Assembly: GCA_012729785.1 (NCBI GenBank)
Contig: JAAYCL010000044.1
Location: 1-64,000, forward strand
Direction of reading: 5' to 3'
DNA: 64,000 bases
From: Chlamydiota bacterium
GTDB lineage: Bacteria > Auribacterota > Tritonobacteria > UBA1439
The notes beneath the pieces are model-generated. The model was not told where the DNA came from and ran no database searches. It saw only the letters and a list, made by a program, of their open reading frames with translations. Positions 1 through 64,000 of this stretch are shown piece after piece. Position 1 is the stretch's first letter. Each line of letters begins with the position of its first letter. A program made the position numbers and the translations under genes.

Positions 1-2
1 AC

Positions 3-404
3 ATCTACGAGAACCCCCTCGGCATCGTGAACGACAACGGCAATGGCTTCACGGACGGAGGCAGCTATACGCCGGCGCAGGCGGTGGGGGTGTGGGTGGG
101 GCGGGACTCCGAGGACTTCGCCATCCAAGCCGGTGACTACGTGACGGTGACGTACGATGGCGGGTTGACGGCGAACGTCTACTTCCCGGCGATCAGCGGC
201 CAAAGCGACCAGTGGCTATATGTGGGCGCGGACGGGTCGACGTACTGGGACAAGGGAATGTGCGACCTGGCGCAGGCCGCCCCCCCGCTGCTGCTGAAGG
301 TGAACTGCCAGCCCGCCACCTCGTCGATTCCGCTAGGGTTTATCATGGACCCTGGGTGGGAATACGGGAAACACGGTTCGTATGTCTATGGCTGGAAGCC
401 ATAG
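3..404 (+). CDS. C-terminal part of an unknown protein, cut by the window edge
   Basis: The frame is open from base 3, so the gene begins upstream of the window; the GTG at 27 is not necessarily a start. About 133 residues are visible, ending with VYGWKP. The segment is rich in Gly, Tyr, Asp and Thr, has few charged clusters and no membrane helix, and reads like a beta-rich extracellular module, but I recognise no family. It ends about 230 bases before def, and the def promoter lies between them. Its base composition is slightly less GC-biased than the genes that follow. Function is unknown. Confidence 0.55.
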   Translation: MYENPLGIVNDNGNGFTDGGSYTPAQAVGVWVGRDSEDFAIQAGDYVTVTYDGGLTANVYFPAISGQSDQWLYVGADGSTYWDKGMCDLAQAAPPLLLKVNCQPATSSIPLGFIMDPGWEYGKHGSYVYGWKP

Positions 405-570
405 CGTACGTGCACGATCGACAGCGCCGAGTGGCGAGGGTACAGGCGAGTTTCTCGGGGATAGCGCCAACGCCCCCGACCCGGCGTTTCTGGCGACTTC
501 CTTTCCGCCGACGATCCCGCGGCGGCGTTCCCCTGTCGTTTTACCCGGGGTGTACTATCCCCGGCGAAGG

Positions 571-579
571 TGCTATAGT
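571..579 (+). promoter_or_regulatory. Extended -10 promoter for the def operon
   Basis: TGC followed directly by TATAGT makes a good extended -10 box. No convincing -35 is seen 17 bases upstream. It lies about 57 bases before the def ATG, leaving room for a leader with the GAGAGGA ribosome binding site. Confidence 0.5.
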
Positions 580-636
580 AGCGTCGTGTTTCGTCCGCGC
601 GCCGGGCGGGGCGCACTTTGACGAGAGGAAACGCGG

Positions 637-1152
637 ATGCTCCGCAATGTCCTGCTGTTCGGCGACGAGATCCTGAGGAGGAAGGCCGCCGAGATCTCCG
701 CGATCACCCCGGAGGTCAGAAGGCTCGCCGCGGATATGCTCGAGACGATGTACTACCACGACGGCCTCGGCCTTGCCGCCCCCCAGGTCGGCGTCCCGTT
801 GCGGTTGTTCGTGATGGATGTCCCGCGCGAGGGGCACGACAAGCTCGTGTGCATCAATCCGGTCGTGGGGGAGCGCGGGCCGATGAGGAGAATGGACGAG
901 GGCTGCCTGAGTTTCCCCGGCGTCACCGGGACCGTCGCGCGGGCCGCCGAGGTGACAATCGAGTTCACCGATCTCTCGGGCGCGCGCAGGTCGCGAAAGG
1001 TCGCCGGGGTGACCGCCCAGGCGGTGCAGCACGAACTCGACCACCTCGACGGGGTGCTCTTCGTCGACAGGCTGAGCGTGGCCAGGAAAGCGGTGCTCGC
1101 CGCCAAACTGCGCGCCGTGCGACAGCGCGGCCGGCGGGGGGAGCACCGGTGA
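637..1152 (+). CDS. def: Peptide deformylase
   Basis: Removes the formyl group from the N-terminal methionine of nascent proteins in the cytoplasm. All three family motifs are present: GLGLAAPQVG at residues 43-52, EGCLS with metal ligand Cys90, and HELDH with metal ligands His132 and His136 and catalytic Glu133. At 171 aa it is the usual size. The ATG is preceded by GAGAGGA at good spacing. It overlaps galE by four bases (GTGA) and heads a run of same-strand genes that includes fmt, its normal partner, which here lies 2.3 kb downstream rather than adjacent. Function is secure. Confidence 0.97.
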   Translation: MLRNVLLFGDEILRRKAAEISAITPEVRRLAADMLETMYYHDGLGLAAPQVGVPLRLFVMDVPREGHDKLVCINPVVGERGPMRRMDEGCLSFPGVTGTVARAAEVTIEFTDLSGARRSRKVAGVTAQAVQHELDHLDGVLFVDRLSVARKAVLAAKLRAVRQRGRRGEHR

Positions 1153-2120
1153 GGGTCCTCGTCACGGGAGGGGCGGGCTACATCGGAAGCGTGACGGTCG
1201 CGGCGCTTCTCGAGGGCGGCCACGAGGTCCTCGTCTTCGACAGCCTGGAGCACGGGCACCGCGGGGCGGTCGCGCCGGGCGCGCGCCTGGTCGTCGGGGA
1301 TCTCGCCGACGGCGGCGCGATCGAGAAGGCGCTCCGAACGCATCGCGCGGAGGCGGTCGTGCACTTCGCCGCCTACAGCCTCGTCGGCGAATCGGTGGCG
1401 CAGCCGGCGCGGTATTTTTTGAACAACGTCTCCAACGGCCTCGTGCTCCTCGAGGCGATGCGCCGCACGGGCGTCGGCAGAATCGTCTTCTCCTCCTCGG
1501 CCGCGGTCTACGGCTCGCCGCGGAGGATCCCGATCGCGGAGGACGACCCCGCGGAGCCGATCAACCCCTACGGCGAGTCCAAGCTGTTCCTCGAGCGGGT
1601 GCTCGGCAGGTATCACCGCGCCTACGGGCTGGAGTGCGTCTCCCTCCGCTACTTCAACGCGGCGGGAGCGACGCCGGCATGCGGAGAGGACCATGATCCC
1701 GAGACGCATCTCATCCCGTCGGTGCTGCGGGCGGCCCTCGGGAAGGCGCCCGCGGTGAAGCTGTTCGGGACCGACTACGAAACCCCCGACGGGACCTGCG
1801 TGCGGGACTACGTCGATGTAGGCGACCTCGCCGACGCGCACGTCCTCGCCCTGAACTGCCGGGGGGAACGAACCTACAACCTCGGCGATGGCAGGGGCTT
1901 CTCGGTGCGCGAGGTGCTCGATGCGGCGCGACGCGTCACCGGACTGCCGATACCCGAGGAGGCGGCGCCCCGGAGGCCCGGGGACCCCGCGGTGCTGATC
2001 GCGGGCGCGGAGAGGATACGGCGCGAGCTCGGCTGGACGCCGCGCCGGACCGGCCTCGACGAGATCATCGGCGGCGCGTGGGAGTGGATGCGGCGGAACC
2101 CGGAAGGGTATCGGGACTGA
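1149..2120 (+). CDS. galE: UDP-glucose 4-epimerase (extended SDR family)
   Basis: Predicted to interconvert UDP-glucose and UDP-galactose (or the GlcNAc forms), supplying nucleotide sugars for envelope glycans. It is 323 aa from the GTG that overlaps the def stop. The NAD-binding motif GGAGYIG is at residues 7-13, and the catalytic YxxxK is Tyr141/Lys145 in YGESK. GalE hallmarks are RYFNAAGA and the late DGTCVRDYVDV segment. A longer open frame runs upstream through def but is only a shadow. It links the housekeeping operon to the glycan region by function. The exact hexose preference cannot be read from sequence. Confidence 0.92.
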   Translation: MRVLVTGGAGYIGSVTVAALLEGGHEVLVFDSLEHGHRGAVAPGARLVVGDLADGGAIEKALRTHRAEAVVHFAAYSLVGESVAQPARYFLNNVSNGLVLLEAMRRTGVGRIVFSSSAAVYGSPRRIPIAEDDPAEPINPYGESKLFLERVLGRYHRAYGLECVSLRYFNAAGATPACGEDHDPETHLIPSVLRAALGKAPAVKLFGTDYETPDGTCVRDYVDVGDLADAHVLALNCRGERTYNLGDGRGFSVREVLDAARRVTGLPIPEEAAPRRPGDPAVLIAGAERIRRELGWTPRRTGLDEIIGGAWEWMRRNPEGYRD

Positions 2121-2178
2121 CGCCCCGATCCCCCGCCGGGGGGGCGAACGATCGGGCGTCTCATCGAAAGGCCACTCC

Positions 2179-2967
2179 ATGGCCCGGAGAATCGGCTGTT
2201 TCTTTTCCGACGTCTGGCGGAGCGCGACCGATATGCGCTTCTACGGGACGGCGGCCGCCCTACCGTTCCGCTCCGCCTTCCTCCACCTCGTGAAAGTCTC
2301 CCTCGCGATCGGCTCGATGCTCGCGGTGATGCTCGCTGCGCAGCTCTTCTTCCTGAACAACGTCTGGCGCTGGTGCGCGGACAACCTCCCCGCCGTGACG
2401 GTCCTGAACGGGACGGCGAGCGCCGAGGTCGCCCAGCCGATGGTCATCGAGCACCGGTCGGGCGCGGGCGAGCCGTTCGCGGTGATCATCGACACGACCG
2501 GGGCGACGGAAGGCGTCGATCTGAAGTACCGCGCCGGCGTCCTCGTCAAGAAGCGGGGGGTCGTCTTCAGGGTCGGGGAGACGGTCTTCTCGCGCGACTA
2601 TCTCGCGGACGCCTCGTTCACCATCGACCGCCGCTACTTCGAGAGTCTCGTCGTCCGGCGGCGGTGGATCGCCCTCCTCGCCGCGGGGGTCTATCCGGCC
2701 GCGCTCGCCGCCCTCTTCCTCCAGTCCGCCGCCGCGGCGGCCGTCGGCGTCTTCGCGTCGCGCCTCCGCGGCGCGGGGCTTCCGTTCCGGGCGGTGCTCC
2801 AGATGAGCTTCTACGCCGCCGCCTTGGCGGTCTGTTTCATCCTCGCCATCCTTCTCGTCGGCGTGCGCCTCGACCCGCGCGTCCTCCTCGGCGTCTACGC
2901 ATTCGTGCACGTCGCGTTCCTCGTCGCCGCGGTGGTATCGGCGGAGGGAGGCGCCCGTGCCGCGTGA
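2179..2967 (+). CDS. DUF1189-family membrane protein
   Basis: A 262-residue membrane protein. One helix lies at about residues 38-58, then an extracytoplasmic domain with PAVTVLNGTAS and AVIIDTTG, then three or four helices from about residue 160 to the end. This layout, with the helix-flanked 'IDTTG' segment, matches my memory of DUF1189, a family with no settled function. It lies 58 bases after galE and overlaps the following lipoprotein gene by 11 bases, so translation of the two is probably coupled. Family assignment is fairly good; function is unknown. Confidence 0.72.
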   Translation: MARRIGCFFSDVWRSATDMRFYGTAAALPFRSAFLHLVKVSLAIGSMLAVMLAAQLFFLNNVWRWCADNLPAVTVLNGTASAEVAQPMVIEHRSGAGEPFAVIIDTTGATEGVDLKYRAGVLVKKRGVVFRVGETVFSRDYLADASFTIDRRYFESLVVRRRWIALLAAGVYPAALAALFLQSAAAAAVGVFASRLRGAGLPFRAVLQMSFYAAALAVCFILAILLVGVRLDPRVLLGVYAFVHVAFLVAAVVSAEGGARAA

Positions 2968-3454
2968 TCCCCGGCGCATCCTCATCCTCTGCGCGCTGCC
3001 GCTCCTGATGCAGGCGTGCGGCGGGGAGCCGCCGCGGATACCGCTCCCGGTCGCGACGCTCAGGGTGAGAGGGCGCGAGATCAGGGCCGAGGTCGCCCGC
3101 GCGCCGCGGGAGATGTCGCGCGGCCTGATGTACCGCCGCACACTGGGCAAAGACTCCGGGATGCTCTTCTCGTACGCCTCCCCGCGCCCCCTGAGCTTCT
3201 GGATGAAGAACACGCGCATCCCCCTCGATATCGCGTTCCTCGACGGGGAGGGCAGGATCCTCCAGATCGAGCAGATGCGCCCGTACGACGAGCTCCGGCG
3301 GACCGTCTCGCGGGAGCCCGCCCGGTACGCGCTCGAGATGAACCGCGGCTGGTTCGCGGCGCACGGGGTGGGGGCGGGGGACGTCGTGGAGATCCCCGGC
3401 GAGGCGCGGATCGGCGCGCCCCATGGGGCGTCCTCCCCCGGCGGAATTCGCTAG
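2957..3454 (+). CDS. DUF192-family lipoprotein
   Basis: 165 residues from a GTG inside the end of the preceding gene. The N-terminus is a lipoprotein signal ending LLMQAC, so Cys22 should be lipidated and the protein membrane-anchored outside the cytoplasm. The rest is a complete DUF192 domain, with SRGLMYRRTL, GMLFSY, FWMKNTRIPLDIAFLD and a Gly-rich C-terminal strand. DUF192 proteins are small beta-barrel-like secreted proteins without an established activity. fmt starts 13 bases after its stop. Assignment to the family is firm. Confidence 0.88.
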   Translation: MPRDPRRILILCALPLLMQACGGEPPRIPLPVATLRVRGREIRAEVARAPREMSRGLMYRRTLGKDSGMLFSYASPRPLSFWMKNTRIPLDIAFLDGEGRILQIEQMRPYDELRRTVSREPARYALEMNRGWFAAHGVGAGDVVEIPGEARIGAPHGASSPGGIR

Positions 3455-3467
3455 GGTGTGCGATGCG

Positions 3468-4409
3468 ATGAGAATCCTTTTCATGGGAACGCCTGGATTC
3501 GCGCTCCCTTCCCTCGACGCCCTCGCGGACGGAGGGCACGAGCTTGTCGCCGTGGCGACGCAGCCGGACCGCCCGCGCGGCAGGGGGCGCCTTGCCGCCG
3601 CGCCGCCGGTTAAGCGGCGCGCGATCGAGCGGGGGCTGCGCCTCCTCCAGCCCGCCTCCCCCGGCGAGGAGCGGTTCCTCGCCGAGGTGCGCGAGGCGGC
3701 CCCCGATCTGATCGCCGTGGTCGCGTACGGGAACTTTTTGCCGCAGGCGCTCTGGGGCCTGCCCCCGCGCGGCGCGATCAATCTGCACCCGTCGCTCCTC
3801 CCGAGATATCGGGGCGCGGCCCCGATACCGCGCGCGATCCTCGCCGGCGAGCGGGAGACCGGGGTGACCGTGCTGTACCTCGGCGAGGGGATGGACGCGG
3901 GGGACATCATCGCGCAGGAGCGGGTGCCGATTGCGCCGGACGACACCGGCGGCACCCTCGCGGAGATCCTCTCCCTGCGCGGGGGCGCCCTCCTCGCGGC
4001 GGCGGTCCGATCGATCGAGCGGGGCACATCCGTCCGGACGCCGCAGGACGAATCGGCGGCGACGTTCGCGCCGAAACTCGCCAAGTCCGACGGCCTCATC
4101 GACTGGCGGGCGCCTGCGGAGGAGATCGCGCTGAGGGTCAGGGCGCTGCAGCCGTGGCCGGGGGCGTACACGTCCGCCGCCGCGGCGGGCGCCCCGAGGA
4201 TGCTCAAGATCCTGGAGGCCTCGGTGTGCGCCGGGGAGTCCGGGGAAACGGGAAGGGTGCTGCGATGCGGAAACGAGGGGATACGGGTGGGCACCGGACG
4301 CGGGGTCCTCGTCATCCGGACGGTGCAGCCGGAGGGGGGAAGAGCGATGACGGCGCCGGAGTTCGCCCGCGGGCACCGCGGGATCGAGGGGACGGTACTC
4401 GGCAGGTGA
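3468..4409 (+). CDS. fmt: Methionyl-tRNA formyltransferase
   Basis: Formylates initiator Met-tRNA using 10-formyl-tetrahydrofolate. The ATG at 3468 gives MRILFMGTPGFALPSL, the standard N-terminus; a longer frame from 3423 runs into the DUF192 gene and was not used. The active site is intact: Asn105 and His107 in INLHPSLLPRYRG, and Asp146 in GMDAGD. The 313-aa length is normal and the C-terminal OB-like domain is present (IDWRAPAEEIALRVRALQPW). Its stop overlaps the GTG of rsmB by four bases, the common fmt-rsmB pairing. Confidence 0.97.
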   Translation: MRILFMGTPGFALPSLDALADGGHELVAVATQPDRPRGRGRLAAAPPVKRRAIERGLRLLQPASPGEERFLAEVREAAPDLIAVVAYGNFLPQALWGLPPRGAINLHPSLLPRYRGAAPIPRAILAGERETGVTVLYLGEGMDAGDIIAQERVPIAPDDTGGTLAEILSLRGGALLAAAVRSIERGTSVRTPQDESAATFAPKLAKSDGLIDWRAPAEEIALRVRALQPWPGAYTSAAAAGAPRMLKILEASVCAGESGETGRVLRCGNEGIRVGTGRGVLVIRTVQPEGGRAMTAPEFARGHRGIEGTVLGR

Positions 4410-6280
4410 GCCGTGCAAAGACGCCCGCCGGGCGCCCGTGGTATGACCGCGTCCGGGGACGGAAGCCGCGCCCCTCGCGCGGGCGCGGCGGGAAAGGCGG
4501 GGAAGGCGCCCCCGGATACCGCCCGCGGCCGGATGGCGCGCCCGGGGAGGAGACGCGGACGCATCGTGGAGAGGCGGATGCCGCCGGGCGCGTGGAGATA
4601 CAACGCGAACGAGCGCGGAAAGGGTATCGGCCCGGCACGCAGGCCGGCGGGCGGAAGCGCGGCGGGTTCGGATACCGCCCGCGGCCGGAGGGCGCGCCCG
4701 GGGAGGAGACGCGGACGCATCGCGGAGAGGCGGATGCCGCCGGGCGCGTGGAGCAAAAACGCGAACGGGCGCGGAAAGGGTATCGGCCCGGCGGACAGGC
4801 CGGCGGGCGGAAGCGCGGCGGGTTCGGATACCGCCCGCGGTCGGAGGGCGTTCGGAGGGAAAAGGACCCCGCTTCCGGCGCCGCGCCCGCGTCCCGTCAG
4901 TCCGTCCCCGAGGCCCGCGAGAACGTCTCGCCGCGCGAGGGCGCCGCTCCGAAAAGGAGGCCCGCGCGGGAGCGGGTGCTGACCGCGCGCGCCTGCGCGC
5001 TCGCGGTGCTCCGGCGCGCGCTCGGTTCGGGGCTCTTCGTCTCCGAGCTTCTCGACCGCGAATTCAGGGGCGCGCGGATGCGCCCGGACGACCGCGGGCT
5101 CGCCACGGAACTCGTCTTCGGGTGCCTGCGGATGCGGGGCACGCTCGACCGGGCGATCGAACAGTCGGCCGGGAGGCCGATGGGGCGCATCTCGCGGGAA
5201 CTGAGGGACATCCTCCGCCTTGGGATGTACCAGCTGCTGTATCTCGGCAGGATCCCCGCGTACGCGGCCGTGGACGAATCCGTGAAGCTGGCCCTCCGCC
5301 ATGGGCGCAAGGGGGCGGAGAAATTCGTGAACGCGGTGCTGAGGAACGCGCCCAAGGAGGTCGGGCAGGTGCGAATGCCGGACCGCGCAGTCGATCCGGC
5401 GGCGCATATCGCGGCCGCCCGGTCGCATCCGGAATGGCTGGTCCGGCGATGGGCGGATCGAATGGGCGAGGCGGAGGCGGAGGCGCTCTGCCTCGCCGGG
5501 AACGAGGCGCCCCCGCTCACCGCGCGCGTGAATACCGTCCGGGCGACGCGCGAAAGTCTGCTCGCCGCCCTCGCCGCCGAGGGAGTCCGCGCGGTCCCGA
5601 ATCCCGGCCACCCCCTCGCCGTGGATATCGAGGAACTGCCCCGGCCGATCCCGGAACTCGCGGCGTTCAGGAACGGCCTCTTCTGGATACAGGATGTGGC
5701 CGCGATGCGCGTCGCCGACCTCGTCGGCGCCCGGCGCGGCGAGCGGATCGCGGATCTGTGCGCGGGGCCGGGCGGCAAGGCGGCGGCGCTGGCCGCATCG
5801 GCGGGGGACGGGGCGGAGCTGTTCTGCGTGGAACTGAACCCTGCCAAGGCGGAGATGGTGCGCGGGAACGCCGCCCGCCTCGGGCTGCGGTCGATCCGCT
5901 GCGTGGTCGGCGACGCGCGCGAGGCGGGACGCATCCCCGGGCTCGCCCCGGCTGACCGGGCGCTGGTCGACGCGCCGTGCTCGAACACCGGCGTGCTCCG
6001 GCGCAGGCCCGAGGCGCGGTGGCGCCTCCGGCCGGAGGACATACCGCGCCTCGCGGCGGCACAGGGGGCGCTGCTGGCGGCGGCCGCGGACGTCGTGAAA
6101 CCGGGCGGGGTGCTCGTCTACGGCACCTGCAGCATAGAGCCCGATGAAAACGAGCGGGTGGTCGCGGCGTTTCTTCTGGCGCACCCGGCGTATCTGCTCG
6201 ACGAGGAGCTGAGGATGCTCCCCCGCACCGGCGGATGCGACGGGGGGTACGCGGCGCGGATGGTGAAAAGGAACCTGTGA
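4406..6280 (+). CDS. rsmB: 16S rRNA m5C967 methyltransferase RsmB with a repeat-rich N-terminal extension
   Basis: Methylates cytosine 967 of 16S rRNA with SAM. The GTG overlapping fmt gives 624 aa, against about 430 for the family. Residues 1-190 are an Arg/Gly-rich, probably disordered extension holding two 52-residue tandem repeats (37-88 and 89-140) and a third partial copy. From about residue 191 there is a NusB-like RNA-binding domain, then the methyltransferase: SAM loop DLCAGPGGK near 450, VDAPCS with Cys525, and GTCS with catalytic Cys575. An in-frame GTG at 4976 would give a normal 434-aa enzyme; an AAAAGGAGG lies 15 bases before it, so a second internal start is possible. Enzyme identity is firm; the extension's role is unknown. 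Confidence 0.9.
   Translation: MSRAKTPAGRPWYDRVRGRKPRPSRGRGGKGGEGAPGYRPRPDGAPGEETRTHRGEADAAGRVEIQRERARKGYRPGTQAGGRKRGGFGYRPRPEGAPGEETRTHRGEADAAGRVEQKRERARKGYRPGGQAGGRKRGGFGYRPRSEGVRREKDPASGAAPASRQSVPEARENVSPREGAAPKRRPARERVLTARACALAVLRRALGSGLFVSELLDREFRGARMRPDDRGLATELVFGCLRMRGTLDRAIEQSAGRPMGRISRELRDILRLGMYQLLYLGRIPAYAAVDESVKLALRHGRKGAEKFVNAVLRNAPKEVGQVRMPDRAVDPAAHIAAARSHPEWLVRRWADRMGEAEAEALCLAGNEAPPLTARVNTVRATRESLLAALAAEGVRAVPNPGHPLAVDIEELPRPIPELAAFRNGLFWIQDVAAMRVADLVGARRGERIADLCAGPGGKAAALAASAGDGAELFCVELNPAKAEMVRGNAARLGLRSIRCVVGDAREAGRIPGLAPADRALVDAPCSNTGVLRRRPEARWRLRPEDIPRLAAAQGALLAAAADVVKPGGVLVYGTCSIEPDENERVVAAFLLAHPAYLLDEELRMLPRTGGCDGGYAARMVKRNL
4514..4870 (+). repeat. 156-bp in-frame tandem repeat inside rsmB
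   Basis: Copy 1 is 4514-4669 and copy 2 is 4670-4825. A third copy starts at 4826 and decays after about 45 bases. The two full copies differ at about nine of 156 positions by eye. The unit is 52 codons, so the frame is kept. Each unit encodes GYRPRP, a Glu/Arg-rich middle and KGYRPG-GGRKRGGF, so the GYRP tetrapeptide recurs every half unit. Confidence 0.93.
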
Positions 6281-6332
6281 GGAGGGCGGCGCCGGGGGGC
6301 GTCTCCGGGACGCGGCGCGGCGGGGAGGCCGG

Positions 6333-8078
6333 ATGGCCGGCGGGAATACGGCGATGAAGACGGCGACGATGGCCGCGGCGGCGCTGCTGGCCGCCGCAGC
6401 CGCCGCGGCGGACAGCACGGCGCTCTACCGCGGCGGACCGGCGCGCAGGGGCGGTACGGGCGAGATACCCTCCGAAGTCGAGGAGGTCTGGCGGTTCAAG
6501 GCCGGGGGCCCCATCAACCGCGACCCGCTCGCCGCGGACGGCCGGATCTACGTCCCCGCGGCCGACGGCGTGCTCTACTGCCTCGACGCCGAGACCGGGA
6601 AGGCGGCCTGGAAATTCGACGCGCGCTACAAGGATCTGGGAACGCCCGCGATCGAGGGGGGGAAACTTTTCTTCAGCTCCAGTCTCCGCGAGGTGTCGCT
6701 CTCGGAGGAGGAGCTGCTCCTGGAGGACCGCGGGCTGCTCTACTGCCTCGACGCCGGAACCGGGAAGGAGGTCTGGAAGCGCAGATTCCCCGACAGGCTG
6801 CTGGCCCCCCTCGCCGTCTCGGGCGGGCGCATCTACCTCGGGAGGATGGACCGGCGCCTCGACTGCCTCGACGCGGCGGACGGAAAGAGGATCTGGGATT
6901 TCGCCGTGCGCGGGGCAATCCGGTCCTCGCCCGCCCCGGCGGGCGGGACGATCGTCTTCGGCAGCGAGGACGGCAACGTCTACTGCCTCGACCGGGAGGG
7001 CGGGCGGAGGATCTGGAAGGCCGACCTCGCCTCCGCGGTCGCCGCCTCGCCCGCGGTGAGCGGCGGTAGGGTGTTCGTCGGCGCCGCCGACGGGACGATG
7101 CACTGCCTCGATCTCGCCACCGGGGAGCGGCTCTGGAGATCGAAGACCGGAAAGACGATTGCCGCCGCCGCCGCGCTGGACGGGGGGCTGGTCGTCGCCG
7201 GGTCGAGGGACGGGTACCTGTACTGCTGGAACGCGGCCGACGGCGCGCGGCGGTGGAGGTTCAAGGCGGGCGACCAGGTGGTCGGTTCCGCCTGCCTGGC
7301 CGGCGGCAGGGTCGTGGCGGGGAGCCTCGACGGTTCGCTGCACGGCGTCGACGCCGCGACCGGGAAGGGGGTCTGGACATTCGACGCGAAAGGATCCCTC
7401 GTCGCCTCCCCGGTGCTCTCGGGCGAAGCGATCTACATCGGGACCAGGGATCGGCTCCTCTACCGCCTCGGCCGGAAAAGCCCGTCCATGCGGCGGACAC
7501 GCGGCCCCGCGCAGATGACGGACGCGGGGTTCGCCGCGCGGCTCGCCGCCGCGCGCGCCTTCAACGACGCCGGACGTCACGGCGAGGCGGTCGAGGCCGC
7601 CCGCGACCTCGTCGCGGCGCGCCCGGATTCCGCCCCGGCGCGCCTCGAATTCGCGCGCGGCTGGGACGGCGCGGGGGAACCGGGCCTCGCCGGCCGCGAG
7701 TACGGTCTCGCGGTGCAACTGGAGCCGCGCGACGCCGCGTACCGCAACGCCCTGGGAGGCCACTACGCGCGGATGGGGCGCACGAGGGAGGCGCTCGCCC
7801 AGTTCCAGGCGGCGAAACAGTGCGCCCCCTCCGACCCGAGCGCGTATCTGAACACGGGGAAGCTGATGCTCACGCGCGGGGAGAACGAATCCGCCGAGCG
7901 CGAGTTCGTCCTCGCGATGGAGCGCGGCTGCGCGGAGGGGGAGGTGCTCGCCTGCCTGGCGGAGGCGGCCGTTGCGCGGCTGGATTTCGACCGCGCGCGT
8001 CTGCTCCTGGAGCGCCTCCTCGCGGCGGATCCGGCGAACCCGCGGGCGCGTGACCTGCGGGAACGGCTGCGCAGATAG
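6333..8078 (+). CDS. Secreted PQQ-type beta-propeller with C-terminal TPR repeats
   Basis: 581 aa. The N-terminus is a signal peptide (MKTATMAAAALLAAAAAAADS from the internal Met at 6354); the ATG at 6333 has the better ribosome binding site (GGGGAGG). Residues about 35-390 hold seven or so PQQ-like blades, each with a YCLDA-TGK or similar turn followed by W[KR]F. Residues about 400-580 are TPR helices (ARMGRTREALAQFQAAKQCAP and neighbours). This resembles BamB-like scaffolds more than a dehydrogenase: no catalytic domain is seen. It probably acts as a periplasmic or cell-surface scaffold. It sits between rsmB and uvrB on the same strand. Confidence 0.82.
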   Translation: MAGGNTAMKTATMAAAALLAAAAAAADSTALYRGGPARRGGTGEIPSEVEEVWRFKAGGPINRDPLAADGRIYVPAADGVLYCLDAETGKAAWKFDARYKDLGTPAIEGGKLFFSSSLREVSLSEEELLLEDRGLLYCLDAGTGKEVWKRRFPDRLLAPLAVSGGRIYLGRMDRRLDCLDAADGKRIWDFAVRGAIRSSPAPAGGTIVFGSEDGNVYCLDREGGRRIWKADLASAVAASPAVSGGRVFVGAADGTMHCLDLATGERLWRSKTGKTIAAAAALDGGLVVAGSRDGYLYCWNAADGARRWRFKAGDQVVGSACLAGGRVVAGSLDGSLHGVDAATGKGVWTFDAKGSLVASPVLSGEAIYIGTRDRLLYRLGRKSPSMRRTRGPAQMTDAGFAARLAAARAFNDAGRHGEAVEAARDLVAARPDSAPARLEFARGWDGAGEPGLAGREYGLAVQLEPRDAAYRNALGGHYARMGRTREALAQFQAAKQCAPSDPSAYLNTGKLMLTRGENESAEREFVLAMERGCAEGEVLACLAEAAVARLDFDRARLLLERLLAADPANPRARDLRERLRR

Positions 8079-8107
8079 AAGCGCGGCGCGCCGGGCGGGG
8101 AGGTGAG

Positions 8108-8332
8108 ATGGCGAAGCGCGGCGGATCTTCGTGGGGCAGGACGCTGGCGCGGCTCGCGCTCGTCGCGGCGCTGAGCCTCGTCCTCTGGGCGGGGGCGGCC
8201 GCCGCCCCGTTTGTCCTGGCGCACCTCGTCGTCCTGCGCGGCGCGTCCGCGCGGCTCGCGGCCGCGGCCGCCGTGGCGGCCGCCGGGCTCGGCGTCGTCG
8301 CGTTTCTCTGCTATCTGATGGACCGTGTCTAG
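8108..8332 (+). CDS. Small two-helix membrane protein
   Basis: 74 residues starting with a basic tail (MAKRGGSSWGR), then two hydrophobic helices at about residues 13-37 and 46-70. A GGGGAGG box lies just before the ATG at normal spacing, and it fits between the PQQ/TPR gene and uvrB with 12 bases before uvrB, which favours a real gene. I recognise no family. Low sequence complexity (Ala/Leu) means the helices could also be a by-product of GC-rich DNA, so it is only moderately sure. Confidence 0.5.
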   Translation: MAKRGGSSWGRTLARLALVAALSLVLWAGAAAAPFVLAHLVVLRGASARLAAAAAVAAAGLGVVAFLCYLMDRV

Positions 8333-8344
8333 GGACGCATCCCC

Positions 8345-10393
8345 ATGCCCGCCTTCGAACTCGTGACCGACCTCGCCCCGTGCGGGGACCAGCCGGGCGC
8401 CATCGACGCCCTTGTCCGGGGCGTAGAGGAGGGGCGGCGGCGCCAGACGCTCCTCGGGGTGACCGGATCCGGCAAGACGTTCACGATGGCGCAGATCGTC
8501 GCCCGGACCAACCGCCCGACGCTCGTGCTCGCGCCGAACAAGACCCTGGCCGCCCAGCTCTACGCCGAGTTCAAATCGCTTTTCCCCCGCAACGGCGTCG
8601 GCTTCTTCGTGAGCTACTACGACTACTACCAGCCCGAGGCGTACCTGCCGCGGACCGACACCTTCATCGAGAAGGACGCCTCCGTCAACGAGCGGATAGA
8701 CGCCCTGCGGCACGAGGCCACGACGATGCTCTCCGAGCGGCGCGACGTGCTCATCGTGGCGAGCGTGTCGGCGATCTACGGGCTCGGGACCCCCGAGGAC
8801 TACCGCGGGATGCACGTCCGGGCGGAGGAGGGGGCGGCGTTGGATCGCGACCTTTTCCTGCGCCTCCTCGTCAAGATCCAGTACGCGCGCGGGGATTTCG
8901 ACTTCCACCGGGGGACGTTCAGGGTGCGCGGGGACGTCGTCGAGGTGTTCCCGGCGAGCGACGAGGAGCGCGCCGTGCGCGTCCGGTTCGGCGGCGCCGC
9001 GGTCGAGGAGGTCGCGGAGATCGACCCGTTGCGCGGCGCGGTCGTGCGGCGTCTCGGCGCCGTCTCGATCTACCCCGCGAGCCACTACGTCACCCCCGGG
9101 GACCGGATGCGGCGCGCGATCGAGGGGATCAGGGAGGAGCTCGAGCGCCGGCACCGGGAACTGCGCGAGGCGGGAAAGATCGTGGAGGCCCAGCGTGTGC
9201 GGCAGCGGACCGAGTACGACCTCGAGCTGCTGGAGCAGTTCGGCTTCTGCCCGGGGATCGAGAATTTTTCGCGTCACCTCGACGGGCGGATGCCGGGGCA
9301 GCCGCCGGCGACCCTGTTGAGCTACTACCCCGACGACCACCTCCTCTTCATCGACGAGAGCCATGTGACGGTGCCGCAGCTCCGCGGGATGCAGCACGGC
9401 GACCGTTCCCGCAAGGAGACGCTCATCGAGTACGGGTTCAGGCTCCCGTCGGCGATCGACAACCGGCCCCTCTCGTTCGAGGAGTTCGAGGCGGTCTCCG
9501 GACAGACGATCTACGTGTCGGCGACGCCCGGGGAGTTCGAGCGCGCCCGGAGCCAGGGGGCGGTCGTCGAGCAGGTGGTGCGCCCGACCGGGCTGGTGGA
9601 CCCGGAGATCGTCATCCGCGACGCGTCCCTCCAGGTGGATGACCTCCTCTCGGAGATACGCGCGGCGGCGGCACGGGGGGAGCGGACGCTCGTGACCACC
9701 CTCACCAAGCGGAACGCCGAGGACCTCGCCGAGTACCTCGAGGAGCACGGCGTGCGGGTCCGCTACCTCCACTCGGATATCGGCACGCTCGAGCGCACGG
9801 AGATTTTGCGCGACCTCCGCAAAGGCGAATTCGACGCGCTCGTGGGGATCAACCTGCTCCGGGAGGGGCTCGACCTCCCCGAGGTTTCCCTGGTCGCGGT
9901 GCTCGACGCGGACCGGGAGGGGTTCCTCAGGTCGGAGACCGCGCTCATCCAGACGTGCGGACGCGCGGCCCGGAACGTCCACGGGCGCGCCGTTCTCTAC
10001 GCGGGGACGATGACGCGGTCGATCGAGGCGGCGGTGCGGGAGTGCGCGCGGCGCCGGGAGGCGCAGCTGGCCTACAATGCGGCGCACGGCATCACCCCGC
10101 GTTCGGTGCGCAAGGCGGTGCGGGAGCCGATCGGCAGGGTGTGCGAGGCGGACTACGTGACGGTCCCTCTCCGGCGCCCCGACGTTGCGGATCCGAACGA
10201 GGCCGCGAGAACGATCCGGGCGCTGCGGACGCGGATGCGCGAGGCGGCGGCGCGGCTCGATTTCGAAACGGCCGCGGAGCTGCGGGACCGGATCCTCGGG
10301 CTCGAGAGGATCGAGATGGAGCTGCGGGAGCGCCCGTCCGCCCCGTTCCCCGCCGGGCGCCGGCGAACGAAAGGCCGGGGCCGAAAACCGTAA
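8345..10393 (+). CDS. uvrB: Excinuclease ABC subunit B
   Basis: The DNA damage-verifying helicase-like subunit of nucleotide excision repair. It is 682 aa, the usual length. Walker A GVTGSGKT is at residues 38-45, the beta-hairpin that clamps DNA starts with [12 protein letters not shown] at 91-102, and Walker B-type motif DESH is at 337-340. Helicase motifs continue with SATPG and QTCGRAARN. The C-terminal UVR domain (about residues 620-655, with [11 protein letters not shown]) is the UvrC-binding coil. uvrC follows after 92 bases, so both nicking partners are probably co-expressed. Confidence 0.98.
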
Positions 10394-10394
10394 T

Positions 10395-10480
10395 TCGGGA
10401 TCCGAGACCTGGAATTTGAGATTTGAGATCCGATATTTGGAATCTGGGATCTGAGACCCGATCCCCAAAAGCGGAATCTG
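10395..10480. repeat. AT-richer degenerate repeat of ATCTGAGAT/GAATTTGAGAT type
   Basis: The uvrB-uvrC gap consists almost wholly of 8-11 base near-repeats (GAATTTGAGAT, TTTGAGATC, GGAATCTGGGATCTGAGA), and is far less GC-rich than its surroundings. GAATTTGAGAT at 10412-10422 recurs exactly at 36293-36303. Its origin is unknown. Confidence 0.6.
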
Positions 10481-10485
10481 AAACG

Positions 10486-12336
10486 ATGCGCTCCCCCGAC
10501 AGACTCAAAAAGATCCCCCGGCGCCCCGGCGTCTACCTGATGAAGGGCGCCGACGGCCTCGTGCTCTACGTCGGCAAGGCGGTGGACCTCCGCCGCCGCG
10601 TCGCCTCCTACTTCACGAAGCGCGGCGACGGCCGCCTCGCGATCCCGGCGATGGTGGCGCGGGCCGACGACGTCGACTTCATCGTCACCGGCACCGAGAA
10701 GGAGGCGCTTCTCCTCGAGGAGACGCTCATCAGGGAGCACCGCCCCCCCTACAACCTGGCGCTCAAGGACGCCTCCGCCTGCGCCCACCTGCGCCTCTCA
10801 ACCGACGAGGAGTACCCGCGCCTCGAGGTCGTACGCCGCTTCTGCCGCGACGGGGCGCGCTGGTTCGGGCCGTACTCGTCGGTGGGGGCCGCGCGGCACA
10901 CCGCCCGGTTCCTCCAGCGCGCGTTCCCGCTCAGGGAGTGCGGCGCCGCAACCTTTCAGCGCCGCTCCCGCCCCTGCATCAAGCATCAGATCGGGCGCTG
11001 CGCGGCCCCGTGCTGCGGCCGCGTCTCGAGGCGCGGCTACGCCGCGCTCGTCCGCCGCGTGTCCCTGTTCCTCTCCGGCCGCAGCGGGAGCCTCCTCCGC
11101 GAACTCGAGCGGGAGATGCGCCGCGAGGCCGCGGCGCTCCGTTTCGAGAAGGCGGGCCGGATCCGCGATACGCTCGCGGCGATCCGCACGACGATCGAAC
11201 GGCAGCACTGCGTCGCCCTCGACGGCGCCGACCGCGATGCGGTGGGTGTGGCCCGGGAGGGGGACCGCGCCGAGACGGCTTTGCTCTTCGTGCGCGCCGG
11301 GCGCCTGCTCGGCAGGCGCCTGCTCTCCGTCGACGGGGGGGGCGACGACCCGTCCGTGGTCGCGGAGGCGCTCCGGCGGCACTACCTCGGGGGCGCCTTC
11401 GTGCCCCCGGAGATCCTCGCCCCCTCGACGCCCGCCGGCGCGGCCGGACTTGCCGCGGAGCTTTCCGCCGCCCGCGGCGGGAGCGTCCGGATCGCCGTCC
11501 CGCGCCGCGGCAGGAAGCGGGCACTCATCGACATGGCGGAGGAGAACGCAGCCGCCTCGCTCGCCTCCCGCCTCGAACGCACGCAGGAGGCGTTCGAGGT
11601 GAGCAGGGAGCTGGCGAGGCGGTTCCGCCTCGCCGCCCCGCCGCGCGACATCGAGTGCGTGGACGTGTCGCACCTCGGGGGGGCGTCGCAGACGGGCTCG
11701 ATCGTGGCGTTCCGGGACGGCGCGCCGCGCCCCGAGGGGTATCGCCGGTTCGGGGTGAAGGTCTCGGAGGCCGGGGACGACTGCGGGATGATACACGAGA
11801 TCGTCCGGCGGCGAGCCCGGCGCGCCCGGGACGGGTGGGGGATGCCCGACCTGCTCCTGGTCGACGGGGGGAAGGGGCAGCTCAACGCCGCCCTGCGCGC
11901 GCTCAGGGAGGAGGGCGCGCAAGGTACGGCCGCCATCGCCCTCGCGAAGGAGCGCGGCCTCCCCGGGCGCCGTGCGCCCGAACGGGTATTCCTCCCGGGA
12001 CGGAAAAATCCGATCCCGCTGCGGGCGGGGGACCGGGCCTCCCTCTTCCTCCAGCGCGTCAGGGACGAGGCGCACCGGTTCGCCCTGCGCGGGCATCGCC
12101 GCCTTCGGACACGGCGGCTCCTCGACTCCGCGCTCGACCGGCTGGAGGGGGTGGGGCCGGCGAGGAGGAAAGCGCTCATCCGCGCCTTCGGCGACATCCG
12201 CGGCGTCGCCGCCGCGGACGCCGCCGAGCTCGCGCGGGTGCTCGGGGACGCGGCCCTCGCGGCGCGGGTGCGGGAGCGCCTCTCCGGGGAAAGAGCGGAG
12301 ACCGGCCCCGCCCACGGGACATTCCCCAGTTTGTAG
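10486..12336 (+). CDS. uvrC: Excinuclease ABC subunit C
   Basis: Makes the 3' and 5' incisions around DNA lesions. The ATG at 10486 gives 616 aa; the frame is open 63 bases further up, but only through repeat DNA. The GIY-YIG nuclease occupies residues 1-95 (GVYLMK, LYVGKA). A UVR domain lies near 200-235 (EAAALRFEKAGRIRDTL). The RNase H-like endonuclease domain starts with IECVDVSHLGG and continues with LLLVDGGKGQL, and helix-hairpin-helix motifs close the protein (LEGVGPARRKALIRAFGDI). No clear ribosome binding site precedes the ATG, since the repeat element abuts it. Confidence 0.97.
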   Translation: MRSPDRLKKIPRRPGVYLMKGADGLVLYVGKAVDLRRRVASYFTKRGDGRLAIPAMVARADDVDFIVTGTEKEALLLEETLIREHRPPYNLALKDASACAHLRLSTDEEYPRLEVVRRFCRDGARWFGPYSSVGAARHTARFLQRAFPLRECGAATFQRRSRPCIKHQIGRCAAPCCGRVSRRGYAALVRRVSLFLSGRSGSLLRELEREMRREAAALRFEKAGRIRDTLAAIRTTIERQHCVALDGADRDAVGVAREGDRAETALLFVRAGRLLGRRLLSVDGGGDDPSVVAEALRRHYLGGAFVPPEILAPSTPAGAAGLAAELSAARGGSVRIAVPRRGRKRALIDMAEENAAASLASRLERTQEAFEVSRELARRFRLAAPPRDIECVDVSHLGGASQTGSIVAFRDGAPRPEGYRRFGVKVSEAGDDCGMIHEIVRRRARRARDGWGMPDLLLVDGGKGQLNAALRALREEGAQGTAAIALAKERGLPGRRAPERVFLPGRKNPIPLRAGDRASLFLQRVRDEAHRFALRGHRRLRTRRLLDSALDRLEGVGPARRKALIRAFGDIRGVAAADAAELARVLGDAALAARVRERLSGERAETGPAHGTFPSL

Positions 12337-12633
12337 CCGTAGGGAGTCATACCGTGTCGGGTAGATGCTGATTCACAATTTCAAGAAGTGGAATCCGCCA
12401 TTTCTGCATCAAAGCGCGTGCGGTTACACAAGACCGAAACAACGCTGTGTTTCAAGAGTCTTCGAGACGCAGGTTGGGTGGAACGTATCCCATTGTAATG
12501 AGATCGGTTGGAACGTTCATTGCGTGCCAGGCGATTCTCAAGACTGGGGATGGTGTAGCCCCGGTTTCTCAGATCCATGTGCGCGTTTCACCCCGCATCT
12601 ACAAACCAGGGAAAGGCCAGGCCCCGCCCACGG
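12337..12633. other. AT-richer intergenic block without a recognisable gene
   Basis: About 300 bases at roughly 50-55% GC between two genes near 70%. Small frames exist on both strands (for example a minus-strand 28-codon run ending PPNLRLEDS), but none has a ribosome binding site or a family I know. GGTTGG-GGAACGT motifs appear twice near 12470-12515. It could be a decayed mobile-element or gene remnant. The last 36 bases before the next gene are promoter. Confidence 0.4.
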
Positions 12634-12662
12634 TTGAACCGGAACCGCGGACGGGGTATACT
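12634..12662 (+). promoter_or_regulatory. Strong sigma-70 type promoter of the HD-GYP gene, predicted leaderless
   Basis: TTGAAC, a 17-base spacer, then TATACT. The ATG of the gene is only seven bases after the -10 box, so transcription should start at or within a base or two of the start codon. No Shine-Dalgarno sequence fits in between. Confidence 0.72.
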
Positions 12663-12669
12663 GCACGAT

Positions 12670-13740
12670 ATGGGGCCGCTTCCCGACAAGGATGACAGGA
12701 CGGTGCTGGTGGTGGACGACGAGCCGAGTGTCCGCGACATCGTCACGCGCGGCCTGGGGCTCCACGGGTACGTCTGCGCCGCCGCGGCGGATTCCCGGGG
12801 GGCGATCGCCCTGATCGAACGCCGTCCGCCAGCGGTGGTCATCAGCGATATCAACATGCCGGACGAGAACGGGTTCTGGCTCCTCTCGAAGATCAAGGAG
12901 CTTTGGCCCGACACCGCCGTCATCATGCTCACCGCCCTCGACGAAACCCAGAGTGCGGTGAACTGTCTGACGCAGGGGGCCGACAACTACATCGTCAAGC
13001 CGATCAACCTGAAGGAGCTCGCCCTCTCGGTCGAGAAGGCGCTCGAGAAGCGCCGGCTGATCATCGAGAACAGGGAGTACCAGCTCAACCTCGAGTCGCT
13101 CGTCGAGGAACGGACGAACGAGCTGAAGAAGACCCTCCAGATGCTGAAGCACTCCTACGACACGACCCTCCAGGCCCTCGTGGCCTCGCTGGACGCACGC
13201 GAGCGGGAGACGGGCAACCATTCCCAGAGGGTGAGCATGTACACCGTCGTCCTCGCCAAGGCGCTGGGGCTGACAAACGCGCGCATCAAGGACCTCTCGA
13301 TTGGGGCGTTGCTGCACGATATCGGCAAGCTCGGGGTCCCCGACAGCGTCCTTCTCAAGCCGGGGAAACTGACGGAGGAGGAGTGGGCGCTGATGAGCCG
13401 CCATCCGGTCATCGGGCAGACCATCCTCAAGGATATCGATTTCCTCGCCCCGGCGCTCGAGATCGTCCACAACCACCACGAGCACTGGGACGGCAGCGGG
13501 TACCCGGCCGGTCTCAAGGGGGAGGCGATACCCGCGGGGGCGAGGATCTTCCTGGTCGTGGACGCCTTCGATACCATCACCACCAATCGGCCGTACCGCG
13601 CCGCGGTCGATTTCGCCACGGCGTTCGAGGAGATCAGGCGCTGCCGAGGCAGCCACTTCGATCCGACGATTGTCGACTGCTTCCTCGACATCCCTCCGAA
13701 GACGTGGCACGAGATACGCCGTTTCACCCTGATCGACTGA
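12670..13740 (+). CDS. Response regulator with HD-GYP phosphodiesterase domain
   Basis: 356 aa, cytoplasmic. The receiver domain (residues 10-125) has the acidic pair Asp16/Asp17, phosphoacceptor Asp60 in VVISDINMP, and conserved Lys110 in IVKPI. A coiled linker (about 130-165) leads to the HD-GYP domain: His216/Asp217 in [26 protein letters not shown] with Gly-Tyr-Pro at 277-279, and [18 protein letters not shown] enzymes hydrolyse cyclic di-GMP, so phosphorylation by an unseen sensor kinase probably controls c-di-GMP level. The ATG follows a strong promoter with no leader. It stands at the border of the housekeeping and glycan regions. Confidence 0.93.
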
Positions 13741-13756
13741 ACAGGGGGTGTTTCCG

Positions 13757-13969
13757 ATGGCCGGGTGCGCGCAGGAACGAAACGCGGCGGGGTGCGGCTG
13801 CTCCTACGAACCGTGCGCGAACAAGGGGCTCTGCTGCGAATGCCTGCGGAGCCACTGGGCCGCCGGTGAGCTGCCCGGATGCCTCTTCCCCCCCGACGTG
13901 GAGAGGACGTACGACCGGAGCGTGGAGCGCTTCGTCAAGACCTTCCGCGAGCGGGGACGGTGGTGGTGA
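13757..13969 (+). CDS. Small cysteine-rich protein, DUF6485-like
   Basis: 70 residues starting MAGCAQERN, with eight cysteines in the first half ([24 protein letters not shown]) and then AERTYDRS-type residues ([13 protein letters not shown]). The cysteine spacing suggests a metal or Fe-S site. This matches my memory of DUF6485, of unknown function. ACAGGGGG sits eight bases before the ATG at 13757, which is why I prefer it over the GTG at 13748. It follows the HD-GYP gene by 16 bases and is probably co-transcribed. Confidence 0.7.
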
Positions 13970-13971
13970 GA

Positions 13972-13990
13972 CTTCCGCGCAAGGCGGAAG
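13972..13990. terminator. Hairpin between convergent genes
   Basis: CTTCCGC, five-base loop, GCGGAAG: a perfect seven-base-pair stem placed directly after the DUF6485 stop and before the end of the opposite-strand radical SAM gene. There is no T-run on either side, so it may be a GC-type terminator or only a 3'-end stabiliser. Confidence 0.5.
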
Positions 13991-14014
13991 GGGTGAGGTG
14001 GGAAGAGGGGGGCG

Positions 14015-15496
14015 TCAGCGCGGCCTCTTCATGACGCCGAGCTCCCGGAGTTTCCGCAACGCCTTCCGGGGCGACCGGACCGCCGCCGCGGCGTACCGGG
14101 GGGTGAGGTAGCGCCGGAGCGCCCTCCTCCGGGCGCGCCGCGCCGCGTGCGCCTCCCAGGTCTTCGCCGCCGCGTTCCGCTCCTCGAGGATCTCTTCGGG
14201 GCCGAGGCTCTCTGTCCTCACCACCGCGTGGAAGAAGCCGTCGTACTCCTCCCAGTTCCTGCTGGTGATCTGTTTCCGCGACTCGAGCTCCGCGTAGAAG
14301 CGGCTCCCGGGGAACGGCGTGCTCACGGAGAACTGGACGGTGTCGGGGTCCATCCGCAGGCACCAGTCCACGCTCCTCCTGATCGTTTCCCTCGTCTCTC
14401 CGGGGAGGCCGAAGGTGAAGGTCAGGTGGTACAGGATCCCGAGCCTCCGCGTCTTCCGGATCATCGCCTCGGTCTTTTTCAAGTCCATCTGTTTGCCGCA
14501 GCGGTCGAGGATGCCCTGGTCGATCGACTCGACGCCGTATTTGACGGCGCGGAGCCCCGCTTCCTTGAGCGCGCGGAGCATCTCGCGGTCCATCAGGTCG
14601 GCCCGCGCCATCGCCGCCCACGGGATATCGAGGCGCCGCCTCCGGATCTCGCTGCAGATCGCGAGGATCCGCTCCTTCCCGATATTGAACGTGTCGTCGT
14701 CGAAGTAGACCGATCTGAACCCCTCCTCCCTGACGAGGTGCTCCATCTCGTCGACGACCTTGATCGGGTCGCGCGGGCGGTAGAGGCGGTTCCCGTAGAC
14801 GATCTGCGGCCAGGCGCAGAAGCTGCACCGGAACGGGCAGCCGCGGCTCGCCCACATCTGCACGCTCGGCTCGGGTATCCCCCCGGGCGTGTCGTGGTAG
14901 GCATCCATCGGGAGGAGGTGCCGCGCCGGCCAGGGGAGGGTATCCAGCTCCCGACAGAGGGGGCGCCGCGGGGCGGCCCGCGGGTCCCCTTCCGCGTCGC
15001 GATAGACGAGGCCGGCGATGCCGTCCGCGGAAGTCCCGGAGGCGAGGCGTCGCGCGAGCTCGAGGGCGGTCTGCTCGTATTCCCCTATGAACGAGAAGTC
15101 GACGGCGGGGTTCAGGCGGAGGAATTCCGGCTCGAAGGCGAGGACGTGGAGGCCGCAGACCGCGATCCGCGGCCGGTTCCCGACGCGCCGCCGCACGGCG
15201 TCGACGATGCGGAGGTCCTGCGAGAGCGAGATCGTGGAGATCTCGTGGATCAGGAGGTCGGGGTCGAAGGCGGCGAGCCGGTCGAGATACGCCTCGTCGG
15301 AGATCCGCTCGGCGCAGCCGTCGACCATGCGCACCTCGAAGCCGTCGCGTTCCAGCACCGCCGCCGCGTAGGCGAGGTGGAACGGAAACGGCATGTAGCG
15401 GCTGCTCTGGTGCTCGAAATGGGGCCAGCGGGACCCGGCGCGCACGCCGTAGTAGCCCGGCTTGCGCCACGGGGGGTTGCCGAGGAGCACCTTCAT
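14015..15496 (-). CDS. B12-binding-type radical SAM enzyme
   Basis: 493 aa from the ATG at 15496 (MKVLLGNPPW). The N-terminal 170 residues look like a cobalamin-binding Rossmann domain (AYAAAVLERDGFEV, CGLHVLAFEPEF). The radical SAM cluster is Cys220, Cys224 and Cys227 in RGCPFRCSFCAW. GVESIDQGIL and FTFGLPGET are typical of the BchE/Elp3-like fold. Such enzymes often methylate or rearrange unreactive carbons; the substrate is unknown. An ATG nine bases upstream is in frame, but it overlaps a good -10 box, so I chose the second one. It is divergent from the DUF2298 operon. Confidence 0.86.
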   Translation of the reverse strand: MKVLLGNPPWRKPGYYGVRAGSRWPHFEHQSSRYMPFPFHLAYAAAVLERDGFEVRMVDGCAERISDEAYLDRLAAFDPDLLIHEISTISLSQDLRIVDAVRRRVGNRPRIAVCGLHVLAFEPEFLRLNPAVDFSFIGEYEQTALELARRLASGTSADGIAGLVYRDAEGDPRAAPRRPLCRELDTLPWPARHLLPMDAYHDTPGGIPEPSVQMWASRGCPFRCSFCAWPQIVYGNRLYRPRDPIKVVDEMEHLVREEGFRSVYFDDDTFNIGKERILAICSEIRRRRLDIPWAAMARADLMDREMLRALKEAGLRAVKYGVESIDQGILDRCGKQMDLKKTEAMIRKTRRLGILYHLTFTFGLPGETRETIRRSVDWCLRMDPDTVQFSVSTPFPGSRFYAELESRKQITSRNWEEYDGFFHAVVRTESLGPEEILEERNAAAKTWEAHAARRARRRALRRYLTPRYAAAAVRSPRKALRKLRELGVMKRPR

Positions 15497-15503
15497 GGCC
15501 GAC

Positions 15504-15532
15504 ATTCTGCCTCATCCCCGCCCTGTTGTCGA
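15504..15532 (-). promoter_or_regulatory. Promoter of the radical SAM gene, possibly leaderless
   Basis: On the minus strand: TCGACA, 17-base spacer, CAGAAT, then seven bases to the ATG at 15496. The -35 matches consensus at five of six positions. If correct, the transcript has essentially no leader. Confidence 0.45.
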
Positions 15533-15627
15533 GTGCGACGGCGGAGGGGGCGGGTCGCGGATCCCCGGCGCGACCGCCGCGCGAGGGCCCCCGGCAGGCG
15601 GGGGGGAGGCGGGGCTCCGCGGCGGGC

Positions 15628-15656
15628 TTGACCCGGAGGGGGTTTTCGGACAGAAT
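15628..15656 (+). promoter_or_regulatory. Promoter of the DUF2298 operon
   Basis: TTGACC, 17-base spacer, CAGAAT. It lies about 76 bases before the ATG at 15733, which has its own GGAGG site. The same CAGAAT hexamer is used by the divergent gene 120 bases away. Confidence 0.5.
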
Positions 15657-15732
15657 AGCGCCTCGCGACGGCATCGAAACGGACGCGCGCCGCGAAGCGG
15701 GGAAACGGAAGCCGGTTCACCCGGAGGCGTCA

Positions 15733-18003
15733 ATGGTCGTCGTGCGCTGGCTGCTGGTCGTCGAACTGCTGGGCGTCGCCTCCTGGCCGCTCTGCCTCGC
15801 CCTCTTCGGCCGCCTCCCCGACGGCGGTTTCGGCGTGGCGAGGCTGCTCGGCCTCCTTCTGGTCGGCTACGCGACCTGGCTCCCGGCCGGCGTGGGCCTC
15901 TTCCCGTTCGACGGCGCCTCGATCACCGCGGTCTTCCTCGTCTTCCTCTCCGCCTCCGCCCTCGCCGCCCGCGGCCGTCGCCGGGAACTGCGGCGCTTCA
16001 TCTCCGAACGGAAGGGGATCCTCGTCTTCGAGGAGCTTTTGTTCCTCTCCGTCTTCGCCGCCGCCGTATTCATCCAGGCGTACAAGCCCGACATCACCCT
16101 CGCCGAGAAGGAGCCGGACATGATGTTTCTCCAGTCCGTGCTCAGGGGGGGGGCGATGCCGCCGGAGGATCTCTGGTTCGCCGGGGAGCCGGTCAACTAC
16201 TACTATCTCGGCTACGCGCTTTTCGCCTGCCTCGTGCGCCTTGCCGCCGCGCGCCCCGAAATCGGCTTCAACCTCGCCGTCGCCACGGTGGTCCCGCTCG
16301 CCGCGCTCGGATCGTTCAGCCTGGCGTACAATCTCATCCGCCGCCGCGGGTGGGCGCTCCTCGCCCCGCTGTTCCTCCTCGGGCTCGGCAATCTCGACGC
16401 GCTCGTCCGCGCCGTCCGGGCCGGCGGGCTCGGGGGGAGGGACTGGTGGATCGAGATGTTCGCTCACGGCTCCCGGGAGATCCTCCCCGGCACCATCCAC
16501 GAGTTCCCCGCCTTCAGTTTCCTGCTCGGCGATCTGCACCCGCACTATATGTTCATGGCGTTCTGTTTCCTTCCCCTCACGCTGCTCCTCGTCCTCATCA
16601 AGGGCGGGGATGCATGCGCGCCCCCTCCCCCCGCCGTTCGCGCCGGGCGCAGGGGCGGCACGGCGAGCCCGCCCCCCGCGCCTGAATCCGCCTCCCCGGG
16701 GCGGGCCGCGGCGCCGGGATGGGGGCTCCCCTCCCTCTTCCTCGCCTTCGCGCTCGGCGCCGTGTTCATGTTCCACACCTGGGACTATCCGACCTACGTC
16801 CTGCTCACGGTCCTCTGCGCGTGCGCCTTCCTGCGTTTGCGCCGTCGCGGCGCGCCGGTGTGGCCGACGGCGGCGTGGCTCCTGCTCGTCGTGGCCGTGA
16901 GCGTCGTCCTGTTCCTGCCGTTCCGCCTCCGGTTCGCGCCCGCCGCGAAGCCGAGCGTCGGCCTGGTCGCGCCCGCCTACCGCTCGGCGCTCGGGCCGTT
17001 CCTGACGGTCAACGGCCTCGCCGCGGCGGCCCTCCTCTCCCTCCTCGCCGCGGAGGCGGCCGTGGCCGCGCGGGCGAAAGAGGGGGGCGGCGGCCTGCGT
17101 CTTCTCCTCCCCGCCGTCGTGGCGGCGGCCGCAGCGTGGCTGCTCACCGGGACGGCGGTCGCGGGCCTCGCGGCGGGCGGCGCCGCCGCCGCGGCGGCGC
17201 TCGCCTTCCCGCGCTCCGGCCCGCCGCCGGAGCGCCGCTTCGTCCTCCTCCTGGCCCTCGTCTGTTTCGCCCTCTTCCTCGGCTGCGAGATCGTCTACCT
17301 CAAGGACTTCTACGGGGAGAGGTTGCAGCGGCAGAACACCGTCTTCAAATACTACTTCCAGGCCTGGATCCTCGCCTCGGTCGTTTTCGCCGCCGGGGGG
17401 TGCGGGGTCGCGGCGTCGCTTTCGGGGGCGTGGCGGGCTGCGTGGCGGGTCCTCCTCGCCGCCCTCGTCGTCCCGTCGCTCATCTACCCGGTGCTCGGGA
17501 CCTGGCACCGGTGCGGGCGTTTCCGCGGCGGGGGGAGGGGGGCGGCCCCGTACCTGCCGACGCTCGACGGCGCCGCCTACATCAGGCACCTGTACCCGGG
17601 CGAGTACCGGGCGCTCGGTTGGGTGCGGGGCTGGGTGCCCCCCGGGGCGGTTGTTTTGGAGGCCACCGGCGACCCGTACAGCTTCCACGGAAGGGTCTCC
17701 ACCTTCACCGGCCGTCCGACGGTGCTCGGCTGGGGGAACCAGGAGTCGCTCTGGCGCGACTGGAGCTGGAAGAAGATCACGGAGCGGAGCGGGGAGATCG
17801 CCCGCATCTACGGTGCGACCGTCAAGCGGGAGGCGCTGCCGCTGCTCCGGAAGCACCGCGTCTCCTACGTCTACGTCGGCACGCTGGAGCGGAAGAAGTA
17901 CCCGCGGGCGGGTCTGGACGCCTTTGCCGGCGCGTTCCCGCTCGTCTACCGGGGGAGGGACGTGCTGATCTACCGCGTCCCGGGGGAGGGGGCCGCCTCG
18001 TGA
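15733..18003 (+). CDS. DUF2298 (YYY) polytopic membrane protein
   Basis: 756 aa with about 14 membrane helices. The DUF2298 signature is clear: EPDMMFLQSVL, PPEDLWFAGEPVNYYYLGY near residues 145-165, GTIHEFPAFSFLLGDLHPH and, later, KDFYGERLQRQNTVFKYYFQ. The family is thought to be glycosyltransferase-like (GT-C fold), with no proven reaction. A soluble C-terminal segment holds GWGNQE and RVSYVYVGTLERKKYP. GGAGG lies just before the ATG. It overlaps the next gene, a polyprenyl-phosphate-sugar synthase-like GT2, by four bases, so donor synthesis and use are probably coupled. Homologous to the middle of the giant protein at 18761. Confidence 0.88.
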   Translation: MVVVRWLLVVELLGVASWPLCLALFGRLPDGGFGVARLLGLLLVGYATWLPAGVGLFPFDGASITAVFLVFLSASALAARGRRRELRRFISERKGILVFEELLFLSVFAAAVFIQAYKPDITLAEKEPDMMFLQSVLRGGAMPPEDLWFAGEPVNYYYLGYALFACLVRLAAARPEIGFNLAVATVVPLAALGSFSLAYNLIRRRGWALLAPLFLLGLGNLDALVRAVRAGGLGGRDWWIEMFAHGSREILPGTIHEFPAFSFLLGDLHPHYMFMAFCFLPLTLLLVLIKGGDACAPPPPAVRAGRRGGTASPPPAPESASPGRAAAPGWGLPSLFLAFALGAVFMFHTWDYPTYVLLTVLCACAFLRLRRRGAPVWPTAAWLLLVVAVSVVLFLPFRLRFAPAAKPSVGLVAPAYRSALGPFLTVNGLAAAALLSLLAAEAAVAARAKEGGGGLRLLLPAVVAAAAAWLLTGTAVAGLAAGGAAAAAALAFPRSGPPPERRFVLLLALVCFALFLGCEIVYLKDFYGERLQRQNTVFKYYFQAWILASVVFAAGGCGVAASLSGAWRAAWRVLLAALVVPSLIYPVLGTWHRCGRFRGGGRGAAPYLPTLDGAAYIRHLYPGEYRALGWVRGWVPPGAVVLEATGDPYSFHGRVSTFTGRPTVLGWGNQESLWRDWSWKKITERSGEIARIYGATVKREALPLLRKHRVSYVYVGTLERKKYPRAGLDAFAGAFPLVYRGRDVLIYRVPGEGAAS

Positions 18004-18764
18004 ACGCTTCCGTCCGCCTCTCCGTGGTGATCCCCGCCTACAACGAAGAGGAGCGGCTCGGGCCGACGCTCGGGCGGATCCTCGACTACCTGTCCGGGTG
18101 CGGGTACCCGTTCGAGATCATCGTGGTGGACGACGGCTCCACCGACGGGACCGCGGCGGTGGCGCGGCGCGTTTCGGAAACGCACCGATCCGTGCGGCTC
18201 GTCCCGAACGAGACGAACCGGGGCAAGGGGTACTCGGTCCGCCGGGGGGTGGAGGAGGCGCGAGGGGAGTACATCCTCTTCTCCGACGCCGACCTCTCGA
18301 CCCCGATCGAGGAGCTGCGGCGGCTCTTCCCGCCCCTCCTCGAGGAAGGGTGCGATATCGCCATCGGGTCGCGGGCGGCCCGCGGTTCCGATGTGCGCGT
18401 CCACCAGCCCTGGTACCGCGAGCTGATGGGCAAGATATTCAACAAGATCGTCCGTCTCGTCGCCGTGCGGGGCCTGAGGGACACGCAGTGCGGCTTCAAG
18501 CTCTTCCGCGGCGCGGTCGCCCGGGAGCTCTTCGCCGCCCAGCGGGTCGAGGGCTTCTCGTTCGACGTGGAGACGCTCTACCTTGCGCGCAAGGCGGGCC
18601 GCCGCATCGCGGAGGTGCCGGTGACCTGGTACAATTCCCCCCGCAGCCGCGTGAGTATCGTGGGCGACCCGGCGCGGATGTTCCTCGACGTGCTGCGGAT
18701 ACGGCTCGACGACCTCAGGGGCCGGTACCGGCCGGGCGCCCCCCGGCGGAGGGAACGATCGTGA
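18000..18764 (+). CDS. GT2 glycosyltransferase, dolichyl-phosphate glucosyltransferase (ALG5)-like
   Basis: 254 aa starting at a GTG that overlaps the previous stop. GT-A fold motifs: VVIPAYNEEERL, VVDDGSTDGT, and the metal-binding DADLSTP. RDTQCGFKLFRG and FSFDVETLYLARK are characteristic of enzymes that put a sugar from a nucleotide donor onto a polyprenyl phosphate. No transmembrane tail is seen, unlike some bacterial relatives, so it likely acts at the inner membrane surface. It is wedged between two large membrane enzymes (four-base overlaps on both sides) that would use such lipid-linked sugars. The sugar is unknown. Confidence 0.9.
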   Translation: MNASVRLSVVIPAYNEEERLGPTLGRILDYLSGCGYPFEIIVVDDGSTDGTAAVARRVSETHRSVRLVPNETNRGKGYSVRRGVEEARGEYILFSDADLSTPIEELRRLFPPLLEEGCDIAIGSRAARGSDVRVHQPWYRELMGKIFNKIVRLVAVRGLRDTQCGFKLFRGAVARELFAAQRVEGFSFDVETLYLARKAGRRIAEVPVTWYNSPRSRVSIVGDPARMFLDVLRIRLDDLRGRYRPGAPRRRERS

Positions 18765-21700
18765 CGCGGCACCGCGCGGCGCTCATCGCCGCCCTCGTTT
18801 TCGGCGCTGCGCTCCGTTTCTACGGCCTCGACTGGGGGAGGCCGAACATCTTCCACCCCGATGAGGCGCGCATCTCCTACGCGCTCGGCGACATCGACCG
18901 CCAGGTCAGGGAGATCGAGGCGCGCGCGGGGCGGGGCGAGGCGGTGACGCTTCTCGAGCGTCTCGACGCCCATAACCCGCACTTCTTCGCCTACGGTTCC
19001 CTCCCGCTGCTCATGATGCGCGGCGCGCAGCGCCTCTTCGCGCGCAGCGATCCGTTCCTGGTCGGGCGCGCCCTCTCGGCCGCCTTCGACACGCTCACCA
19101 TCCTCCTCGTCTACCTGCTCGGCGCCCGCCTCTTCTCGCGGCGCGCCGGCTGCCTCGCCGCCCTCTTCTTCTCGTTCGCGGTCCTGCAGATTCAGCTCTC
19201 CCACCTGCTCACGGTGGATGTGATGCTCGCGAGCCTCGTCACCGCCTCGGTCTGGTTTTCGGCGCGGGTGATGGCGGAGGGGAGGTGCAGGGACTACGCC
19301 CTCGCGGCGGCCTCTGCCGGGCTGGCGCTCGCGACGAAGGTGACCGCCCTCCCCGTGCTGCTGCCGCTCCTCTTCGCCCACGGGGCGCTTCTCGTCCGGC
19401 GCGGCCGCCCCTTCTCGGCGGCCGGGTGGGCGAAGCTTTTCGCGGCTCTTCTCGTGACGGCGGCGGTCTTTGCGGCCGCGGAGCCGTTCTTCTTCCGCGA
19501 TCACCGCGAGTTCATGCGTCAGCTCATCGAGCAGAAGAACATGGTCCGGGGGCACTGGGCCCCGCCGTGGACGCTCCAGTACGAGCACACCCTGAAAGGA
19601 TTCTATCAGCTCAAGAACCTCCTCGCCTACGGCCTCGGGGTCCCGGCGGGCGCCCTCCTCCTTTTCGGCGCGGGGTTCCTCGTCGTTCGAACCGTCCGCC
19701 GGCCCGACCGCGGGGTGGTGCTCCTCCTCGCCTGGTTTGTGCCGGTGGCGGCGGCGACCGTCTCCTTCAAGGTGAAGTTCCTCCGCTATCTCGCCCCCCT
19801 CGTCCCGTTCCTCTGCGTGCTCGGCGCGGGCGGGATCTGCCTTCTCGTCGCCGAGGCGCGGCGCCCCCTCGTGCGGCGCCTGCTGGCGTTGGCGGCGGGG
19901 GCCGCGGTCGCCTTCTCCCTCTTCTACGCCGCCGCCTACACGAGCATCTACCGCAGCGAGGACACGCGCATCGAGGCGTCGAACTGGATCTACCGGAACG
20001 TCCCGCCCCGCTCCACCATCCTCGGCGAGACGTGGGAGTTCTGCGTCCTGCCGGCGCACACCCCCGCCGGGGACCCGGGGAGGTTGCGCTACACGGTCAC
20101 CGCGCTCGACATCTACCGGCCCGACGACCGCGCCAAGGTCCGCCTCCTCGCCGCGCAACTCGCCAAGGGCGACGTCATCGCCCTCCCGACGAAGCGGATG
20201 TACGGATCGGTTTTGCGGGTGCCCGATCGGTACCCGTTCAGCGCCAACTACTACCGGCTCCTCTTCGAGGGGCGGCTCGGCTACACGCTCGTCAAGAGCT
20301 TCAGCTCCCGTCCGCGTCTGGCGGGGGTCGTCTTCAACGACGATTTCGCCGACGAGAGCTTCACCGTCTACGACCACCCGAAGGTCCTCATCTTCCGGAA
20401 CACGGGGCGCTATTCCGCCGAGCGGATCGAGCGGCTGATCCGCGCCGAGCCGAAGAGGGACTGGTGGCCGGTGCTCGACGCGGCGCTCGCCGCGGACGAG
20501 ACGAAACCGCCCTGGGGCGGGGCGGAGGCCGGCCCCGCGCCCCCCGACGCCGCCGCGGGGCGCCGGGGGGCCTGGGCGCTCCTCGCCTGGCTTTTCGCGG
20601 CGGAGGCGCTCGGTCTGATCGCCCTGCCGCTGGCCGCCTCCCTCCTCGGCGGGCTGAGGGACCGGGGCGGCGCGTTCGCCAAGACCCTGGGCATCGCCCT
20701 CGTCGGCTGGATCGTCTGGTTCTCCTCGAGCCTGCGGATCGCCCCGTTCTCGCTCCCGTCGATCCTCCTGGCCTGCGGCCTCGTGCTCCTCGCCTCGCTC
20801 GCGCTCGCCGGACGGGGGTGCGGCTGGCGCCGCTTCTCGGGGGGGGCGTACCGGGCGGCGCTCGCCTCCGAGGCGGTCTTTCTCGCCTCGTTTCTCCTCT
20901 TCGCCCTCTTCCGCCTGTACAACCCCGACATATTCTGGAGCGAGAGCTCAATGGACTTCTCGTTCATCAACTCGATCCTCCGCTCCCGCTATCTCCCCCC
21001 GATCGACCCGTGGGCATCCGGCGTCTTCCTGAACTACTACTACTACGGGCACTACCTTGTCGCGATGCTCGCGATGCTCGCCGGCGTCCCGTCGACCGTC
21101 GCCTATCCGCTCGCCTTCTGCCTGATCCCCGCCCTCGTGATCTCGTCCGTCTTCTCGATCGCGCTGACCCTCGCCGGGCGGATCCGGTGGGGGCTGGCGG
21201 GGGCCGCCGCGGCCGGTATCCTCGGAAACCTCGACGGCTTCTTCCTCCTGATCGACGGGTTCCGAGGGCGGGAGGCGTTCTACCGCCTCCTCCGCCTGAG
21301 GATGCCCACGGGGTTCGAGCATTCGTACCGGTTTTTCCGCTGCGCGCACGAGGTGATCCCGAACACGGTCCACGAGTTCCCGTTCTGGAGCTTCATCTTC
21401 GTCGATCTCCACGCGCACCTGATCGCCATGCCGTTCGTCCTCCTCCTCGTTGCCCGCGCGCTGGACCTCGTGCTGCGGCGCCGTCCACCCGACCCGCGCA
21501 CCGGGGAGTCCGGCGCGGCGAATTTCGCCGCGACGGCGATCGCGTTCGGGACGCTCGTGCCGACGAACACCTGGGATTTCCCGACGCTCGGCGGCGTCCT
21601 CGCCCTCGCCCTCTTCCTGCGCGGGCTCATCCGGCGCCGGGAGGAGGCCCGCGGGGTCCCGCTCGCCGCCTACTCGATCTGGTGGGGCTGCGGGTTCGGC

Positions 21701-23908
21701 GGCCGCCTGATCCGTTCCCTGATGAGCGTTATGCGCCTCGAGGGGCCGGTCGGGAGGCCGCTCGGGGCGCTGCTCGACGCCTCCCGCTCGTTCCTCTTCC
21801 TCGCGGCGGCGGCGGTGGCGGCGTTTACGCCGTTTTTTCTCTGGTTCGGCCGCGAGGGGATGGGGATCGGCCTCGTGGGGGGGCTCACGACGCCCGCGGG
21901 GGCGCTGCTCCGCTTCTTCGGGCTCTTCCTGTCCCTGATCGCCGCGTACGTCGCGATGGAGCTTTTCCGGTTCATCGACGGGGGGCGCGGCCTCGTGCGG
22001 CGCTTCGCGTTCGTGCTCCTCCTCTTCCTCGCGGCGTGCCTGCCGTGGGCGGCCGCCGGGCGGACGGGCGCGCCGGACTACGCCTCCCTCTCCCTCGTCC
22101 TCCTGCTGCTCCTGCCCGGCTTCGTTGTCCTCTGGAGGAACCGGCGCGACGCAGGCGCGGTCTTCTCCCTCCTCCTGGTCCTCTACGGTTTGGCGATCGT
22201 GGCCGCCTGTGAGCTGTTCCACATACGCGACTTCCTCCAGGGCGGGGTCTGGAAGAGGATGAACACCATCTTCAAGTTCTACATCCCGGTATGGTTCTTC
22301 TTCTCCATCGGCGGCGCCTACATCCTGAGCCGCGTGGCGGCGCGCGGGCCGCAGCCGCCGGGCCGGATGGCGCGCCTGATCGGCCGCCTGACGCGAACGT
22401 CCTGGTGGACCGTCTTCTCCCTTCTCGTCGCGGCCTCGTCCGTCTTCACCGTGATGGGGCCCCGCGCGCGGACGACCGGGGACGACCTGTACCCGAGGAC
22501 GGGGCTGGAACCGCCCGCCGCGGGCCGCGTCGGCTTCCCGCGCACCCTCCTGCCGCGCCTGCGGATCGACCCGACGCTGGACGGGCTCGCCTGGATGCGC
22601 GAGCGGCTCCCCGACGAGTGCGAGGCGGTCGAGTGGCTTCGCCGGAGCGTCGGCGGGCAGCCGGTGATCGCCGAGGCGACGCTCGAGGACTACCGGTACG
22701 AGTACGCGCGCATCAGCTCCAACACCGGACTCCCCGCGGTCCTCGGCTGGTGGAGCCATGTGGACCAGCGCGGCTACCCGTTCCGCGACATCCGCAGGAA
22801 CGACGTCTCCGCCCTCTACCGCTCCGACGACCCCGAGGAGATCCGAACGCTCGCGGCCAAGTACGGCATCGACTACGTCTGCGTCGGCGCCACGGAGCGC
22901 CGCGCCTACACGCCGGCGCAGCTCGCCAAGTTCGACCGGATGCCGGGGCTGTTCAGGCCGGCGTTCAGGAACAAAACGGTCACCGTGTACCGCCTCGCGC
23001 GCGCGCCGGCGCCGGACGCCGGGGAGGCGCCCGCCGCGGCGGGTCCCGCCCCCGCTTCGACGGCGGCCCCGAAGGCCTCCCTCCGCGGCGCCGGGGAGGG
23101 GGAGGGGCCGGGCGAGTACAGGGAGCCGCGCGGGATCGCCGTGGACGTGAACGGCAACGTCTACGTGGCGGATTTCAGGAATGCGCGGATCCAGAGGTTC
23201 GGCCCCGACGGGCTCTTCATCGGGATGTGGGGGGAGGAGGGGGATCTCCCCGGGCAGTTCAAGGACCCGTGCGACGTCAAGGCGGACGCGAAGGGGGGGA
23301 TCTGGGTTGCGGACACGTTCAACCACCGGATCCAGTCGTTCGTCGCCGACGGGACATTCGTCGCATCGTACGAGGGCGGGCTCTTCGCGCCGCGCGGGAT
23401 CGCGGTGGACGGACGGGGGCGCGTCTGGGTCTCCGACACGGGCAACGGGGCGGTCAAGCTGTTCACGGCGCCCGGCGATCCGCCGCGTCTGATCGGAAGC
23501 AAAGGGACCGGGGACGGGGAGTTCGACATGCCCGTCGGGATCGCGGTGGACCGGGAGGGGCGGGTGTACGTGGCCGACGCGGGCAACCGGCGCGTCCAGG
23601 TGCTCGACCGGGAGGGGAACTACCTTCGCCAGTTCCCGGTCGACGGGTGGCGGGGCGGGGCCTTCAACGAGCCGTACCTCGCGCTGGACGGGCGCGGCGG
23701 CATCTACCTCACCGACCCCCTCGGGCACCGCGTCCTCAAATATTCGAGCCGGGGTGAGCTCCTCGGGACGCTCGAACCGTCCGAGGGGGGAAAACCGCTC
23801 CTCCAGTTCCCGATGGGGATCGCGGTCGGGAACGACGGCGCGACGGTGCTCCTGGTCGACTGCCGGAACCACATGGTGCGCTCCTTCGACGCGCGGGAGT
23901 TCCGCTGA
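18761..23908 (+). CDS. Giant fusion: GT39/PMT-like enzyme + DUF2298 + NHL propeller
   Basis: 1,715 aa in one frame, from a GTG preceded by GGAGGGA. Residues 1-590 are a GT39/PMT-like membrane enzyme: the first loop has FHPDEAR with the likely catalytic acid, followed by helices to about 390 and a soluble part. Residues about 600-1420 form a full DUF2298 module (SMDFSFINSILRS, FLNYYYYGHY near 745, KDFLQGGVWKRMNTIFKFY-type segment). Residues 1440-1715 hold six NHL repeats (EPRGIAVD-NGNVYVAD-NARIQRF type), a six-bladed propeller presumably outside the membrane. No stop or frameshift interrupts it. Likely an envelope glycosyltransferase with a sugar- or protein-binding propeller; the substrate is unknown. 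Confidence 0.88.
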   Translation: MTRHRAALIAALVFGAALRFYGLDWGRPNIFHPDEARISYALGDIDRQVREIEARAGRGEAVTLLERLDAHNPHFFAYGSLPLLMMRGAQRLFARSDPFLVGRALSAAFDTLTILLVYLLGARLFSRRAGCLAALFFSFAVLQIQLSHLLTVDVMLASLVTASVWFSARVMAEGRCRDYALAAASAGLALATKVTALPVLLPLLFAHGALLVRRGRPFSAAGWAKLFAALLVTAAVFAAAEPFFFRDHREFMRQLIEQKNMVRGHWAPPWTLQYEHTLKGFYQLKNLLAYGLGVPAGALLLFGAGFLVVRTVRRPDRGVVLLLAWFVPVAAATVSFKVKFLRYLAPLVPFLCVLGAGGICLLVAEARRPLVRRLLALAAGAAVAFSLFYAAAYTSIYRSEDTRIEASNWIYRNVPPRSTILGETWEFCVLPAHTPAGDPGRLRYTVTALDIYRPDDRAKVRLLAAQLAKGDVIALPTKRMYGSVLRVPDRYPFSANYYRLLFEGRLGYTLVKSFSSRPRLAGVVFNDDFADESFTVYDHPKVLIFRNTGRYSAERIERLIRAEPKRDWWPVLDAALAADETKPPWGGAEAGPAPPDAAAGRRGAWALLAWLFAAEALGLIALPLAASLLGGLRDRGGAFAKTLGIALVGWIVWFSSSLRIAPFSLPSILLACGLVLLASLALAGRGCGWRRFSGGAYRAALASEAVFLASFLLFALFRLYNPDIFWSESSMDFSFINSILRSRYLPPIDPWASGVFLNYYYYGHYLVAMLAMLAGVPSTVAYPLAFCLIPALVISSVFSIALTLAGRIRWGLAGAAAAGILGNLDGFFLLIDGFRGREAFYRLLRLRMPTGFEHSYRFFRCAHEVIPNTVHEFPFWSFIFVDLHAHLIAMPFVLLLVARALDLVLRRRPPDPRTGESGAANFAATAIAFGTLVPTNTWDFPTLGGVLALALFLRGLIRRREEARGVPLAAYSIWWGCGFGGRLIRSLMSVMRLEGPVGRPLGALLDASRSFLFLAAAAVAAFTPFFLWFGREGMGIGLVGGLTTPAGALLRFFGLFLSLIAAYVAMELFRFIDGGRGLVRRFAFVLLLFLAACLPWAAAGRTGAPDYASLSLVLLLLLPGFVVLWRNRRDAGAVFSLLLVLYGLAIVAACELFHIRDFLQGGVWKRMNTIFKFYIPVWFFFSIGGAYILSRVAARGPQPPGRMARLIGRLTRTSWWTVFSLLVAASSVFTVMGPRARTTGDDLYPRTGLEPPAAGRVGFPRTLLPRLRIDPTLDGLAWMRERLPDECEAVEWLRRSVGGQPVIAEATLEDYRYEYARISSNTGLPAVLGWWSHVDQRGYPFRDIRRNDVSALYRSDDPEEIRTLAAKYGIDYVCVGATERRAYTPAQLAKFDRMPGLFRPAFRNKTVTVYRLARAPAPDAGEAPAAAGPAPASTAAPKASLRGAGEGEGPGEYREPRGIAVDVNGNVYVADFRNARIQRFGPDGLFIGMWGEEGDLPGQFKDPCDVKADAKGGIWVADTFNHRIQSFVADGTFVASYEGGLFAPRGIAVDGRGRVWVSDTGNGAVKLFTAPGDPPRLIGSKGTGDGEFDMPVGIAVDREGRVYVADAGNRRVQVLDREGNYLRQFPVDGWRGGAFNEPYLALDGRGGIYLTDPLGHRVLKYSSRGELLGTLEPSEGGKPLLQFPMGIAVGNDGATVLLVDCRNHMVRSFDAREFR

Positions 23909-23916
23909 GGCGGCGG

Positions 23917-23928
23917 CCTGCCGGCAGG
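23917..23928. terminator. Perfect palindrome between convergent genes
   Basis: CCTGCCGGCAGG lies nine bases after the giant gene's stop and just before the end of the opposite-strand gene. It can fold on either strand as a short hairpin, but lacks a T-run and a real loop. Confidence 0.3.
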
Positions 23929-23933
23929 GGACG

Positions 23934-26486
23934 CTACCGCTCCCGCGTCAGGCGTATGTCGTCGAACCAGGCGCACCCCTTCGAGGTCCCCCATCCGCCG
24001 ATGTAGACGGCGAGCGGGTGGCGCTGGTCGTTCTCGATGCGGAACTTCATCTCCCGGTAGGTCCAGTCGTAGGTCCCCGCGGGCCAGACGAGGGATTTGT
24101 CCTCCATCCCCTCCAGCCCCACCAGGGCGCCCTTGCCCCCGGTGGAGAGGCGCTCGGCCTTCGCCCAGCCGCTCAAAAGGTAGGTGCGGCCGGCCTCCAG
24201 GAATACCTGCTGGACGACGCCCCCGTCGCCGCCCTCCGCGCTGCAGATCCTCAAACACCGTTTTCCCTCCCGGGACGGGGTCTCCTCCACGCGCGTCTCT
24301 ACGGACGGCTTGAATGTCTTGGCGCTCCACCCCTCGGGCATCCCCTGGTTGTCCACGAGCTCGAAGCTGGGGTTCTGGAGCGTCGCCGGCCCGCCGGGGG
24401 AGGCAGCCTCCTCCACCGCCGGGCTCGGGGGGGCGCGGCGCGCCGGGGCGGGCCTGATCGCCCCCTTGTCCGTCTTCAGCACCTTGTAGAGGATGAGGTG
24501 GTCGGATTCGTACTCCACGCGGAACAGGGACGGCGGGACGGCGGAAAACCCGGCTTGTTTGAAGAGATTGTCCAGCCCGCGCCTGTTCAGAAGGAGGTAG
24601 TCGGCGCCCAGATGCCCGCTCAAGGTTGCGGCGGTCTGGAAATCCCTCGCCGCGAAGATCTCGTCCCTCGCCCGCATGATCTCGGCGTGGAACGGGGAAT
24701 CGTTCACGTACTCCGGAACGATGTGCGAGACGGAGCCGCGGAAGGAGATCGTCGCGAGCATGGAGGCCAGGTAGTCGAGCGGTTCGTTCGGGGCGACGAT
24801 GAAACTGTCGGGCGGGGTGTGGTCCCGGATCCAGACGAACTCCTCGTGAAGCGTGCACGGCATGGTCAGCGGTCTTGACCGGTGCCGCACCTCGTAGACG
24901 GTGCCGTAGAGCCCGATCGCCAGGCAGGCGAGGAGGGGGAGCAGGAGGCAGAGGCGCGCGCGGATCCCCCTGAACCGTTCCATGAACAGACAGCAGAACC
25001 GGCCGGTGAAGACGCTGAGGGAGATCTGGGCGGGGATGATGCAGCGCATCCCCCAGTCGTTCCAGAGCGCGGACTTCCGCACGCTGATCGCGGCGAACGG
25101 GATCAGCGCGGCGCAATACAGGAAGAGGGGGAGGAACGAGAACTCCTTCCGGCGGAGAGCCCAGCAGATCCCCGCGATCCCCAAAAGATAGGTGGCGCCG
25201 AACTCCAGCGGGTAGGCGACGAACCAGACCGTCGCGTACTGCCAGAAACGGCCGATCTTCAACTGCCATGCGTGCGGGTAAAACGGGGTCAGCGCGTTCG
25301 CCCCCGAGGCGGCCAGGATCTGATCGAGGGAGAGGAGGCCGCCGCAGACGGGAATCAGGATGACGAGGAGGGCCGGGGTCAGCCGGCCGCGGCGGGTAAC
25401 GCCGATCAGGAGCTGCGCCGCTCCCGCCGCGAGCAGGAGCATCCCTCCGATGCCCGCGATGAAGAGACTGTACCCGACCATCGCCCTGAAGAGCACGGCG
25501 GCCAGCAGGGCGTACCTGTACCGGACCGAGGCCCCGGGCGCCTCCTGCATCTCCCGGGTCAGAACGGCGATCAGCAGAAGGACGGCGGCGCCGAACAGGT
25601 GCTGCGGGACCCAGATGAAAAGGGAGTAGAAGGTATTCACCAGCGGGAGCTCGCCCAGCATCCCCATCGTGCCGTTCCATCGGTCGATATGGTGGTGGTC
25701 GAGGATCCCGAAGTGGCGCAGCGGCAGGATATCGAGGCCGTAGGCGACGGTCATGCAGAGCAGCGCGATGAAGACGCCGCACCGGCACCGAAGATACGAC
25801 CGGCTCACCAGGTACGCCATCCCGATGAACAGGAGGCTGGTGACGAGGATCTGGATCCCCCAGCAGGTCGGCAGGCCGAGCGCCCCCCCCGAGAGCGCCT
25901 GGAGCATGGCGACGGGCAGATGGTAGCCGAAGTAGTAGGTCAGCGTCTTCAGGGCGAAGAACGGGTTGGCGGGGGGGTACCCGGTCGAGAGGAGGGCGCC
26001 GGTGAAGGCGAGGTTCTTCTTGAAATCGCCGACCTCCGGCAGATAGGCGATCGCTTTCCCGAGGTGCGGAAAGAAGCAGCAGGCGTAGGGCAGGTAGACG
26101 GCGTAGAGGGTGCCCAGGCACAGGAGGCAGAGGGCGGCGCGCCACGGCGTCGGCCGCGGGAAGGAGATAGACGGGGGGGAGGGGGGGGAGGCGAGGAACA
26201 GCGCCCACGCCGCGGCGGCGAACGCGGCCAGGATCGACGACGGCGCGAACCCGAGGAGGGAGGCGGCGTAGTGCAGGAAGAGGGAGCTCAGGGCGAGGCT
26301 GGTTGTGGCGCAGACGATCGCGTTCCTGACGTTCATGACGGCGTAGTCGTCGCTCACCAGGCGCAGGGCGAGGAAGCCGAACAGGAAGGACGAGAGGGCG
26401 AAGAAGGAGAGCGCCGGGAAGAGATGCACCGCGCCCCAGACGACGAACGCCGCGCCGGCCGCGCGCGCGAGCGAGGAGCGCTTCAT
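23934..26486 (-). CDS. Polytopic membrane protein (DUF2298-like) with C-terminal CBM-like domain
   Basis: 850 aa with about 15 helices in the first 560 residues. GDFKKNLAFTGALLSTGYPP and TYYFGYHLPVAMLQAL recall the DUF2298 signature in weaker form. A soluble part (about 570-690) follows, and residues about 700-848 look like a carbohydrate-binding jelly roll (LQNPSFELVDNQGMPEGW, GVVQQVFLEAGRTYLLSGWA, ending CAWFDDIRLTRE), as in CBM4/9-like modules. It overlaps the upstream gene by four bases (ATGA), with a GGAGGACGAG site inside that gene. It is probably a membrane glycosyltransferase that binds its glycan. Family call is moderate. Confidence 0.72.
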   Translation of the reverse strand: MKRSSLARAAGAAFVVWGAVHLFPALSFFALSSFLFGFLALRLVSDDYAVMNVRNAIVCATTSLALSSLFLHYAASLLGFAPSSILAAFAAAAWALFLASPPSPPSISFPRPTPWRAALCLLCLGTLYAVYLPYACCFFPHLGKAIAYLPEVGDFKKNLAFTGALLSTGYPPANPFFALKTLTYYFGYHLPVAMLQALSGGALGLPTCWGIQILVTSLLFIGMAYLVSRSYLRCRCGVFIALLCMTVAYGLDILPLRHFGILDHHHIDRWNGTMGMLGELPLVNTFYSLFIWVPQHLFGAAVLLLIAVLTREMQEAPGASVRYRYALLAAVLFRAMVGYSLFIAGIGGMLLLAAGAAQLLIGVTRRGRLTPALLVILIPVCGGLLSLDQILAASGANALTPFYPHAWQLKIGRFWQYATVWFVAYPLEFGATYLLGIAGICWALRRKEFSFLPLFLYCAALIPFAAISVRKSALWNDWGMRCIIPAQISLSVFTGRFCCLFMERFRGIRARLCLLLPLLACLAIGLYGTVYEVRHRSRPLTMPCTLHEEFVWIRDHTPPDSFIVAPNEPLDYLASMLATISFRGSVSHIVPEYVNDSPFHAEIMRARDEIFAARDFQTAATLSGHLGADYLLLNRRGLDNLFKQAGFSAVPPSLFRVEYESDHLILYKVLKTDKGAIRPAPARRAPPSPAVEEAASPGGPATLQNPSFELVDNQGMPEGWSAKTFKPSVETRVEETPSREGKRCLRICSAEGGDGGVVQQVFLEAGRTYLLSGWAKAERLSTGGKGALVGLEGMEDKSLVWPAGTYDWTYREMKFRIENDQRHPLAVYIGGWGTSKGCAWFDDIRLTRER

Positions 26487-28318
26487 CGGGACTCGTCCTC
26501 CATGGACGGCTCCAGCGACGCGCGCGGGATCAGGAAGGAGCAGAACACCTCCCTTCCCCGGGCGTCGCGATGCCGTTCCAGGATCGCGTCGGGATGGTGG
26601 CGCCGCACCAGGCGCGTGACCGTCTCCCGCCGCGACGGGTCGGCGAGGATGAGGCAGGCGTCCTTGCCGTGGGATTCCTTCAGGGGGAGCGCGTCCTCAA
26701 GCCGCGTCTGCTTCAGCTCCCCCAGGAGGTGCGGGGTGATCTCGTGCCTGTGGCCCGGTACCAGCGCGCCGTGCCGGTGGACGATGTAGCTGTTCACGTT
26801 GAAGCCGGGCCCGTCGAAGTAGATGAAGTAGTTGTCCGCCATCCGGGCGGCATAGGCGTACGGCAGGGTGGTGGCCGCGTAGGTGTCCCACGGGTAGAAG
26901 CGCGCGGCCAGCACGTTCCAGTTCTCCCTGCCGAGGAGGAGGAGCGCCGCGGTGAAACAGATTGCCGCCGCGCGGCGGGAGAAGGCGCAGAACGTGCGGT
27001 CGAGCAGGGCCAGCGCGATTCCGGCGAAGATGAAGGTCATGACGGTCGCGCAGACGAGGCGCCTCTCGAACGGCCACGCGAGGAGGCCGGGGATCAGCCC
27101 CGCGAAGAAGGAGACGGTGACCATGTAGTAGGGAAGCTCCCGCAGCCGCGAGAGGCTGTACCCGAGCCCGACGAGGAAGAGGATGCCCACGGTGGGGCTG
27201 AGCAGCGGTACGTTCTCGTAGGGGCGCGGGGTGCCGTACGGGGCGGTGGACCGGTTCCAGGTCTGCAGCAGAAACGGGAGGTTCTTCTTGAACTCCGCCC
27301 AGTCCTTGACCGACGGGTCGACGGTGTAGCCGAGGTGCTTCTTGGTGAGGTAGTAGTCGGGCCAGCGCGCCCAGTCCTTCCCCAGCGGAACGAGGCTGAC
27401 GGCGAGGAACGCCGCGGCCCCCAGCGCGAGGTGCGGGAGGCGGCGGCGGTAAAAGCCGGGGTCGGCCAGGAGGATGTAGGCGAGGATCAGGGCGACGGAG
27501 ACGGGGACGGCCCTGAACGGGGGGTAGCCGAAGAAGCCGAGCGCAAGGCAGGCCCCGCAGAGAAGGAAATGATACCAGCGCCCGGTCCGGTACGAGAGGT
27601 ACAGCAGCCAGAGCACCAGGAGCTGGAACTGCGGGGCGAGGCCGAGGCGCTCCGCGATCTTGCTGATCACGTTGTGCCAGAGCGAGAAGGAGAGGAGGAA
27701 GGTCGCCGCGATCGCGGGGTAGTCGCCGAAGAGCCGCCTCGTGAAGAAGAAAAGCACGACGAGCATCAGCATGCCGTTGACGAGCGAGACGGAGCGGAGG
27801 ACGGGGATGGAGACGCCGAACAGCTTGAACGCCGCGGCCACGAGATAGAAGTAGAACGACTCCCTCAGATGGAAGAACGGGCGGTACGAAAGCGTCCCCT
27901 CGGCGATCTCGATCCCCACCCGCGCCTTCACCGATTCGTCGATGTCGAGGCCGGGGATGGCGTCGGCGTACCGGTAGAGGCGGAGGAAGAGGGAGAGCGC
28001 CATCAGGAGGGCGAAGACCCAGGGCAGGACCGCCCGGGGGATGGATCGGGGCGCCCCCCCCCCGCCGTCCGAGGCGGGGGCGCGCAAAAAGAGGAGCATC
28101 GTGGCGAGGACGGAGGCCGCGAGCAGCCAGGCGCCGAGGACCGGGTGCGACGACGCGGGCGGGTAGACGAGCGACTGGCCGACGGTGGCGCAGGCCAGGA
28201 TGGCCGTAAGCAGGATCGGACGGGGGGAGGCCCTCCCGGAGCCCAGAAGCTGCACCCCCAGGAGAACGGCCTGGATGTACAGGAGCGTGTCAAACGGATG
28301 CGCAGGCAGACTCGGCAT
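26483..28318 (-). CDS. GT39/PMT-like membrane glycosyltransferase
   Basis: 611 aa from the ATG at 28318; the open frame runs 228 bases further, but only into the divergent gene's start region. About 13 helices. The first periplasmic loop holds GLDIDESVKAR, where the Asp-Glu pair is the usual catalytic position, followed by YRPFFHLRESFYFYL. The C-terminal 130 residues are soluble. Members transfer sugars from polyprenyl-phosphate donors on the outer face of the membrane. No convincing ribosome binding site is seen, so the start is uncertain. It is co-transcribed with the downstream gene at 23934. Confidence 0.8.
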   Translation of the reverse strand: MPSLPAHPFDTLLYIQAVLLGVQLLGSGRASPRPILLTAILACATVGQSLVYPPASSHPVLGAWLLAASVLATMLLFLRAPASDGGGGAPRSIPRAVLPWVFALLMALSLFLRLYRYADAIPGLDIDESVKARVGIEIAEGTLSYRPFFHLRESFYFYLVAAAFKLFGVSIPVLRSVSLVNGMLMLVVLFFFTRRLFGDYPAIAATFLLSFSLWHNVISKIAERLGLAPQFQLLVLWLLYLSYRTGRWYHFLLCGACLALGFFGYPPFRAVPVSVALILAYILLADPGFYRRRLPHLALGAAAFLAVSLVPLGKDWARWPDYYLTKKHLGYTVDPSVKDWAEFKKNLPFLLQTWNRSTAPYGTPRPYENVPLLSPTVGILFLVGLGYSLSRLRELPYYMVTVSFFAGLIPGLLAWPFERRLVCATVMTFIFAGIALALLDRTFCAFSRRAAAICFTAALLLLGRENWNVLAARFYPWDTYAATTLPYAYAARMADNYFIYFDGPGFNVNSYIVHRHGALVPGHRHEITPHLLGELKQTRLEDALPLKESHGKDACLILADPSRRETVTRLVRRHHPDAILERHRDARGREVFCSFLIPRASLEPSMEDESR

Positions 28319-28345
28319 TGTCGAGCTCGCGGCGTATGCTACACT
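28318..28345 (+). promoter_or_regulatory. Promoter of the + strand gene at 28446
   Basis: TTGTCG, 16-base spacer, then TACACT with a TGC extension directly before it. It overlaps the start codon region of the divergent gene, so the two genes may affect each other's expression. The leader would be about 95 bases. Confidence 0.45.
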
Positions 28346-28427
28346 TACGCAGTACCATATCGGAAACGCCGCCGCCGCGCAACAACTACCCGGCCGTTCA
28401 ACGTCGGGCGCCGCGGGCGGCGAAGGC

Positions 28428-28439
28428 GGGGGGGGGGGG
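28428..28439 (+). repeat. G12 homopolymer in the ribosome-binding position
   Basis: Twelve consecutive G bases end six bases before the ATG at 28446, exactly where the Shine-Dalgarno sequence should be. Such tracts are prone to slippage. Confidence 0.85.
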
Positions 28440-28445
28440 CGACGG

Positions 28446-30134
28446 ATGCGGCACAGGACGACCGCGGCGCTTCTCGTCGCGTGCGCCGCGCTGCTGGGGG
28501 CGGGGTTCGCCGTGCGGGCGCTGGTCCCGGTGGAAGGCCTGACCATCGACGAGGCCGACTACCTCTTCTCGACCTTCCGGTACCTCAACGGCGAGCCGCT
28601 CAAACTGCATATCATCAACGGCGGCCTGTCGCTGCGGGCGTTCGCCTTCGCCCCGATCGCCCGGCTCGTGTCCGAGCCGTACAAGATCAACAGGACGATC
28701 TGCGGCATCGAGGCCGCGCTGGGGCAGGCGGCGATCCTGTGCGCGGCGTTCCTGTTGTTCGGCGCCTACGGGCTGTGCGTCGCGGGCCTCACCCTGTGCG
28801 CCTCCCGGATCGGGCTCACCGCGCATATCTTCTGGCACGTCACCTGGCTCCTGCTCCCGATGGGGTTCTTCTTCTTGATCTTCGCCCACCTCTCCGAGTC
28901 GCCCCGGCCGGCCGGCAGGCGCGTGGCGTGTTGCTTCGCGATTTTGGGCGCGGCGATATTCTGGGCGGTCTTCACCTACGCGGGGGGGCGTTCGCTCATC
29001 CTCGCCGCCCCCTTGTTGGCCGCCTATCTCGTTGTGACCCGGAAAACAGGCGTCGGGACCGCGCTCGGCTCCCTCCTCCTCTGCGCCCTAACCGCCTGCG
29101 CGCTCGGATTCGCCTACGCCGGCCTCTGCGCGGACGGGGGCGCGACCTTCGCCGGCCGGCTGCGCGCGGTGGGCGACGTCTACTTCCGCCACACCGGATG
29201 GGGCAGGTACGTGCCGGTGTCCCGCTACCCGCACAACGCCGTCGCCCTGTACCGCCAGTTCTTCGATCCGGCGCAGAACGACTACGCCTCCCCCGCGAAC
29301 GTGATGAGCCCCGTGCGGGCCTCGGCCCTCCCCCCGCACCTGGCGTTCCTGGCCGCGGCGGCGCTCTGCGCGATGCTCGTCGACCTCGGCCGGCTGCTGT
29401 GCATTCGTCCGGCGCCGGCGGAGGCGCGCCGCCGGTTCCTGCGCGACCTGTTCCTTCTGCTCTTATTCCTCGCCGGCGTCTCGCCGGCGATCATGAGCGA
29501 CCAGCCGACGCTGAGGCGTTCCCTGATGGGGATTTCGGCGCTCGTGCTGCTCGGCGCGCGTCCGATCGTCACCGGGGACCGCTTCCCCCGCATGCGAAAG
29601 GCCTGCGCCTGCGCGACCGCGGGGCTGGTGCTCTGGTCGTCGCTGCGCGCGGGCGCCTCCCTGAGGAGCGAATACCTCGCCTACGTCCCGTACCACCGGG
29701 CGGGACCGACCCGGCGGATGCACGAGACGGTCAAATCGCTGACGGGACGGGAGGGGATCGACATCGTGTTCATCCCCGACAGCAACCCGTACAGGTTCTC
29801 CTGCTTCTACGGGGACCCGGCGTTCGCCGCCGCGCTCGACCGGAGGATCGTCGGCTGGGGGGAGATCGTTCGGCACGTGGCCGGCCGGGAGGGCCAAACC
29901 GTCGTGGGGATCATCTGCGAGAACAACGACCTGGCCGAGTTCGAGGAGCGATACGGCATCCCCGGCACAAACGGCTTCGCGCGCCACATAGGCAGGGAGA
30001 TCGACTCGGGAAGGGGCGTCGCGGCGTGGAACGATTTCACCGTGGCGTGCTGGGGAGACCGGTGCGATCTCGTGGAGTCGCTCCTGCCGCGGCCGCGGTC
30101 GGACGCCCGGCTGCCTAACGTCCCCAACATATGA
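28446..30134 (+). CDS. GT39-like polytopic membrane protein
   Basis: 562 aa. The ATG follows a G12 tract that must serve as ribosome binding site. The first loop has GLTIDEADYLFSTFRYLNG, with the Asp-Glu pair typical of GT-C enzymes. About ten helices follow to residue 400, then a soluble C-terminal domain (about 410-562; VFIPDSNPYRFSCFYGD). Sequence similarity to GT39 is by layout rather than by full motif, so the reaction is inferred. The next gene is a flippase 34 bases downstream, so the two are probably expressed together. Confidence 0.7.
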   Translation: MRHRTTAALLVACAALLGAGFAVRALVPVEGLTIDEADYLFSTFRYLNGEPLKLHIINGGLSLRAFAFAPIARLVSEPYKINRTICGIEAALGQAAILCAAFLLFGAYGLCVAGLTLCASRIGLTAHIFWHVTWLLLPMGFFFLIFAHLSESPRPAGRRVACCFAILGAAIFWAVFTYAGGRSLILAAPLLAAYLVVTRKTGVGTALGSLLLCALTACALGFAYAGLCADGGATFAGRLRAVGDVYFRHTGWGRYVPVSRYPHNAVALYRQFFDPAQNDYASPANVMSPVRASALPPHLAFLAAAALCAMLVDLGRLLCIRPAPAEARRRFLRDLFLLLLFLAGVSPAIMSDQPTLRRSLMGISALVLLGARPIVTGDRFPRMRKACACATAGLVLWSSLRAGASLRSEYLAYVPYHRAGPTRRMHETVKSLTGREGIDIVFIPDSNPYRFSCFYGDPAFAAALDRRIVGWGEIVRHVAGREGQTVVGIICENNDLAEFEERYGIPGTNGFARHIGREIDSGRGVAAWNDFTVACWGDRCDLVESLLPRPRSDARLPNVPNI

Positions 30135-30168
30135 TGAGCGCCCGTCGCGCGCTCCAGGGAGGGCACTG

Positions 30169-31665
30169 ATGTCGATGCGCACCGAAGAGCCACACCCCCC
30201 GGCCTCGACCGCCGGATCGAAGACGCCGGGCGGCGCCTCGGCGGGGCGGGGGGTCGCCTTCCTCTCCCTCTCGAAGGGCTGGTTCATGGTCGCCGGCTAC
30301 GCCGGCGTCTTCGGCCTCACCCGGCTCCTCCCGAAGGAGCAGTACGGCGTCTACGCGGTCGTGGCGGGCATCGTCTCGATCCTCGGCGACGTGCTGATCC
30401 GCGGGACGATACAGGCGGTTTCGCGCTTCGCCGCCGGGGATCCGTCGCGCGCGGAGTCCGTCAAACGGGCGGCGCTCAGGCTTCAGTGCCTCCTCGGGGG
30501 GGGCCTCTTCGCCGCCTACTACCTCCTCTCTCCCCTGATCGCCCGTTTTTTGCACGACCCCTCCCTCGTCGGCCCGCTCCGGGTCTCGTCGCTGATCGTG
30601 CTCTCCTACTCGTTCTACCCGGTCTACGTCGGTTTTCTGAACGGCCTGCGGAGATTTCTCCTCCAGGCGTCTCTGGACATGACCTTCTCCACGATGAAGC
30701 TTGGCCTGATGCTCGTGTTCGCCGCGGCCGGCTTCGGGGCGGCCGGGGCGCTCGGCGGCTTCGGCCTGGCCGCGTTCCTGATCCTCCTCGTCGCGATGGG
30801 ATTCTCCCCCGCCGTGGCGCCGCGCGGCCGGTTCCCCCTCGCGCCGCTCTTCTCGTTCCAGCTCTTCATCGTCGTCTTCACGGTCCTGAGCAACCTGCTG
30901 CTCAAGACGGACCTGCTCCTCCTCAAGCGCCTCTCCTCCCCCGCGGAGGCCAACACGCTCGCCGCCTTCTACGCGGCCGCCCAGCAGCTCGCCTTCATTC
31001 CCTACCAGGCGATCGTCTCGGTCACCTTCGTCATCTTCCCGCTCGTTTCGGGCCTCACCGCGCTCGGGGACGCGGGGCGGGTGCGGGGGTATATACGGGA
31101 GGCGCTCCGGTACAGCCTGATGCTCACCGGTCTCATCGCGGTGCTCTTCTCCGCGAACGCCCCCGCGACCATACGCCTCCTCTTCCCCGCGGGATACGAG
31201 GCAGGCGCCGGGGCGCTCTCCGTGCTCGTCTTCGGCGTGGTCTTCTTCTCCCTCTTCCTCGTGGCGGCGACCGCCATCTCCGGGAGCGGCCGCCCCGGCC
31301 TCTCCGTCCTCGTCGGGCTGGGCACGCTCGCCCTCGACGTCCTGCTCAACGCCTGGCTGATCCCCGTGCACGGCATCCGCGGCGCGGCGGTCGCGACCAC
31401 GCTCGCGATGGCGACGGGGATGTGCGCGGCCTGGGGCTGTCTGCGTCTGCGTTTCGGCCCCTGTCTCCCGATCCTATCCGCCGCGCGCGTGGCGGCCGCG
31501 GGGGCGGCGGTCTATTTTGCCTCGGGGCTGCTGCCCGCCTCGGGGATCTATCTCGCGGGCAGCTTCGCCGCGCTCGCCGCCCTGTACCTCCTCCTGCTTG
31601 TCGCCCTGCGGGAGCTCGGGGCCGCGGACCTCGCCCGGGTGAGGAAGGCGGCCGGGCTGGGGTGA
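30169..31665 (+). CDS. Wzx-type polysaccharide flippase (MOP superfamily)
   Basis: 498 aa with 13-14 predicted helices. KGWFMVAGYAGVFGLTRLLP and KEQYGVYAVVAGIVSILGD near the start, and LLKTDLLLLKRLSSP in the middle, are the usual Wzx/oligosaccharide-flippase pattern. A GGGAGGG box precedes the ATG. The family moves undecaprenyl-linked oligosaccharides across the cytoplasmic membrane. Together with the ABC exporter at 43-46 kb it gives the region two export routes. Substrate is unknown. Confidence 0.88.
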   Translation: MSMRTEEPHPPASTAGSKTPGGASAGRGVAFLSLSKGWFMVAGYAGVFGLTRLLPKEQYGVYAVVAGIVSILGDVLIRGTIQAVSRFAAGDPSRAESVKRAALRLQCLLGGGLFAAYYLLSPLIARFLHDPSLVGPLRVSSLIVLSYSFYPVYVGFLNGLRRFLLQASLDMTFSTMKLGLMLVFAAAGFGAAGALGGFGLAAFLILLVAMGFSPAVAPRGRFPLAPLFSFQLFIVVFTVLSNLLLKTDLLLLKRLSSPAEANTLAAFYAAAQQLAFIPYQAIVSVTFVIFPLVSGLTALGDAGRVRGYIREALRYSLMLTGLIAVLFSANAPATIRLLFPAGYEAGAGALSVLVFGVVFFSLFLVAATAISGSGRPGLSVLVGLGTLALDVLLNAWLIPVHGIRGAAVATTLAMATGMCAAWGCLRLRFGPCLPILSAARVAAAGAAVYFASGLLPASGIYLAGSFAALAALYLLLLVALRELGAADLARVRKAAGLG

Positions 31666-31709
31666 GGGCAACCGGGGGATGCGCAGTTCGTCCCGCGCCC
31701 CCTGTTTCG

Positions 31710-31721
31710 CGCCCGCGGGCG
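31710..31721. repeat. Perfect 12-base palindrome
   Basis: CGCCCGCGGGCG in the 185-base gap after the flippase gene; a possible terminator or protein site. The rest of that gap shows no gene, only the promoter of the next one. Confidence 0.25.
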
Positions 31722-31815
31722 TCTCCCCGGGCCGTCACGGGGTCGCGCTGCGCGCCCCGGAATGGCGGATAAGCAGGCGCTTTTGAATTTTGCACGACAA
31801 CGGGGAAACTCCTGG

Positions 31816-31844
31816 TTGAATCCAGCCTTGCCGTGCGGTATCAT
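31816..31844 (+). promoter_or_regulatory. Promoter of the GT2-methyltransferase gene, predicted leaderless
   Basis: TTGAAT, 17-base spacer, TATCAT, then six bases to the ATG at 31851. No ribosome binding site fits. The spacing matches the HD-GYP gene promoter at 12634 almost exactly. Confidence 0.68.
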
Positions 31845-31850
31845 GCCGCC

Positions 31851-33224
31851 ATGAAGCTCTCCGTGGTGATCCCGGCCTACAACGAGATCTGCACCATCGT
31901 CGAGCTCCTCCGCAGGGTGAAGGCCGTCCCGATCGAAAAGCAGATCGTCGTCGTCGACGACTGCTCCATCGACGGGACGCGAGAGGAGCTCTCCCGCATC
32001 GCCGCGGCCGACCCCTCGATCACCCTCGTGTTGCACGACCGGAACCTCGGCAAGGGCGCGGCCCTGCGGACCGGCTTCAGGCACGCGACGGGGGATATCC
32101 TCATCGTGCAGGACGCCGACCTCGAATACTACCCCGAGGAGTACCCGAAGCTGATCGAACCGATCGTCGGCGGGAAGGCGGACGTGGTCTACGGCTCCCG
32201 CTTCCTCGGCACGCACCGCGTCTTCATGTTCTCCCACTACCTCGGCAACAAGCTGCTGAACCTCTGCACCAACATCCTCTACAACTGCATCTTCACCGAC
32301 ATGGAGACCTGCTACAAGGCGTTCCGCAGGGAGGTCCTGGAGGGGATGCGCCTCCGCTCCGACAGCTTCGGTTTCGAGCCGGAATTCACCGCCAACGTGA
32401 TGAAGCGCGGCTACAAGGTCTACGAGGTCCCGATCTCGTACGACGGCAGGTCGTACACGGAGGGGAAGAAGATCACCTGGCGGGACGGCTTCGTCGCCCT
32501 CTGGTGGCTCATCCGCTGCCGTTTCGAGCCGCTCGACATCGGGCGGGAGACGCTTGTCAGGATGGAGAAGGTGCGGCGCTACAACGACTGGATCCACGAG
32601 CAGGTGCGCCCGTTCCTCGGGCGGCGCATCCTCGAGGCGGGAGCGGGGATCGGCAACATCACGCGCAAGCTCCTCGGCCGCGAGCTGGTGATCGCCTCCG
32701 ACGTCTCGGAGGGCCACCTCCAGACGCTGCGCACCCGCTTCGTCGGGAGCCCCCGCCTGAGGATCATCCCGCTCGACCTCGACCGCTGCGGCGCGGACGC
32801 GCTCGCCGGCGAGAGGATCGACACCGTGCTCTGCCTCAACGTCCTCGAGCATGTCGGGGACGACGCCCGCGCCCTCCGGTTCTTCCGAGAGCTGCTCGTG
32901 CCCGGGGGGCGGCTCGTGCTCCTCGTCCCCGCCTGCCCGTCGCTCTACTCGAGGATCGACGCCGGGCTCGAGCACCACCGGCGCTACGGCCGCGCGGAGC
33001 TCTGCAGCAAAATGGAGGAGGCGGGTTTCCGCGTCGAGCGGATCGGGTTCCTCAACCTCCTCGGGGCGGTCGGGTGGTTCGTGAACGGGAAGATACTGAG
33101 AAGGAAAATGCTGCCGAAGAACCAGCTCGCCTTCTTCGACCTGCTCGTCCCGTTCCTCCGGTTCGAGCGGCGCCTGAGGATCCCGTTCGGCCTCTCCCTG
33201 CTGGCGGTGGGCAGGAAGGAGTAG
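31851..33224 (+). CDS. Fusion of GT2 glycosyltransferase and SAM methyltransferase
   Basis: 457 aa. Residues 1-235 are a GT2 enzyme of the dolichyl-phosphate mannose-synthase type (VVIPAYNEICTI, VVDDCSIDGT, metal-binding QDADLEYYP, TDMETCYKAFRRE). Residues about 240-455 are a class I methyltransferase (ILEAGAGIGNITRKL, then LCLNVLEHV). The GTG at 31833 was rejected because it lies upstream of the -10 box. The protein could glycosylate a lipid carrier and methylate the same or a related molecule; both ideas are inference. It converges on the minus-strand operon at 33242. Confidence 0.88.
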   Translation: MKLSVVIPAYNEICTIVELLRRVKAVPIEKQIVVVDDCSIDGTREELSRIAAADPSITLVLHDRNLGKGAALRTGFRHATGDILIVQDADLEYYPEEYPKLIEPIVGGKADVVYGSRFLGTHRVFMFSHYLGNKLLNLCTNILYNCIFTDMETCYKAFRREVLEGMRLRSDSFGFEPEFTANVMKRGYKVYEVPISYDGRSYTEGKKITWRDGFVALWWLIRCRFEPLDIGRETLVRMEKVRRYNDWIHEQVRPFLGRRILEAGAGIGNITRKLLGRELVIASDVSEGHLQTLRTRFVGSPRLRIIPLDLDRCGADALAGERIDTVLCLNVLEHVGDDARALRFFRELLVPGGRLVLLVPACPSLYSRIDAGLEHHRRYGRAELCSKMEEAGFRVERIGFLNLLGAVGWFVNGKILRRKMLPKNQLAFFDLLVPFLRFERRLRIPFGLSLLAVGRKE

Positions 33225-33226
33225 CG

Positions 33227-33243
33227 AACCCGGATCCGGGGTT
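33227..33243. terminator. Weak bidirectional hairpin
   Basis: AACCC, seven-base loop, GGGTT in the 17-base gap between convergent genes. A five-base stem without T-run; only a candidate. Confidence 0.25.
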
Positions 33244-33958
33244 AGGGGTCCGCCTTCTTCCTCAGCACCAGGATCACAAATCCCGCGAACCGTCTGAGCG
33301 GCCCGTCGCAGCTCCGGCGCTCGAGCGCCTCCAGCGCCCTCCCCAGAAGCGGGACCCGCAGCAGGAACGGGAGGAGGGTCCATATCCGCACGCCCCGCAC
33401 CGCCTCGATCCGGCACCCGGGAGGCGCCATCGAGAGGATCTCCCTCCACCCGTCGTAGCGGGTGTAGACCTCGCGGTCGGTCGTGTCGCGGGCGATCCGG
33501 CGCGCCCCCTTGAGGACCCGCACGAGGTGCCGGAGCGACAAACGGTTGTAGAACTCGGCCAACACGAGCCCGCCCGGGCGCGTGACGCGCGCCATCTCCT
33601 CCATCGCGCGGCGGATCTCCCGCACATGGGCGAGCACCTTGAACGAGTAGACCGCGTCGAAGCTGTCGTTTCGGAACGGCAGGGCGCACAGATCCGCCCG
33701 GGCGACCCTGAACCCGCGGGCGGCCGCCCGGCGCAGCATCCCCTGCGAAAGGTCCGCCCCGAACAGCTCCGCCCCCGCCCCGCCCAGCCGCTCGAGAATG
33801 AGGCCGGTGCCGCAGCCCGCCTCCAGCACGCGTCCCGCCGCGGCGTGCGGGAGGACTGTCTCCGTCTCGAGGGCGTCAATCATCGCGTGGTAGCCGCGGT
33901 CGCGCCCCCGTTCGTAGCCGTCGCTGAAGGCGTCGTAGTAGTCAGCGCTGCGCTTCAT
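33242..33958 (-). CDS. Class I SAM-dependent methyltransferase
   Basis: 238 aa. SAM-binding motif VLEAGCGTGLILERLGG near residues 44-60, then GADLSQGML, DLCALPFRNDSFDAVYSFKV and ARVTRPGGLVLAEFY: a UbiE/type-11 methyltransferase. The final 40 residues are basic and hydrophobic and may touch the membrane. It overlaps the upstream GT4 gene by 17 bases and is the last gene of a four-gene operon with three glycosyltransferases, so a sugar or lipid-linked glycan is the likely acceptor. Confidence 0.87.
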   Translation of the reverse strand: MKRSADYYDAFSDGYERGRDRGYHAMIDALETETVLPHAAAGRVLEAGCGTGLILERLGGAGAELFGADLSQGMLRRAAARGFRVARADLCALPFRNDSFDAVYSFKVLAHVREIRRAMEEMARVTRPGGLVLAEFYNRLSLRHLVRVLKGARRIARDTTDREVYTRYDGWREILSMAPPGCRIEAVRGVRIWTLLPFLLRVPLLGRALEALERRSCDGPLRRFAGFVILVLRKKADP

Positions 33959-35090
33959 CCCTGAGCTCCCGGTAGAGGTTTCCGTACTCCGCGGCGGCGT
34001 GCCGTACGTCGAACCGCTCCCGCGCGAGCCGCCGCCCCTCCCCGCCCATCAGGCGCAGCCGGTCGCGGTCGCCGAGGATCTCGAGTATCGCGCGGGCGAG
34101 CGCCTCGGCGGAGCCCCGCGGCACGACCATCCCCGCGGGGCGCGAGAGGATCTCCCGGAGGGGGCCGAAATCGGAGAGGACGAGGGGCGTGCCCATCGCC
34201 AGGCAGATGAGCAGCGCGAGCGGGATGTCCATCTTGGCGTAGAGCGACGAGGCGGGGAAGACCGCGATGTCGGAGACCGCGACCAGGGCGGCGAAGTCCG
34301 GGACGTTGTTCACGATCGCCACCGCCCCGCGCGTCCCCGCCGCCTCGAGCTCTTCGATCATCCGCCGCTCGAACTCCCTGTCGTCGGGCACCTTGATCCG
34401 GCAGGCGAGGACGAACCGCGCCGCCGGCTGGCGCTTCAACACCGCGGGGATCGCCGCGATGAGGGCGGGGATCGCCCCCGAGAAGCGATAGTCGCCCGGG
34501 TAGAGGATGACCGGTCCCCCCGAGGCTCCGGCGAGCGCACGGGCGCGCCCGGCGGCGTCGGGCCCCGGCTCCGCGGGGAAGTCGATCCCCGGGTAGATCC
34601 GCCTGATGCCGCGCACCCCGCACGCCTCGAGCCGTTTCTTCGTGTGCTCCGAGTGGACGACGACTCGGTCCCCGAAGATGAGCGGGGCGACATCCACCCC
34701 CTCCTTCGGCTCGCTGGAGACGTTCTGGACGCAGGGCACCCGCCATCGGCGCCTGAGCAGCCGCGCGGCTGCGGAGCTTCTGGGGTTGGGGGCGAAGAAG
34801 AAGTGGAAGAGGGAGGGGCGCGGGCCCCGGAGGAGGAGACGCGCGAAGAGGCGGAGGTTCTCGGAGAGGGCGGGGGCGAACGACCCGGCGTCGCGGTAGA
34901 TCGCCTCCTCCGCGGCGTGCGGCAGTCCGAGCGTCGTGTTGCGCGGAACGAAGACCCTGAACCGCTCGCCGGGAAGGTGGGTGACGATGTCGCGGGCGAG
35001 GTTCTTGCCGCTGTCGTTCCAGGGCGGGGCGAGCGGCTTGGAGACGATCGCGATCTCGCGGCCGCGGTCCGCCCGGGGGCTCCTGTTCAT
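33942..35090 (-). CDS. GT4-family glycosyltransferase
   Basis: 382 aa with the two Rossmann domains of a GT-B enzyme. The N-terminal domain has IVSKPLAPPWNDSGKNLARD and LFHFFFAPNP; the C-terminal domain has VILYPGDYRFSGA and the nucleotide-sugar region FPASSLYAKMDIPLALLICLA-MGTPLV (E of the usual EX7E appears replaced by hydrophobic residues, so activity is less certain). It overlaps the next GT4 gene by four bases. Cytosolic, likely adding a hexose to a lipid-linked glycan. Confidence 0.82.
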   Translation of the reverse strand: MNRSPRADRGREIAIVSKPLAPPWNDSGKNLARDIVTHLPGERFRVFVPRNTTLGLPHAAEEAIYRDAGSFAPALSENLRLFARLLLRGPRPSLFHFFFAPNPRSSAAARLLRRRWRVPCVQNVSSEPKEGVDVAPLIFGDRVVVHSEHTKKRLEACGVRGIRRIYPGIDFPAEPGPDAAGRARALAGASGGPVILYPGDYRFSGAIPALIAAIPAVLKRQPAARFVLACRIKVPDDREFERRMIEELEAAGTRGAVAIVNNVPDFAALVAVSDIAVFPASSLYAKMDIPLALLICLAMGTPLVLSDFGPLREILSRPAGMVVPRGSAEALARAILEILGDRDRLRLMGGEGRRLARERFDVRHAAAEYGNLYRELRDEAQR

Positions 35091-36280
35091 TCCGTCCTTT
35101 CAGTGCAGCGCCTGCATTCCCTCAATAACGCCGCGTACCGGTCCGCGACTGCGGCGACGGCATAGGGACGCGCGGAGAGGCGGGCGCCCTCCGAGAGCCG
35201 GTCGCACAGGGGGCGGTCTCCCCGGAGTCTCTCGACGGCCGTCCTGAGGGCCGCCTCGTCGCCCGGCGGCACGAGGAGGCCGTTCACCCCGTCCGCGACA
35301 AGCTCGCCGAGCCCCCCCGACGCGGCGGCGACGACCGGTTTCCCCGCGGCGAGCGCCTCGAGCACGCCGACCGGCATCCCCTCGGTCCTCACTCCCGCGA
35401 GCACGCGCGAGGGCGCCGCCACTATATCACAGAGGGCGAGCAAATCAAGCCTGCGCGCCCTGTCGACGAACCCCTCGAAGCGCATGTCGACGCCCAGACC
35501 GCGCGCGAGCCGTTCGATTTCCGCGCGGCACGGTCCGTCCCCCGCGGCGACGAGGAGGGTATCGGGGAGCCCCGCGAGCGCCCGCACGAGCAGGTCGAGC
35601 CCTTTGATCTCCACGAACCGCCCGGTGAAGAGGACGACGAATTTCTTGCCGATCCGTTCGCGCGCCCTGAGCGCCGCGCGCCCGCCGCGCGGAGAGAAGA
35701 ACTCCTTGCACACGCCCATCGGGGCGAGGGGGATGTCGGCGGGCGCGCGCCCGAGCGGCGCCGCGATCCGGGAGCGGGTCGCCGCGCTCACCGCGGCGAC
35801 CCGCGTCGTGGTTCCGAACGCCCCCCGGAGGAGGCGGAGCGTCATACCGGGGGGGGCGGAATGGGCTGTGACGAGATGGGGTTTGCCCAGGAGGCGCGCC
35901 GCCGTAGCCCCGGCGAACCCGGCGGGGAAAAGCCAGTGCGACCAGAGGAGGTCGCTCCGCCGCGCTTCCCGGATCGCCGCGGTGATCAAGGTCATGGCGA
36001 ACGGGGGGATGAGGAGGCGACGAAGCGGGTGCAGGCGGAGGTTCTCCTCGATCCCAGCCCCGTAGGCGAGGCGCTGGAGACGGCGGGGGATGCAGTACGT
36101 GAACGGCGTCACGGCGATCCCGGGCTCTTCGGGAAGGCGCCTGGATGCGCGGTCCGCGGGGACCAGGACGGTGAAGGCGAATCCCCGAAAGACGAGCTCC
36201 CGGCAGAGGTCGCGGATGAAGGTGCCGGCGATATCCCCTTCGAAGCGCGGGTAGGAGGAGGTGAGGAGGCAGATGTGCAT
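35087..36280 (-). CDS. GT4-family glycosyltransferase
   Basis: 397 aa. Typical GT-B layout: N-terminal MHICLLTSSYPRFEGDIAGTF, TAHSAPPG, linker KEFFSP, then VVLFTGRFVEIKGLDLLVRA and the donor site TEGMPVGVLEALAAGKPVV, where the glutamates of the EX7E motif are kept. It overlaps the downstream GT4 gene by four bases, and lies 24 bases after the GT2 gene in an apparent operon. It probably transfers a sugar onto the same lipid-linked glycan; sugar identity is unknown. Confidence 0.91.
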   Translation of the reverse strand: MHICLLTSSYPRFEGDIAGTFIRDLCRELVFRGFAFTVLVPADRASRRLPEEPGIAVTPFTYCIPRRLQRLAYGAGIEENLRLHPLRRLLIPPFAMTLITAAIREARRSDLLWSHWLFPAGFAGATAARLLGKPHLVTAHSAPPGMTLRLLRGAFGTTTRVAAVSAATRSRIAAPLGRAPADIPLAPMGVCKEFFSPRGGRAALRARERIGKKFVVLFTGRFVEIKGLDLLVRALAGLPDTLLVAAGDGPCRAEIERLARGLGVDMRFEGFVDRARRLDLLALCDIVAAPSRVLAGVRTEGMPVGVLEALAAGKPVVAAASGGLGELVADGVNGLLVPPGDEAALRTAVERLRGDRPLCDRLSEGARLSARPYAVAAVADRYAALLRECRRCTERTE

Positions 36281-36284
36281 GGGA

Positions 36285-36320
36285 CCTGTCTCGAATTTGA
36301 GATCTCAGATATGAGAATTC
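36285..36320. repeat. Second copy of the GAATTTGAGAT-type repeat
   Basis: GAATTTGAGATCTCAGATATGAGAATTC lies between two minus-strand genes and runs into the 3' end of the GT2 gene, whose last residues (PNSHI) and stop are made of it. It shares GAATTTGAGAT exactly with the uvrB-uvrC gap. Confidence 0.55.
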
Positions 36321-37081
36321 GGTTCCGGGCCCTCTTTTCCGGGCGGGCGGGCGGCCCCCCGGAGGAAGCCGCTCAGCATCCTCCGGACGGCGCACCGAGC
36401 CAGGATAAACGCCATCTTGACGGCGTAGGAGGGGATCCATATCCCGGACGTCTCGTCCGCGTAGACCGCCTTGACCGGCACCTCGACGATTGTAAGGCCG
36501 CGCAGGACGAGTCCGCAGAGCATCTCATTCGGGTACCCGTAGCCGTCGCGGTACGGAAGGTCGGCCAACGCCCGCAGCGCCGCCGGGCCCGCGGCGGTGT
36601 ACCCGCACTGAGAGTCCCGTATCCCCGGGTGCCCCACGGCGAGGCGCGTGAGGGCGCTCAGGAGACGGTTGCCGAACCGCCTCACCGGCGGCATCGGGCG
36701 CGCCAGGATCGGATCGGCGAGGCGGTTCCCCTTGCTGTAGTCGGCCCCGCCCACGGCGACCGGGTCGAGGAGGCGAGGGAGATCGGCCGGGTCCGCCTGC
36801 GCGTCGCCCGGCATCACGACGGCGACGGCGGCTCCGCACTCGATCGCCTTTCGATAGCCGGTCCGGATGGCCGCCCCGACGCCGCGCCGTTTTGCGTGCC
36901 GGACGAGCAGGAGGCGTTTGTCCGCGCGCGCGGCCGCCCGGGCCGCCGTCGCATCGGTCGAGCCGTCGTCCACGACGACGATACGGTCCACGAACGGCGG
37001 CATCCCGCCGACGACCCTCTCGATGAGGCGTTCCTCGTTGTGCGCCGGCACGACCGCCGCGATCCGCATCCCCCGGTACAT
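36305..37081 (-). CDS. GT2 glycosyltransferase, polyprenyl-phosphate sugar synthase type
   Basis: 258 aa. VVPAHNEERLIERVV, VVDDGSTDAT, the metal site MPGDAQADP, and RDSQCGYTAAG follow the DPM1/ALG5-like pattern. It would load a sugar onto a polyprenyl phosphate at the inner membrane face, serving the large GT-C enzymes nearby. The ATG at 37081 lies seven bases after a TATACT box without ribosome binding site; the Met four codons later (37069) is the alternative. It is the first gene of the operon ending at 33242. Confidence 0.88.
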   Translation of the reverse strand: MYRGMRIAAVVPAHNEERLIERVVGGMPPFVDRIVVVDDGSTDATAARAAARADKRLLLVRHAKRRGVGAAIRTGYRKAIECGAAVAVVMPGDAQADPADLPRLLDPVAVGGADYSKGNRLADPILARPMPPVRRFGNRLLSALTRLAVGHPGIRDSQCGYTAAGPAALRALADLPYRDGYGYPNEMLCGLVLRGLTIVEVPVKAVYADETSGIWIPSYAVKMAFILARCAVRRMLSGFLRGAARPPGKEGPEPNSHI

Positions 37082-37088
37082 GGGGGGC

Positions 37089-37097
37089 AGTATAGCA
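37089..37097 (-). promoter_or_regulatory. Extended -10 promoter of the 37081-33242 operon, predicted leaderless
   Basis: On the minus strand TGC-TATACT, followed by seven bases (GCCCCCC) and the ATG. No -35 match and no Shine-Dalgarno sequence. Confidence 0.65.
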
Positions 37098-37252
37098 CAA
37101 GGCGGCCGCGCAGCCGTGCCGGTCAGGTCTCCGGTTGCTTCGGTGTGCCGGTCCTATGGGACCTATGGGAAGAGCGGCGGTGCCCGACGAAGGCCGGGCG
37201 GCCACCCGATACGTCTCGAACCGTTTTTCGGCTTCCGCGTCGTCGGCGGGTG

Positions 37253-37261
37253 TGCGATAAT
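37253..37261 (+). promoter_or_regulatory. Extended -10 promoter of the Agl23-like gene
   Basis: TGC-GATAAT about 38 bases before the ATG at 37300, which has a clear GGAGGAG site. The -35 position reads TTCCGC, a weak match. Confidence 0.5.
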
Positions 37262-37299
37262 CCGGCACCTGGACGCATTCGCCTATAGCGGAGGAGCAG

Positions 37300-40152
37300 A
37301 TGAGTCGCCCGGCCCCCGTCGAACAGAGCCCCGCCCCCGAGAAAGGGTACGTGACGATACGCCTGGACTGGTTCCGCGTCGTATTCGCCGCGATACTCGC
37401 CTTTACCGTCGTGACCCGTTTTTACGGCCTCTCCCTGAAACCGTTTCACCACGACGAGAGCCTCTACGCGACCTACTCCTGGTACCTGTTCGAGGGGAGG
37501 GGGTACAAGTACGACCCGATGATGCACGGCCCCTTCATGTTCTACCTCGACGCCCTCCTCTTCACCCTCTTCGGGGTCGGGGACTTCGTCGCCCGGATGG
37601 GCGCGGCGCTCTTCGGTGTGGGGCTCGTCTGGTGCGCCTGGCTGTTCCGAAAAGAGCTCGGGAAGGCGGGCGCCCTCTCGGCGGCCGCGCTCTTCGCGGT
37701 CTCCCCGACGTTCATGTACTTCTCCCGCTTCTTCCGCGAGGATGTCTTCGTCGCCTTCTGGGCCCTCCTCTCCGTGGGGCTCTTCGTGAATCGACTGCGT
37801 GCCGGCTCGAGGGGGTGGCTCTACGGGGCCTCGGCGGCCTTCTCCCTGATGTTCTGCGTCAAGGAGAACTCGTACATGTTCCTGGCCATCTTCGTTTCGT
37901 TCTGGGCTTTCATGCTCCTCTTCGAACGGTGCTTCGGGCGCGCCGCCCTCCCGGGAACGCCGTGCGCCGCGGGGGGGGGGCGCCGCCTCCTCGGCCTCCT
38001 CGACACCGTCGTGGCGCTCGGCATCTTCTTCGCGATCTTCTATCTGTTCTTCACCTCCTTTTTCCGCAACCCGCCCGGCTTCATCGACGGCCTCTACCGG
38101 AAGTCGCTCGGCTACTGGATGCACCAGGACAAGATCCAGCGCATCAAGGGCCCGTTCACCTACTTCTGCCCGATCGCCGCGACCTACGAGCTCCCCCTGC
38201 TGGCCGTCCTCTTCGCCGGCGTCGTCGCCACCCTCAGGCGCCATCGTCTCTCCCTCGCCGTCATGGCCGGTTCGAGCGCCGTCGCCCTTCCGCTGATGTG
38301 CCTCTGGAACCGGCCCCTGCCGGTCGCGTGGGACACGCTGTTCCACATGACGAGCACGCTCCACGTCGTCTTCGCCCTCTACGTGTTCGCCCTCGGGATG
38401 GCGGCCACCTGCACCTGCCTTCGGGAGGGGAGGCGCTTCGCCGCCTTCGTCTCCTACTGGAGCTGGACCAGCCTCCTGCTCTACTCGTACGCGGGGGAGA
38501 AGGTCCCCTGGCTCCTGATGCACGTGCTGATGCCGATGGTGCTCTGGGCGGGCGTCTTGTTGGGCGACTTCTTCGCCTCGGAGCGGTTCCGGCGGAACAC
38601 GAACGCGTACGCGGCGCTCCTCGGGGTCGGGCTCCTCCTCTTCCTGCAGGCCTCGCTCCGGCTCTGCTTCGTCAACGAGGCCAACCCGGTCGAGTGCATG
38701 GTCTACACCCAGACCTCCACGGACATCCAGAAGACGCTGCGGATCATCAACGCCCTCGCCGAGGAGACCGGGAAGGGGCTGCAGCTCCCGATCGGCATCC
38801 AGGGCGAGTCCACCTGGCCGTACACCTGGTACCTCCGCGACTACAAGGACTGGTTCCATCCGGGAACCTTCACCGCGCCGAGCAAGATGGTCGTGGCGGT
38901 GGACTGGGACAAGCGCCGGGACTTCAGCGCGGTCCTCGAGCCGCACTACCGGGAGACGCGGATGAAGCTCAGGGAGTGGTGGGTGCCGAGCCCGCTGGGC
39001 TCCCTGAAGAGCCCCGGGCCGGGGTGGGCCGAGCGCGTCTTCGGCCGGCGGCCGTTCTCGGTCTTCATCGCGGACTCCTCCCACCGGCTCCGGGCGCTGC
39101 TGCGGTACTACTTCAGCCGGCAGGTCTGGAGCGTCCTCGGCTCGCAGGATATCGCCTTCTACGTGCGGCGGGACCTCCTCGGCGAGGCGCCCGGCCCCGT
39201 TTCCGCCGCGGAGGCGCCGCAGGCGCCCGCGGTGGCCAAGGAGTATGCGGTGATCGGGACGACGTCCCCCGACGCCGTCTTCGGTGAGCGGGGAAGCGCC
39301 GCGGGCCGCTTCGACGAGCCTCGTGGCATCTGGGCGGACGCAACCGGTGCCATCTACGTCGCCGACACCAAGAATCACCGCTGGCAGAAGCTCGACGCGC
39401 AGGGGAAGCCCCTCCTCACGGTCGGGAAGCCGGGGAGCGGCCCCGCGGAGTTCAAGGAGCCGATGGGGATCGCCGTCGACGGCGACGGATTCGTCTACGT
39501 CGCCGACACCTGGAATCACCGCATCCAGAAGTTCGACCGGGAGGGGAGATTCGTCAAGGAGTGGGGCGGCGGCGCGGGCGGCTTCTGGGCTCCGAAAGGC
39601 ATGGCGTTCGACCGGGAGGGGAACCTGTACGTGGTCGATACGGGGCGGCACCGGGTCCAGAAGTTCACGTCCGGCGGCTCCTACCTGCTGCACTGGGGTG
39701 ACCAGGGGGAGGGGCCGGGAGAGTTCAGGGAACCGGTGGGGATCGTCGTGGTTTCAGGCGAAGCCGCCGCGGCGGCCGGCGACGATACGAAACAAACGCC
39801 CGGGGATGCGGTCCTGGTCGCCGATACCGCCAACAAGCGCGTGCAGAGATTCGACACGAAGGGGAGGTTCCTCGGGCAGTTCCGCGTCCTCGGGTGGGAG
39901 GAGTACTACACCGAGCCGTTCGCCGCGGCGGACTCCGCGGGAAGAATCTGGCTCACCGACAGCCGGAACAACCGCATCCAGATCTTCAGCCCCGACGGGG
40001 TGCTCCAGGCCCTCTGGTCGGCGAAGGGGTTCAAGCCGGGCGACTTCAACGTCCCGACCGGCATCTTCATCGCCGACGGACGCGTCTACGTCAGCGATAC
40101 CCACAACCACCGCGTGCAGGTGTTCGCCGAGAAACGGGTCTGCCGGAGGTAG
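37300..40152 (+). CDS. Agl23/TIGR03663-like membrane glycosyltransferase fused to an NHL propeller
   Basis: 950 aa. Residues 25-600 match the TIGR03663 pattern: FHHDESLYATYSWYLFEGRG, KYDPMMHGPFMFYLDALLF, MYFSRFFREDVFV and the later YSYAGEKVPWLLMH. The family is called flippase-associated Agl23 in archaea and looks like GT39. Residues about 650-950 are six NHL repeats (EPRGIWAD, VYVADTWNHRIQKF and others). One inter-blade loop carries an Ala-rich insert with a G10 run elsewhere in the gene (37971-37980). GGAGGAG precedes the ATG. The fusion parallels the giant gene at 18761. Confidence 0.86.
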   Translation: MSRPAPVEQSPAPEKGYVTIRLDWFRVVFAAILAFTVVTRFYGLSLKPFHHDESLYATYSWYLFEGRGYKYDPMMHGPFMFYLDALLFTLFGVGDFVARMGAALFGVGLVWCAWLFRKELGKAGALSAAALFAVSPTFMYFSRFFREDVFVAFWALLSVGLFVNRLRAGSRGWLYGASAAFSLMFCVKENSYMFLAIFVSFWAFMLLFERCFGRAALPGTPCAAGGGRRLLGLLDTVVALGIFFAIFYLFFTSFFRNPPGFIDGLYRKSLGYWMHQDKIQRIKGPFTYFCPIAATYELPLLAVLFAGVVATLRRHRLSLAVMAGSSAVALPLMCLWNRPLPVAWDTLFHMTSTLHVVFALYVFALGMAATCTCLREGRRFAAFVSYWSWTSLLLYSYAGEKVPWLLMHVLMPMVLWAGVLLGDFFASERFRRNTNAYAALLGVGLLLFLQASLRLCFVNEANPVECMVYTQTSTDIQKTLRIINALAEETGKGLQLPIGIQGESTWPYTWYLRDYKDWFHPGTFTAPSKMVVAVDWDKRRDFSAVLEPHYRETRMKLREWWVPSPLGSLKSPGPGWAERVFGRRPFSVFIADSSHRLRALLRYYFSRQVWSVLGSQDIAFYVRRDLLGEAPGPVSAAEAPQAPAVAKEYAVIGTTSPDAVFGERGSAAGRFDEPRGIWADATGAIYVADTKNHRWQKLDAQGKPLLTVGKPGSGPAEFKEPMGIAVDGDGFVYVADTWNHRIQKFDREGRFVKEWGGGAGGFWAPKGMAFDREGNLYVVDTGRHRVQKFTSGGSYLLHWGDQGEGPGEFREPVGIVVVSGEAAAAAGDDTKQTPGDAVLVADTANKRVQRFDTKGRFLGQFRVLGWEEYYTEPFAAADSAGRIWLTDSRNNRIQIFSPDGVLQALWSAKGFKPGDFNVPTGIFIADGRVYVSDTHNHRVQVFAEKRVCRR
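37971..37980 (+). repeat. G10 homopolymer inside a coding region
   Basis: Encodes Ala-Gly-Gly-Gly at residues 224-227 of the Agl23-like protein, in a loop between helices. A one-base slip would truncate the protein early. Confidence 0.8.
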
Positions 40153-40226
40153 GAGCGCCGCGCCCGTTTCCGCCGGCGAACGCGCAGCGCGGCGGGGCCC
40201 CTCCGGCCCGAAGGCGGATCGAAACC

Positions 40227-41978
40227 ATGACCGTAGTGCGCACCGTCGTTTTGGCGCAGCCGCCGCTCCCGGCGAACGAGCGACACAAGCGGGTGCTCCC
40301 CCTGGGGCTCGCCTACCTGGCCGCCTACGCCCGCGATCGAATCCCCGGGCTGCGCGTGCGGATCGTCGACGGCCAGGCGTGCAAGCTCACCGTCCCCCAG
40401 ATCGCCGAGCAGGTGCGGGCGGAGGATCCTGGGGTTGTCGGCATCACCTACTGGACCTGCCAGGCCCCCGCGGCGCACCTCCTCTCCCGGTTGCTCCGCG
40501 AGACGGCGCCGGGCGCCGCGATCGTGCACGGGGGGATCCATCCGACCATCTATCCCTCCGCGGCGCTCGAGACGGCGGACTACTGCATCATGCACGAGGG
40601 AGAGGAGACGTTCGTAGAGCTCCTCCGTCTGCTCGCCGGGGAGGGGCGGGGGCCTGAGGGGATCGCGGGCCTCGCCTGGAGGGACGGCCGGGAGCCGCGC
40701 GTCAACCCGCCGCGGCCGTTCATCGCCGACCTCGACGCGCTCCCGTTCCCCGCGTGGGATCTCCTGCCGATGGACCGGTACGACTCGCCGCTCCACGTTG
40801 TCGGCGGCCGGCGGCTCCCCATCGTCGGTTCCCGAGGCTGCCCCTACGGCTGCACCTACTGCGGCTCCCCCTTGATGTGGGGCCGCCGCGTCAGGTGGCG
40901 CAGCCCGGAAAACATCCTCGCCGAGATGAAGGCCGCGATCGCCGCGCTCGGCCTCACGCAGTTCCATTTCTGGGACGACAACCTGATGCTCGACCGCCGC
41001 CATGTCGAGCGGCTCTGCCGTCTGATCATCGAGGAGCGGCTCGCCGTGCGGTGGACCGGTCTGACGCGCGCCTCCCATATCGCGCGCAACGGGGATCTGA
41101 TGGGACTCCTGAAACAGGCAGGGTGCATCGGCCTGGAGGTGGGGATCGAGAGCGCGAACCCGGAGACGTTCTCGCAGATCGACAAAGACGAGGATTTGCA
41201 GGTCATCAGGGAGGTGGCGCACCTCCACAAGGCGCACGGGATGTCCCCCCTCTTCACCTACATGGCGTGCAACCCGGGGGAGACGATCTCCGGGTATTAC
41301 GCCCAGGCGCGGTTCATCGACGAGCTTGTCGCGGGGCTCCCGTGGTACGCGCACTTTCACCCGATGCCCTTCCCGCTCTACACGGGGCAGTTCGCGACCC
41401 CCCATATGGGGACGAAGCTCCACGACGAGGCGCCGAAGCTCGGGATGGTGCTGGCGGAGCGGCTCGAGGAGTACCACCACCATCGGATCAACTTCGTGCC
41501 GAACTCGCTCCTCGACGACATACCCGCCCGCAACATCCGGGCGCTCGACCTGTACCAGTACCGGCTCTGCCGTTACGCCCTCTGGTACTCCTTCTGGGAC
41601 GACTTCAACGCGGCGGTGCCCCGGGACCGGCAGCGGGAGACGCTGGCGCGGTACCGGGATTTTCTCTCCTTTTTCTGGAGACTGTGCGACGGCAGGAATA
41701 CCATCCGCCAAATCGCCGCCGCCGCCGGCCGCAGGGCGGGCGTGGAACCGCGGCAGGCGGTGCGGTTCGCCGCTTTTACGGCGCTCATCCTCGGGCAGAC
41801 CGGGGTGATCGTTTCGGCGATCCACGACGCGGGGAGGAGACGGCCGGTGGTTGCGGTGGCGACGCCGGCCCAGGTCGAGGGCTGCCTCACGCCGGCCGGG
41901 GGCGAGATGCCGCCCCCGTCCGCCGCGCGCCGGGTCGCCGACGAGGCCGTACGGCTCCTGCGGCGGTTTCTCGGATAG
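40227..41978 (+). CDS. B12-binding-type radical SAM enzyme
   Basis: 583 aa from the ATG at 40227. Residues 1-165 form the cobalamin-binding-like domain (LPLGLAYLAAYARD, GGIHPTIYPSAALE, MHEGEETFVELL). The Fe-S motif is SRGCPYGCTYCGSPL near residues 200-214. GLEVGIESANPETF and LFTYMACNPGETI follow. The 150-residue C-terminal tail (from about 420) has no family I know. It starts 74 bases after the Agl23-like gene. Reaction unknown; methylation of a glycan or lipid is a guess from context. Confidence 0.87.
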   Translation: MTVVRTVVLAQPPLPANERHKRVLPLGLAYLAAYARDRIPGLRVRIVDGQACKLTVPQIAEQVRAEDPGVVGITYWTCQAPAAHLLSRLLRETAPGAAIVHGGIHPTIYPSAALETADYCIMHEGEETFVELLRLLAGEGRGPEGIAGLAWRDGREPRVNPPRPFIADLDALPFPAWDLLPMDRYDSPLHVVGGRRLPIVGSRGCPYGCTYCGSPLMWGRRVRWRSPENILAEMKAAIAALGLTQFHFWDDNLMLDRRHVERLCRLIIEERLAVRWTGLTRASHIARNGDLMGLLKQAGCIGLEVGIESANPETFSQIDKDEDLQVIREVAHLHKAHGMSPLFTYMACNPGETISGYYAQARFIDELVAGLPWYAHFHPMPFPLYTGQFATPHMGTKLHDEAPKLGMVLAERLEEYHHHRINFVPNSLLDDIPARNIRALDLYQYRLCRYALWYSFWDDFNAAVPRDRQRETLARYRDFLSFFWRLCDGRNTIRQIAAAAGRRAGVEPRQAVRFAAFTALILGQTGVIVSAIHDAGRRRPVVAVATPAQVEGCLTPAGGEMPPPSAARRVADEAVRLLRRFLG

Positions 41979-42003
41979 GAATCGGGACAGAAGGGGGGGC
42001 GGG

Positions 42004-43035
42004 GTGGCGTCCTTGAAGAAGCTCTATCAGTACCACACCTATCGGGGGGCCTTCCAGCTCGTCAGGATGCTCGCGCCTGGATGCGGGGCGGAGCGCGGAG
42101 TGTGCACCGCAGGCCGCCCCCCCGACGGCGTATCGCCCTCCCGCGATTACCGCGCGATGCTTGTGCGCCTTATGCGGTTCAACCTCGCCTACGGGGCTGA
42201 GCGCCTCCAGCCCATCCACTACGTGCGGTATATCGAATACGCCCTCGCCGGGGCCCTCGCGGACATAGGGGAGGGGATGCGCGTGCTCGACGTGGGGAGC
42301 GGGGGATCGCTTCTCCCCGCTTTTCTGCTCTCCCTCGGGGCGACGGTGTACAGCACCGATATCGACGCCGGCGTGCGGTTTCAACCGAAGATATGCCGCC
42401 TCAACAAGTTGCTCCGGGAGAGGGATCTCGAGAGGCTGCGGGTCGAGATCAGGGACATGCGACGCACCGGCTATCCCGAAGGGTATTTCGACAGGGTGAT
42501 ACTGCTCTCGATGGTGGAGCATATCCACTACGGCGACGATTCCGTCGCGATGAAGGAAGCCGCGCGCATCCTCAAGCCCGGGGGAAAAATCTTTCTCACC
42601 TTCGATGTCGCACGGGACGCCCACGAGCTCATCTACCAGGGGCGCTACTATTATGGCTTCACCATGGACGACATCAGGGGGATACAGGACGAGGTGCGCA
42701 AGGATCCGTCGCGCCGCCTCCAGGAGGATTTCATTACGCTCAAGGAGGGATACAACCCAGGCTACACGCGCTTCTACAACGAACGCACGATGATGGAATC
42801 CCTCGTCGCCCCGTCGGGTCTGGAGCTCGTCGAACACGGTTATTTCGGGGACCACACCTTCGTGATCAGGGCCTTTTTCGACAGGAGGGGGATCGTCGAG
42901 TATCTCCACTGGATCCAGCCGATCCTCGCGTTGCTCATCTACCGAAGATACGCCGGTGCGAACGAGCTGAGCGAGAAGCCGGGCGCAATCGGGTACTGTG
43001 TCCTGCAAAAGCCGTCCGCGCCCCCCGGGGCATAG
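42004..43035 (+). CDS. SAM-dependent methyltransferase
   Basis: 343 aa from a GTG preceded by a G-rich ribosome binding site. The Rossmann core is MRVLDVGSGGSLLPAFLLSLG near residues 93-113, then STDIDAG, FDRVILLSMVEHIHYGDD and RILKPGGKIFLTFDV: a type-11-like methyltransferase. Residues 1-85 form a helical extension without a known family. It follows a radical SAM gene by 25 bases and precedes the Wzm/Wzt exporter genes. Wzt-type systems often end the chain with a methyl group, which makes this a candidate chain terminator, by analogy only. Confidence 0.82.
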   Translation: MASLKKLYQYHTYRGAFQLVRMLAPGCGAERGVCTAGRPPDGVSPSRDYRAMLVRLMRFNLAYGAERLQPIHYVRYIEYALAGALADIGEGMRVLDVGSGGSLLPAFLLSLGATVYSTDIDAGVRFQPKICRLNKLLRERDLERLRVEIRDMRRTGYPEGYFDRVILLSMVEHIHYGDDSVAMKEAARILKPGGKIFLTFDVARDAHELIYQGRYYYGFTMDDIRGIQDEVRKDPSRRLQEDFITLKEGYNPGYTRFYNERTMMESLVAPSGLELVEHGYFGDHTFVIRAFFDRRGIVEYLHWIQPILALLIYRRYAGANELSEKPGAIGYCVLQKPSAPPGA

Positions 43036-43052
43036 AGAACGCTCCACGCCTG

Positions 43053-43061
43053 TGCTATACT
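43053..43061 (+). promoter_or_regulatory. Extended -10 promoter of the ABC exporter operon
   Basis: TGC-TATACT, with TAGAGA 17 bases upstream as a weak -35. It lies about 37 bases before the permease start, leaving room for the AAGGGGG site. Confidence 0.55.
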
Positions 43062-43098
43062 GTGATCCTGTGTTCCCTGGGTACGTCGACAAGGGGGA

Positions 43099-43959
43099 AT
43101 GTGCGTGAGGGCGCTCTCGCGGCTGAAGTCCCTGTGCACCGTGCACCGGGAACTGCTCTTCCACCTGGCGTTGAAGAACCTGAAGGTGCAGTACAAGTAC
43201 GCCTTCCTCGGATTCCTCTGGGCGTTCTTCGTGCCGCTCTGCATGGCGCTGGTCTTCTGGTTCCTCTTCGCCTTCCTCTGGCAGCGGCCGATACCGCCCC
43301 TCTCCATCGTGACGGCCCTCTTCGTCTGGCAGTTCGTCAATATGAGCATCGCGAGCTCCACGACCTCCATCATCGACAACGCGGGCCTGCTCAAGAAGGT
43401 CTACATCCCGCGGGAGATCGTCCCCCTTTCGATCGTGCTGTCGAACTTCATCAACTTCCTCCTGTCGCTCGTGGTGCTGGTCGTGCTGGTCCTGATCTAC
43501 ACCACCTTCAAGGCGGGTCACCCGATCCTCCCCGTACAGATCCTTTTGCTCCCCCCGCTGGTCGTGGTGACGTTCCTGATGACGTCGGGGTTCGTGCTGA
43601 TCACCTCGTCCCTCCAGGTGCTCTACCGGGACGTGAAGTACATCGTGGAGATCGCCCTCCTGATCATCTTCTATCTTTCCGGCGCCTTCTACGAGGTGGA
43701 CCTGATCGCCGCCGGCGCCGCCAGGAAAGGGATTCCGTGGCTCGTGCACCTGTTCATGTTGAACCCGATCTACGACCTGTTCGCGATGTACCGGATCGTC
43801 CTTCTTCCCTCCGCCATCTCGGAGATGACGGTGGACATCTCGCGGTACTACCCGGTCTGGCTTGTGGTCTCCCAGACCGTCGTGTTCAGCGTTCTCCTCT
43901 TCGTCGCCGCCTACCGGATGTTTCTGCGGAGGGAAGTCGACCTGGTCGACCTGATTTGA
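43099..43959 (+). CDS. ABC-2 type polysaccharide export permease (Wzm-like)
   Basis: 286 aa with six helices and the ABC2 membrane layout of TagG/KpsM/Wzm: a cytosolic amphipathic start (HLALKNLKVQYKYAFLGFLW), then IDNAGLLKKVYIPREIVPL and YRDVKYIVEIALLIIFYLSGAFY. It exports lipid-linked polysaccharide with the ATPase encoded four bases downstream. The AAGGGGG site is very close to the ATG at 43099; the GTG at 43105 has better spacing and may be the true start. Confidence 0.9.
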   Translation: MCVRALSRLKSLCTVHRELLFHLALKNLKVQYKYAFLGFLWAFFVPLCMALVFWFLFAFLWQRPIPPLSIVTALFVWQFVNMSIASSTTSIIDNAGLLKKVYIPREIVPLSIVLSNFINFLLSLVVLVVLVLIYTTFKAGHPILPVQILLLPPLVVVTFLMTSGFVLITSSLQVLYRDVKYIVEIALLIIFYLSGAFYEVDLIAAGAARKGIPWLVHLFMLNPIYDLFAMYRIVLLPSAISEMTVDISRYYPVWLVVSQTVVFSVLLFVAAYRMFLRREVDLVDLI

Positions 43960-43963
43960 CCCC

Positions 43964-46264
43964 ATGAGCCACAGTATTGAAGTCAAGAATCTCCGGAAGA
44001 AGTACCGGGTCTACTTCGAGAAGCCGGCGCTCATCCGCAACATCCTCCCGTTCCTCGTCTCCCAGGGGAAGGCGCAGGAGTTTTGGGCGCTGGACGGCGT
44101 ATCCTTCTCGATGCAGAAGGGGGAGTGCGTGGGGATCATCGGCCCCAACGGCTCGGGGAAGAGCACCATCCTGAGCATCCTCGCGGGGGTCTCCGCGCCC
44201 ACGGAGGGCGAGGTCTCGATCAGCGGGAGGGTTTCCTCGCTCCTCTCGCTGGGAGCCGGGTTCAACTTCGAGCTCACCGGGCAGGAGAACGTCTACCTGA
44301 ACGGCGCCATCCTCGGCCTCTCGAAAACGCAGATCGACGCCATCTACGACGACATCGTGGCGTACGCCGACCTCGGGAGGTTCATGAACGCCAAGCTCTC
44401 GACCTACTCCTCGGGGATGAACATGCGCCTGGGCTTCGCCATCGCCGTGATGGTGCCGTTCGACGTCCTCTTGATGGACGAGATCCTCGCCGTCGGCGAC
44501 CTCTCCTTCCAGACGAAATGCTTCCGGACGATGCGGAAGTTCTGGGAGGACGAGGGAAAGACGGTCATCTTCGTCTCTCACGACCTCGTCAAGATCGAGG
44601 AGATCTGCTCGAGCGTCCTCTGGTTCGAGCACGGCAAAATCGAGGCGATGGGCGCGCCGGAGGAGGTCATCGAGGCGTACCGGGAGCGCTACCGTGAGAA
44701 GCTCGCGCTCGGCCCCGCGGTGAAGCGGCAGGCGCGCGCCGAGGTCCCGGTGCTCGTGACCGTGGACGCCGCGAGGGAGCTCCGGCGGATCCCGGAGACG
44801 ATCTTCGGAAGCAACGTCGACATCTTCAGCGACGGGTGCATCGTGTATGACGGGAAGCGGCGGCAGGCAAACCGGATGGCCCACGCATGGATCGCGCCGC
44901 TCGGTTTCACATTGTTCAGATACCCCGGGATGTTCCATGCGGACTATTTTCACTGGCGTGAGGCGGTCGGCGAGGAGCGCCTCCCGCAGGTGTGCGGCAC
45001 CTCCTCCTCGAAATCCACGCTGCCGCCCACCTTCGGCCCCGCGGAGTTCCTCGATATGTGCACCACGCTCGCCGCGGCGCCGATGGTCACGCTGAACGCG
45101 GGGACGGGCACAGCGGAGGAGGCGGCGGCATGGGTCTCGTGGATCCGGGAGCGTTACCGGGGGCCGCTCCACCTCGAAATCGGGCACGAGCTCTACTACG
45201 ACGAGTTCCATCCCCTCGGGGCCGACTTCCCCTGGACTCCCGCTCGCTACGCGGGAGCCGTGGAGGAGTTCTCGCGCGCCGTGCGGGCAGTGGACGGCGA
45301 GGCGAGGATCGGCGCGCAGTGCTGCATCGAGAACGGGGCGTTCACGCGTTACCGCGACCCCCGCTGGAACGAGGCGCTCCTCGCGCTCCCACCAGGAACG
45401 TTCGATTTCCTCTCTCTGCACCACGCCTCCCTCCCCATCCTGAACATCACCGGAGACTACCGCACCCCCGCCGACGCCGAGACCTACGGTACGCTTCTCG
45501 CAGCCCCGGCCTTCGTCGAGGCGAGCCTGGCGGCGCTGGCGGCGCAGGCGGCGCGCGCGGGCCGGGCCGGCATCCCCATCGCCCTGAGCGAGTACGGCTG
45601 CTTCTTCACGAGCGTGCCGAACATCGTCCACGGGACCCACGCGGTGCACGACCGCTGCTCCGACTCGGTGGAGTGGGGGAGGAACCACACGCTCGCCGCC
45701 GCCCTATACGAGGCAGGCGTCCTCCACGCCTGCCTCAGGCGGCCGGAGGTGCAGATCGCGGCGCGCATGACCCTCTTCCATACGCTCTTCTCCAGTGTGG
45801 CGGACTTGCGTCGCCAAGCCCGCCACCCGCAGTACCTCGTGCACGAACTTCTCGACAGATTCGCGGGCAAGACGCTGGTCCCCTCGCGGGTGGAGACGAA
45901 GCGGATCGCGACCCCGGCGCTGGGCTTCGTGCCGGCGCTGCGCGATCTCCCGATCTGCGAGGCGGTGGCGGTGAAGGATGCCGGAGGGGGAAAGATCGCC
46001 CTCTCCCTGATCAACCGCAGCCTGGACAGTCCCATCAGCGTCCGGCTCGACCTGAACGGCTTCGCGGCGCGCTTCTGCACCGTCAGGACCGTCTCCGCCG
46101 AGAGCCCGGAGTGCGACCACACCCTCCCCGGCCCCGGCCAGGTGGCGATGGGGCAGCAGACCTATCGCACGGAGGGGATGCGGGGAGGGGACGGGTTGCT
46201 GCGCTATCTCCTTCCGCGGCACTCGCTGAGCGTGATCTCCTTTTCCGACGAGGACTGGATCTGA
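43964..46264 (+). CDS. Wzt-like ABC ATPase fused to a GH51-like glycoside hydrolase module
   Basis: 766 aa, one frame. Residues 1-245 are the ATPase: Walker A GPNGSGKST, signature YSSGMNMRL, Walker B VLLMDEILAVGD, and HDLVKIEEI. After a short linker, residues 265-766 follow the alpha-L-arabinofuranosidase (GH51) plan: IPETIFGSNVDIFSDG, LFRYPGMFHADYFHWREAVG, EFLDMCTTLAAAP and LNAGTGTAEEAAAWVSW. The acid/base Glu is Glu409 but in EIGHEL rather than the usual GNE. The nucleophile is Glu543 in ALSEYG. A C-terminal beta-sandwich (ALSLINRSLDSPISVRLDL, LLPRHSLSVISFS) completes it. Normal Wzt proteins carry a small jelly roll here. It may read or trim the glycan during export. Confidence 0.85.
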   Translation: MSHSIEVKNLRKKYRVYFEKPALIRNILPFLVSQGKAQEFWALDGVSFSMQKGECVGIIGPNGSGKSTILSILAGVSAPTEGEVSISGRVSSLLSLGAGFNFELTGQENVYLNGAILGLSKTQIDAIYDDIVAYADLGRFMNAKLSTYSSGMNMRLGFAIAVMVPFDVLLMDEILAVGDLSFQTKCFRTMRKFWEDEGKTVIFVSHDLVKIEEICSSVLWFEHGKIEAMGAPEEVIEAYRERYREKLALGPAVKRQARAEVPVLVTVDAARELRRIPETIFGSNVDIFSDGCIVYDGKRRQANRMAHAWIAPLGFTLFRYPGMFHADYFHWREAVGEERLPQVCGTSSSKSTLPPTFGPAEFLDMCTTLAAAPMVTLNAGTGTAEEAAAWVSWIRERYRGPLHLEIGHELYYDEFHPLGADFPWTPARYAGAVEEFSRAVRAVDGEARIGAQCCIENGAFTRYRDPRWNEALLALPPGTFDFLSLHHASLPILNITGDYRTPADAETYGTLLAAPAFVEASLAALAAQAARAGRAGIPIALSEYGCFFTSVPNIVHGTHAVHDRCSDSVEWGRNHTLAAALYEAGVLHACLRRPEVQIAARMTLFHTLFSSVADLRRQARHPQYLVHELLDRFAGKTLVPSRVETKRIATPALGFVPALRDLPICEAVAVKDAGGGKIALSLINRSLDSPISVRLDLNGFAARFCTVRTVSAESPECDHTLPGPGQVAMGQQTYRTEGMRGGDGLLRYLLPRHSLSVISFSDEDWI

Positions 46265-46298
46265 TCCTTGCGGGCCGGAGCGGCGGCCCGCACCCCCC

Positions 46299-47516
46299 AT
46301 GGACCATCGCGACGAACATCGGCTCGCAGGGATAACCGGCGGGTCCCGCGCCCTCTGCGGGCCCGAACAGATCCATCTCGATCTCACCAACGCGTGCACA
46401 CTGCGCTGCCTCTGCTGCTGGCACCGCTCGCCGCTCCTTGCCGCAGGGGATATTCCCCCCCACTGGTCGCCGGACCACCGTCTCTCGTACGAGACGGCCC
46501 TCGGCGTCATCGAGGACGCGGCGGCGATGGGGGTTCGGCGGATCATATTCAGCGGCGGGGGCGACCCCCTCTGCCACCCCCGCACGATGGACCTGCTCCG
46601 GGCCGCGGCGGAGAGGGGGCTGGAGACCACCCTCATCACCAACCTCGTTGTCGCCGGGGCGGAGACGATCCGAACGCTTGTCGAGGCGCGCCTCGGCAGG
46701 CTGGCGGTGAGTCTGTGGGCCGGCGACGAAAAGACGTACGCCGTGATGCATCCGGGCGCGTCTTTCGGGACCTTCGGGAGGATCGTGGGGCTGCTCCGGG
46801 GCCTCGGGGCCCCCCTCCCTCCGGGACGCGGGCCGCAGCTCATCCTGACGCACGTGCTGTGCGCGCGCAACGCCGGGAATATCGAGGCGATGGTGCGCCT
46901 TGCCGTGGAGCTCGGCGCGGGCCAGATCTGGTTCCAGCCGACGGATGTGGAGACGCCGCGTCTGAAGCCGCTCCTGCTGGGCCGGGCGGAGATCGCGGCC
47001 GTCGTCGCGTCGCTCGAAAACTGCGCCGCACGGTTCCGCCCCCTCCTGCGGCCCGGGCAGGAGGGGCTTCTCGACTTCAGCCTGCTCCTCGGAAAGCTTT
47101 CCAACAGCAGGGCCCACGAAGGGGTCTTCCACTCCGACGTGATCGACACGATGCCCTGCTACATGGGTTGGTACGAGAGCCGGATACTCGCCAACGGCGA
47201 CGTGGTTCCGTGCTGCAAGGCGGACCGTCTTCCGCTCGGTTCTGTGCGCGAGCGGCGCTTCCGCGACATATGGTTCTCGCCTGCGTACGACGAGTTCCGG
47301 AGGCGGGCGCTGACCCTCTCCAAGTCGGACCCGTACTTCGCGAAGATCCGGTGCGGGAAGTTCTGCGACGACTGGTGGCTGAATGCCATCGTCCACCGGT
47401 CGTACCTCGGCAGCCGCGCGCGGCCCGGCGGGAGGGACCGGCGCGGGCCGGCCAAACGGATCCTCTCCGCGTTTCTCAAACTGGCGGGTCGGCGGGGCGG
47501 GGAGGGGGGGGCGTGA
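46299..47516 (+). CDS. Radical SAM/SPASM enzyme
   Basis: 405 aa. The N-terminal Fe-S motif is NACTLRCLCCWHRSP near residues 31-45, with GGGDPLCHP after it. The C-terminal SPASM region holds NGDVVPCCKADRLPLGSV and RCGKFCDDWW. SPASM enzymes modify peptides, proteins or sugars, and several act in glycan or lipid gene clusters. It starts 34 bases after the exporter ATPase and overlaps the next GT4 gene by four bases. A second SPASM enzyme is at 60403. Confidence 0.88.
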   Translation: MDHRDEHRLAGITGGSRALCGPEQIHLDLTNACTLRCLCCWHRSPLLAAGDIPPHWSPDHRLSYETALGVIEDAAAMGVRRIIFSGGGDPLCHPRTMDLLRAAAERGLETTLITNLVVAGAETIRTLVEARLGRLAVSLWAGDEKTYAVMHPGASFGTFGRIVGLLRGLGAPLPPGRGPQLILTHVLCARNAGNIEAMVRLAVELGAGQIWFQPTDVETPRLKPLLLGRAEIAAVVASLENCAARFRPLLRPGQEGLLDFSLLLGKLSNSRAHEGVFHSDVIDTMPCYMGWYESRILANGDVVPCCKADRLPLGSVRERRFRDIWFSPAYDEFRRRALTLSKSDPYFAKIRCGKFCDDWWLNAIVHRSYLGSRARPGGRDRRGPAKRILSAFLKLAGRRGGEGGA

Positions 47517-48658
47517 AGGTCGTCTTCATCGGGCTCAGCGGCTATGACCATCCGTACGTGCGGGTGCGCTGCCACAACTTCGCGAAGCTGCTCAGGGAAC
47601 GGGGGGTCGAGGCGGAGGTGCTCTCCTTCAAGGAGGCATTCTCCCCCTCGGTCGCGGACGACGGGATGCTCCGCCTCCGCGACCCGCAGAAGCTCGGGCA
47701 GACCCTGAGGGCGCTGTGCCGGCTGGCGGGGAAGCGGCGGGCGATCCTTTACGTTCAGAAGGCGCACTGGCATGCGGCGGCGCCGTTCATCCTCCGGAGG
47801 TTGCGGCTCAACCGGTTCGTCCTCGACTACGACGATTGGGATCTCGACCGGTCGCCGTTCTTCGACCGGAAGCGGATGAACCGGCTGCTGTTCGGGGCCG
47901 ACGGCGTGGAGCCGATCACGCGGCGGGTGGCCGCCGCGGCGGACGCGGTGGTGGCGTCCAGCGGGCCTCTCCTCGAGCTCATGCGGCGGTACAACCCCGC
48001 CGCGTTTCTCGTCCCGACCGGCGTCGACGAGAAGAGGTTCAGGAGGACGGGACCTCCCCCCGAAGGCCCCGTCACCGCGGTCTGGTGCGGGAAGGTATGG
48101 GGGCGAGTGATCTACGAGAACCTCCGTTTTTGCGTCGACTGCGTGCTCGATGCGCGGCGCGTCCATCCGTCCCTGCGGTTTGTCGTCGCCGGGGACGGCG
48201 CGTGGATGGGGAGGATCGAAGAGTATGTCCGGGAGCGGGGCGCGGGCGGTGTCGAGTTCGCCGGATGGATACACCCCGACCGGATGTCCGATTTCCTCTC
48301 GCGGGCGCACATAGGGCTCCTCCCGCTGGTCCCCGACGCCGAAAACTCCGATTGGATGCGGTGCAAGAGCCCGACAAAGCTTTTCGAGTACATGGCCATG
48401 GAGATCCCCACCGTGGCCAGCAGGTACGGGGAGGCGGTATCCATCGTCGCCGACGGGCAGGAGGCGTTCCTCGCCTCGGAGAGGGGGGAGTTCGCCGCGA
48501 AGCTGGCCGCGCTCGCCGGGGACGCGGGCCTCAGGCGAGCGATGGGCTCGCGGGCTCGGCGAAGGGTGGAGGAGAGATACTGCCATCGGGTGATGGGGGA
48601 CGCCCTGCTGGAGGCGGTCGAGTGCGCGGCCGGCCTCCGCGGTCGCCTCGGAGGCTGA
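47513..48658 (+). CDS. GT4-family glycosyltransferase
   Basis: 381 aa from a GTG overlapping the previous stop. GT-B features: VVFIGLSGYDHPYVRVRCHN, LDYDDWDLDRSPFF, VASSGPLLELMRRYNP and the sugar-donor site SPTKLFEYMAMEIPTVAS, which holds the second Glu of the EX7E motif. The unusual DDWD segment in the acceptor domain is seen in several GT4 relatives. It is cytosolic and probably adds a sugar to the glycan exported by the adjacent ABC system. Confidence 0.88.
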   Translation: MKVVFIGLSGYDHPYVRVRCHNFAKLLRERGVEAEVLSFKEAFSPSVADDGMLRLRDPQKLGQTLRALCRLAGKRRAILYVQKAHWHAAAPFILRRLRLNRFVLDYDDWDLDRSPFFDRKRMNRLLFGADGVEPITRRVAAAADAVVASSGPLLELMRRYNPAAFLVPTGVDEKRFRRTGPPPEGPVTAVWCGKVWGRVIYENLRFCVDCVLDARRVHPSLRFVVAGDGAWMGRIEEYVRERGAGGVEFAGWIHPDRMSDFLSRAHIGLLPLVPDAENSDWMRCKSPTKLFEYMAMEIPTVASRYGEAVSIVADGQEAFLASERGEFAAKLAALAGDAGLRRAMGSRARRRVEERYCHRVMGDALLEAVECAAGLRGRLGG

Positions 48659-48685
48659 AATGGCGGGACGGAAGCCGCGCGGGTG

Positions 48686-48694
48686 TGGTATCAT
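48686..48694 (+). promoter_or_regulatory. Extended -10 promoter
   Basis: TGG-TATCAT about 41 bases before the GTG at 48736, which has a GGGGGGCAGGA site. No -35 match. Confidence 0.45.
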
Positions 48695-48735
48695 CCGCTC
48701 GTGCATGGCGGCGGCCCGCGCAAGGGGGGGCAGGA

Positions 48736-50298
48736 GTGAAAAGTCCGCGTGAACATGACGCAGTCTCGCCGGGCGGCCGCGGAACCGCACTGACGCTCTG
48801 CATCTGTTGCCTGCTGGTCGCGTACGGAAGTTTCTTTATCCTGCTCGACTATCTCCAACCGTTTGCCGGCGTGTGGCGCAATCCGATCTCGGTGGAAACG
48901 CTCACCTTTGCGCAGACGGGGAAGAACCTCGCGCGAGGCAGAGGGTTCACCACCGAGTGGATCCTCCCCGCAGCCCTGCGCTACGCGCAATCCTTGGCGC
49001 GGGTGCCCGATCTGTATAATCCGCCACTTTACCCGGCCCTTCTCGGGGTCTTCTTTGCCGTGTTCGGCGTTCATTTCCACTCCATACTCCTCTGCACGGG
49101 GGTGTTGTTTCTGGCAACCGGGGTGTGCATCTATTTCTTCGCACGAGACGCATTCGGTCCCTATGCGGCGATAGCCGCGGCGGCACTCTTCCTCTCCAGC
49201 GCGCCGATGCGCTGGTACGTCATCAAGGGCGAGAACATAGCCCTGCTGGTGTTGTTAATGACGCTGCTGTTCTGGAAACTCTACAAAAGCCGGATGAGCG
49301 CCCCGCGGGACGCCATGCTGATCGGCGCGCTGGCCGGCATGTGCTATCTCACCGCGTACCCGTACTGGGTCCTGCTGCTTCCCCTCTGCGCCTCCTGCCT
49401 CGCCTCTTCCGGGGAGCGGAGGGGCGGGAACGTCCTTGCGTTGCTCGGCGGATTCTGCGCCGTCTCGGCGTGCTGGTGGCTCCGCAACGCCATCGTCACG
49501 GGGAATCCGTTCTTCACGCTCCGCCTGGGGGCCGGGATATACGGAAAGGCGTTCACATCCGCGCTCGAGTCGGTCCTCAAGAGCGTTGGGGACGTGCTCG
49601 CCCCGGGGGCCCGGATAAGAAACCTGCGATGGCAATCCGGCACCCTGGTCACGATGTACGGCAACTGGCTGATCGTTCTCCTCATCGCCGCCGCCTTTTG
49701 GAAATGCGATGACGCGCGGATGCAGTGGACGCGGCGGGTGCTGTACGTTTCCTGGGCGGCGATCTGGATCCTCGTGGGAAGCTGGACGTCTGTCATCGGT
49801 CCCCTGGCGGCCCTCCCGTTCCTGCCCCTCGCGTGTATCATCGTATCGGGTTTCATGTTCCGCATCGCGACTGCGGTAAACCTTCGGCGCGTTTCCATCT
49901 GTATCGCCATCACGGCGGCACTGGTCGTCGTCAACACCGCTCCCCTCCCGTTCTGGATCTACCAGGGGGCGGCGCCCTACGAATGGCCCGCCAGCGCCTA
50001 CCTCGACACGGTCCCGAAAGAAAAGGTCTTCTTCTCCGACATGGCGCTGCAAATCGCGTGGCTCAAGGACAGGCCGGCGGTCGAGATGCCGATGGATGCC
50101 GGGGAGTGCGCGAAGGTCGCCTCGATGGCTCCCGGTGGCGTGGCGGTGTACATGTCCCAGGACTTCGGCGACGAGTACGGGGCCTCCTCGGCCTTCTGGC
50201 TCGGGATCCACGCCGCGGCGCGAAACGGCGTTCTGAGCCGCACCTTGCCGGCGCGACGCGGGGAGTTGTTCGGGGACGGGGAATACCTCTTCTACTGA
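48736..50298 (+). CDS. GT39-like polytopic membrane protein
   Basis: 520 aa from a GTG. The order of helices and loops matches GT-C enzymes: a first loop GRGFTTEWILPAALRYAQ, then LYNPPLYPALLGVFFAVFG, about ten helices to residue 420 and a soluble tail (YLDTVPKEKVFFSDM). The usual Asp-Glu pair of the first loop is not evident (ISVETLTFA occurs there), so catalytic competence is uncertain. Its DNA is visibly less GC-rich than the genes before it. The next gene begins 31 bases downstream. Confidence 0.72.
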   Translation: MKSPREHDAVSPGGRGTALTLCICCLLVAYGSFFILLDYLQPFAGVWRNPISVETLTFAQTGKNLARGRGFTTEWILPAALRYAQSLARVPDLYNPPLYPALLGVFFAVFGVHFHSILLCTGVLFLATGVCIYFFARDAFGPYAAIAAAALFLSSAPMRWYVIKGENIALLVLLMTLLFWKLYKSRMSAPRDAMLIGALAGMCYLTAYPYWVLLLPLCASCLASSGERRGGNVLALLGGFCAVSACWWLRNAIVTGNPFFTLRLGAGIYGKAFTSALESVLKSVGDVLAPGARIRNLRWQSGTLVTMYGNWLIVLLIAAAFWKCDDARMQWTRRVLYVSWAAIWILVGSWTSVIGPLAALPFLPLACIIVSGFMFRIATAVNLRRVSICIAITAALVVVNTAPLPFWIYQGAAPYEWPASAYLDTVPKEKVFFSDMALQIAWLKDRPAVEMPMDAGECAKVASMAPGGVAVYMSQDFGDEYGASSAFWLGIHAAARNGVLSRTLPARRGELFGDGEYLFY

Positions 50299-50329
50299 GG
50301 GGCGTCAATTCCACTCCGTCTTTGTGAGC

Positions 50330-50947
50330 ATGTCGCCTTCGATACGGCTTTGCAGGGTCTACCTTTCGCTGCTGCTGTGCATCGGCGCCGCCTTCGCGTT
50401 CGTGAACGCGGCCGGCTACGCGGCGAGACGCTATTGGATCCCTTCCCGCGTCAGATTCGCCGTGATCGAGGATTTCCTCTTCTCCATCAAGGCGGGGGAT
50501 GCCGGGCACGCCATCGAGCTTCTGTCTCCCGAGACGACCGTCGTGACGGACGAGGAGGGGGAGATCATCGGGCTTGCCGAGGGGGACTATTTTTGCTCCC
50601 TTCGCGAGCTCGCCCGCTGCGCCATCGATGATGAGTATCCAGAGGGGCAGATGTTGAGAAATGGCGCTTTCCTGAAGGTGATCAGCCGCCGCGCGGTCTC
50701 CCTCGTCTCCGCCGATACGCCCTTCCCGTGGAACGGGACAGAGTACCTGCGCAGGAGCCGCCGGGAGAAGATCCACACGGTGACCGCCCATCTGCGCGAG
50801 AAGATCGGCGACGACAGGAGCTGGATATTCGGCCTCACCGAGCTCGAACGGCTCACGAAGGCGCGCCTGATTCCTGAAAGGATGCCCCCCCCCGTGGAGA
50901 GGGCGCGCGTGCTTTCAGGGATCGAAAGACAGATGGCGCATGACTGA
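50330..50947 (+). CDS. Unknown membrane-anchored protein
   Basis: 205 residues from the ATG at 50330 (a GTG six bases before is possible). One helix at about residues 10-30 anchors it; the rest is a soluble, probably extracytoplasmic domain with FLFSIKAGDAGHAIELLSPE, reminiscent of an NTF2-like or lipoprotein-type fold, but I recognise no family. It sits between a GT39-like gene and an SGNH hydrolase gene that overlaps its end by eight bases, which suggests a joint role in glycan modification. Function is unknown. Confidence 0.65.
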   Translation: MSPSIRLCRVYLSLLLCIGAAFAFVNAAGYAARRYWIPSRVRFAVIEDFLFSIKAGDAGHAIELLSPETTVVTDEEGEIIGLAEGDYFCSLRELARCAIDDEYPEGQMLRNGAFLKVISRRAVSLVSADTPFPWNGTEYLRRSRREKIHTVTAHLREKIGDDRSWIFGLTELERLTKARLIPERMPPPVERARVLSGIERQMAHD

Positions 50948-52058
50948 ACCGGAGAAGAGCGGTATTCCCACCCTCCACAAGTTTCTCATCGCAGCCCTGG
51001 TCTGTATCGCCGCCTTTGGCCTGCTGGAGAACGTCGCGCGTTTCTGCGAGGTCGAGGTGTACGACCCCTACTCCCTGAAACAGCAGTTCGCGGGGGACAG
51101 CGGGCACGGCGATTTTCTCGACCTCCATAGCAAGTTTATACGCGACCCGGATCTGTTCTGGAAGATCAGGCCGCATTTCGGCCCCCTCTCCTACAACCAT
51201 ATCTCGGCCACGATGTACACGGAGACCACGAATTCGCGCGGTTTCCGCGGGAGCGAGGAATACGGTTCGAAGCCGGACGGCGTCTATAGGATCGTCTGCC
51301 TGGGGGATTCATGGACCTACGGGGTTATGGTCAACGACCATGAGACGTATCCGGCGCAGCTCTGCCAAGTGCTCAACGCCGAGTCGTCCCCTCGCCGCTT
51401 CGAGGTGCTGAATCTCGGATGCGTTGGCTACAGCTCGTACCAGGGGAAGGTACTGCTCGCCAAGTACATCCGGCAGCTCGCCCCCGACCTGGTTACGATA
51501 TGCTTCGGCGGCAATGACGCGAGACGGTCGAGGCTCTTTTCCGACAGGGAGCAGCCCCGGATAGGGGAATGGGTCATCCTTGTCCAGTCCATGCTCGGCA
51601 AGAGTCGGTTCTATCAAGTTTTCAGGAACCAACTTCTTGGGATAAAGAAAAGGGCGTCGTTGGGACGGGAGGGCGCCGCGCCGATTCAAGAGTGGCCGCA
51701 GCGGGTTTCCCCGGACGACTACGAGGCGAACATGAGGGAGATCATCTCCCTCGCGCGGCAGAACAACTGCGCGGTTGTCTTCCTCTTCTATCTCGGGACA
51801 TGCCCCTGCAGGGACAGGCTCGAGAAACTCTCCGCGGAGACGGGTATTCCCCTTGTGGATGTCAACGAGATCCTGTGCAAGAACCCCGACTACGCGGTTA
51901 AGGATCTCTCGATCGATTACCCCCGGGATACCCACCCGAACGCGAGGGGATATTCGCTGATCGCCCGAAAACTGGAGGAGGTGGTGCGCGAGGTGGCCGA
52001 CGGGAACCCCTACCCGGCTGCCCCCGCGCCGCCCCCCGAGAACAATCGCCGCCGCTGA
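50940..52058 (+). CDS. Membrane-anchored SGNH/GDSL hydrolase
   Basis: 372 aa with one N-terminal helix (about residues 13-30) and an extracytoplasmic catalytic domain. The SGNH blocks are all visible: CLGDSWTYG (Ser), GCVGYSS (Gly), FGGNDAR (Asn) and DTHPNARG (Asp/His). Such enzymes deacetylate or acylate sugars, as in the AlgX/PatB group. It overlaps the preceding unknown gene by eight bases (ATGACTGA) and lies in the membrane glycosyltransferase block, so an acyl group on an exported glycan is the likely target. Confidence 0.87.
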   Translation: MTEPEKSGIPTLHKFLIAALVCIAAFGLLENVARFCEVEVYDPYSLKQQFAGDSGHGDFLDLHSKFIRDPDLFWKIRPHFGPLSYNHISATMYTETTNSRGFRGSEEYGSKPDGVYRIVCLGDSWTYGVMVNDHETYPAQLCQVLNAESSPRRFEVLNLGCVGYSSYQGKVLLAKYIRQLAPDLVTICFGGNDARRSRLFSDREQPRIGEWVILVQSMLGKSRFYQVFRNQLLGIKKRASLGREGAAPIQEWPQRVSPDDYEANMREIISLARQNNCAVVFLFYLGTCPCRDRLEKLSAETGIPLVDVNEILCKNPDYAVKDLSIDYPRDTHPNARGYSLIARKLEEVVREVADGNPYPAAPAPPPENNRRR

Positions 52059-52142
52059 TCCCTCGGGTGTGCGCTCACCCGCCTTGCGGGAGGGGCCTGT
52101 CGGGAGGCTACACCGGGAGCGCGTGCATCGCTGCATCGCTGG

Positions 52143-52151
52143 TGGTATACT
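52143..52151 (+). promoter_or_regulatory. Extended -10 promoter
   Basis: TGG-TATACT, about 38 bases before the GTG at 52190, which has GGGAGAAGG as ribosome binding site. No -35 match. Confidence 0.5.
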
Positions 52152-52189
52152 CGCGCGGATCAGGACCGCCCCATCGGGAGAAGGCATCC

Positions 52190-54268
52190 GTGAACCGCCT
52201 GAGCATCTATCTCCTTTTCCTTGTCCTCGGCTTCGTCGCGGCGTTGGCCGTGCGGATCTCCTTCACCGACGACCTGTCGGGGATGGACCTCTCCTGCGGC
52301 AACTACGACGGGATGGAGTACCACTGGCTCGCCAAGAATCTTTGCCGGGGCAGGGGCCTGCGCACCTTCTCGGAGGGCGGGTTCGACTATCGACTGCTCC
52401 GCCCCCCGGGCTACCCGCTCTTCATCGCCGCGGTGTACTGCATCTCGGGGATGCAATTCCTCCACCTCAGGATCGCGGACGCCGTGCTCTCCGCCCTCAG
52501 CGCCGTTCTGGCCGCGCTCATCGCGCGCGAGCTCGCAGGGAGGAAGGCCGCCTGCATCGCCCTTCTCCTCGCGGCGCTCTACCGCCCGGCGGCCTTCTTC
52601 GCCACGCGCATCTTCTCGGAGAACCTCTTTTGCTTCCTGATGCTGCTCTCCCTCCTGCTCCTGATCCGCCGCGGGAACAGGCCGTGGGCATGCCTCATCG
52701 CGGGGGCGCTGTCGGGCGGGCTTGTGTTGACGAGGCCGGTGTGGCTCGGGGTGTTCCCATTCGTTCTCGCGTGGGTCGCCGCGGCGCGGGGCCGGCGGAT
52801 CGTGCGGTCGGCGTGCCTCCTGCTCGGCCTTGCGGCGGCGACGGCGCCGTGGGCGGCCTACTGCCGCCTGACGCTCGGCATGCCGGTTTCCCCTGTCATC
52901 TTCTCGTCGTTGCGGGGCCTGTACAACACCTGGCTGGCCTACAACCCCGAGGCGGGCGATTTCACGCAGCGAGGGCCCGAGGAGGGGCGGGAACTGGAGC
53001 ACGAGTGGGCGCAGTTGATGGCCCTTCGATTCAGGTATTGGCGGATGCCGGAGGCGGAGTACCTGGCGGCCGTCTCCGCGGAGACGTCGCGTTTCTTCCG
53101 GGCGGATCCGCGGCGGTGCCTCTCGCTCGGCGTGAAGAGGGTGTACCGCGCGTGGCTCGGTTCCGGCCTGCTTGACGGCCAGGGCACCGTCCTCCCCGAC
53201 ACGGGTGAGAATCCGTACGGGATCATATACTGGAAGAGACGGATCTTCGATCCGGCCGTGTACCTCGGCGACACGGAGATCATCGAGCAGCTCCCGTTCA
53301 GCAGGGAACTCCGCATCCTCGGCGTCCGCGTCCCGCTGCTCTCCTTCGAAGGGGCATTCTACCTCATGGCCCTCGCCCTCCTCGCCTGCGCGGCGCTCAA
53401 TGCGCGGCATCTCGCGGGGAAGACAGGAGAGGCGGTGCGAAGGTATTCCCTCTTCGTGCTGGTTGCCGCGGGGTACACGGCCGCCAACACGATCTCCGTC
53501 ACCATGCAGCGATTTCGCTTCCCGCTGGAATACCTTATGATCGTCGTCGCCGGGGCGGGGATCGCCTGCGCGCTCTCGCCGCTCTTCCGCTTTGTATGCG
53601 CGGGGCTTCGAACCCTCGGATTCCGGATCGCCGGCGAGCCGGAAGGCCCCCCCCGTCGGTTGGCGTGTCGAGTCGCGCCGAACGCAGCCCTGCTCGCCGG
53701 GGCGGCCGTCGCGGCGGCGCTCGCCGCGAGGTGCTCGTGGAATCTTCACGGTTTCCGCGAGGCGGTGAGGGCGCAGTGCGCCGTGCGCGTTTCGGATGCC
53801 GACATCGAGGCCCGGATGGGTCGGGGCGCGCGGGAGGGGGGAGGCGGGCCGGGGTACAGGGAGGTCTGGAAGCGGCAGGTGGAGGGCGCCGGAAACCTCG
53901 GCGGGATATTGGGAAAGGAGATCCTATGGCGGGGCGAGGCCACGTGGATTAACCCCCCCTCCCGGGCCGATTTCCAGGGCGAATACTACCTCCGTTCGGC
54001 GCAGGCGAGGTTCGTGTCGGAGATGGAGAACCCCGGCTTCTTCATGCTGATCGTGGATTCCTACCGCGACCCAGACTCCATCGGCTCGGGAAGGGCGGTC
54101 GTCGTTGCGCCCGGTGGAACGGTCGAACGGCTTGCGGAGGGGGACCACATAGCCGTGCTCGGCAGGCTCGGGGGCACCGATTTTGTCGAGGGATCGATCA
54201 TCGTATGCGCCGAGGAGATTCTTGTTTTGAGCGGAGGGCGCGCGCCACTCGGAGGGGAGCGCGGGTAG
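52190..54268 (+). CDS. GT39/PMT-like membrane glycosyltransferase with soluble C-terminal domain
   Basis: 692 aa from a GTG. The first periplasmic loop has NYDGMEYHWLAKNLCRGRGL and LLRPPGYPLFIAAVY, the ordinary start of many bacterial GT39-like enzymes. About eleven helices extend to residue 520, including VTMQRFRFPLEYLMIV. Residues about 540-692 form a soluble tail with GTVERLAEGDHIAVLGRLGG, which looks like a small OB-like domain. The next gene starts one base after the stop, so the two are one transcript. Acceptor and sugar unknown. Confidence 0.78.
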   Translation: MNRLSIYLLFLVLGFVAALAVRISFTDDLSGMDLSCGNYDGMEYHWLAKNLCRGRGLRTFSEGGFDYRLLRPPGYPLFIAAVYCISGMQFLHLRIADAVLSALSAVLAALIARELAGRKAACIALLLAALYRPAAFFATRIFSENLFCFLMLLSLLLLIRRGNRPWACLIAGALSGGLVLTRPVWLGVFPFVLAWVAAARGRRIVRSACLLLGLAAATAPWAAYCRLTLGMPVSPVIFSSLRGLYNTWLAYNPEAGDFTQRGPEEGRELEHEWAQLMALRFRYWRMPEAEYLAAVSAETSRFFRADPRRCLSLGVKRVYRAWLGSGLLDGQGTVLPDTGENPYGIIYWKRRIFDPAVYLGDTEIIEQLPFSRELRILGVRVPLLSFEGAFYLMALALLACAALNARHLAGKTGEAVRRYSLFVLVAAGYTAANTISVTMQRFRFPLEYLMIVVAGAGIACALSPLFRFVCAGLRTLGFRIAGEPEGPPRRLACRVAPNAALLAGAAVAAALAARCSWNLHGFREAVRAQCAVRVSDADIEARMGRGAREGGGGPGYREVWKRQVEGAGNLGGILGKEILWRGEATWINPPSRADFQGEYYLRSAQARFVSEMENPGFFMLIVDSYRDPDSIGSGRAVVVAPGGTVERLAEGDHIAVLGRLGGTDFVEGSIIVCAEEILVLSGGRAPLGGERG

Positions 54269-54269
54269 T

Positions 54270-56438
54270 ATGAACACGACAGCGAGAAGACACGCATGCC
54301 TCCTCCTCCTCCTCGTTCTGGTGGTGCTGTGCCATGCCCTCTGCAATTGGCGCTACCTCGCCGGCGATCTCTATCCCCAGCAGAAGGACGTTGCGGCGCA
54401 CCTCAAGGTGTGCACGAAGTATCTCCTCCAGTCGAGGGACGCGATCCGCAGCGGCGCACCCCTGCTGGAGCGCTTCACGAGACTCGCCTCGCTCTTCCAC
54501 CAGGAGAGCATACCGGTGGAGCACATATGGATTTGGCCCCGTCTTACCTACGTGGTGACCGCGCCAGCTGCGGCCATCTGGGGTCTGACGCCGCGGGTGA
54601 TCATCCTCTCGAACATCGTCTGGCTTGCGGTACTGCTCCTGTCGGTTTTCTCCATCGGATCGCGGTGCATGAGCCCCGAAGCGGGATTCATGGCGGCGCT
54701 CATCACCTCGTTGTTTCCCGCGACCTACGGCCTCTCAAGGAATTACGGTCTCGACTTCTCCCTGATGGGGATTGCCGCGCTCGCCGTCTACTGGCTTATC
54801 AGGACGGAGGCCTTTTCCCGGAGGGCTCCGTCGATCGTCTTCGGTTGCGTGTTCGGCATCGGGCTTCTGGTGAAGGTGCAGCTTCTCATCTTCCTCTGCG
54901 GCCCGCTCCTCTTCGCGCTCGTGTGCGGGTGGCGTCGGTCGCGCGATCGGGGGATCACCGCCGGGAGGGTGTTCGCGAACGTCGCGCTCGCGGGTCTCGC
55001 CGCGCTGCTTCTCTCGATTCCATTCTGGTGGGGAAACATCGACAACATCGCGGCGGTGTTCATCCGGCACGCCGAGGCGCGCGACGGCATCGACCCGCAC
55101 CACCTCTCCGTGCCCGTGATGAGCGCCCGATACTTCGCATACTACCTCGTGGCGGCGATCGTCTACGTTTCGCCGCCGCTGTTCGCGCTCGGGGTTCTGC
55201 TCCTCCCGGTGTTCATCCTCTCCCGCTTCAAGGCGAGGGCGGTCGTACTCCTCTGGGCTCTTGTGCCGTACGCGATGTTCACCCTCATCGAGTTGAAGTA
55301 CTCCGTATTCTATCTGTCGAGCCTCCCCGCGGTCGGCGTGGTCATCGGTGCGGGGCTCGCGTCCCTCAGGACGAGGGCGCTGAAGTACTTTCTGTGTGCC
55401 GCCGCCGCTGGGTGGGGCCTCATCCACTTTCTGCAACTCTCGTTCGCCGTTGGCCCTCCGCCATACAGAGGTTGCAGGCCGTATTCGAGCGATGCTTTGC
55501 GTGCGGACGGCTACCCCGTTTGGGCGCACCCGGCCTTCCCCAACAACCTGGAGAGGGTCGCGCGGAGGTTTATCGAAGAGATCGGCTCCCACGAACGAGG
55601 GAACAGGTATGTGCGGATCGGCGTCTGCGAATTCGAGTATTCGAACAAGGATTACCTGCTCGTCGACTCGCTCGAATACTTCATGGAGTCGGTGAATCCC
55701 GCTGTCTATGTGTTCCGGAGCCACTTTTCAACCGACTCGTTCCTGGAGTGCATGGACAGTTTCAACTACCTCGTTGTCCTGGAGGAGGGAGACAAGCCTA
55801 TGCCGGACTTCCGGCGGTTTGAGGAGTACTTCAGCAACGGCAGCGGCGCCTCTCTCTGCGCGAAGTATCTGAATGGTCCCGCGACCCTCGCGCGACTCAT
55901 CGAGAGCTACCGAAGGTACGAACTCCTCGACCGCGAGCTATTGTACCCTGACGGCGTCAGCGCGTTCCTGATGCGAAAGCCCCCCTTCCCCGTGGAGGAC
56001 GACGCCGTCATCCCCGCCGCGCATCTGGTGAGCGCCAACGTCTTCATCGCCTGGCCCCGGATCGGCGTGGACGAACGGCTGCGGCGCCCTCCGACGATCG
56101 GCGACTACGACGTCCTCTTCCCGTACGACCTCGAGTTCCCGCTCGTGCCGCCCGCCCGCCGGGACCCGTCCGAGCCCTACTTCGCCCGGTACCGCCTCTC
56201 CTTTGAGCGGGGAGGGACGTACGCGCTTTCCATCAAACTCAAGGATCGGGAGGCGTCGCCTCCTCGTGCCTCCGTGAACGGGAAGCCCGTCATCGGACGC
56301 CATCCGCGGGAAGCGAACGGCGGGATGAAGCGCATCGGATCGTTCCGCGTTCAGGCGGGGGTGGGCGAGGTGGAGCTCCTCGGGGACGAGTATTTTTCCG
56401 TCACAGAGCAGCTTCGAATCACGAGGGAGGGGGAGTAG
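54270..56438 (+). CDS. GT39-like polytopic membrane protein with large soluble domain
   Basis: 722 aa. About twelve helices in residues 8-400. The early loop YPQQKDVAAHLKVCTKYLL has a Lys-Asp-His pattern rather than Asp-Glu. Then LSRNYGLDFSLMGIAALAVYWL and LVKVQLLIFLCGPLLF follow the GT39 pattern of other bacterial members. Residues about 410-722 are extracytoplasmic, ending in a beta-rich part (RYRLSFERGGTYALSIKLKD). It begins one base after the preceding stop. Convergent with the gene at 56475. Confidence 0.72.
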   Translation: MNTTARRHACLLLLLVLVVLCHALCNWRYLAGDLYPQQKDVAAHLKVCTKYLLQSRDAIRSGAPLLERFTRLASLFHQESIPVEHIWIWPRLTYVVTAPAAAIWGLTPRVIILSNIVWLAVLLLSVFSIGSRCMSPEAGFMAALITSLFPATYGLSRNYGLDFSLMGIAALAVYWLIRTEAFSRRAPSIVFGCVFGIGLLVKVQLLIFLCGPLLFALVCGWRRSRDRGITAGRVFANVALAGLAALLLSIPFWWGNIDNIAAVFIRHAEARDGIDPHHLSVPVMSARYFAYYLVAAIVYVSPPLFALGVLLLPVFILSRFKARAVVLLWALVPYAMFTLIELKYSVFYLSSLPAVGVVIGAGLASLRTRALKYFLCAAAAGWGLIHFLQLSFAVGPPPYRGCRPYSSDALRADGYPVWAHPAFPNNLERVARRFIEEIGSHERGNRYVRIGVCEFEYSNKDYLLVDSLEYFMESVNPAVYVFRSHFSTDSFLECMDSFNYLVVLEEGDKPMPDFRRFEEYFSNGSGASLCAKYLNGPATLARLIESYRRYELLDRELLYPDGVSAFLMRKPPFPVEDDAVIPAAHLVSANVFIAWPRIGVDERLRRPPTIGDYDVLFPYDLEFPLVPPARRDPSEPYFARYRLSFERGGTYALSIKLKDREASPPRASVNGKPVIGRHPREANGGMKRIGSFRVQAGVGEVELLGDEYFSVTEQLRITREGE

Positions 56439-56474
56439 TTCCCGGCGATCCGCCTGTGGGGGTATGGCGCACGA

Positions 56475-58127
56475 TCACTGGCTTCCCTGCCGCGGCGGGT
56501 TCATGATCCTCTCGGAGTATTCGATGCACCTCTGCCGCCACCGCTCAAGCTCTCCCATCTCATCGGCTGGATCGAACGTCCGCTCGCGTTCCTCCGGCGT
56601 GGGAAGGTCGAGGTCCGCGGGCGTCATGAGAGGGTAGCGCCGCCGGTAGTCGGTATAGAGGCCGGGGTCGCATGCTGTGGAGAGATCCTTTCTGAACTGG
56701 CGCAGCACCGCCTCCCGCTGCGCGACGAGCGGGCCGGGAGCGAACGGTTTCTGCGCGCGCCACATATCCGGTGCGCCGATGATGTAGGCGCGGAATGCCA
56801 TCATCAGGTAGAAATTCCACAGCACGAGGATGACGACGGCCGCTCTCAGGGCGAGCCAAGCCGCCCTCCCGCGCCGCGCGAGCATGAAGACGACCGACAG
56901 GCCGTACGCGAACACGAACGTGTAGTCGGACTGGTACCGCGCGCCGAACGAATTGCCCATGTGCCACCCCGGAAAGCAGCCCGAGAACCATACGTCCGCG
57001 AGAAGGATGTAGCAGCAGATCCACGGCCACGGCGACGCGCGCCCTTCCCGCCTGATCCCCAGGATCATTCCCGCCGTGGCGACCAGTGCGAGGGGCGTCC
57101 AGACGAAGAGCCCGCAGAGGGGACTGAACAGCACATGGAGGAAAAACTTTGAGTACGGGTACAGGGGTTCCCTGAAGCGCCCGTAGGTGTTGAGCAGCCA
57201 CTCGCCGTACATGGACCGCCACACGAGCATTTGCGGGAGAAACCCGATGATGTACCCCGCGCCGATGACGCCGAGGGAGGAGAGCGCGCTGGGCCGGAAG
57301 CCCCGCCCGATGCCCGTCCCTTCGCGCGCGCGCCGCCACCCCTCGTGGACACACGCGATGAGGGGGACGGGCATGATCAGCAGATTGTTGAACCTGATCG
57401 AACAGCAGACCCCCCCGGAAATCCCGACCAGAAGCGGCAGGAGAGGGCGAAAGGTGCCCCCCGCGCGCCCTTTCAGGTCCTCGTGCCACCGGGCGCAGAG
57501 GAGGAGGTAGAGAGTGACCCCTGCGAACGAGATGACGTGCGTCCAGGCGTTCTGGAAGATGAGGTAGAAGCCGAGGGAGAGGCCGAGGACCGTGGCCGCC
57601 ACCGCCGCGGCGGCGACCTTCGGGGGCCTTCCGAGCCGCCGGAGCAGTGCGTACCCGGCTGCGATCCCGGCGAACGACCAGGAGAGCATCCCGAGCTTGT
57701 ACGCCCAGAGGTAGACCGCCGCGAACCGGTGCACCTCCGGGCCCCCGCACGATTCGTAGAGCGACGCCGCAAGCCGGGCGGCGAGGAGGAACGGGAGGGT
57801 CAGGAGCGCGGTCCCGAAACCGACCTTCGAGTGCATCGGCATGTCGGGCTGGGCGAAATAGTCGCCGTAGTAGAGGCCGTTCATTAATTTCCCTACAGGG
57901 CCGAAGGCGATGAACCTGAACTGGTCGGTGAGGTCCGCGTCCCCGTCGAACGCGAGCGAGTGGGCGAAGGCGTAGTAGAACGCCTCGTCCGACCACTGCA
58001 AAAACGGAACGACGACCTCCGCGTTGCGTCTCTCGAGGAAGTTGAGGAGGTCGATATGGGCGACGGCGGCAAAGAGGAGCGCGAGAACTACCCCCGCACC
58101 CCGTTTCTCCGTGAGCCAGCGGGCCAT
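56475..58127 (-). CDS. GT39-like polytopic membrane protein
   Basis: 550 aa from the ATG at 58127. The longer frame to 58160 was rejected because its ATG lies inside the -10 box. The first loop holds LQWSDEAFYYAFAHSLAFDG, with the Asp-Glu pair typical of GT-C enzymes, and PMHSKVGFGTALLTLPFLL follows. About twelve helices. The C-terminal 80 residues are soluble and rich in charged residues. It is transcribed alone and is divergent from the ADP-ribosylglycohydrolase-like gene. No strong ribosome binding site is seen. Confidence 0.78.
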   Translation of the reverse strand: MARWLTEKRGAGVVLALLFAAVAHIDLLNFLERRNAEVVVPFLQWSDEAFYYAFAHSLAFDGDADLTDQFRFIAFGPVGKLMNGLYYGDYFAQPDMPMHSKVGFGTALLTLPFLLAARLAASLYESCGGPEVHRFAAVYLWAYKLGMLSWSFAGIAAGYALLRRLGRPPKVAAAAVAATVLGLSLGFYLIFQNAWTHVISFAGVTLYLLLCARWHEDLKGRAGGTFRPLLPLLVGISGGVCCSIRFNNLLIMPVPLIACVHEGWRRAREGTGIGRGFRPSALSSLGVIGAGYIIGFLPQMLVWRSMYGEWLLNTYGRFREPLYPYSKFFLHVLFSPLCGLFVWTPLALVATAGMILGIRREGRASPWPWICCYILLADVWFSGCFPGWHMGNSFGARYQSDYTFVFAYGLSVVFMLARRGRAAWLALRAAVVILVLWNFYLMMAFRAYIIGAPDMWRAQKPFAPGPLVAQREAVLRQFRKDLSTACDPGLYTDYRRRYPLMTPADLDLPTPEERERTFDPADEMGELERWRQRCIEYSERIMNPPRQGSQ

Positions 58128-58155
58128 GATGTCCAATCCCCTAAGGCAGGGCCTT

Positions 58156-58184
58156 ATCATAGCACACAGCCGGTGCTACATTAA
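58156..58184 (-). promoter_or_regulatory. Promoter of the 58127-56475 gene
   Basis: On the minus strand TTAATG, 17-base spacer ending in TGC, then TATGAT. Both an extended -10 and a fair -35 are present. The leader to the ATG at 58127 is about 20-25 bases. Confidence 0.65.
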
Positions 58185-58216
58185 GGGCCGGGTCAATGGC
58201 TGCGGTTGCGGCCCGA

Positions 58217-58225
58217 TGGTATACT
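58217..58225 (+). promoter_or_regulatory. Extended -10 promoter of the gene at 58232, predicted leaderless
   Basis: TGG-TATACT, then six bases (GTTCGC) and the ATG. There is no ribosome binding site. Confidence 0.65.
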
Positions 58226-58231
58226 GTTCGC

Positions 58232-60433
58232 ATGAGACGGTCCACGCGTGTGCTCTGCCTCCTCCTGTTCGTCGGGGGTTTTCTCGCCGCGCCCCCTCCC
58301 ACCGGATGCGCCGGCGCGAAAACGTTCTCCATCTCCAGGTCCGACTATCTCGAGAAGGTGCACGGCTGGTGGATGGGGAAGCTGATCGGCGTGACGCTCG
58401 GGGGGCCGTTCGAGTTCCGCATGCCCTGGCCGCCGAAGGAGGTCACGGGCTACGTCTTCGACGCCCCCGTAGCCGATTACTTCGGCGACAACGACGACCT
58501 GTACGTCGGCATGGCGTACCTGCTCGCCCTCGATCGGCACGGGGCCGGGGTGACGCAGGTACAGATGGCAGCCGAGTTTTTCCGCCGTCTGGAGCCGCGA
58601 CGCCTCTGGATGGCGAATCAGCGCGCGTATATGAACCTCGCCGCCGGGCTCGCCCCTCCGAAGACCGGCCACCCGGTTTTCAACGAATGCTCCTGGGCAA
58701 TCGACGCGCAGATAGAAAACGACGTCTGGGGCGTCGTCTGTCCCGGGATGATCGACACCGCCTGCCGTTATGCCGACCTCGCCGCGCATGTCACCAACCA
58801 CGCCGACGGGGCGTACGGCGGTCTCTTCACGGCGGCACTGGCGAGCGGCGCCTTCGCGGAACGCGATGTCGAAACGCTCGTCGAAACGGCGCTCGCGAAA
58901 CTGCCCCCCTCCTGCGACTACGCGGAGGCCGTGCGGGACGTCATCGCATGGCATCGGGAGGAACCCGGCGACTGGAAGAAGACGCGGGAGCGGATCCGGA
59001 GTAAGTGGCAGGTGGAGAGGGGGCACAGGGACGAGTCGGCGGTGGTCAACGGCGCGGCCGTCGTGACGGCGCTGCTCTATGGCGGCGGTGATTTCGATAC
59101 AACCGTCAGGATAGGGACAATGGCGGGGTGGGATACCGATTGCAACGCGGCGTCGGCGGGGGGGATCCTCGGGATCATCCTCGGTGCCAAAGGGATCCCG
59201 CCACAATGGAACATCTTCCACGACCGCTACAAGAATATCTCGCTTCGAAACCTCCCGATGTGGATGACGATCACGGGGCTCGCCGAGTGGACCGCCGCGC
59301 TCGGGGAGAGGACGATTGCCGCGCACGGCGGGCGGCTCGACGGCGACCGCCTCGTGATCCCGCGGAGGAAGCCGGCCACCCCGTGTGCGGCGGGGACGTC
59401 CGTGCCCGGCGGTCCGCGCCGGGATGAGGAGTGGAATCCCCTCCGCGTCGAGAAGCTCGCGCTCGACCTTCGGCTCTGGAATCCCGATCTGGATCTTTGG
59501 AACTGCATCGCCGACGGGACGACGGGTCTGAGCCGGGAGTTCAAGGGGAAACGGCACGTCTTCAGGACGGTCCCGGGCCCGACGCAGGGGCCGTGCGTGC
59601 TGATCTTTCCGGACGTCGCCCCTCCAGATGGGCGAGAGGAGATTTTGCTGGAGATCTCCGCGTGCAGCGGCGACGCCCCCTGGGACCTCTCCGTGGCGGC
59701 GGGGGAGAGGGAATTGGGGCGCGTCAGAGTGGGGAAGGAAGCCCCGGCGGGGTTTCGGGCGACCACGATTGTGCCGCGCCGCGGCGAGGATATCATCCTG
59801 TACCCGGCGGAGGACGGCTCCACCTACCTCGACCAGAAGCTCACCCGCCTCGCCCAGCCGTCGCCGTCATTCAACCCGGCGGCGAAACCCGTCCCGCTCC
59901 GCATCCGCTCCGCGCAGAACAATGTGAACCTCTTCAGATATGGCGGGAAGTGCCCTCCGGGCAAGCCCGAGATACGCGCGTACTACATCCTCACGGAGTG
60001 GACGGACAGCCCCTATCCCGTCGCCTGGCTCTCCCCCGGCGACCCACATCCGTACGGCTGCTACTGGCCGAAGGAACACGTCCCCGACCTCCCCCTCCAG
60101 GAGCCCAAGCAGATCAAGTTGAGGATACAGGCCGAAGAGGAACTTCCCGCCATACCCGAGGGGGGAAAGTTCGTCCTCGTGCACGATGAGGGCAACGCGA
60201 CGGTGATCTCGCTTCCGCGGGTATCCACGAAGCCGACGCCGTGGCACCGGCTGCGCTTCGATCTCACGCCGTACCTGGCGTTGCGGCCGCGGGTCGAGGT
60301 CCGGAGCACGCCGGCCGTCGGGGAAGGGAGGGGGGAGGCGTTCTGGGAGTACGTCAGGATTGTCAGGAGGCCCGTCTCCACCGTGGACGGCGGCGCAAAC
60401 GGTCAAACCCCTTCCGACCGCCGGCAGAGGTAG
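58232..60433 (+). CDS. Secreted ADP-ribosylglycohydrolase-fold protein
   Basis: 733 aa. A signal peptide is at residues 1-28 (LCLLLFVGGFLAAPPPTGC), with a doubtful lipobox. Residues 35-370 match the ADP-ribosylglycohydrolase (DraG/ARH) fold: GKLIGVTLGGPFE, the metal-binding YFGDNDDLYVGMAYLLAL, HADGAYGGLFTAAL, and the late metal site WDTDCNAASAGGILGIILGA. Residues about 400-733 form beta-rich domains of unknown family. Because it is exported, the substrate is unlikely to be intracellular ADP-ribosylated protein; related secreted members are suspected glycosidases. It overlaps the end of the convergent radical SAM gene by 31 bases. Confidence 0.84.
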   Translation: MRRSTRVLCLLLFVGGFLAAPPPTGCAGAKTFSISRSDYLEKVHGWWMGKLIGVTLGGPFEFRMPWPPKEVTGYVFDAPVADYFGDNDDLYVGMAYLLALDRHGAGVTQVQMAAEFFRRLEPRRLWMANQRAYMNLAAGLAPPKTGHPVFNECSWAIDAQIENDVWGVVCPGMIDTACRYADLAAHVTNHADGAYGGLFTAALASGAFAERDVETLVETALAKLPPSCDYAEAVRDVIAWHREEPGDWKKTRERIRSKWQVERGHRDESAVVNGAAVVTALLYGGGDFDTTVRIGTMAGWDTDCNAASAGGILGIILGAKGIPPQWNIFHDRYKNISLRNLPMWMTITGLAEWTAALGERTIAAHGGRLDGDRLVIPRRKPATPCAAGTSVPGGPRRDEEWNPLRVEKLALDLRLWNPDLDLWNCIADGTTGLSREFKGKRHVFRTVPGPTQGPCVLIFPDVAPPDGREEILLEISACSGDAPWDLSVAAGERELGRVRVGKEAPAGFRATTIVPRRGEDIILYPAEDGSTYLDQKLTRLAQPSPSFNPAAKPVPLRIRSAQNNVNLFRYGGKCPPGKPEIRAYYILTEWTDSPYPVAWLSPGDPHPYGCYWPKEHVPDLPLQEPKQIKLRIQAEEELPAIPEGGKFVLVHDEGNATVISLPRVSTKPTPWHRLRFDLTPYLALRPRVEVRSTPAVGEGRGEAFWEYVRIVRRPVSTVDGGANGQTPSDRRQR

Positions 60434-61497
60434 CAGACGCCGGCCCTCTCCCCGATCTGCGCGAGCCGTGCCCGGGTGCAGATCGCACGCGCGCTCGTGT
60501 AGAAGTCGTTGTTCCAGATGGCGCCGAAGCGCTCCTTCCGAAGATCGCCGAAGACGGCCTGCGGAAAGTTCGGGTAGTAGCAGCAGGGCGAGACGCTCCC
60601 GTCGCAGTTGATCGACGCCGATCGGTACAGCCAGGGACAGACCCGTTTGGCCCGCTCCGCGCGCAGGTCGACGCCCGCCTCCAGGTCATACTGGCGGTAG
60701 CGGGGGATCGTGGAGACCCACTTCTCGAGCAGGTCCCTCCTCGACGGATCGATGTTCCCGACGGGGGTGAAGGTCAGGTAATCCACCCCGATCTCCCGCG
60801 CCGTTTTTCGGGCAAGGTCGATCTGGTGTTCGTTGTGCCGCATCACGATGAACTTCCACTCCACCAGCGGCGCGCGGCGGCGGAGCCGCCGCTTCTTCTC
60901 CACGATCCGCACGATGTTCTCCCTGACGAGCCCGAAGTCCCCGCCGACGCGAAACTCCGCGTACGCCTGCTGATCCGCCCCGTCGAGCGAGACCTCCAGG
61001 TAGTCGAGGCCCGACTCGACGACCTCCTCCGCGAAGCCGTCCTTTGCGATGTTCAGGTTGGAGCTGATCATGGTGCCGAGGTTTCGTTCCCGCGCGTACC
61101 GTATCATCCGAAAGATGTCCGCGGCGAGGAACGGTTCCCCCTGCCCGTAGAGAAGGACGCAGAAGAGAAAGGGGGCGAGCTCGTCGATGAGCTGCGCGTA
61201 CAGGTCGAACGGCATCGAGCCGAGCACCGCCTTCTCCGCGCCCTTCACCTGGCAGTAGCCGGTGACCTGGGGGCAGAGCGGGCAGCGCAGATTGCAGCGG
61301 TTCGTCGGCTCCACCTTGATGAAGTACGGGAGACCGCGGAGCGTGCGCCTCCGCAGCAGCATCTCCGCCTCCACGAGGGCGATGTTGCGCAGCTTGGCGG
61401 GGGTCATGTGGCGCAGCGCGAGCCGGAGGAGGACCTTCAGCTTCCGCACGTCCTCCTGGACGTTCAACTGCACCGGATTCAATCGGTGTATCCGCAT
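60403..61497 (-). CDS. Radical SAM/SPASM enzyme
   Basis: 364 aa. The Fe-S motif is EPTNRCNLRCPLCPQ near residues 63-77. YGQGEPFLA and LDYLEVSLDGAD are typical of the family. The C-terminal SPASM cysteines are in NCDGSVSPCCYYPN and AGVCYLCRR. The N-terminal 60 residues are helical and basic. Substrate unknown; the context suggests a glycan or lipid intermediate. The upstream radical SAM gene ends 24 bases before its start, and the two are probably co-transcribed. Confidence 0.87.
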   Translation of the reverse strand: MRIHRLNPVQLNVQEDVRKLKVLLRLALRHMTPAKLRNIALVEAEMLLRRRTLRGLPYFIKVEPTNRCNLRCPLCPQVTGYCQVKGAEKAVLGSMPFDLYAQLIDELAPFLFCVLLYGQGEPFLAADIFRMIRYARERNLGTMISSNLNIAKDGFAEEVVESGLDYLEVSLDGADQQAYAEFRVGGDFGLVRENIVRIVEKKRRLRRRAPLVEWKFIVMRHNEHQIDLARKTAREIGVDYLTFTPVGNIDPSRRDLLEKWVSTIPRYRQYDLEAGVDLRAERAKRVCPWLYRSASINCDGSVSPCCYYPNFPQAVFGDLRKERFGAIWNNDFYTSARAICTRARLAQIGERAGVCYLCRRSEGV

Positions 61498-61521
61498 GGG
61501 GCGTGCCCGGCGCCGTCCGCC

Positions 61522-62937
61522 TTAGATCCTTCGCAGGTAGAGGAGGCCCTTCAGGAGGACGACGATGTCGTTGAGCGATCGGATCCGGCGGATCGAGCGC
61601 CAGATGTAGCGGGGGCGGATGTAGAAGCGGCGGTACGCCCGACGGTACATTCTTCGCGCGTCCGCGGCCGTGAAGCCATCGGTCTCGTAGTGGGGCGTCG
61701 CGCCGAGAAAATCGAGCTTCGTGACGTCATCGCCGATGAGCGACCGGCCGTGTTTCTTCACCCACGTCCAGAGCGCCGTTCCCGGGAGCGGCGTGCTCAT
61801 GGTGAACTGCGCGTAGGTCGGGTCGAGCCGTATGGCGAAGTCGATGGTTTTGCGCATCGTCTCGACCGTGTCGAACGGGTGGCCGATCATGAAGAAGCCG
61901 ATCGTCTCCATCCCCGCCCTCTTCGCCGCGGCGAAGGCCCGTTCGACCTGCGCCGTGGTGATCTCCTTGCCGATTTTCCTGAGGACCTCGTCGTCCCCGG
62001 ACTCGATGCCGAAGGCGACCTCGTAGCAGCCCGCCCGCTTCATCATTTTCAGCAGCTCGTCGTCGATGAGGTCCACGCGCGTCCCGTTCCCGAGACGCCA
62101 GGCGAAACGGAGGCCGCTCGCGGACACGCGGTCGCAGAATTCCGCGACCCGGTTCCGGTCCAGCGTGAAGGCGTCGTCCAGGATCGATATCTCCTCCACC
62201 CTGAAGCGCTCCACGAGCTCCCGCACCTCCCCCATGACGTTGTCCATGCTCCGGTACCGGAGGTTCCTGCCGAAGGGGCGGAAGCAGAACATGCACTTGC
62301 CGGGACATCCCCTGCTCGTCACGAGCGTGGCAAAACGCTTCCTCCCGGTGTGGATCGTCTGATAGCGGTCGAGGGGGAGGAGGTGACGGGCCGGGAACGG
62401 GATCGAATCCAGGTCGCGGATGAGCGGCCGGTCGGGGGTGTGCACGACCTCCCCCTTGTCCCTGAAGGAGATGCCCGGGACATCGCGCCAGCCCGCCGTT
62501 CCCCGCCCCAGACGCGCCATCAGATCCAGGATGGTCTCCTCTCCCTCGCCGCGCACGCATATATCCGCCCCTCCGCGCTCGAGCGCCTCCTCGGGGGCGA
62601 TCGTGGGGTGCGGGCCTCCGAAGATGAGGAGCGGCGGGCGGGGGAGGGCCTTCACGCCGTCGGCGAGTTCGCGGGCCGCCGCGAGCATGGAGGTCATCAT
62701 TGTGGCGCCGACGGCGGCGGGCTGTTTCTCTCGGACGACGGCGAGGATATCCTTCAGGGACATCCCGAGCCCGTTGGCGTCGAGGAGCTCGAACGGGATG
62801 CCGGATCGCTCGAGCACCGCGGCCACGTACGCCAGGCCCAGGGGCGCCTCGGCGCAGCCGGCGTGGTAGAACGGGATGTTAACGAGGAACAACCCCGGCG
62901 TGCCGCCTGCCGCAGCCCCGTGTCCGTTTCGGGTCAT
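61522..62937 (-). CDS. B12-binding-type radical SAM enzyme
   Basis: 471 aa from the ATG at 62937. The longer open frame to 63888 is only a shadow of the GT2 gene. The cobalamin-binding-like domain covers residues 15-170 (LGLAYVAAVLERSGIPFELL, GGPHPTIAPEEALE). The cluster motif is SRGCPGKCMFCFRPFG near 220-235, followed by FGIESGDDEVLRKIG and FFMIGHPFDTVETM. The long basic tail after residue 400 is common in HpnJ-like lipid-modifying members. It shares the minus strand with the SPASM enzyme downstream. Confidence 0.88.
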   Translation of the reverse strand: MTRNGHGAAAGGTPGLFLVNIPFYHAGCAEAPLGLAYVAAVLERSGIPFELLDANGLGMSLKDILAVVREKQPAAVGATMMTSMLAAARELADGVKALPRPPLLIFGGPHPTIAPEEALERGGADICVRGEGEETILDLMARLGRGTAGWRDVPGISFRDKGEVVHTPDRPLIRDLDSIPFPARHLLPLDRYQTIHTGRKRFATLVTSRGCPGKCMFCFRPFGRNLRYRSMDNVMGEVRELVERFRVEEISILDDAFTLDRNRVAEFCDRVSASGLRFAWRLGNGTRVDLIDDELLKMMKRAGCYEVAFGIESGDDEVLRKIGKEITTAQVERAFAAAKRAGMETIGFFMIGHPFDTVETMRKTIDFAIRLDPTYAQFTMSTPLPGTALWTWVKKHGRSLIGDDVTKLDFLGATPHYETDGFTAADARRMYRRAYRRFYIRPRYIWRSIRRIRSLNDIVVLLKGLLYLRRI

Positions 62938-62969
62938 GGAGAGTGCCTTCGCGACGTCGTTGGACAGCC

Positions 62970-62998
62970 ATGGTATCCGCTTCGAACGCAATCCGCAA
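62970..62998 (-). promoter_or_regulatory. Promoter of the radical SAM pair at 62937-60403
   Basis: On the minus strand TTGCGG, 17-base spacer, TACCAT, about 32 bases before the ATG. A pair of 13-base direct repeats abuts the -35 box. Confidence 0.5.
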
Positions 62999-62999
62999 G

Positions 63000-63027
63000 T
63001 GCATTGTCCCGGCTTGCATTGTCCCGG
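63000..63027 (-). promoter_or_regulatory. Tandem 13-base direct repeat next to the -35 box
   Basis: TGCATTGTCCCGG (plus-strand sense) occurs at 63000-63012 and 63015-63027, a 15-base period. The pair ends one base from the -35 box of the radical SAM promoter. This is the usual place for an activator site. Confidence 0.5.
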
Positions 63028-63038
63028 GTCGACGCATC

Positions 63039-63050
63039 CCCATCGATGGG
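63039..63050. repeat. Perfect 12-base palindrome downstream of the GT2 gene
   Basis: CCCATCGATGGG, six bases after the GT2 stop. It may be a terminator hairpin or an operator. There is no T-run. Confidence 0.3.
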
Positions 63051-63056
63051 AACTGC

Positions 63057-64000
63057 TCAATCGTTGCGGCGTTTCCCCGCGAGGATCTTCGAGAACCCCT
63101 CGATTTCGCCGACCCCGTAGCCGAGGTGCGTGAGAAGGAGGGCGGCGAAGACGAGGGGGATGCGGGCGGGGCGACGCGCCCGGATGGAGGCGAGGCAGGC
63201 CGTAACGGCCATCGCGGGGAGGTAGACGAGGGGGAGAAGAAGCGGGCGCCAGAGGAGCCCCAGCGGCGAGAAGGCGAGGCCGAGGAGGAGGAGGAGGGGG
63301 GCGAGGTAGTGGAGGTTCAGCATCGCGGGCTCCCGGACGAGGAGCACCCCGCGCGCCCTGCCGTAGCGCCGCATGTTGCGCCACCAGGAGAGGGGGGTCG
63401 ACCGGTACCGGTGATAGACGACCGGGAGGGGGGAATAGAGAAGTTTTCTTCCCGAGGTGAGGATGCGGTAGGAGAAATCGGCATCCTCCCCCTCGTTTTC
63501 TAGGCGGTCGTCGAAAAAGCCGATGCGATCGAAGAGACCCCGCTCGTAGATGACGTTCAACGAGGGGAGGTCGTCGACGAATCTCTCCCGAGGGTGGCAC
63601 ATCCCCGTCACCCGGCCGCCGCTCCCGACCCAGGTGTTGAGGGCGAGTTTCAGCGCTTCCACGAACGGGGGGCTCCCCTCGGGGATGAGGCTGGGGCCGC
63701 CGACCGCGGCGACACGCGCGTCCCTCTCCCGCGCCTCGCGGAATACCGCCGCGAGGGAGGAAAGCCACCGGGGAGCGGCGACGCAGTCGGCGTCGATGAA
63801 GGCGACGAATGGGGCGCGGGATTCCCGTACGCCGGTGTTGCGGGCGACGGCCGTCCCCTTTCTCGGTTCGACGACGACGCGGATGCACGGGTGGCGCAGG
63901 GCGCGGGCGCGGGCGATCTCCAGGGTGCCGTCGCTGGAATCCCCGTCCACCACGATCACCTCGAAGGAGCCCGAAGAAAACTCCTGTCCCGCGACGGAAT
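63057..64000 (-). CDS. GT2 glycosyltransferase, start lies outside the window
   Basis: At least 313 residues; the frame is open to the window edge, and the codons before the GTG at 63959 read EFSSGSFEVIVVDGDSSDG, the normal GT2 core, so the true start is upstream of 64000. VEPRKGTAVARNTGV, metal-site FIDADCVAAP and EDADFSYRIL are GT2 features. The last 90 residues hold two or three helices (LAPLLLLLGLAFSPLGLLWR), so the enzyme is membrane-anchored like many exopolysaccharide or glycolipid glycosyltransferases. Its stop precedes the palindrome at 63039. Confidence 0.88.
   Translation of the reverse strand, partial: SVAGQEFSSGSFEVIVVDGDSSDGTLEIARARALRHPCIRVVVEPRKGTAVARNTGVRESRAPFVAFIDADCVAAPRWLSSLAAVFREARERDARVAAVGGPSLIPEGSPPFVEALKLALNTWVGSGGRVTGMCHPRERFVDDLPSLNVIYERGLFDRIGFFDDRLENEGEDADFSYRILTSGRKLLYSPLPVVYHRYRSTPLSWWRNMRRYGRARGVLLVREPAMLNLHYLAPLLLLLGLAFSPLGLLWRPLLLPLVYLPAMAVTACLASIRARRPARIPLVFAALLLTHLGYGVGEIEGFSKILAGKRRND

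Follow-up and report, generated by a model that had tools for sequence, protein, structure and literature searches.

Known Wzt-type exporters check glycan completion by means of a small jelly-roll domain that reads the end of the chain, and this domain (Wzt_C, PF14524) is found in many, though not all, Wzt proteins. In TagH, the ATPase of the teichoic acid exporter, the ATPase is followed by a membrane helix and an extracytoplasmic tail. The C-terminal domain of the A. aeolicus Wzt binds the 3-O-methylated end of the chain and forms a glycan-binding pocket together with the ATPase, and capped O antigens are not exported by transporters without this domain (PMC9445017). A glycosidase-type module is also needed for polysaccharide export in the case of PgaB, whose C-terminal domain was first described as binding PNAG and as critical for export, and was subsequently reported to act as a hydrolase (PMC5933820).

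We compared these systems to a gene in the window, i.e., the whole 64,000-nucleotide stretch of contig JAAYCL010000044.1 that was analyzed. A first-pass annotation had described this gene as encoding a Wzt-type ATPase with a whole GH51-type module replacing the Wzt_C jelly roll, and both profile searches and predicted folds bear this description out. The gene product resembles the Wzt proteins that carry Wzt_C (A. aeolicus, E. coli O9a) in being a Wzt-type ATPase encoded beside a Wzm-type permease and in having a cytoplasmic, carbohydrate-type domain at the C-terminus of the ATPase. In contrast to their jelly roll of ~140 residues, the fusion has a GH51-type barrel and sandwich of ~500 residues. 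We consider it probable that this protein serves a Wzm/Wzt-type glycan exporter as its ATPase subunit, and that the substrate-recognition domain of this exporter is an exapted GH51-type glycosidase which does not cut.

A single open frame joins a Wzt-type ATPase to a GH51-like module

The fused gene (43964..46264; this and all other features given here lie on the + strand) is one continuous open frame of 766 aa, as the first-pass annotation had proposed, and Pfam, PDB, and fold matches were obtained for both of its halves. Its ATG lies 4 nt past the stop codon of the gene for a 286-aa Wzm-type permease (43099..43959), which was assigned through Pfam ABC2_membrane (E 2.5e-11) and which also matches the NCBIfam galactan export permease with E 1.2e-18, under the cut-off of that model. 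The Wzt-type nucleotide-binding domain (residues 4-248, 43973..44707) was placed with Pfam ABC_tran, which matches residues 43-174 of the window protein with E 7e-20, and by comparison of its model to the A. aeolicus Wzt (7k2t_A). This half contains a Walker A motif (GPNGSGKST), a signature motif (YSSGMNMRLG), a Walker B motif (VLLMDE), and an H-loop (VSHD), as well as the Wzt-like LLSLGAGFNFELTGQEN.

The best NCBIfam match of the ATPase half is TagH/TarH, with E 2e-65. However, the fusion scores 221.5 against the 538-bit equivalog cut-off of that model, and it differs from TagH/TarH in having no membrane segment after the ATPase. Hydropathy analysis of the six fusions compared in this work showed that none has a hydrophobic stretch at residues 235-300, nor is there a membrane segment in the short linker (residues 249-258, 44708..44737), a region of low model confidence. 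As no membrane segment separates the ATPase from the module, the module would be cytoplasmic, in agreement with the first-pass annotation, and a TagH-type topology with an extracytoplasmic tail is ruled out.

The C-terminal half consists of a GH51-like (beta/alpha)8 barrel (residues 259-633, 44738..45862), delimited from a model of the module and from T. maritima GH51 3ug3_C, and of the C-terminal beta-sandwich of the GH51 plan (residues 634-766, 45863..46261), delimited from Pfam Alpha-L-AF_C and from DSSP of the models. The Alpha-L-AF_C profile matches residues 560-754 (E 1.5e-6, 29 bits against a cut-off of 27 bits) and exceeds its cut-off in all six fusions, so that ABC_tran and Alpha-L-AF_C, the profiles which the first-pass annotation had pointed to, both match the one protein. 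Among PDB sequences, GH51 arabinofuranosidases are matched by the C-terminal half with E 1e-15 and by a profile of six homologues with E 9e-46. NCBIfam adds a match to the arabinosylfuranosidase ArfA (E 8.7e-12, under the model's 625-bit cut-off). No match to PF14524 was obtained in the fused protein at E up to 1, and the PF14524 hits of this bacterial class lie elsewhere. The LNAGTGT motif, His408, Glu409, and Glu543 were all found at the positions that the first-pass annotation had given.

That annotation had named a frameshift or misassembly at the joint (about 44,700-44,780) as a possible source of error. Such an artifact is ruled out by the presence of one open frame in each of six genomes and by an even codon bias, with a third-codon-position GC of 0.86-0.97 along the whole gene, joint included.

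Predicted structures of the fused protein

The models, which were built from five sequences and have low confidence in the cleft loops, assign both halves of the protein to the folds expected from the profile searches. The C-terminal module modeled alone (pTM 0.85) matches T. maritima GH51 3ug3_C with Z 33.0 over 418 residues at 2.6 A and 22% identity. Its best 22 structural matches are all GH51-type arabinofuranosidases (Z 30-33), and the next match is the beta-glucuronidase/heparanase (GH79) group at Z 27. The ATPase model matches the A. aeolicus Wzt (7k2t_A) with Z 29.6 over 232 residues at 2.8 A and 40% identity. In the full-length model, residues 4-248 correspond to the A. aeolicus Wzt and residues 262-762 to GH51, and the stretch between them includes residues 247-258, at which the pLDDT falls below 50. 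With a GH51-like module standing in place of the Wzt C-terminal domain and no membrane segment separating it from the ATPase, we infer that the module acts as a reader of the glycan end.

The fusion recurs in Candidatus Tritonobacteria within a conserved cassette

Seven genomes of the class Candidatus Tritonobacteria (phylum Ca. Auribacterota), to which Tritonobacter belongs, were compared, and six of them carry the fusion as a single frame of 766-794 aa. Two members of this set of six sequences are congeneric, and four of the fusion contigs come from separate samples, including Candidatus Tritonobacter lacicola and one Ca. Auribacterota. The remaining genome (G005, 83% complete) lacks both the fusion and any gene closely resembling the radical SAM/SPASM gene described below, either truly or because its assembly is incomplete. 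The other fused ATPases share 60-81% identity with that of the window, whereas the next ATPase in the phylum, an ordinary frame of ~400 aa, is about 48-49% identical to it, a gap which sets the fused ATPases apart as one distinct exporter lineage. Genes bearing Wzt_C are present at other places in six of the seven class genomes, the exception being G006; as such, the fusion exporter would in most genomes be an additional, dedicated one and not a replacement of the common exporter. The fused gene is the sole Alpha-L-AF_C match in each of the six fusion genomes, and no stand-alone GH51 of the Alpha-L-AF_C kind was found in them.

A collection-wide scan for close relatives, which relied on two short peptides as patterns and would be expected to overlook more distant fusions, returned only four loci, from the same genomes as G001, G002, G003, and G006. 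No fusions were seen in three small phyla, for which just 1-3 genomes were searched. The long Wzt frames of the phylum (L077-L082) were considered as further enzyme fusions and rejected, since by eye they are ordinary Wzt proteins with beta-type tails. Three of these, L077, L079, and L081, are Wzt proteins of ~570 aa with an extra beta-type tail beyond the usual C-terminal domain, an arrangement that is frequent in other families of the phylum.

The first-pass annotation had asked whether the fusion recurs beside Wzm-type permeases, and this is the case: the Wzm gene is adjacent to the fusion in all six genomes. Downstream, a radical SAM/SPASM enzyme (46299..47516) and a GT4-type glycosyltransferase (47513..48658, start codon approximate), both identified with Pfam, each lie near the fusion in 6/6, such that Wzm, the fused Wzt, GT4, and radical SAM/SPASM are found together in every fusion genome. 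Upstream of Wzm lie a SAM methyltransferase (42001..43035, start approximate; Pfam Methyltransf_11), with a cassette homologue in three of the six genomes, and a B12-binding radical SAM enzyme (40203..41978, start approximate; Pfam), with a homologue close upstream of Wzm in five. Further glycosyltransferases surround the cassette in the window.

The GH51 catalytic set has decayed across the fusions

Nine conserved active-site residues have been described for GH51 (Glu29, Arg69, Asn74, Asn174, Glu175, His244, Tyr246, Glu294, and Gln351), and a change of Glu to Gln at either catalytic position abolishes the activity of a characterized GH51 enzyme (PMC4666033). We aligned the six fusions, given here in the order G000, G001, G003, G004, G002, G006, to these positions. 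The equivalents of Arg69, Glu175, and His244 are R, E, and H throughout, so that three of the nine residues are kept in all six fusions, and four are kept in the window protein. Elsewhere the set is altered, with D, D, D, D, D, C at Glu29; F, Y, V, Q, H, R at Asn74; A, A, S, A, A, T at Tyr246; and T, G, S, S, F, F at Gln351. Asn174, which precedes the acid/base Glu, is replaced by His in all six (His408-Glu409 in the window protein, 45185..45190), and the position of the nucleophile Glu294 (Glu543 in the window protein, 45590..45592) reads E, E, Q, E, D, F. In contrast, Asn174, Glu175, and Glu294 are kept in 21 of the 21 free-standing frames compared, a count that includes a few duplicates of the same gene. 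The GHE of the fusions was equated with the GNE of GH51 from the alignment and from sister proteins; one alignment slid T. maritima, L007, and L008 at this acid/base motif. The module thus shares with the GH51 alpha-L-arabinofuranosidases (T. maritima 3ug3/3ug4) its whole fold together with the acid/base Glu and the Arg69 and His244 equivalents, and it differs from them in being joined to an ABC ATPase, in having His for Asn, in its unconserved nucleophile, and in the loss of furanose-binding residues.

These residues bear directly on whether the module could be an active cytoplasmic glycosidase which trims or proofreads the lipid-linked chain before export. The window protein retains both Glu409 and Glu543 at the right positions and could therefore be active even if its relatives are inactive, and the invariant Arg69, Glu175, and His244 equivalents would suit an enzyme as well. 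However, three of the six relatives have Q, D, or F at the nucleophile position despite the same core gene order, and, given that one of these (G003) has the very Gln that abolishes GH51 activity, GH51 catalysis cannot be a requirement for the function of the fusion family as a whole. The His found in place of Asn in all six and the loss of the Asn74, Tyr246, and Gln351 positions likewise argue against a retaining alpha-L-arabinofuranosidase activity, and a cytoplasmic cleavage of the chain to be exported would serve no purpose unless its specificity were tight. We regard an active glycosidase as unlikely, and we keep it in consideration because of the precedent of PgaB, an export-linked module once taken to be binding-only, although PgaB is periplasmic, belongs to another export system, has no ATPase fusion, and is reported to be catalytically active. 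The first-pass suggestion that the module trims or remodels a furanose chain is not upheld by these residues, and its suggestion of an arabinose specificity found no support. The decay of the catalytic set across the fusions instead favors the alternative that the same annotation had offered for His408, namely a binding-only role.

New invariant residues on the cleft face

All six fusions share Arg339, Gln342, His408, His416, Asn574, and Arg601, which are rare in stand-alone relatives and GH51. Glu409 and Tyr411 are also invariant in the six, as is Asp327, which is shared with the secreted sisters of the module as well, and one such sister (L084) shares Arg339, Gln342, and Asn574 with the fusions. 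Of the positions in the beta-to-alpha (cleft) loops, 28/171 are invariant, compared to 2/33 in the opposite loops and 18/116 in the helices; given the figure for the helices, the excess in the cleft loops is modest. Taken together, the new invariant residues and those of the cleft loops fit a putative ligand site that is maintained, not one that is decaying.

A module that serves as a scaffold, docking the GT4 and radical SAM enzymes of the cassette to the exporter with no glycan binding of its own, would be consistent with the conservation of these neighboring enzymes alongside the fusion in all six genomes. Nevertheless, the difference between cleft loops and opposite loops, modest as it is, suggests a ligand cleft, and we find a scaffold very unlikely. 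New catalytic chemistry, e.g., a chain-end modification that would use Glu409 with His408 or His416 and no GH51 nucleophile, is the least likely of the readings weighed here, for while Glu409, His408, Tyr411, His416, Arg601, and Asn574 are invariant in six of six and several are fusion-specific, no known enzyme with such a residue set was found, and a binding site would equally give this invariance.

Origin of the module

The nearest relatives of the module that were found, L083-L088, came from another phylum, 291 genomes of which were searched with the profile of the module; they scored 278-302 bits, above any GH51. They differ from the fusions in having no ATPase, in having N-termini that by eye resemble signal peptides or lipoprotein signals, and in keeping the catalytic Asn, acid/base, and nucleophile in all six; five of them have an extra N-terminal domain. 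The seven strongest module matches of that phylum (L083-L089) were rejected as fusions, as none has an ATPase part, and among the weaker matches only L090 was examined. These seven form a secreted-looking GH51-type group that resembles the fusion module more closely than it does GH51, and the extra N-terminal domain present in most of them has no Pfam match.

The tree groups the six fusions in one clade (99/98) that lies among the secreted-looking relatives, next to L084, with moderate branch support inside the clade (79-87 at the forks that matter). Because this clade sits among relatives that keep the nucleophile, the fusion was probably followed by about three separate losses of this residue, a parsimony count that applies to this tree alone with its moderate support. 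The simplest history suggested by these sequences is that a secreted-type glycosidase was fused once to the ATPase, that Asn was replaced by His on the stem branch, and that the nucleophile then disappeared on three occasions.

Proposed role of the fused exporter

With the module as a non-cutting recognition domain, the ATPase dimer would drive the neighboring Wzm permease, as expected from the family, and a GH51-like module would hang from the C-terminus of each ATPase on the cytoplasmic side, as the jelly roll does in known Wzt. The rebuilt cleft of the module would bind a lipid-linked glycan by its end, once this is finished or modified, without cutting it, and the bound glycan would then be admitted to the channel, such that the state of its end or modification is read and its export licensed. 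The SAM methyltransferase upstream of Wzm (42001..43035) is a candidate for an enzyme that methylates the chain end, and, at a guess, this methyltransferase and the radical SAM neighbors could make the mark that the module reads. On balance, we lean towards a dedicated exporter common to the whole class Ca. Tritonobacteria, in which a decommissioned glycosidase with a rebuilt cleft would license a surface glycan and which would represent a second, independent solution to recognition by Wzt.

Term searches of the open-access literature, with most subscription journals outside their scope, found no description of a Wzt that carries a glycosidase domain, although the survey of modules linked to Wzt by Mann et al. 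2019 (Glycobiology, doi 10.1093/glycob/cwz066) might already describe such an architecture. The fusion suggests that a complete glycosidase fold can take over from the jelly-roll reader. The residues E, Q, D, and F found at the nucleophile position after the fusion provide a natural series for testing how a cutter turns into a reader. The fusion also marks a surface-glycan locus that is conserved in a little-known uncultured lineage, known here from metagenome-assembled genomes alone.

Other genes in the window

Several other genes of the window were noted in passing. A frame of 950 aa at 37300-40152 combines a PMT_2-type membrane glycosyltransferase with an NHL beta-propeller, and its homologues adjoin the same exporter cassette in G001 and G004. 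A fusion of a GT2 glycosyltransferase to a methyltransferase is encoded at 31833-33224, with a homologue in G004 that is 74% identical. Three clustered genes encode PMT_2-type membrane glycosyltransferases (48733-50298, 52187-54268, and 54270-56438), with an SGNH hydrolase gene between them. Finally, the gene at 58196-60433 encodes an ADP-ribosylglycohydrolase domain (residues 57-336) together with ~400 residues that have no Pfam match.
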